A stretch of 18,086 bases of DNA from Altererythrobacter sp. (GTDB taxonomy: Bacteria > Pseudomonadota > Alphaproteobacteria > Sphingomonadales > Sphingomonadaceae), in contig WTKI01000396.1 in the NCBI GenBank assembly GCA_011524425.1, forward strand, positions 3,178-21,263. The letters are read 5' to 3'. A program made the translations under genes and the position numbers. This document shows, in pieces, positions 1 through 18,086 of this stretch (positions are counted from its first letter, which is position 1; every line of letters begins with the position of its first letter). The notes beneath the pieces were generated by a model, which worked only from the letters and a program-made list of their open reading frames with translations, made no database searches and was not told where the DNA came from.

Positions 1-2273
1 GTAACAAAAAGCGCTGCGATGAGCTGTCCCTTGTCATTGCAAACGGAAAAACGCTGCATTCCCGAGCTTGCATATGACACTTCACTGACGGCACCATTCG
101 GCAGGAAGTCTTCCGGTTTGCAAGCAGCCATGCCGGCCAATTCAAACAACCAGCCTTGTTCCACCGGGCTGCGCACCCAATAGTCGCAATTGGGTGCTGT
201 CACATCGCTTGCCACAAGGAATGCACGCCACAAAGGTTCAAGCTTGGTAAGTTGGGCAGGCGTATCCTTGAAACCAGGTTGGCCTGAAACCGGGTCTGTG
301 TCAGCACTCGCCAAGAGACCCGTGCGGCCTCCTCTCCCGACCACATCAGTCCAATGCATCGGGATACACAAAGCACCGCGTTGCACTCCGGAATGCAGTT
401 TCGCTTTAAACGCAGTGTGGCCATTGGCAGTCGAAACACGGCAGAGATCTCCGTCGAGGATACCCTGCTCTTGTGCATCGAGCGGATGGATTTCTACTAA
501 AGGCTCCCGGCGATGATGGGCCAGCTTGGGACTAAGGCCTGTGCGGGTCATCGTGTGCCATTGATCACGATATCGCGCGGTATTGAGACGGAACGGGAAT
601 TCGTTCGGCAATGGCTCGCTATCCGGGCGTTCTACTGCAATCAGCCGCGCCTTGCCTGAAGGCGTTGCAAAGCCGGTTGCCAGGGGATGCTCACCGCCCC
701 AGCGCATAGGTTGCATCGAGTCATATTCCTGATCACTGCAATCAGCCAAAGCAGTCATGTCGAGCTTGCGATGAAAGTCCTGTGAAAGCTGTGTCATCGC
801 GCAATATTCACGGAAAACGCTGGCAGCTGAGGGGAAATCAAAAGCAGCTTCAAAGCCCATCGCCTGAGCAACTTGCGCCATAATTTGCCAATCTGCTCTC
901 GCCTCTCCAGGTGCTGGAAAGAGGCTGCGCTGGCGGCTTACGATCCGTTCCGAGTTGGTGACAGTGCCATCTTTCTCGCCCCATGCGAGTGCGGGCAATT
1001 TGATATCGGCAAAGCGGCCAGTATCGGTATCGGCCATAACATCAGAGACAACGACAGTCGGACATTTTTCAAGGGCTTCGCGCACCCTGCCGGCATTAGG
1101 CATGGAAACTGCCGGATTGGTTGCCATCACCCATACAAATTTGATGCGGCCGTCATGGACCGCTTCAAACAGGTCAACTGCTTTCAAGCCGGGCACTTGG
1201 CATAAGCGGTCTGTCCGCCAGAAATCAGCAACCGCCGCGCGCTCCTCGTCCGAAAAACCCAAATGGCAAGCCAGCATATTAGCGAGGCCGCCCACTTCGC
1301 GCCCTCCCATTGCGTTAGGCTGACCGGTGATGCTGAAAGGTCCTGCACCTGTCCGGTTGATATGCCCCGTAGCCAAATGAAGGTTGATAATGGAATTGCC
1401 TTTATCGGTTCCGCAACGCGACTGATTAGCGCCCTGACTGAAGAGCGTAATCATACGCTGCGAACCAGCGACCAACTCTGCCAATTGCGCAAACAATTGC
1501 GGCTCGATCATGGGTTCTTCGCGCAAATTCTCCCAAAAGCCACTCGGCAATTCGCAGGAGCTCGCTAGGAAACCAGTATCGATGCTGCCGCGCGAAAACA
1601 TGTCAGCCAGCAAAGCATCGAACAAAGCAACATCACCGTCAGGTGCAACAGGGATGTGCAAGTCAGCGCGCTCAGCGGTTTCTGTGCGGCGAGGGTCAAT
1701 CACAACCAGTTTGGTCCCTGATTCTTCTCTTGCGCGTTCAATCCGTTGCCAGATGACCGGATGGCACCAGGCCGTATTGGAACCCACGAGCAGGATCAGA
1801 TCGGCGGCGTCCAGATCGTCATAAGTGCATGGTACGATATCTTCACCAAATGCGCGATTGTGCGCAGCCACTGCGCTGGCCATGCAAAGCCGCGAATTGG
1901 TATCGATATTGGCACTGCCAACGAAGCCTTTCATCAGCTTGTTGGCAACGTAATAGTCTTCCGTCAGCAACTGTCCGGAAACGTAGAGTGCAACGCTGTC
2001 GGGTCCATGCTGTTCGATACACTGCTGCATCCGGCCTGCGACCTCGCTTATCGCATCGCTCCAACTGGCGGGCTGCCCACCTATTTCAGGAACGAGCAAG
2101 CGACCGCCTAAGCCTACAGTCTCACTCAAATGTGTGCCTTTTGAACACAGGCTACCTCTGTTGGCTGGATGCGACTTGTCTCCAGCAATGGTCAGTGTGC
2201 GTTCGCCGGTAACAGTCGCGCTGATACCGCAGCCAACACCGCAATATGCGCAAGTTGTGTTGACTGTTGCCAC
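1..2273 (-). CDS. nasA: Assimilatory nitrate reductase, catalytic subunit (partial, 3' end beyond left edge)
   Basis: Reduces nitrate to nitrite in the cytoplasm with a molybdenum bis-MGD cofactor and an N-terminal [4Fe-4S] cluster. The minus-strand frame is open without a stop from 2273 to the left edge, about 757 codons; family members are usually about 870-900 residues, so the C-terminus is missing. The cluster ligands are C8, C11, C15 and C43, in CAYCGVGC and RGSLCSKG. Further on are the family-typical stretches NIDTNSRLCM and QPNAMGGREVGGLA. The start is GTG at 2273: GAGG lies five bases upstream and overlaps the nirD stop, there is no earlier in-frame ATG close by, and this start places the cysteine motif at the normal distance. 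It is the last visible gene of the nrt-nir-nas operon, seven bases after nirD. Whether it carries a C-terminal BFD-type [2Fe-2S] domain cannot be seen here. Confidence 0.95.
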   Translation of the reverse strand, partial: MATVNTTCAYCGVGCGISATVTGERTLTIAGDKSHPANRGSLCSKGTHLSETVGLGGRLLVPEIGGQPASWSDAISEVAGRMQQCIEQHGPDSVALYVSGQLLTEDYYVANKLMKGFVGSANIDTNSRLCMASAVAAHNRAFGEDIVPCTYDDLDAADLILLVGSNTAWCHPVIWQRIERAREESGTKLVVIDPRRTETAERADLHIPVAPDGDVALFDALLADMFSRGSIDTGFLASSCELPSGFWENLREEPMIEPQLFAQLAELVAGSQRMITLFSQGANQSRCGTDKGNSIINLHLATGHINRTGAGPFSITGQPNAMGGREVGGLANMLACHLGFSDEERAAVADFWRTDRLCQVPGLKAVDLFEAVHDGRIKFVWVMATNPAVSMPNAGRVREALEKCPTVVVSDVMADTDTGRFADIKLPALAWGEKDGTVTNSERIVSRQRSLFPAPGEARADWQIMAQVAQAMGFEAAFDFPSAASVFREYCAMTQLSQDFHRKLDMTALADCSDQEYDSMQPMRWGGEHPLATGFATPSGKARLIAVERPDSEPLPNEFPFRLNTARYRDQWHTMTRTGLSPKLAHHRREPLVEIHPLDAQEQGILDGDLCRVSTANGHTAFKAKLHSGVQRGALCIPMHWTDVVGRGGRTGLLASADTDPVSGQPGFKDTPAQLTKLEPLWRAFLVASDVTAPNCDYWVRSPVEQGWLFELAGMAACKPEDFLPNGAVSEVSYASSGMQRFSVCNDKGQLIAALFV

Positions 2274-2282
2274 GCCGACCTC
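2274..2282 (-). promoter_or_regulatory. Ribosome binding site of nasA
   Basis: On the minus strand GAGG (2282-2279) is followed by five bases and then GTG (2273-2271). The site overlaps the nirD TGA stop, so nasA translation is probably coupled to nirD. It decides the GTG start, since no ATG lies in frame near it. Confidence 0.6.
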
Positions 2283-2619
2283 AAGCCGCCTGAAGCGCGA
2301 TGATTGCTGAACGGTCCAGCAAAATCCGCTGATCTTCGACCTTCAGCGGGATTGTCGGGGTGCAACCTTCATCATCCCCTAGAGCTTCACCGGATTTGAG
2401 CGAGATCTTCCAATTATGTAGCGGACATGAAACGCTGTCCCCGTGAACAATACCTTGGCTTAAAGGCCCAGCCTTATGCGGGCATTTGTTTACGAGCGCG
2501 TAGAATTCGCCGCCAATCGTATGAAAGACTGCGATATCGTCGGCACCTTCAACAGGGACTGTACCTGCCATACCAGGTTCAATCGCCGTTGCGGCGCAAA
2601 TATCGACCCAGTCGCTCAT
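2281..2619 (-). CDS. nirD: Nitrite reductase (NADH) small subunit, Rieske type
   Basis: Small partner of NirB in the cytoplasmic NADH-dependent nitrite reductase that makes ammonium. It has 112 residues, normal for the family. A full Rieske [2Fe-2S] ligand set is visible: C46-P-H48 and C65-P-L-H68. The well-studied enterobacterial NirD keeps the Rieske fold but lacks these ligands, so this protein probably binds a real cluster. The ATG overlaps the nirB stop by four bases (ATGA), which indicates translational coupling and fits a fixed subunit ratio. A stand-alone Rieske ferredoxin is possible in principle, but the position directly after nirB makes NirD the firm call. Confidence 0.93.
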   Translation of the reverse strand: MSDWVDICAATAIEPGMAGTVPVEGADDIAVFHTIGGEFYALVNKCPHKAGPLSQGIVHGDSVSCPLHNWKISLKSGEALGDDEGCTPTIPLKVEDQRILLDRSAIIALQAA

Positions 2620-5132
2620 GTTGCTGGCTCCAGCTTGAGCACGCCATCAGCAGGTGGGCCTGCAGGCACACTGCCCAAATGACTATGCAGATCAGCCCGA
2701 TCGCCCGCCGCACGCTGTGCCCATGGATCGTCCTGACTGAACTTTTGCGAATAGCGGAACCGTTCAGCTAGAGCAGGCACAGTCGCGGGATCATCATAAA
2801 GCTGCGATTTGATCCATTCGAGGCCCTTGCGCTCCAGCCATGGCGCTGTGCGTTCCAGATACCATGCATCTTCACGGTAAAGTTGAACGAAAGCAGCGCA
2901 ATGCTCCAGCGCCTCTTCTTCAGTCTCCACCCGGATCAGGAGATCGGTTGCACGCACCTTGATCCCGCCATTGCCGCCAATGTGCAATTCATAGCCGCTG
3001 TCGACGCATACGACCCCAAAGTCCTTGATCGTCGCTTCTGCGCAATTACGCGGGCAGCCGCTCACAGCCATCTTGAATTTATGAGGCATCCAGCTGCCCC
3101 AGCTCATCTGTTCAAGCTTTACCCCAAGTCCAGTGGAATCCTGTGTTCCGAAGCGGCACCATTCGCTGCCAACGCAGGTTTTTACCGTGCGCAAGGCCTT
3201 GCCATAAGCATGGCCTGACACCATCCCTGCAGCGTTCAGATCCGCCCAAACAGCAGGCAGGTCCTCTTTTTTGATACCAAAGATATCAAGCCGTTGACCG
3301 CCAGTGACTTTCACCATCCGGGCTTCGTATTTCTCGACCACATCGGCAATGGCACGCAGCTCGCGCGGGTTAGTGATGCCGCCCCACATGCGCGGAACTA
3401 CAGAGTAAGTGCCGTCCTTCTGGATATTTGCATGGAGCCGTTCATTGACGAACCTGCTCTTTTGATCATCGACATATTCGCCGGGCCATGCGCACAGGAG
3501 ATAGTAGTTCAATGCCGGACGGCACGAAGAGCATCCGTCAGGCGTTGACCAATGCAGCTCTTGCATGACCTCAGGGATAGCCTTGAGTTGCTTCTCAAGG
3601 ATCAAACGGCGCACATCATCATGTCCAAAGCTTGTGCATTTGCACATGGTCTTTGCGCCTTGCTCAACTTCATCCCCCAATGTGAGCGCGAGCAGGTTTT
3701 CAACCAGATCTGTGCATGAGCCGCAGCTTGCAGATGCCTTGCACTGAGAGCGCACTGCATCCAGACTATGCGCGCCTCCATTGATACATCCGACAACCTG
3801 GCCTTTTGAAACGCCGTTGCAGCCGCAAATCTCTGCTTCGTCAGAGAGTGCTGCAACGGCCGCCTTAGGGTCCGCGAGCGCACCTCCCGACGCGAAGGCC
3901 TGCCCGAATATGAGCGCCTCCCTTATCTCCGATATATCCTCCTCGTTTCGGAGGAGATCGAAATACCAATTGCCGTCTTGGGTATCGCCATAAAGGACAG
4001 CGCCAACAACGCGGTTGTCCTTAACGACGACCCGCTTGTAGATCCCGCGTGACGCATCGCGCATGACGATGTCTTCGCACTCTTCACCGCCGGAAAAATC
4101 GCCTGCGGAAAAGAGGTCCACGCCAGACACTTTCAATTTCGTTGACGTGACAGAACCAGTGTAGGCTTTGGGCGTTTCGTTTAGTCCTGCGGCAAGCGAG
4201 CGGCACATATCCCAGATCGGCGCGACAAGGCCATAACAGGCACCGCGGTGCCGAATGCATTCCCCGACTGCCAGAATGTTGGGATCCGATGTTACCATAT
4301 GGTCATCGACCAGGATGCCACGTTCAACATCAATGCCGGATGCTTTTGCCAGCACTCCATTGGGACGAATACCAACGGCCATCACAACAAGGTCAGCATC
4401 GATCACGGTATCGTCTTTCAGCCGAACGCCGCTAACCTTGTTGTCTGTTTCCAGAATTTCCGCAGTGTCCGCGCCGGTCATGATCGTCATGCCGCGTCCT
4501 TCAAGCTCGCTCTTGAGCAGGAAGCCAGCAGCTTCATCAAGCTGACGCTCCATCAACGTTGGCATTAAGTGCAATACCGTTACATCCATGCCGCGCAAGG
4601 ACAGACCATGCGCTGCCTCGAGCCCTAGCAAACCGCCTCCGATGACGACCGCCTTGCTGCTATTCTTCGCAGCGCTCAACATCGTCTCGACGTCGTCGAG
4701 ATCGCGGAATGTCACAACTCCAGACAGGTCATTTCCCGGAACCGGAATAACAAAAGGATCAGATCCGGTAGCGATCAGAAGCTTGTCATAACTTGCGATC
4801 TTTCCGCTGCGAGAAACCACCTGACAGGCCTCGCGGTCGATATGGATCACAGGGTCGCCTGATATCAGACTGATATCGTTCTCGTCGTACCATTCTTGCG
4901 AATTGATAACGATTTCATCGAATGTCTTCTCGCCTGCCAGGACAGGAGAAAGCATGATGCGGTTATAATTGACCCTCGGCTCGGATCCGAAAATGGTAAT
5001 GTCAAACCGATCGGGCGACAGCGCAAGGATCTCTTCCACGGCACGACAACCCGCCATGCCATTGCCGATCACGACAAGTCGCTCTTTCTGATCGCCACTT
5101 ATGGCGCTCTCAAAGCTGGTTTGTGCGTTCAC
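2616..5132 (-). CDS. nirB: Nitrite reductase (NADH) large subunit
   Basis: Takes electrons from NADH through FAD and iron-sulfur centres to siroheme and reduces nitrite by six electrons to ammonium in the cytoplasm. It has 838 residues, normal for NirB. Visible in order: FAD-binding VIGNGMAG (about 21-28); NADH-binding VVIGGGLLG (about 162-170); a BFD-like [2Fe-2S] motif with C436, C438, C470 and C473; a second cysteine set (C497, C499, C534, C537) that looks like another BFD-like unit; a sulfite/nitrite reductase ferredoxin-like half-domain (about 570-635); and the siroheme/[4Fe-4S] ligands C653, C659, C693 and C697. The start is GTG at 5132, with AAGAGG six bases upstream. It lies 130 bases after the outer membrane barrel gene and overlaps nirD. 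Siroheme synthase is not in the window. Confidence 0.96.
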   Translation of the reverse strand: MNAQTSFESAISGDQKERLVVIGNGMAGCRAVEEILALSPDRFDITIFGSEPRVNYNRIMLSPVLAGEKTFDEIVINSQEWYDENDISLISGDPVIHIDREACQVVSRSGKIASYDKLLIATGSDPFVIPVPGNDLSGVVTFRDLDDVETMLSAAKNSSKAVVIGGGLLGLEAAHGLSLRGMDVTVLHLMPTLMERQLDEAAGFLLKSELEGRGMTIMTGADTAEILETDNKVSGVRLKDDTVIDADLVVMAVGIRPNGVLAKASGIDVERGILVDDHMVTSDPNILAVGECIRHRGACYGLVAPIWDMCRSLAAGLNETPKAYTGSVTSTKLKVSGVDLFSAGDFSGGEECEDIVMRDASRGIYKRVVVKDNRVVGAVLYGDTQDGNWYFDLLRNEEDISEIREALIFGQAFASGGALADPKAAVAALSDEAEICGCNGVSKGQVVGCINGGAHSLDAVRSQCKASASCGSCTDLVENLLALTLGDEVEQGAKTMCKCTSFGHDDVRRLILEKQLKAIPEVMQELHWSTPDGCSSCRPALNYYLLCAWPGEYVDDQKSRFVNERLHANIQKDGTYSVVPRMWGGITNPRELRAIADVVEKYEARMVKVTGGQRLDIFGIKKEDLPAVWADLNAAGMVSGHAYGKALRTVKTCVGSEWCRFGTQDSTGLGVKLEQMSWGSWMPHKFKMAVSGCPRNCAEATIKDFGVVCVDSGYELHIGGNGGIKVRATDLLIRVETEEEALEHCAAFVQLYREDAWYLERTAPWLERKGLEWIKSQLYDDPATVPALAERFRYSQKFSQDDPWAQRAAGDRADLHSHLGSVPAGPPADGVLKLEPAT

Positions 5133-5192
5133 GATATACCTCTTCCATTCACAATTCTACGCGCCTTGATGGTCACGTCCGGCGAGCAATTT

Positions 5193-5222
5193 CGGGGGAG
5201 AAGGACCATGCCCTCTCCCCCG
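5193..5222 (-). other. Strong intergenic hairpin between the barrel gene and nirB
   Basis: In the 130-base gap 5133-5262, the minus-strand RNA can form a 12-base-pair stem: CGGGGGAGAGGG against CCTTCTCCCCCG, with loop CAUGGU. One pair is G-U on the minus strand and would be an A-C mismatch on the plus strand, so the structure fits transcripts of this operon better than antisense ones. No U-run follows, so a simple intrinsic terminator is unlikely. An mRNA-stabilising or processing stem that sets relative amounts of upstream and downstream messages is a reasonable inference. Apart from the nirB ribosome binding site, nothing else stands out in this gap. Confidence 0.6.
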
Positions 5223-5262
5223 CAACATGCGCTTGCACTCGCAAACAAGCCCACGTCCTGCA

Positions 5263-6468
5263 TCAGAACTTGATCCCAGCCTGCAGCCAGAATTTCTCAG
5301 TATCGACGCCAAAGCCGTTGGCATTGTAGCTGGCGTATTTCGCAAGGATGCCGAATTTGCCGAGCTTAAAGCTTAGAACTGCATCGACTTCGCTGCCGTA
5401 ATCGATACCTCCGACGTCACTGTCGAACTCGTGATAAGTAACCGCAGCCTTCAGCCCCGGAATTGCTTTAACTTTGAAAGCCTTGCTTGCTGTGATGTAG
5501 CTGTCACGCAGGCCTGTTGCCGGTGTAGCCAAGAACAGGTCAGCAAAACCGTTATAGGCGTGCAAAGTCGCTAAAGGAGTTTGAAAGCCTGCAATGCCGC
5601 CATCGCTGCCTAGCTCTTCATAGCCAGCTTTCAAACCGAAGCCTGAAACAGAGCCACCCAACTCCACACTGATATAATCAGCGCTGTAGTCAGTGGGATT
5701 GTCACCCACGTCTGACTGTGTCGCGTAACTCGCTTTAGCATTGAGCTTCACAGGACCGGCAGGGATCGCGGCTTTGGCTTCAACGCCATAGGTCTGGCTA
5801 GAGAATGCCAAGCGGGTATCGTAGTCGATGGTATAGGAAAACGCTGTAATCGTAATAGGCTTCAGATCGATATCGCCGCGCAGCAAGATGAAGTCACCTT
5901 CGAATTCTTCATTAGGGCTGCGCTCGCCAAAAATCGTGCGCTGCGCGATTGCGTAAGTCGCGTCTAATTTGACTGGACCCACTTTAGTCTTAGCCCGGAT
6001 CGCATCATATGTTTGCTCGTTCTGACGCCAGCCGACATTGCCGACCCAGCGGGCACCGGGATGAATGATACGCTGACGGCCAATGGTCACGCTGGTGGCG
6101 CCTGACGTGTAATCCGCTTGCAAACGGTTCAATTCAAAGTTGCCCGGGTCCGCGACAACAGAAAATGGTTCGATCCCGTCGCTCGGGATTGTGTTGTTAA
6201 AGTCATTGACCAGCTCGGCGGTGCCTTCAGCCTCTGCCAGAATGCTAAAGCCACCTTTCTTCAATTGCAGGCCTGCACGTGCACGAACGGTCAATGCGTC
6301 GGCATCACCCGCAGCGTTGTCTTGAGCCACTGATTCATACCGCATGACTATATCGACATGTGGTTTAACCTCGATTGCATCTGAGCTTTCAGATTCTTCG
6401 TCAGCCAGAGCAGGAGTGCTCAAGACAATCGCTGAAGTAGCAGCAAGCAGTGAAATTGAACGGCGCAT
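5263..6468 (-). CDS. Outer membrane beta-barrel protein, alginate-export family; probable nitrate porin
   Basis: A 401-residue protein with an N-terminal signal peptide (about 1-22, ending in PALA). The mature part alternates polar and hydrophobic residues and ends in phenylalanine (AGIKF), the usual outer-membrane barrel insertion signal. The block GRQRIIHPGARWVGN, followed by GWRQN, resembles the alginate-export (AlgE-like) porin family. It sits between the ATPase of the nitrate importer and nirB in the same operon. From that I infer it lets nitrate or nitrite cross the outer membrane; the true substrate is not visible in the sequence. The ATG at 6468 has a near-perfect ribosome binding site (AGGGAGG, five-base spacing), stronger than those of its neighbours, suggesting high expression. 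Domain assignment is from pattern recognition only. Confidence 0.82.
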   Translation of the reverse strand: MRRSISLLAATSAIVLSTPALADEESESSDAIEVKPHVDIVMRYESVAQDNAAGDADALTVRARAGLQLKKGGFSILAEAEGTAELVNDFNNTIPSDGIEPFSVVADPGNFELNRLQADYTSGATSVTIGRQRIIHPGARWVGNVGWRQNEQTYDAIRAKTKVGPVKLDATYAIAQRTIFGERSPNEEFEGDFILLRGDIDLKPITITAFSYTIDYDTRLAFSSQTYGVEAKAAIPAGPVKLNAKASYATQSDVGDNPTDYSADYISVELGGSVSGFGLKAGYEELGSDGGIAGFQTPLATLHAYNGFADLFLATPATGLRDSYITASKAFKVKAIPGLKAAVTYHEFDSDVGGIDYGSEVDAVLSFKLGKFGILAKYASYNANGFGVDTEKFWLQAGIKF

Positions 6469-6480
6469 AATTACCTCCCT
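6469..6480 (-). promoter_or_regulatory. Strong ribosome binding site of the barrel gene
   Basis: AGGGAGG at 6480-6474 with a five-base AT-rich spacer (TAATT) before the ATG at 6468. It is the best match to the 16S anti-Shine-Dalgarno sequence that I found in the window, as expected for an abundant outer membrane protein. Confidence 0.7.
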
Positions 6481-6484
6481 GTGC

Positions 6485-6506
6485 GAGCAAGGCCTAAGGC
6501 TTGCTC
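6485..6506 (-). other. Small hairpin just upstream of the barrel gene
   Basis: GAGCAAG and CTTGCTC can pair over seven bases, extended by two more pairs around a bulge, closing a loop of about three bases. The stem ends only a few bases before the ribosome binding site of the barrel gene. It has no U-run. It may protect or mark a 5' end made by processing of the operon message. The rest of the 156-base gap 6469-6624 shows no recognisable element. Confidence 0.4.
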
Positions 6507-6624
6507 ATGATGATCCAATTGGAAGGCGAGCTCCGTTGCCCGCGTGGTGCAGCTGGTATTGCTGCGGTTTAAATTCGGCATTGCAGGAAGGCGCCATTGC
6601 CAGCCCATATGCCGGAATTCACAG

Positions 6625-8325
6625 TCAGGCTGCCTTAGCAACCGGACCGTGATCGTATTCAGCGAGGAAGTGCAACACTTCCTGCCGGTATTCGTAAAAC
6701 TTTGGATGCTCGAGCAATTCCTTGCGATCGCGCGGCCGCGGCAAGTCCACTTGCAAAACCTTGCCAATGGTCGCGCGCGGACCGTTAGTCATCATAACTA
6801 CCCGGTCTGCCAACAAAATTGCTTCATCAACGTCGTGCGTAACCATGATTGCTGTCACCTTGGTCCGATTCCAGGTTTCGACCAGCACATCCTGCAAATC
6901 CCACCGGGTCAAACTGTCCAGCATCCCGAAAGGCTCGTCGAGCAACAGCAATCGCGGTGACAAAGCAAAGGCGCGAGCAATGCCTACACGCTGGCGCATT
7001 CCGTTCGACATTTCAGCCGCAAGCTTGTCTTTCGCGTCAGCAAGGCCGACCCGGTCGAGGTAGTAATCTACGATGTCGCGACGCTCTGACTTGGCGGCAT
7101 GCGGGTATACCCTTTCAACACCCAGCTCGACATTTTGCCGAGCGGTTAGCCAAGGCATAAGGCTAGGCGCTTGGAAGACCACGGCCTTGTCCGGGCCTGC
7201 AGAGGTGATTTCACGGTTATCTAGAACGATACCGCCGCCAGTGATCTCGTTAAGGCCGGCTGCCATGGTCAGAACAGTCGACTTGCCGCAGCCTGAGTGC
7301 CCAATCAGCGAAATGAACTCGCCTTTGTCCATCAGCAGGTTGAAATTCTCTACGACTTTCAGCGGCCCCTTGGGTGTCGGGTATACCTTGTCGAGCTTGA
7401 AGAACTCCAGATAACGCTTTTCTACAGCACTCTTTGCGGCGTCTTGGTAAGCCTGAGGCGGAGAATTGGCTTCCTCGGGCGCAAGATCAAGCGGGGTGAC
7501 TTGAGGCAAATCGATTGCGCTCTCGCCAACAGTTCCGCTTTCAGCATTCAAAGAACCCAGGTAACTGACGATCTCTTTGCGAAGGCTCTGGTACCCAGCA
7601 TCATCATTGATTGCCTCGCGATCGCGGGGGCGAGCTACGTCCACTTCATAGATTGTGCCGATTTTCGCAGCTGGCGCTGGTGTGAGAACAGCAATCCTGT
7701 CTGCCAGAAGCAAAGCCTCATCAACGTCATTGGTAACAAGAAGGATTGTCCGTCCCTCTTCCTTGCGGATTCGTTCGATCTCGTCCTGCAATTTAGCGCG
7801 AGTCAAAGCATCCAGCGCAGATAGCGGTTCATCCAGCAACAGAATTTCTGGTTCCATTGCAAGTGCCCTTGCAACGGCCACACGCTGTCGCATACCACCG
7901 GAAAGCTGAGCGGGCTTGCGATCCATCGCGTGGTCAAGCCCGACCAACGCGACCTTTTGCTGGACGAGCGCTGCTCGCTCTTCCTTGCTGCGGTCCTTAT
8001 GCACCGCATCAACGGCAAGCGCGACATTCTGCTCAACACTAAGCCAAGGAAACAACGAATAGGACTGGAAGACCAAGCCCCGTTCGCGGTCCGGCCCATC
8101 GATTGCCTTGCCGCGCAATGTGATCGAACCGGAATCGGGTTCAACCAAGCCGGCAATGCTTGAGATAAGCGTCGTCTTTCCCGCACCTGAAAAGCCCAGA
8201 ATTGCGACGAACTCGCCCTCCTGCATATCCAGATCGATGCCGTCGAGGACCTCGGTTACACCGCCTGTCTTGCCGGTGTAGGCCTTCTTGACGCCTTTTA
8301 GCGAAAGAAATGGAGTGTCTGTCAT
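6625..8325 (-). CDS. Nitrate ABC transporter ATPase with two fused nucleotide-binding domains (NrtC/NrtD type)
   Basis: Energises nitrate import through NrtB. It has 566 residues and two complete ABC domains in one chain, whereas cyanobacteria use separate NrtC and NrtD proteins. Domain 1: Walker A GFSGAGKT (44-51), signature LSGGM (141-145), Walker B ILLLDE (161-166). Domain 2: Walker A GHSGCGKS (342-349), signature MSNGM (439-443), Walker B LLLLDE (459-464). A linker of roughly 230-310 joins them. The switch histidine is present in domain 2 (VTHD, H497), but domain 1 reads VTND (N199), so one ATP site is probably degenerate. The start is ATG at 8325, with AAGG about eight bases upstream. 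An in-frame TTG at 8340 would overlap the nrtB stop and is less likely. Each domain is followed by PRPRDR, as in other nitrate/taurine-type ATPases. Confidence 0.93.
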   Translation of the reverse strand: MTDTPFLSLKGVKKAYTGKTGGVTEVLDGIDLDMQEGEFVAILGFSGAGKTTLISSIAGLVEPDSGSITLRGKAIDGPDRERGLVFQSYSLFPWLSVEQNVALAVDAVHKDRSKEERAALVQQKVALVGLDHAMDRKPAQLSGGMRQRVAVARALAMEPEILLLDEPLSALDALTRAKLQDEIERIRKEEGRTILLVTNDVDEALLLADRIAVLTPAPAAKIGTIYEVDVARPRDREAINDDAGYQSLRKEIVSYLGSLNAESGTVGESAIDLPQVTPLDLAPEEANSPPQAYQDAAKSAVEKRYLEFFKLDKVYPTPKGPLKVVENFNLLMDKGEFISLIGHSGCGKSTVLTMAAGLNEITGGGIVLDNREITSAGPDKAVVFQAPSLMPWLTARQNVELGVERVYPHAAKSERRDIVDYYLDRVGLADAKDKLAAEMSNGMRQRVGIARAFALSPRLLLLDEPFGMLDSLTRWDLQDVLVETWNRTKVTAIMVTHDVDEAILLADRVVMMTNGPRATIGKVLQVDLPRPRDRKELLEHPKFYEYRQEVLHFLAEYDHGPVAKAA

Positions 8326-8336
8326 CGCTACCACCT

Positions 8337-9416
8337 TCAAACCGTGCGGTTCTTGGAAGCGAGAGATTGCAAACTCATCATTGTACGATCGAGTAGAAAA
8401 CCGATCAGACCAATCACAACTACCGCGAACATGATCCGAGCCAAGCTGAGCGAGCTTCCGTTCTGGAATTCATCCCACACAAACTTACCCAGACCCGGGT
8501 TCTGCGCCAGCATCTCTGCCGCGATAAGAACCATCCAGCCCACGCCCAGTGACAGCCGCATACCAGTGAAAATGTAAGGCAAAGACGCTGGCAGCACCAA
8601 CCGGGTGAGCTTTGCAAACCAGCCGAGGCGCAGCACTTTGCCCACATTGAGCAAGTCCTTGTCGATCGAGCTCGTGCCAACCGCCGTGTTGATCAAGGTC
8701 GGCCAAAGCGAACACAGCATCACAACCAATGCAGAAATCACGAAGGCTTTCGGCAGTAAAGGATCCGCGCTTGTGATCATGGCGGAAATGACCATCGTCA
8801 CAATCGGCAGCCATGCCAGTGGGCTGACGGGCTTCATGATCTGGATCAGCGGGTTGATCGCCGCGTTGAAACGCGATGACAGGCCTGCCATCAATCCGAT
8901 CGGCACAGCAAAGATCGTCGCAAGCACAAAACCAAGCGCAACTGTTTGCAGCGATGTAAAAATCTGATCGAGGAATGTCGGCGGCCCGGCATATTCGAAA
9001 TCGCGCACGGCGCCAGGATTGCCCGCCGCAATAGCTGCTGCATTGTTAGCATCCTGCTGAGCGTAGAACGCCGCTTCAGCCTCCTTGGCAGCTCCGTATT
9101 CGGTATATAGTCCTGCTCCCGCTTCAGCCACTTCAAACGGCCCTGGCAGCGTGCCCAGGGAGGTGTCGACCTGAGGTGCCAACACCGCCCAGAGCCCGAG
9201 AAATGATACAATCCCTACGATCGGCCAGAGAAGATCGGACGCGAAGCCCTTCACCTTTGCCAGCACAGGATTAGGCGGAGCCTGTTCCGTCTCGCTGGTT
9301 TCAGGTGAGCTTTCCACTTCAACCGCGGCATCTGCCAAGGTTTCGGTTGGAGAAACGCTTTCAGTCTCTGCCTGCATGCTGGAAGGCTCATTTGGATCTA
9401 GATAAGCAGTCGCCAT
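8337..9416 (-). CDS. nrtB: Nitrate ABC transporter permease
   Basis: Inner-membrane subunit of the nitrate importer, 359 residues, longer than the roughly 280 usual for cyanobacterial NrtB. The extra length has two parts: an acidic, Ser/Thr/Glu-rich N-terminus (about 1-50) before the first membrane segment (about 61-80), and an Ala/Glu-rich loop (about 97-145) before the second. The rest is a binding-protein-dependent permease domain with several hydrophobic segments. The coupling region around VGKVLRLGWFAKLTRLVLPA (258-277) corresponds to the EAA loop that contacts the ATPase. The ATG at 9416 has AGGAG nine bases upstream. It follows nrtA by 47 bases and precedes the ATPase gene by 11. Confidence 0.93.
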   Translation of the reverse strand: MATAYLDPNEPSSMQAETESVSPTETLADAAVEVESSPETSETEQAPPNPVLAKVKGFASDLLWPIVGIVSFLGLWAVLAPQVDTSLGTLPGPFEVAEAGAGLYTEYGAAKEAEAAFYAQQDANNAAAIAAGNPGAVRDFEYAGPPTFLDQIFTSLQTVALGFVLATIFAVPIGLMAGLSSRFNAAINPLIQIMKPVSPLAWLPIVTMVISAMITSADPLLPKAFVISALVVMLCSLWPTLINTAVGTSSIDKDLLNVGKVLRLGWFAKLTRLVLPASLPYIFTGMRLSLGVGWMVLIAAEMLAQNPGLGKFVWDEFQNGSSLSLARIMFAVVVIGLIGFLLDRTMMSLQSLASKNRTV

Positions 9417-9463
9417 GGCGCCTGTCTCCTCGTCGTAGGGATCTTGAGTTTCTGCGTAAGCGA

Positions 9464-10891
9464 CTAGCTGCCGCTGACGCCCGCAGCTGTCACGCTCTGA
9501 CCTTGCTTAAGGCCGATCGGGAATTTGCTGAGGTATTCGTTAGGCTTCGAACCATCATAAGTGATGCCATCGATAAAGCCGTCCTGTTCACCGCGATAAC
9601 CGTCGGTTTCTGGCACGCTCTCAGCCGGGATCACACCGTCTTCGACAAGCTTGTTTGCAGCGGCGAGATAAAGGTCGGGACGGTACACCGCTTTAGCAGT
9701 GTCAGCATACCATTCATCGCTCTTGTCTTCTGAAATCTGGCCCCATCGGCGCATTTGCGTGAGGTACCAAACCGCATCGGAATAATACGGATAACCCGCG
9801 AATTTGTCGAAGAAGATATTGAAGCCTTCAGCTTCGCGAGTGTCGCCCGGTTCGAACGTGAAAACACCTGACATTGAAGCTGCAATCACTTCAGCATCTG
9901 CCCCCACATAATTTGGACGCGCAAGGATTTCCACGGCTTCCTGACGATTTGCGCCGCCATCTGCATCAAGCCATTGCTGCGCTTTAATGATGGCCCGCAG
10001 CATAGCTGCCGTAGTTGCAGGATATTTCTCAGCGAAGTCTTCGCGCAGGCCAAAGACTTTCTCCGGGTTATCATTCCAGATCTGATCGTCAGTGATCACC
10101 GGAACACCGATTTTCTTGAAAACGGCCGCCTGGTTCCAAGGCTCACCAACGCAATAACCTTCAATTGTGCCCGCTTCCAATGTTGCTGGCATCTGTGGAG
10201 GAGGTGTCACGGACAGTTTTACGTCAGCGTCGATTACGCCCTGCACATCTCCGTCTGAATAGTAACCCGGCTTCAAGCCACCAGCCGCAAGCCAGTAGCG
10301 CAGTTCGTAATTGTGCGTGCTTACAGGGAACACCATTCCCATGTTGAACGGCTTACCCTGAGCTTCAAATTCTGCCACTACAGGCTTCAAATGCTCAGCA
10401 GAGATCGGGTGCTGAGGACGTCCATCTTCCATCTTCGGTAGATCGTCCTTGATCATGTCCCAGACCTTATTCGACAGCGTGATGGCATTGCCATTAAGGT
10501 CAAGGCTAAGCGGCGCGATCAGATCAGCCTTCGTGCCGTATCCGATAGTTGCCGCCAAAGGTTGGCCTGCCAGCATGTGAGCGCCGTCAAGCTGCCCCCC
10601 GATGACGCCGTCAAGCAGGACTTTCCAGTTGGCTTGTGGCTCAAGCGTTACGTTCAAGCCTTCCTCTGCAAAGAAGCCTTTCTCTTTGGCGATGGCCAGC
10701 GGAGCCATGTCTGTCAGTTTGATGAATCCGAGCTTGAGATTTGGCTTCTCAACCGCGCCGTCAATGCTAGCGGCAACAACCTGTTCCCCGTCAGCTTCCG
10801 CTCCGCCGCCGCAGCCTGCCAGCGCTACGCTGGCCAAAACTGCTGCGATCATTCCGCGGCGATCAAACTTTAGACCCTTAAATCCACTCAT
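9464..10891 (-). CDS. nrtA: Nitrate ABC transporter substrate-binding lipoprotein
   Basis: Captures nitrate (possibly nitrite) in the periplasm and hands it to NrtB. It has 475 residues from the ATG at 10891. The frame is open further upstream to a TTG at 10993, but only the ATG start gives a proper lipoprotein signal: charged N-terminus, hydrophobic core and lipobox LAGC with C27. The longer frame would also read through the leader hairpins. Family-typical stretches are LNGNAITLSN (132-141), HNYELRYWL (193-201) and YCVGEPWN (246-253), all closely repeated in the NasS paralogue upstream. W89, in ANWKVLLDG, may be the ligand-contact tryptophan known in this family. It is the first structural gene of the operon, directly downstream of the antitermination leader. 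Confidence 0.95.
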   Translation of the reverse strand: MSGFKGLKFDRRGMIAAVLASVALAGCGGGAEADGEQVVAASIDGAVEKPNLKLGFIKLTDMAPLAIAKEKGFFAEEGLNVTLEPQANWKVLLDGVIGGQLDGAHMLAGQPLAATIGYGTKADLIAPLSLDLNGNAITLSNKVWDMIKDDLPKMEDGRPQHPISAEHLKPVVAEFEAQGKPFNMGMVFPVSTHNYELRYWLAAGGLKPGYYSDGDVQGVIDADVKLSVTPPPQMPATLEAGTIEGYCVGEPWNQAAVFKKIGVPVITDDQIWNDNPEKVFGLREDFAEKYPATTAAMLRAIIKAQQWLDADGGANRQEAVEILARPNYVGADAEVIAASMSGVFTFEPGDTREAEGFNIFFDKFAGYPYYSDAVWYLTQMRRWGQISEDKSDEWYADTAKAVYRPDLYLAAANKLVEDGVIPAESVPETDGYRGEQDGFIDGITYDGSKPNEYLSKFPIGLKQGQSVTAAGVSGS

Positions 10892-10919
10892 CACTGTTTC
10901 CCGTATTAGTGGAGCACAC

Positions 10920-10967
10920 AAAAAAACCGCCTCGACACGAACCCTAAAAAGGGTCCTGATCGGGCGG
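10920..10967 (-). terminator. Intrinsic terminator in the nitrate-operon leader (attenuator)
   Basis: On the minus strand CCGCC (10967-10963) pairs with GGCGG (10931-10927), continued by CGA/UCG across a bulged A. An inner ACCC/GGGU helix closes a loop UUUUUA. Seven U (10926-10920) follow immediately. This is a textbook intrinsic terminator placed 28 bases before the nrtA ATG, so it works as an attenuator rather than an end-of-operon signal. Its 5' arm is shared with the second ANTAR hairpin, so the two structures cannot form together. Confidence 0.88.
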
Positions 10968-10979
10968 CTTCGGTGCCAC
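10964..10979 (-). promoter_or_regulatory. ANTAR-target hairpin P2 (antiterminator)
   Basis: GUGGC (10979-10975) pairs with GCCGC (10968-10964), one pair being U-G, and closes the six-base loop ACCGAA. The loop has A at position 1 and G at position 4, the signature of RNA hairpins bound by ANTAR-domain proteins. Four of the five bases of the 3' arm (10967-10964) belong to the 5' arm of the terminator. Stabilising this hairpin would therefore prevent termination. The geometry is seen directly; binding by NasT is inferred from the family. Confidence 0.8.
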
Positions 10980-11011
10980 ACAATGTTGCTCAAAGAGATG
11001 GAGCTATGAAA

Positions 11012-11031
11012 GAAATCCTTCTTTGGATTTC
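11012..11031 (-). promoter_or_regulatory. ANTAR-target hairpin P1
   Basis: GAAAUCC (11031-11025) and GGAUUUC (11018-11012) form a perfect seven-base-pair stem around the six-base loop AAAGAA, again with A at 1 and G at 4. A lower helix GGAGC (11037-11033) with GCUCC (11004-11000) can extend it across an internal loop. It lies 32 bases before P2. Two such hairpins in tandem, the second overlapping a terminator, is the known arrangement for NasR/NasT-controlled leaders. Confidence 0.82.
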
Positions 11032-11064
11032 CGCTCCGTGTGCGAATCGAATAACCGATAGGCT

Positions 11065-11080
11065 GGCTAGTTGCAAACCA
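11065..11080 (-). promoter_or_regulatory. Candidate sigma-54-type promoter of the nrtA operon
   Basis: The minus-strand sequence TGGTTTGCAACTAGCC has the invariant GG and GC separated by ten bases, plus matches to T1, G7 and T12 of the -24/-12 consensus. About seven of eleven specified positions agree. A start about 12 bases downstream would put the transcript roughly 24 bases before hairpin P1, a sensible place. An alternative sigma-70 reading (TTGCAA, then TATTCG after 17 bases) is weaker at -10. Nitrogen-assimilation operons are often sigma-54/NtrC controlled, but rpoN is not in the window, so this is tentative. Confidence 0.35.
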
Positions 11081-11089
11081 CTTTTTGCA
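11072..11089. repeat. 18-base inverted repeat, possible operator
   Basis: TGCAAA, six bases, then TTTGCA: perfect six-base arms just after the nasS stop codon, overlapping the candidate promoter. It is shaped like a site for a dimeric regulator. It resembles an NtrC site (TGCACC and GGTGCA half-sites) only loosely in sequence and spacing. Function unknown. Confidence 0.4.
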
Positions 11090-11097
11090 CCGCAGTA

Positions 11098-12306
11098 TTA
11101 TTTTTGCGATGCAATATATTGCTCCAGCCGGTCTGGATCGAAACTTTCCGAGTCAAAAAACTCGTTACTTTCCAGAATGATAGATCCCTGTTGAGCAGTT
11201 GCAGTTAGGGGTGTGGATAAACTGCCTTCAACCTTGGAACTTGCCCCTGGCAACAGATCGCCCGTGCCCATCAGCGCTGAACGATAAACTCCTGGCCTGA
11301 ATACATTCGCAGCCGCTTCAGCCTGTTTCGGATCATACTCGAGGCCGTCCCAACGCACCATCTGGCTATAGAGCCATTCCGCCTGACTAACCCATGGGAA
11401 GTTTGCAGCTTCACGATACTGGAACATGAAGTCGCAATATTCAACCGGGGCGCAGCCCTGGCTCAATACGAGACGGTCGGAGATGGCCCGATGGACAATT
11501 TCTGCTGGCGCATCGCAATATTCAGGGCGAGCAAGAATCTTCGCGTTCATATCCCAGTTTTCGGGATTGACGAAGTTCTCGCCAGCCTTGCGCATGGCTC
11601 TAATCAAGCCCTCGACTGAGGGCGATATTTCTTCGAGTCGTTCTGCACGAAGCGCAAGGACTTTCTCAACGCCTCTGCGCCAGATCTGCGCGGTAGCCAA
11701 TACGATGTGACCGGCGCCGCGTTCCACGGCCATGCTGTTCCATGGCTCCCCGACACATGATCCATCGATTTCACCGGCCTCTAGAGCATCAGCGCTGAAC
11801 GGCGGTGCAACGGTTACGATTTCCACATCATCATCGGGCCGAATGCCGCATGCTGACAGCCAATAACGCAGCATGTAATTGTGGCTAGAATAACGGTGGA
11901 CGACGCCAAACCGGAGCTTCTTGCCGCTGCTTTTTGCGCGCTCAGCTACTGCCTTTAGCTTGGCACCCAAGGCAAACGGGTCGGCGAGTGTCCCTGCGGT
12001 CCCCAATGCATGAGCTAGCCGGTTCGATACCGTTAAAGCATTGCCATTTAGGCCCAACACAAAGGGTGCCGCTAACTGCTGTGCGGGGCGACCGCGACCC
12101 AAACTCGTCGCAATCGCAAGCGGCGCTAGCAGATGCGCCGCGTCACTATGGCCATAAAGGAGACGATCGAGCACAGTCGCCCAGGAAACATCCCGGACAA
12201 AGCTCAGATTAAGCCCCTCCTCTTCCGCGTAGCCATGTTCCTTCGCCAAAATTGGCAGACAAGCATCGACTAGCGGCAAGAACCCTATTTTCAGTTCGCG
12301 TGTCAC
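11098..12306 (-). CDS. nasS: Nitrate/nitrite sensor NasS, NrtA-like, cytoplasmic
   Basis: A 402-residue paralogue of the NrtA lipoprotein. The shared stretches are LNGNALTVSN (86-95), HNYMLRYWL (142-150) and SCVGEPWN (183-190). Unlike NrtA it starts directly with the mature fold (MTRELKIGFLPL) and has no signal peptide or lipobox, so it should stay in the cytoplasm. In the known NasS/NasT system, NasS holds NasT inactive without nitrate or nitrite and releases it when ligand binds. The start is GTG at 12306, overlapping the nasT stop as GTGA, with AGGGGG six bases upstream. The gene pair and the ANTAR leader immediately downstream make this role firm. It is not an importer subunit of its own, since the only permease and ATPase belong to the neighbouring nrtA operon. 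Confidence 0.92.
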   Translation of the reverse strand: MTRELKIGFLPLVDACLPILAKEHGYAEEEGLNLSFVRDVSWATVLDRLLYGHSDAAHLLAPLAIATSLGRGRPAQQLAAPFVLGLNGNALTVSNRLAHALGTAGTLADPFALGAKLKAVAERAKSSGKKLRFGVVHRYSSHNYMLRYWLSACGIRPDDDVEIVTVAPPFSADALEAGEIDGSCVGEPWNSMAVERGAGHIVLATAQIWRRGVEKVLALRAERLEEISPSVEGLIRAMRKAGENFVNPENWDMNAKILARPEYCDAPAEIVHRAISDRLVLSQGCAPVEYCDFMFQYREAANFPWVSQAEWLYSQMVRWDGLEYDPKQAEAAANVFRPGVYRSALMGTGDLLPGASSKVEGSLSTPLTATAQQGSIILESNEFFDSESFDPDRLEQYIASQK

Positions 12307-12884
12307 AACTCGCCCCCTAGCATTTCATGCGCTGTCACTATTGATTCCGCGATAGTGACAATTCGCCTGTTCGACGACATCGCTTTTTGCCGCAGTTCAG
12401 CATAGGCTTCCGGTTCGCTTATTTTGCGGCTGTCCATAAGGATGCGTTTTGCTTTGTCGATCGTTTCCCTTTGAGCGAGTTTGCCTTTGGCTTCGGCCAG
12501 ATCGGCTTCCAAACGGGCGAACGCATTGAAACGCCGCATAGTCAAATCGAGCAATGGACGAATGCGATTGGCAGCAAGACCGTCTACGACATAAGCCGAG
12601 ACACCAGCATCTATTGAAGCAGCAATGGAATCATCGTCACTCTCGTCAACGAACATCGCGATAGGGCGATCGAGCGCACGGCTGACCGCAAAATATTCTT
12701 CAAGAACGTCACGCGACGGGTTACCGAGGTCCATAAGCACCACATCCGGTCCGATATTCGCGATCCGGCTGAGCAAGCCGTCGCGCGAAGTCACTGTGAA
12801 TATTTCACATTCATCAAGTGACGCGAGACCTTCCTCGATTATCGAGGCACGCGCAGCACTTTCATCGATTATGACGATCCTCAT
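12303..12884 (-). CDS. nasT: ANTAR-domain transcription antiterminator NasT
   Basis: A 193-residue protein with a receiver-like domain (about 1-120) and a C-terminal ANTAR RNA-binding domain (about 128-189, including AKRILMDSRKISEPEAYAEL and the downstream LRQKAM...TIAESIV pattern). In the receiver part D7, E8 and D52 are present, but the usual conserved lysine near residue 100 is not (AYVVDGL), fitting control by NasS binding rather than phosphorylation. The start at 12884 is chosen because MRIVIIDES is the normal beginning of such domains. The open frame extends to 13028 with unrelated residues, and a GTG at 12899 is an alternative. No strong ribosome binding site is seen. The likely target RNA is the pair of hexaloop hairpins at 10964-11031. 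Confidence 0.93.
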   Translation of the reverse strand: MRIVIIDESAARASIIEEGLASLDECEIFTVTSRDGLLSRIANIGPDVVLMDLGNPSRDVLEEYFAVSRALDRPIAMFVDESDDDSIAASIDAGVSAYVVDGLAANRIRPLLDLTMRRFNAFARLEADLAEAKGKLAQRETIDKAKRILMDSRKISEPEAYAELRQKAMSSNRRIVTIAESIVTAHEMLGGEL

Positions 12885-13093
12885 AAAAACTATGTGCACC
12901 GCAGCAAAGCCCTTGTGCAAGTGCGAATTCGAATTCCAGCATGCAATTCTCGCAATTGAAAATTGGTTTTGAGCAATGGTGGTGCGAGGCCAAGCTTGTT
13001 CGCTTAGCGAGGAAACCTCCCCGGCCACTTCCGGTCTTGCATCAGGATAGCCATTCCTTTTCCAAGCCCACTAAACTGCACGGTGAAACTCGC
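12885..13093. other. Divergent intergenic region between nasT and the serine hydrolase
   Basis: These 209 bases must hold the promoters of nasT (leftward) and of the lipoprotein gene (rightward). I could not identify a convincing -35/-10 or -24/-12 pair in either direction. It contains a 12-base palindrome GAATTCGAATTC at 12925-12936 and TGCAC/GTGCA arms about 15 bases apart near 12895-12919, either of which could be a regulator site. The region looks AT-richer than the coding sequence around it. No small gene or RNA was recognised. Confidence 0.5.
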
Positions 13094-14392
13094 ATGAACA
13101 CAAAATCGATCTGCTTGCCATTGATTGCACTCGCCCTTGTGGGATGCGTTTCCCCAACCGACCCCGAGCCAGTTTCCGAAGTTGCAGCTGATAGTGAGGC
13201 AGCTCCAACGGCACGTTATTCCGAAGCTGATGAAGCGGAATATTTGCGCCGCTTCCAACAACTGCTTGAAGATTCTCGAGTTGGCGCCGGCCTGACGGCG
13301 TACGATCCGCTGGAACCTGTCGCAGGTTCGAATGCACATACGCCGTTACCGTTGGCGCAGAACAAGGCGCTGTCAGATGAAGCTATTCAAGCGGCCCGGA
13401 GCTACGCAGCTGAGCGCTCAAGCTCAGCATTCATAATCTGGCAAGACGGTGCCATCCAGCATCAGAGCTATTTCGGTGACTTCGATGCCGAGACGCCCAT
13501 CGTATCCAAATCGCTGGCAAAACCTGTGACCGCGCTTCTGATTGGCCGTGCCCTTAAAGAAGGCCATATCCAGTCGCTCGATCAACCCGTGGCTGATTTC
13601 ATCACGGAATGGAAAGATGATGAGGGACGCTCAAAAATTCTCATCCGCCATTTGCTGGACATGCGTACAGGGCTCCTGCCGCAAGGGTTTAACGCAGATC
13701 CCGATGATATTCTCAACCGCGCTTATCTCCACCCACGCCATGATGAAGTGATCATCAATGACTACCCGATGACGCATGTGCCCGGTGAACGTTATGAGTA
13801 TTCCAACGCCAATTCTGAACTTGTTGCACCCGTCATAGAACGTGCCACAGGAGTGCGTTACGGAGACTTTCTGTCTCAGTCCTTGCTAAAACCGATCGGC
13901 GCAATGGGTGGAAGTATCTGGACCAACCGCGAAGGTGGCACGGCGCATTCGGGCTGTTGTCTGCTTTTGCCTGCTCAAACCTGGGTCCGCATGGGTATGC
14001 TGCTGCTCAATGATGGTGTTTGGGAGGGCGAGCGTCTTTTGCCGGAGGGGTATGTCGCAGAAATGCGTCAAGGAACTGCCGAGAACCCTTATTATGGCCT
14101 CGGTGTATGGCTCACTGGTCCTTACATTTCAAAACGGGGATTTGCTCATCCTGATGTACCCTTTGGCAAGGTTGATCATGCCGAAGCCTATCTCGACAAG
14201 GACTTATTCCTCTTCGACGGCAATTCCAATCAAGTCGTTTACATGATCCCGTCGCAAAACATGATTGTGCTTCGGACGGGTTCTACACCCCCTAAGGACA
14301 GCCCATGGGACAACACATTGCTGCCTAATCTGCTTATCCGGGATTCTGTCGAGCAGTCAGGCAGAAAACTGCCTGAGCCCCAGCCGCGCTAG
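13094..14392 (+). CDS. Serine hydrolase lipoprotein, class C beta-lactamase-like family
   Basis: A 432-residue protein of the serine beta-lactamase / penicillin-binding-like family (Pfam beta-lactamase), of the kind that includes esterases, peptidases and 6-aminohexanoate-dimer hydrolase. The catalytic motifs are S140-L-A-K143 (SxxK), Y236-S-N238 (YxN) and H285-S-G287 (in place of the KTG box). The N-terminus is a lipoprotein signal with lipobox LVGC (C18), followed by a Pro/Glu/Ala-rich tether (about 20-45), so the enzyme is probably anchored to a membrane facing the periplasm. The start at 13094 is chosen for that signal; the open frame runs back to 12941 without a signal. It is the only plus-strand gene here and is not linked in function to its neighbours by anything visible. 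The natural substrate is unknown; antibiotic resistance should not be assumed. Confidence 0.88.
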   Translation: MNTKSICLPLIALALVGCVSPTDPEPVSEVAADSEAAPTARYSEADEAEYLRRFQQLLEDSRVGAGLTAYDPLEPVAGSNAHTPLPLAQNKALSDEAIQAARSYAAERSSSAFIIWQDGAIQHQSYFGDFDAETPIVSKSLAKPVTALLIGRALKEGHIQSLDQPVADFITEWKDDEGRSKILIRHLLDMRTGLLPQGFNADPDDILNRAYLHPRHDEVIINDYPMTHVPGERYEYSNANSELVAPVIERATGVRYGDFLSQSLLKPIGAMGGSIWTNREGGTAHSGCCLLLPAQTWVRMGMLLLNDGVWEGERLLPEGYVAEMRQGTAENPYYGLGVWLTGPYISKRGFAHPDVPFGKVDHAEAYLDKDLFLFDGNSNQVVYMIPSQNMIVLRTGSTPPKDSPWDNTLLPNLLIRDSVEQSGRKLPEPQPR

Positions 14393-15543
14393 CGTTCTTG
14401 CAAGCTCTGAGAGACAGTCTTGGAAATAGGCTTGGTAATATAAGCCCACACGGTTGACTTGCCGGTGAGGATTTCTGCGGTTGCCGTCATGCCAGGCTGC
14501 AAGACAATAGGATCACGATCGCCGGGTTGACGCATGGATGACGTGTCCACTTCAAGATTAACTCTATAATAGGTCTCTGCCGTTCCATCCGGTGCTTGCT
14601 CGGTGAGTGTGTCCGGGCTCACAAAAACAACTTCACCGTTGGCAGAGCCGTAGATCGCATTGTCATAGGTCTCAAAGTTCACGCGCGCGCTTTGGCCGGT
14701 TTTGACGAACGCAATATCGCGCGGCGGGACCCGCGCTTCGACAATCAGTCTTTCACCAACAGGAACAATCTGAAGCACTTCTTCACCCGGCCTGACAACA
14801 CCGCCAATCGTTGAGAATTGGACATTCTTGACGATTCCAGCAGTCGGAGCGGTTAGCGATGCAGCATCCAAGCTATCGCGCGCGCGTGTAAGTTGCTGCT
14901 GCGATGCTGCGAGTTCTTCTTCGGTGCGTGTAAACTCGGCTTGCAGATCGCTGATATATTGCGAGCGAATACTGGAAATCTGCCCACGTGTTTCAACAAC
15001 CGAGCGCTGCATGCGGATAATTTCCGACATCGCAACATCACCGGTTTCAACAAGCGGCTGGTTCAGGTCGAGCTCTTGCTGCTGGAGGTTCGCTAGCTGC
15101 TCCAAAGTCGAAATCTCTGATTGCAATGCAGCGCGGCGCCTTTGGTACAAGCGTTGCTGGTTGGCTGTGAATTCGGGAAAGTCTTCTAGCGAGGCCGGGA
15201 ACCGCAATGGGCGATTGAACAGTTCGGCTTGGATACGCGCCATCCGACTTTCCAGAGCGGCCACTTTCGCACGGTTTTCATTGAGTTCCGCGTTCAATTG
15301 AACCGCGTCCAGTTCGACCAGAAGCTCGCCAGCCTCGACTTGCTCGCCTTCACGCACATGGATCCGCGAGATCGACCCGCCCTGTTCGCTTTGGATAATT
15401 TGGACTCGTGCGAAAGGTATGACTTTCCCTGGCGCACGCGTGACTTGATCAAGTTCGGCCCAATGCGACCAGCCGATAAAGAGCACAAGCACGGCAACTA
15501 TTGTGCCGACTATCATCTTCGCTGGTTTGAGCCGGCTATTCAC
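14389..15543 (-). CDS. Type I secretion membrane fusion protein, HlyD family (LapC-like)
   Basis: Periplasmic adaptor linking the ABC exporter to the TolC-type outer membrane channel. It has 384 residues: a short cytoplasmic start, one membrane helix (about 10-26), a lipoyl-like half (GSISRIHVREGEQVEAGELL), a long Gln/Glu/Arg-rich helical hairpin (about 80-215), the returning lipoyl half (LTAPTAGIVKNV) and a beta-barrel domain with the pattern RVPPRDIAFVKTGQSARV. The start is GTG at 15543, overlapping the exporter stop as GTGA, with AGGTGG about seven bases upstream. The stop (TAG) shares the four bases CTAG with the stop of the convergent serine hydrolase gene. Order and overlap with the exporter gene support the role. 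Confidence 0.92.
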   Translation of the reverse strand: MNSRLKPAKMIVGTIVAVLVLFIGWSHWAELDQVTRAPGKVIPFARVQIIQSEQGGSISRIHVREGEQVEAGELLVELDAVQLNAELNENRAKVAALESRMARIQAELFNRPLRFPASLEDFPEFTANQQRLYQRRRAALQSEISTLEQLANLQQQELDLNQPLVETGDVAMSEIIRMQRSVVETRGQISSIRSQYISDLQAEFTRTEEELAASQQQLTRARDSLDAASLTAPTAGIVKNVQFSTIGGVVRPGEEVLQIVPVGERLIVEARVPPRDIAFVKTGQSARVNFETYDNAIYGSANGEVVFVSPDTLTEQAPDGTAETYYRVNLEVDTSSMRQPGDRDPIVLQPGMTATAEILTGKSTVWAYITKPISKTVSQSLQER

Positions 15544-17630
15544 GATGCACCACCTGGTTTGAGATTTGTCGTGACTCGACCGCTAGGCGGCTGCGAGGCC
15601 TTGCGCATTTCATCAAGGACTTCTTGCGCAGGGCCATCCCGCACGATTTTGCCCTGAGCCATCATAATGATCCGCGAGAATCGCTCTAACAAAGCGATCT
15701 TATGGGTAGTCATCACAAGGATGTCTTCTTTTGCGATTGCGCTTTCGAGCGCGGCAAGGACTGCGCCCTCAGAGGCGAGGTCAAGTGCTGAAGTAGGCTC
15801 ATCCAGCAACCAGACGCCAGGCGATGCGTGGATCATTCGGTTGATCCCGACAATCGCTCGCTGTCCGCCGGAAAGGCCATTGCCGCCTTCATAGATCTGG
15901 GTTTGCAGCCCGCTTTTCTGGTCTCCTAAAAGCGCGTTCAAACGGGTCGCCTGAGCGAGTTTGATAAGTGCGTCGTCCTCCAGGCCGCCCAGCCCCATCG
16001 TGAGGTTATCGCGCAAGGTCCCCCGCACAAGCCTGACTTGCTGCGGCAAATAGCCGATATGACGCCGTACCACATCTTCAGCAATGTGCGACAAATCCAA
16101 TCCGTTGACAGTCACACTTCCCGACTGAGCGCGATAGAGCCCCGCCAGAACTTTGAGCAATGTGGTCTTGCCTGCCCCAACGCCGCCAAGGATCGCGACA
16201 CGCTCTCCGGCTTCGATGCGCAAGCTCTCAATCTCGATCGCTGGTCGCTGATCGGGATAGGCAAAGCCGACCTGCTTTAACAATAGCTCACCGTGCAGAC
16301 TGTCCGGGCGCAATGCCCCACGCGAAACACTCGGTTCTAGCGGCAGGCTCAGAATTCCGTCCAGCATCTTCAGTGCGGACCGCGCATACCCCCATTGCAC
16401 AATCAGGTTCGGCAATTGCGCAACGAGCGGTCCATTGATCCGTCCAACAAGGATGGAGCAGGCAAGCAGAACGCCCGTTGTGATTTCTCCGCGTGCAGCC
16501 AGAATTGCGCCGTAGCACATGACTGCAACATAGGTGAGCTGCTGGAGCGCGGAGAATAGCGAACTGGATACAGCAGACGCGCGTTTGACCGGGTATTCGA
16601 AGTGATGGATGTCCCGCAACAAACGGTTCCAACGGCTCAAAATTGCCCATCCGCCGCGATTGGCTTTGACGGTCTCCGCCGCATCTAGCGCTTCCACCAG
16701 CAAACCGGTCTTCTGATTACCGCTCACCTGCGCGCGTTCAGCGCCATTTCTAATGATTCTCGCAAGCAGCAAGGCAAGCCCTATTGCAATGGGCAAGCTG
16801 GCAATGGGAATGATCGCCATTGAGCCCCCAATCGAAGCGATCACAAAGATGAACAAGAGCGCAAATGGCAGGTCGGCAAAAACGAAGACGGAACTGGATG
16901 ACAGGACCTGTCGGATCTGCTCTTGCCCTTGGAGTTGCGACGCCATGGTCCCAACCGACTGAGGCCTGGCATCGAGCCGGATCGCCTGTGCGCGTGCGAA
17001 GAAAAACTCTGAAACTTCGCGGTCAATGTTCTGTGCTTCAAGTTCGATAAGCAGAGCACGCAGGCTTCTCAAAACCAGATCAAGCAAGAGCGCAATGCCA
17101 ACCCCGACTGTAAGTACAAGCAAGGTCTCGAAACTCGCGAGCGGAATAACCCGGTCATAAAGTTGCATTGCGTAAAATGAGACTGCAAGTGCCAACAGGT
17201 TTGCAAAAACTGTCGCAATGCCTGCGATGACCAACACAGACTTTCGGCGTTTTATGGCCCGTGTAAATACGCTCAAAGCGGAAGTCGTTTCTTCAGCGAG
17301 CGGATCGGGAAGTGACAACACAAAGATGCTTTGCGCGCCGGAAAATGCGATCGGCTTCTTCTCACCTTGCACCAGCATGTGCTCTTCATCATCCCACTGG
17401 ATCGCAACTAGCCAACCATGTTCGGGATCATGGACCAAGACCGGAAACTGATCGGGCCTTGGTCTACCAACAAGGCATTCCGGCTCTGCCCATTCCAGCT
17501 CGCTCTGCAAAGCGTATGGCGCATCGACGCCATCCAATGCGGGATGGCCTTGCAAATCCAGAGCCCACTCTGGCGAGAGCGTCTTTCCGCTTGCCCTTGC
17601 AAATCGCTCGACTGCGGTAATGAAATCCAT
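15540..17630 (-). CDS. Type I secretion ABC exporter (permease-ATPase), LapB-like
   Basis: Exports a protein substrate straight to the outside, driven by ATP. It has 696 residues. The N-terminal ~110 residues resemble a C39-peptidase-like domain but show no convincing catalytic Cys/His, as in exporters that bind rather than cut their substrate. Membrane segments follow (about 133-155, 168-188, 247-292, 366-400). The ATPase domain has Walker A GGVGAGKT (482-489), Q-loop Q530, signature LSGGQ (586-590), Walker B VWLLDE (606-611) with PTSALD following, and switch H643. It starts at ATG 17630, 11 bases after the TolC-family gene, and overlaps the HlyD-family gene by four bases. This layout is like the LapE-B-C systems that export large adhesins. 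No RTX or adhesin gene is in the window. Confidence 0.92.
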   Translation of the reverse strand: MDFITAVERFARASGKTLSPEWALDLQGHPALDGVDAPYALQSELEWAEPECLVGRPRPDQFPVLVHDPEHGWLVAIQWDDEEHMLVQGEKKPIAFSGAQSIFVLSLPDPLAEETTSALSVFTRAIKRRKSVLVIAGIATVFANLLALAVSFYAMQLYDRVIPLASFETLLVLTVGVGIALLLDLVLRSLRALLIELEAQNIDREVSEFFFARAQAIRLDARPQSVGTMASQLQGQEQIRQVLSSSSVFVFADLPFALLFIFVIASIGGSMAIIPIASLPIAIGLALLLARIIRNGAERAQVSGNQKTGLLVEALDAAETVKANRGGWAILSRWNRLLRDIHHFEYPVKRASAVSSSLFSALQQLTYVAVMCYGAILAARGEITTGVLLACSILVGRINGPLVAQLPNLIVQWGYARSALKMLDGILSLPLEPSVSRGALRPDSLHGELLLKQVGFAYPDQRPAIEIESLRIEAGERVAILGGVGAGKTTLLKVLAGLYRAQSGSVTVNGLDLSHIAEDVVRRHIGYLPQQVRLVRGTLRDNLTMGLGGLEDDALIKLAQATRLNALLGDQKSGLQTQIYEGGNGLSGGQRAIVGINRMIHASPGVWLLDEPTSALDLASEGAVLAALESAIAKEDILVMTTHKIALLERFSRIIMMAQGKIVRDGPAQEVLDEMRKASQPPSGRVTTNLKPGGAS

Positions 17631-17641
17631 CGGTCAGCTTC

Positions 17642-18086
17642 TTACCCTTGCGGCTGCCATCGGCAAGTTAGAACAAGGATCAATGCCGCGCTGGCATCGG
17701 CGGCGTTCTGATTGTCCTGAACAGACAATTTTGCGCTAATGACTTCGCTTACAGCATTAGACAGATCGAGCCACGAGCGCCTTCCCGCAACGAATTGCCG
17801 TTGATAGCTCGCCAGCAAATCGTCCGATGCCTGCATCGCGGACGCGCTGACTGCAGCCCCCCTTACGCCGGCTCGAAAGCTTGCATATTGTCGGCGCAAA
17901 AGCGTGCGCACCTGCCGTTCCGCCTGCGCCAACTGTGCTGTCGCCTCAGCAACATCAGCTTTGGCGCCGTCTATGGCGGACAACTTGGAGAGGCCATTAC
18001 CAGTCTGCGCGCGCAAAACGACTGCCGCGCGTGCTCCTGTCAATTCGTTTTGCGACAATTGTAGCAAGACCCTCGGAAAAAGCTGC
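17642..18086 (-). CDS. TolC-family outer membrane protein of the type I secretion system (partial, 5' end beyond right edge)
   Basis: The minus-strand frame is open from the right edge to a TAA at 17642, giving 147 C-terminal residues of a protein that begins outside the window. The Ala/Gln/Arg-rich helical sequence fits the second half of an outer-membrane efflux (TolC/LapE) protein. The stretch YQRQFVAGRRSWLDLSNAVS matches the usual pattern of tyrosine/glutamine helix followed by a short turn and 'DLL/DLSNA' near the C-terminal repeat. It is the first visible gene of the secretion operon. A TTG at 18067 is inside the gene and not a likely start. Confidence 0.8.
   Translation of the reverse strand, partial: QLFPRVLLQLSQNELTGARAAVVLRAQTGNGLSKLSAIDGAKADVAEATAQLAQAERQVRTLLRRQYASFRAGVRGAAVSASAMQASDDLLASYQRQFVAGRRSWLDLSNAVSEVISAKLSVQDNQNAADASAALILVLTCRWQPQG

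Follow-up and report, generated by a model that had tools for sequence, protein, structure and literature searches.

The region between nasS and nrtA in an Altererythrobacter contig is read here as the 5' leader of an nrtA-nrtB-nrtCD-porin-nirB operon, in which a nitrate/nitrite-controlled terminator would be governed by NasS/NasT through an ANTAR target (probability about 0.9). The leader holds two hexaloop hairpins, P1 and P2, the second of which forms only at the expense of an intrinsic terminator; loops, stems and spacing are conserved among relatives, and the adjoining genes match NasT and NasS. Binding, release by nitrate and read-through are ascribed to this leader from published work on NasT, NasR and EutV. 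NasS is described as keeping NasT and freeing it with nitrate or nitrite (PMC3795266), and ANTAR proteins as holding P2 against the terminator (PMC3369936). Without nitrate, NasS would hold NasT, P1 and then the strong terminator would fold, and RNA polymerase would stop. With nitrate or nitrite, NasS would free NasT, which would bind the P1 hexaloop and hold P2 folded; P2 would then take the segment GCCGC from the terminator, and transcription would run on into nrtA. Within the known type of ANTAR leader, this one and its relatives are set apart by the P1-P2 spacing and by a purine rule in the P1 loop, two features through which the EutV-based model can be tested on RNA from nature.

Genes and hairpins of the leader

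The window, that is, the whole stretch of DNA analysed, comprises 18,086 nt of Altererythrobacter sp. (GCA_011524425.1, contig WTKI01000396.1, positions 3,178-21,263, forward strand). The assembly is a draft of 431 contigs, 77% complete, and an assembly-wide domain search returned a single ANTAR domain match. This is nasT (12303-12884, minus strand; Pfam ANTAR, 58 bits), encoding an ANTAR antiterminator with a (pseudo)receiver domain. It is followed on the same strand by nasS (11098-12306; NMT1_2, 204 bits), encoding a predicted NrtA-like nitrate/nitrite sensor, the leader, and nrtA (9464-10891; NMT1_2, 323 bits), encoding a nitrate-binding lipoprotein-like protein and presumed to be the first gene of the controlled operon. 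Further along the minus strand lie nrtB (permease, 8337-9416; BPD_transp_1, with TIGR01183 below its own cut-off), nrtCD (double ATPase, 6625-8340; TIGR01184 ntrCD), a gene for a porin-like outer-membrane protein (5263-6468; weak Alginate_exp and Opr porin matches) and nirB (nitrite reductase large subunit, 2616-5132; TIGR02374, 953 bits). Gene names were taken from Pfam and NCBIfam profile searches. Type I secretion membrane-fusion and ABC genes adjoin the nitrate cluster (14389-17630, minus strand).

The PDB relatives of NasT were 1s8n, 6wsh, 4akk and 1qo0. In an alignment to a PDB relative, Tyr209 and Met217 of the NasT ORF fell on EutV Tyr164 and Met172 (chain numbering offset of 2 inferred), and Tyr and Met occupied these positions in 80/80 relatives (55 scored by script, 25 by eye). 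The start of nasT is likely the Met codon at 12884, because many relatives match from residue 48-49 only. The ORF stays open to a GTG at 13028, and this extension (12885-13028, minus strand) overlaps the start of a divergent gene (12941-14392, plus strand) whose product has a Pfam Beta-lactamase (serine hydrolase) domain. In some relatives the tblastn match runs into the extension (e.g. L029, from residue 2). NasS resembles nitrate-binding proteins, its PDB relatives being nitrate transport ATP-binding proteins (8wm7 and others) and NrtA (2g29). When the translations were read by eye, an N-terminal extension or signal peptide was not visible in NasS, and NrtA carried a lipobox-like LAGC. A NasT with an ANTAR domain is thus encoded beside an NrtA-like NasS.

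The leader lies between the end of nasS (11098) and the nrtA ATG (10891) on the minus strand, with about 60 nt between the nasS stop and the leader. P1 and its lower helix span 11000-11037. The upper stem (11031-11025 / 11018-11012) has seven Watson-Crick pairs, in line with the perfect seven-pair stem of the sequence-only reading, plus a G11032.U11011 wobble, and carries the hexaloop AAAGAA (11024-11019). Below it, GGAGC (11037-11033) can pair with GCUCC (11004-11000) across a six-nt 3' bulge (11010-11005). A linker of 20 nt with a loosely conserved AACAUUG (10980-10999) separates the lower helix from P2 (10964-10979), in which GUGGC (10979-10975) and GCCGC (10968-10964) form five pairs including one G.U around the hexaloop ACCGAA (10974-10969). 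Both loops were found on the minus strand with A1 and G4, as had been described, and both are closed by C-G pairs (C11025-G11018 and C10975-G10968); the closing-pair columns, 35/42 and 94/101 of an alignment of 80 leaders (alignment A1, below), were C-G in 79/80 and 80/80 leaders, respectively.

The intrinsic terminator (10920-10971) was recovered by folding and, as a stem, by RNAalifold in the 80 leaders. Its helix runs from 10971 to 10923 and its seven U from 10926 to 10920, the last helix pairs using the first U; the nrtA ATG follows 28 nt past the U run. The earlier proposals that the 3' arm of P2 is also the 5' arm of this terminator, and that the terminator lies 28 nt before nrtA with nasT-nasS directly upstream, agree with both computed folds, with the coordinates and with the profile matches. 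Since GCCGC is paired in both folds, P2 and the terminator exclude each other. In the finished RNA the terminator reached -30.9 kcal/mol by folding and P2 alone -6.7 kcal/mol; the default is therefore predicted to be off, and P2 would have to be held while it emerges. For two RNAs truncated just behind P2, the fold of lowest energy paired a 5' CACAC with GUGUG and lacked P2, which was present in the centroid of one of them; CACAC/GUGUG pairing was rejected as a conserved element after inspection by eye. The RNA strand of the leader folded with z = -5.84 versus shuffles (0/200 as stable), the opposite strand with z = -3.35.

A script for an A1/G4 hexaloop hairpin with its 3' arm overlapping a terminator, run over both strands of the window, returned this leader and nothing else. 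A simple terminator scan of the window did not list the leader terminator. Rfam, consulted for the covariance-model hit that had been suggested as a check, gave 0 matches for the leader at gathering score, and up to E 10 chance-level matches only; the RcsR1 and RybB matches among them (E 2-3) were rejected and look like chance fits to the GC-rich terminator.

A candidate leader promoter, GTTTGC ... GGTTAT (11051-11078, minus strand), was proposed from visual alignment to a CTTTAC ... CG-TTA element that is loosely conserved among relatives. A sigma-70 scan returned no promoter at this place, and with simple scoring the automatic consensus in relatives was weak and its spacings unstable. Right after the nasS stop and upstream of the candidate promoter lies a TGC-NN-TGCAAAAA stretch (11082-11094, minus strand), which by eye recurs in many relatives and is possibly a regulator site.

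Conservation in relatives and second leaders

Relatives were fetched by the NasT protein alone, and the best 80 of 142 contigs encoding a relative (772,917 nt; mostly titled Erythrobacter, Altererythrobacter, Novosphingobium and Croceibacterium) were kept. The leader script matched 1331-1467 nt past the end of the nasT match in 74/80 contigs and farther downstream in L077 and L079. No match after nasT was returned in the remaining four of these 80: L050 and L070 run out no more than about 520 nt past nasT, the DNA at this place in L034 is of another kind as judged by eye, and in L018 the loop sits on a two-pair stem. Elsewhere in the 80 contigs, the script gave 5 matches on opposite strands and about 10 on the nasT strand; among the latter, the match in L029 is a genuine second leader. 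A rule-free check was made by finding a terminator after nasS and then the best 6-loop hairpin overlapping it, A1/G4 not being required. After 2 contigs that ended and 3 without a terminator in the interval had dropped out of the 80, an A1/G4 hairpin sat on the terminator in 73/75 loci; the two exceptions, L018 and L088, have A1/G4 loops by eye, on short stems.

Alignment A1 comprises 80 leaders, namely the window, 77 of the 80 fetched loci and two relatives, L003 and L006. Its members, except the window and L018, were chosen with an AA.. (A1/G4) filter on the P2 loop, and the 80/80 for P2 in this alignment arises by selection. Because of this filter the P2 letters in the alignment are not a fair test, and the rule-free 73/75 is the fair count. 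Unguided RNAalifold on the 80 leaders returned two stems, that of the terminator and the upper one of P1. At the three outer P1 pairs, both sides had changed in 25, 39 and 20 of 80 sequences. P1 and P2 together were paired in 95.1% of alignment cells, versus 85.6% in shuffles and 37-68% when slid, and their covariation score was 0.261 versus 0.085 in shuffles (0/500). Two of the five covariation measures were weak (double-changed pairs, 4 vs 3.0, 11/500; further pair types, 15 vs 13.8, 107/500), and the P2 stem, being nearly invariant, gives no covariation evidence. The recurrence of these elements past nasT-nasS, the compensatory changes in P1, the ANTAR domain and Tyr/Met residues of NasT and the nitrate-binding-like NasS together support, at the level of comparative sequence, the proposed reading as NasT-type antitermination. 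Conservation of both loops in relatives, which had been named as a further check, was found.

An RNA model, R1, was trained on leaders including that of the window, whose own score of 94.4 bits is thus not independent proof. This was the one strong copy in the window's genome (77% complete); the next match reached 17.3 bits (E 0.04), and a second ANTAR leader elsewhere in this genome was rejected on that score. Among 298 genomes of the family, R1 matched in 72 and NasT was present in 95, 70 of the 72 also having NasT (lists compared by eye); R1 without NasT occurred in G544 (23 bits) and G567 (81 bits, genome 78% complete). This co-occurrence is partly trivial, because the leader adjoins nasTS. 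More than one R1 match was counted by eye in 39/72 genomes. Among nine relative loci holding nirB, a second leader stood directly before nirB in six (L195:8311, L196:11792, L197:6897, L198:7300 on the minus strand, L204:8468 and L029:9781); L200 has a leader 1.9 kb upstream of nirB, and the script returned no leader for L202 or L203. Before the window nirB, a second leader was rejected, with nothing above chance at 5133-5262 (4.2 bits, E 1.1). In the window, the porin-nirB interval, which in relatives holds the second leader, contains an inverted repeat without a T run, GGGGGAGA...TTCTCCCCC (5194-5221, minus strand).

A strong terminator standing after nasS could in itself mark the 3' end of the nasS mRNA or act as a constitutive attenuator, free of NasT control and with coincidental hexaloops. 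The conservation of loop letters, stem covariation and spacing over 80 leaders, together with the rule-free count and the similar second leaders immediately ahead of nirB in 6/9 nirB-holding loci, makes this explanation very improbable.

Loop letters and lower helix of P1

For the loop counts, P1 hairpins were chosen with loop letters ignored and a bonus for CC..GG closings. Position 4 of the P1 loop was G in 80/80 leaders, and position 1 was A in 65 and G in 15. The MAFFT columns gave nearly the same counts (G4 79, A1 64, G1 15 of 80), one row being apparently misaligned. The A1/G4 rule put forward by the sequence-only reading therefore holds for the window loops, for P2 in the fair count and for G4 of P1, but A1 is not strict in P1, and in these aligned relatives the A1 rule reads as a purine rule. 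In the EutV crystal structure, G4 is described as stacking on Tyr164 and A1 as having no specific contact (PMC8934654); the retention of G4 while A1 becomes G in some P1 loops fits this picture, in which G4 but not A1 is specifically contacted. Position 5 was C in 0/15 P1 loops with G1, versus 14/65 with A1 (relatedness uncorrected), a hint that a G1-C5 cross-loop pair may be avoided in P1.

The lower helix was assessed by comparing matched 5' and 3' P1 flanks with flanks swapped between leaders. Flank swaps were used instead of pair counts because MAFFT could not align the lower helix by column; RNAalifold on the 80 leaders did not return it. In 58 non-redundant leaders, matched flanks reached -17.65 kcal/mol versus -13.56 ± 0.41 for swapped ones (0/5000 as low). 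With a fixed, narrower geometry the values were -5.86 versus -2.89 ± 0.49 kcal/mol (55 leaders, 0/2000), and, for the geometry tested, 67% of the 55 leaders had a lower helix with 4 or more pairs, versus 40% in swaps. Folding with P1 forced, run without a control, gave wider enclosing helices that left a median of 11 nt before P2, and 5 in the window. Judged by these flank comparisons, the GGAGC/GCUCC helix that had been offered as a possibility is real at group level, and is absent or differently shaped in some members.

Spacing of P1 and P2 and two groups of leaders

The stem-to-stem linker between P1 and P2 is 31 nt in the window and 28-38 nt in 80/80 aligned leaders (median 33); the lower helix would shorten the gap in the window to about 20 nt. 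For this count the choice of P1 was confined to loop gaps of 37-49 nt, which was justified by a count with free gap: an R1/G4 hexaloop hairpin lay 40-47 nt before the P2 loop in 71/80 leaders, the other bins holding 0 (8-15 nt), 1 (16-23), 1 (24-31), 6 (32-39) and 4 (48-55). Native EutV linkers are given as 5-12 nt, with induction drastically reduced at 3 or 14 nt (PMC3369931), and an addition of 20 nt is reported to abolish antitermination (PMC8934654). Actinobacterial ANTAR targets were curated with linkers of 2-25 nt (PMC8164766). The window leader exceeds both the EutV range and the actinobacterial one, and its 31-nt linker therefore counts against the standard reading. The original definition of the ANTAR target permits a variable linker, the short linker being a functional limit or a curation rule in these later works. 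A filter of 2-25 nt, if applied here, would miss the sphingomonad group.

Outside the sphingomonads, linkers were scored in NasT loci drawn from the whole phylum (60 loci) and from families f19, f16 and f37 (20 loci each), which we guess to be Rhodobacteraceae-, Rhizobiaceae- and Pseudomonadaceae-like, respectively. A place was scored if the script recognised a terminator, P2 and an A1/G4 P1 with 5 or more pairs. Scans with 1500-nt flanks had given 5 (f19), 1 (f16) and 0 (f37) P2 places in 30 loci each, and longer stretches were then used; with these, the strict rule for P2 and terminator was passed by 7/20 f19, 16/20 f16 and 8/20 f37 loci. Across the phylum (L101-L157), 27 places were scored, 23 with linkers of 2-8 nt and 4 with 25-47 nt. 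Five f19 places had 30-35 nt, eight f37 places 2-9 nt, and f16 had 2-5 nt at 11 places and 30-34 nt at 4. In total, 42/55 places were short (2-9 nt) and 13/55 long (25-47 nt), with none between 9 and 25 nt; the count is of places, not genomes, the sets overlap in a few genomes (e.g. G083, G114, G249, G234), and chance may account for a few places. Calling the window leader a clean example for comparison was thus misleading, its linker being 31 nt versus 2-9 nt in 42/55 places of other families.

In f16, the P1-P2 loop gap was 40-45 nt in L330-L333, versus 13-15 nt in 11 other loci, so that both spacing classes occur within this family, possibly before different genes. In f19, the loci L295-L314, L124 and L132 often show three hexaloop-like hairpins in a row (distal A1/G4, middle and P2). 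With a looser P2 pattern, 28 f19-type loci (L127 and L205 being one genome) yielded 23 leaders; a distal A1/G4 hexaloop lay 36-45 nt before P2 in 18/23 of these. A scripted count found a middle hairpin in 21/22 leaders, 12 of them with a 6- or 7-nt R1/G4 loop. Applied to the sphingomonad leaders, this loose rule gave such an R1/G4 hairpin between P1 and P2 in 3/80, and any hairpin in 44/80, at scattered positions. The f19 leaders may hold three ANTAR loops, and their middle hairpin could be the true partner of P2.

Two classes of NasT leader, with P1 either 2-9 nt or about 30-35 nt from P2, are accordingly suggested only tentatively, as a conjecture somewhat short of even odds. The long gap would be folded, by the lower helix in sphingomonads and by the middle hairpin in f19, and would be bridged either through hand-over of a docked NasT or by two or more dimers; if so, the EutV single-dimer spacing rule would not be general. 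How ANTAR proteins use two hexaloops is still debated (one dimer on both, or loop after loop), with the EutV spacing limit as a main support for such models, and natural leaders with a much longer, near-fixed gap offer a direct test of EutV-based models. In a literature search covering titles and abstract openings, neither sphingomonad NasT leaders nor a long-linker class was found.

One NasT dimer might serve loops 31 nt apart by early docking and hand-over or across a folded linker, or more than one dimer might be involved. We think that P1 may be an early docking site, which would recruit NasT and hand it to P2. Alternatively, two NasT dimers or an oligomer would span P1 and P2 in a geometry of their own, rather than one dimer visiting both. 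This is doubtful, with roughly one chance in four: NasT is described as being freed from NasS as an oligomer (PMC3795266), and the 55 places fall into two linker groups with none between, but a folded linker could equally serve one dimer.

The spacing beyond the EutV limit also speaks for a reading in which NasT would act through P2 alone, P1 being a separate structural or RNA-stability hairpin. Single hexaloops are bound by EutV (PMC8934654), and NasR is reported to bind P2 on its own, with an affinity about tenfold below that for P1P2 (PMC7496416). Against such P2-only control, R1, G4 and the C-G closing pairs of P1 are kept in nearly all 80 leaders while the outer stem varies freely, and the P1-P2 distance is nearly fixed. 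In Paracoccus, moreover, nasA expression is reported to be crippled when the distal hairpin HI, lying 46 bp upstream of HII, is altered (PMC5424462), HI and HII possibly corresponding to P1 and P2. Control by P2 alone is accordingly judged unlikely.

A Pseudomonas nirB leader is said to be NasS-NasT controlled. The published NasS-NasT leaders of Paracoccus denitrificans nasA and Bradyrhizobium nosR share with the window nasT-nasS, hairpins and a terminator before nitrogen genes, and the freeing of NasT by nitrate that is predicted here (PMC3795266, PMC5424462, PMC6759348); the window differs in its target, an nrt ABC transporter operon with nirB. By their published distance, not by sequence, HI and HII may share the long spacing (PMC5424462). 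The EutV eut leaders likewise have two A1/G4 hexaloop hairpins with conserved closing pairs and a P2 overlapping an intrinsic terminator, but their linkers are 5-12 nt, versus 31 nt in the window (20 nt when counted from the lower helix), and the portions of the EutV reports available here mention no lower helix. The Klebsiella nasF leader with NasR is also described as nitrate-responsive ANTAR antitermination with P1, P2 and a terminator (PMC3369936, PMC7496416); NasR senses nitrate itself through a NIT domain, whereas in the window system a separate NasS is the presumed sensor. In AmiC-AmiR, with the amiE leader, an amide-binding protein is described as controlling an ANTAR antiterminator (PMC3369936); ligand (an amide) and operon differ.

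In f37-type genomes, second NasT-type leaders were seen downstream at L134:5046, L137:6017, L143:6623, L148:4474 and L345:3794 (positions given in the orientation of nasT), the proximal hexaloop lying 12 nt away from the loop of P2; that of L345 also has a distal A1/G4 hexaloop 36 nt away.
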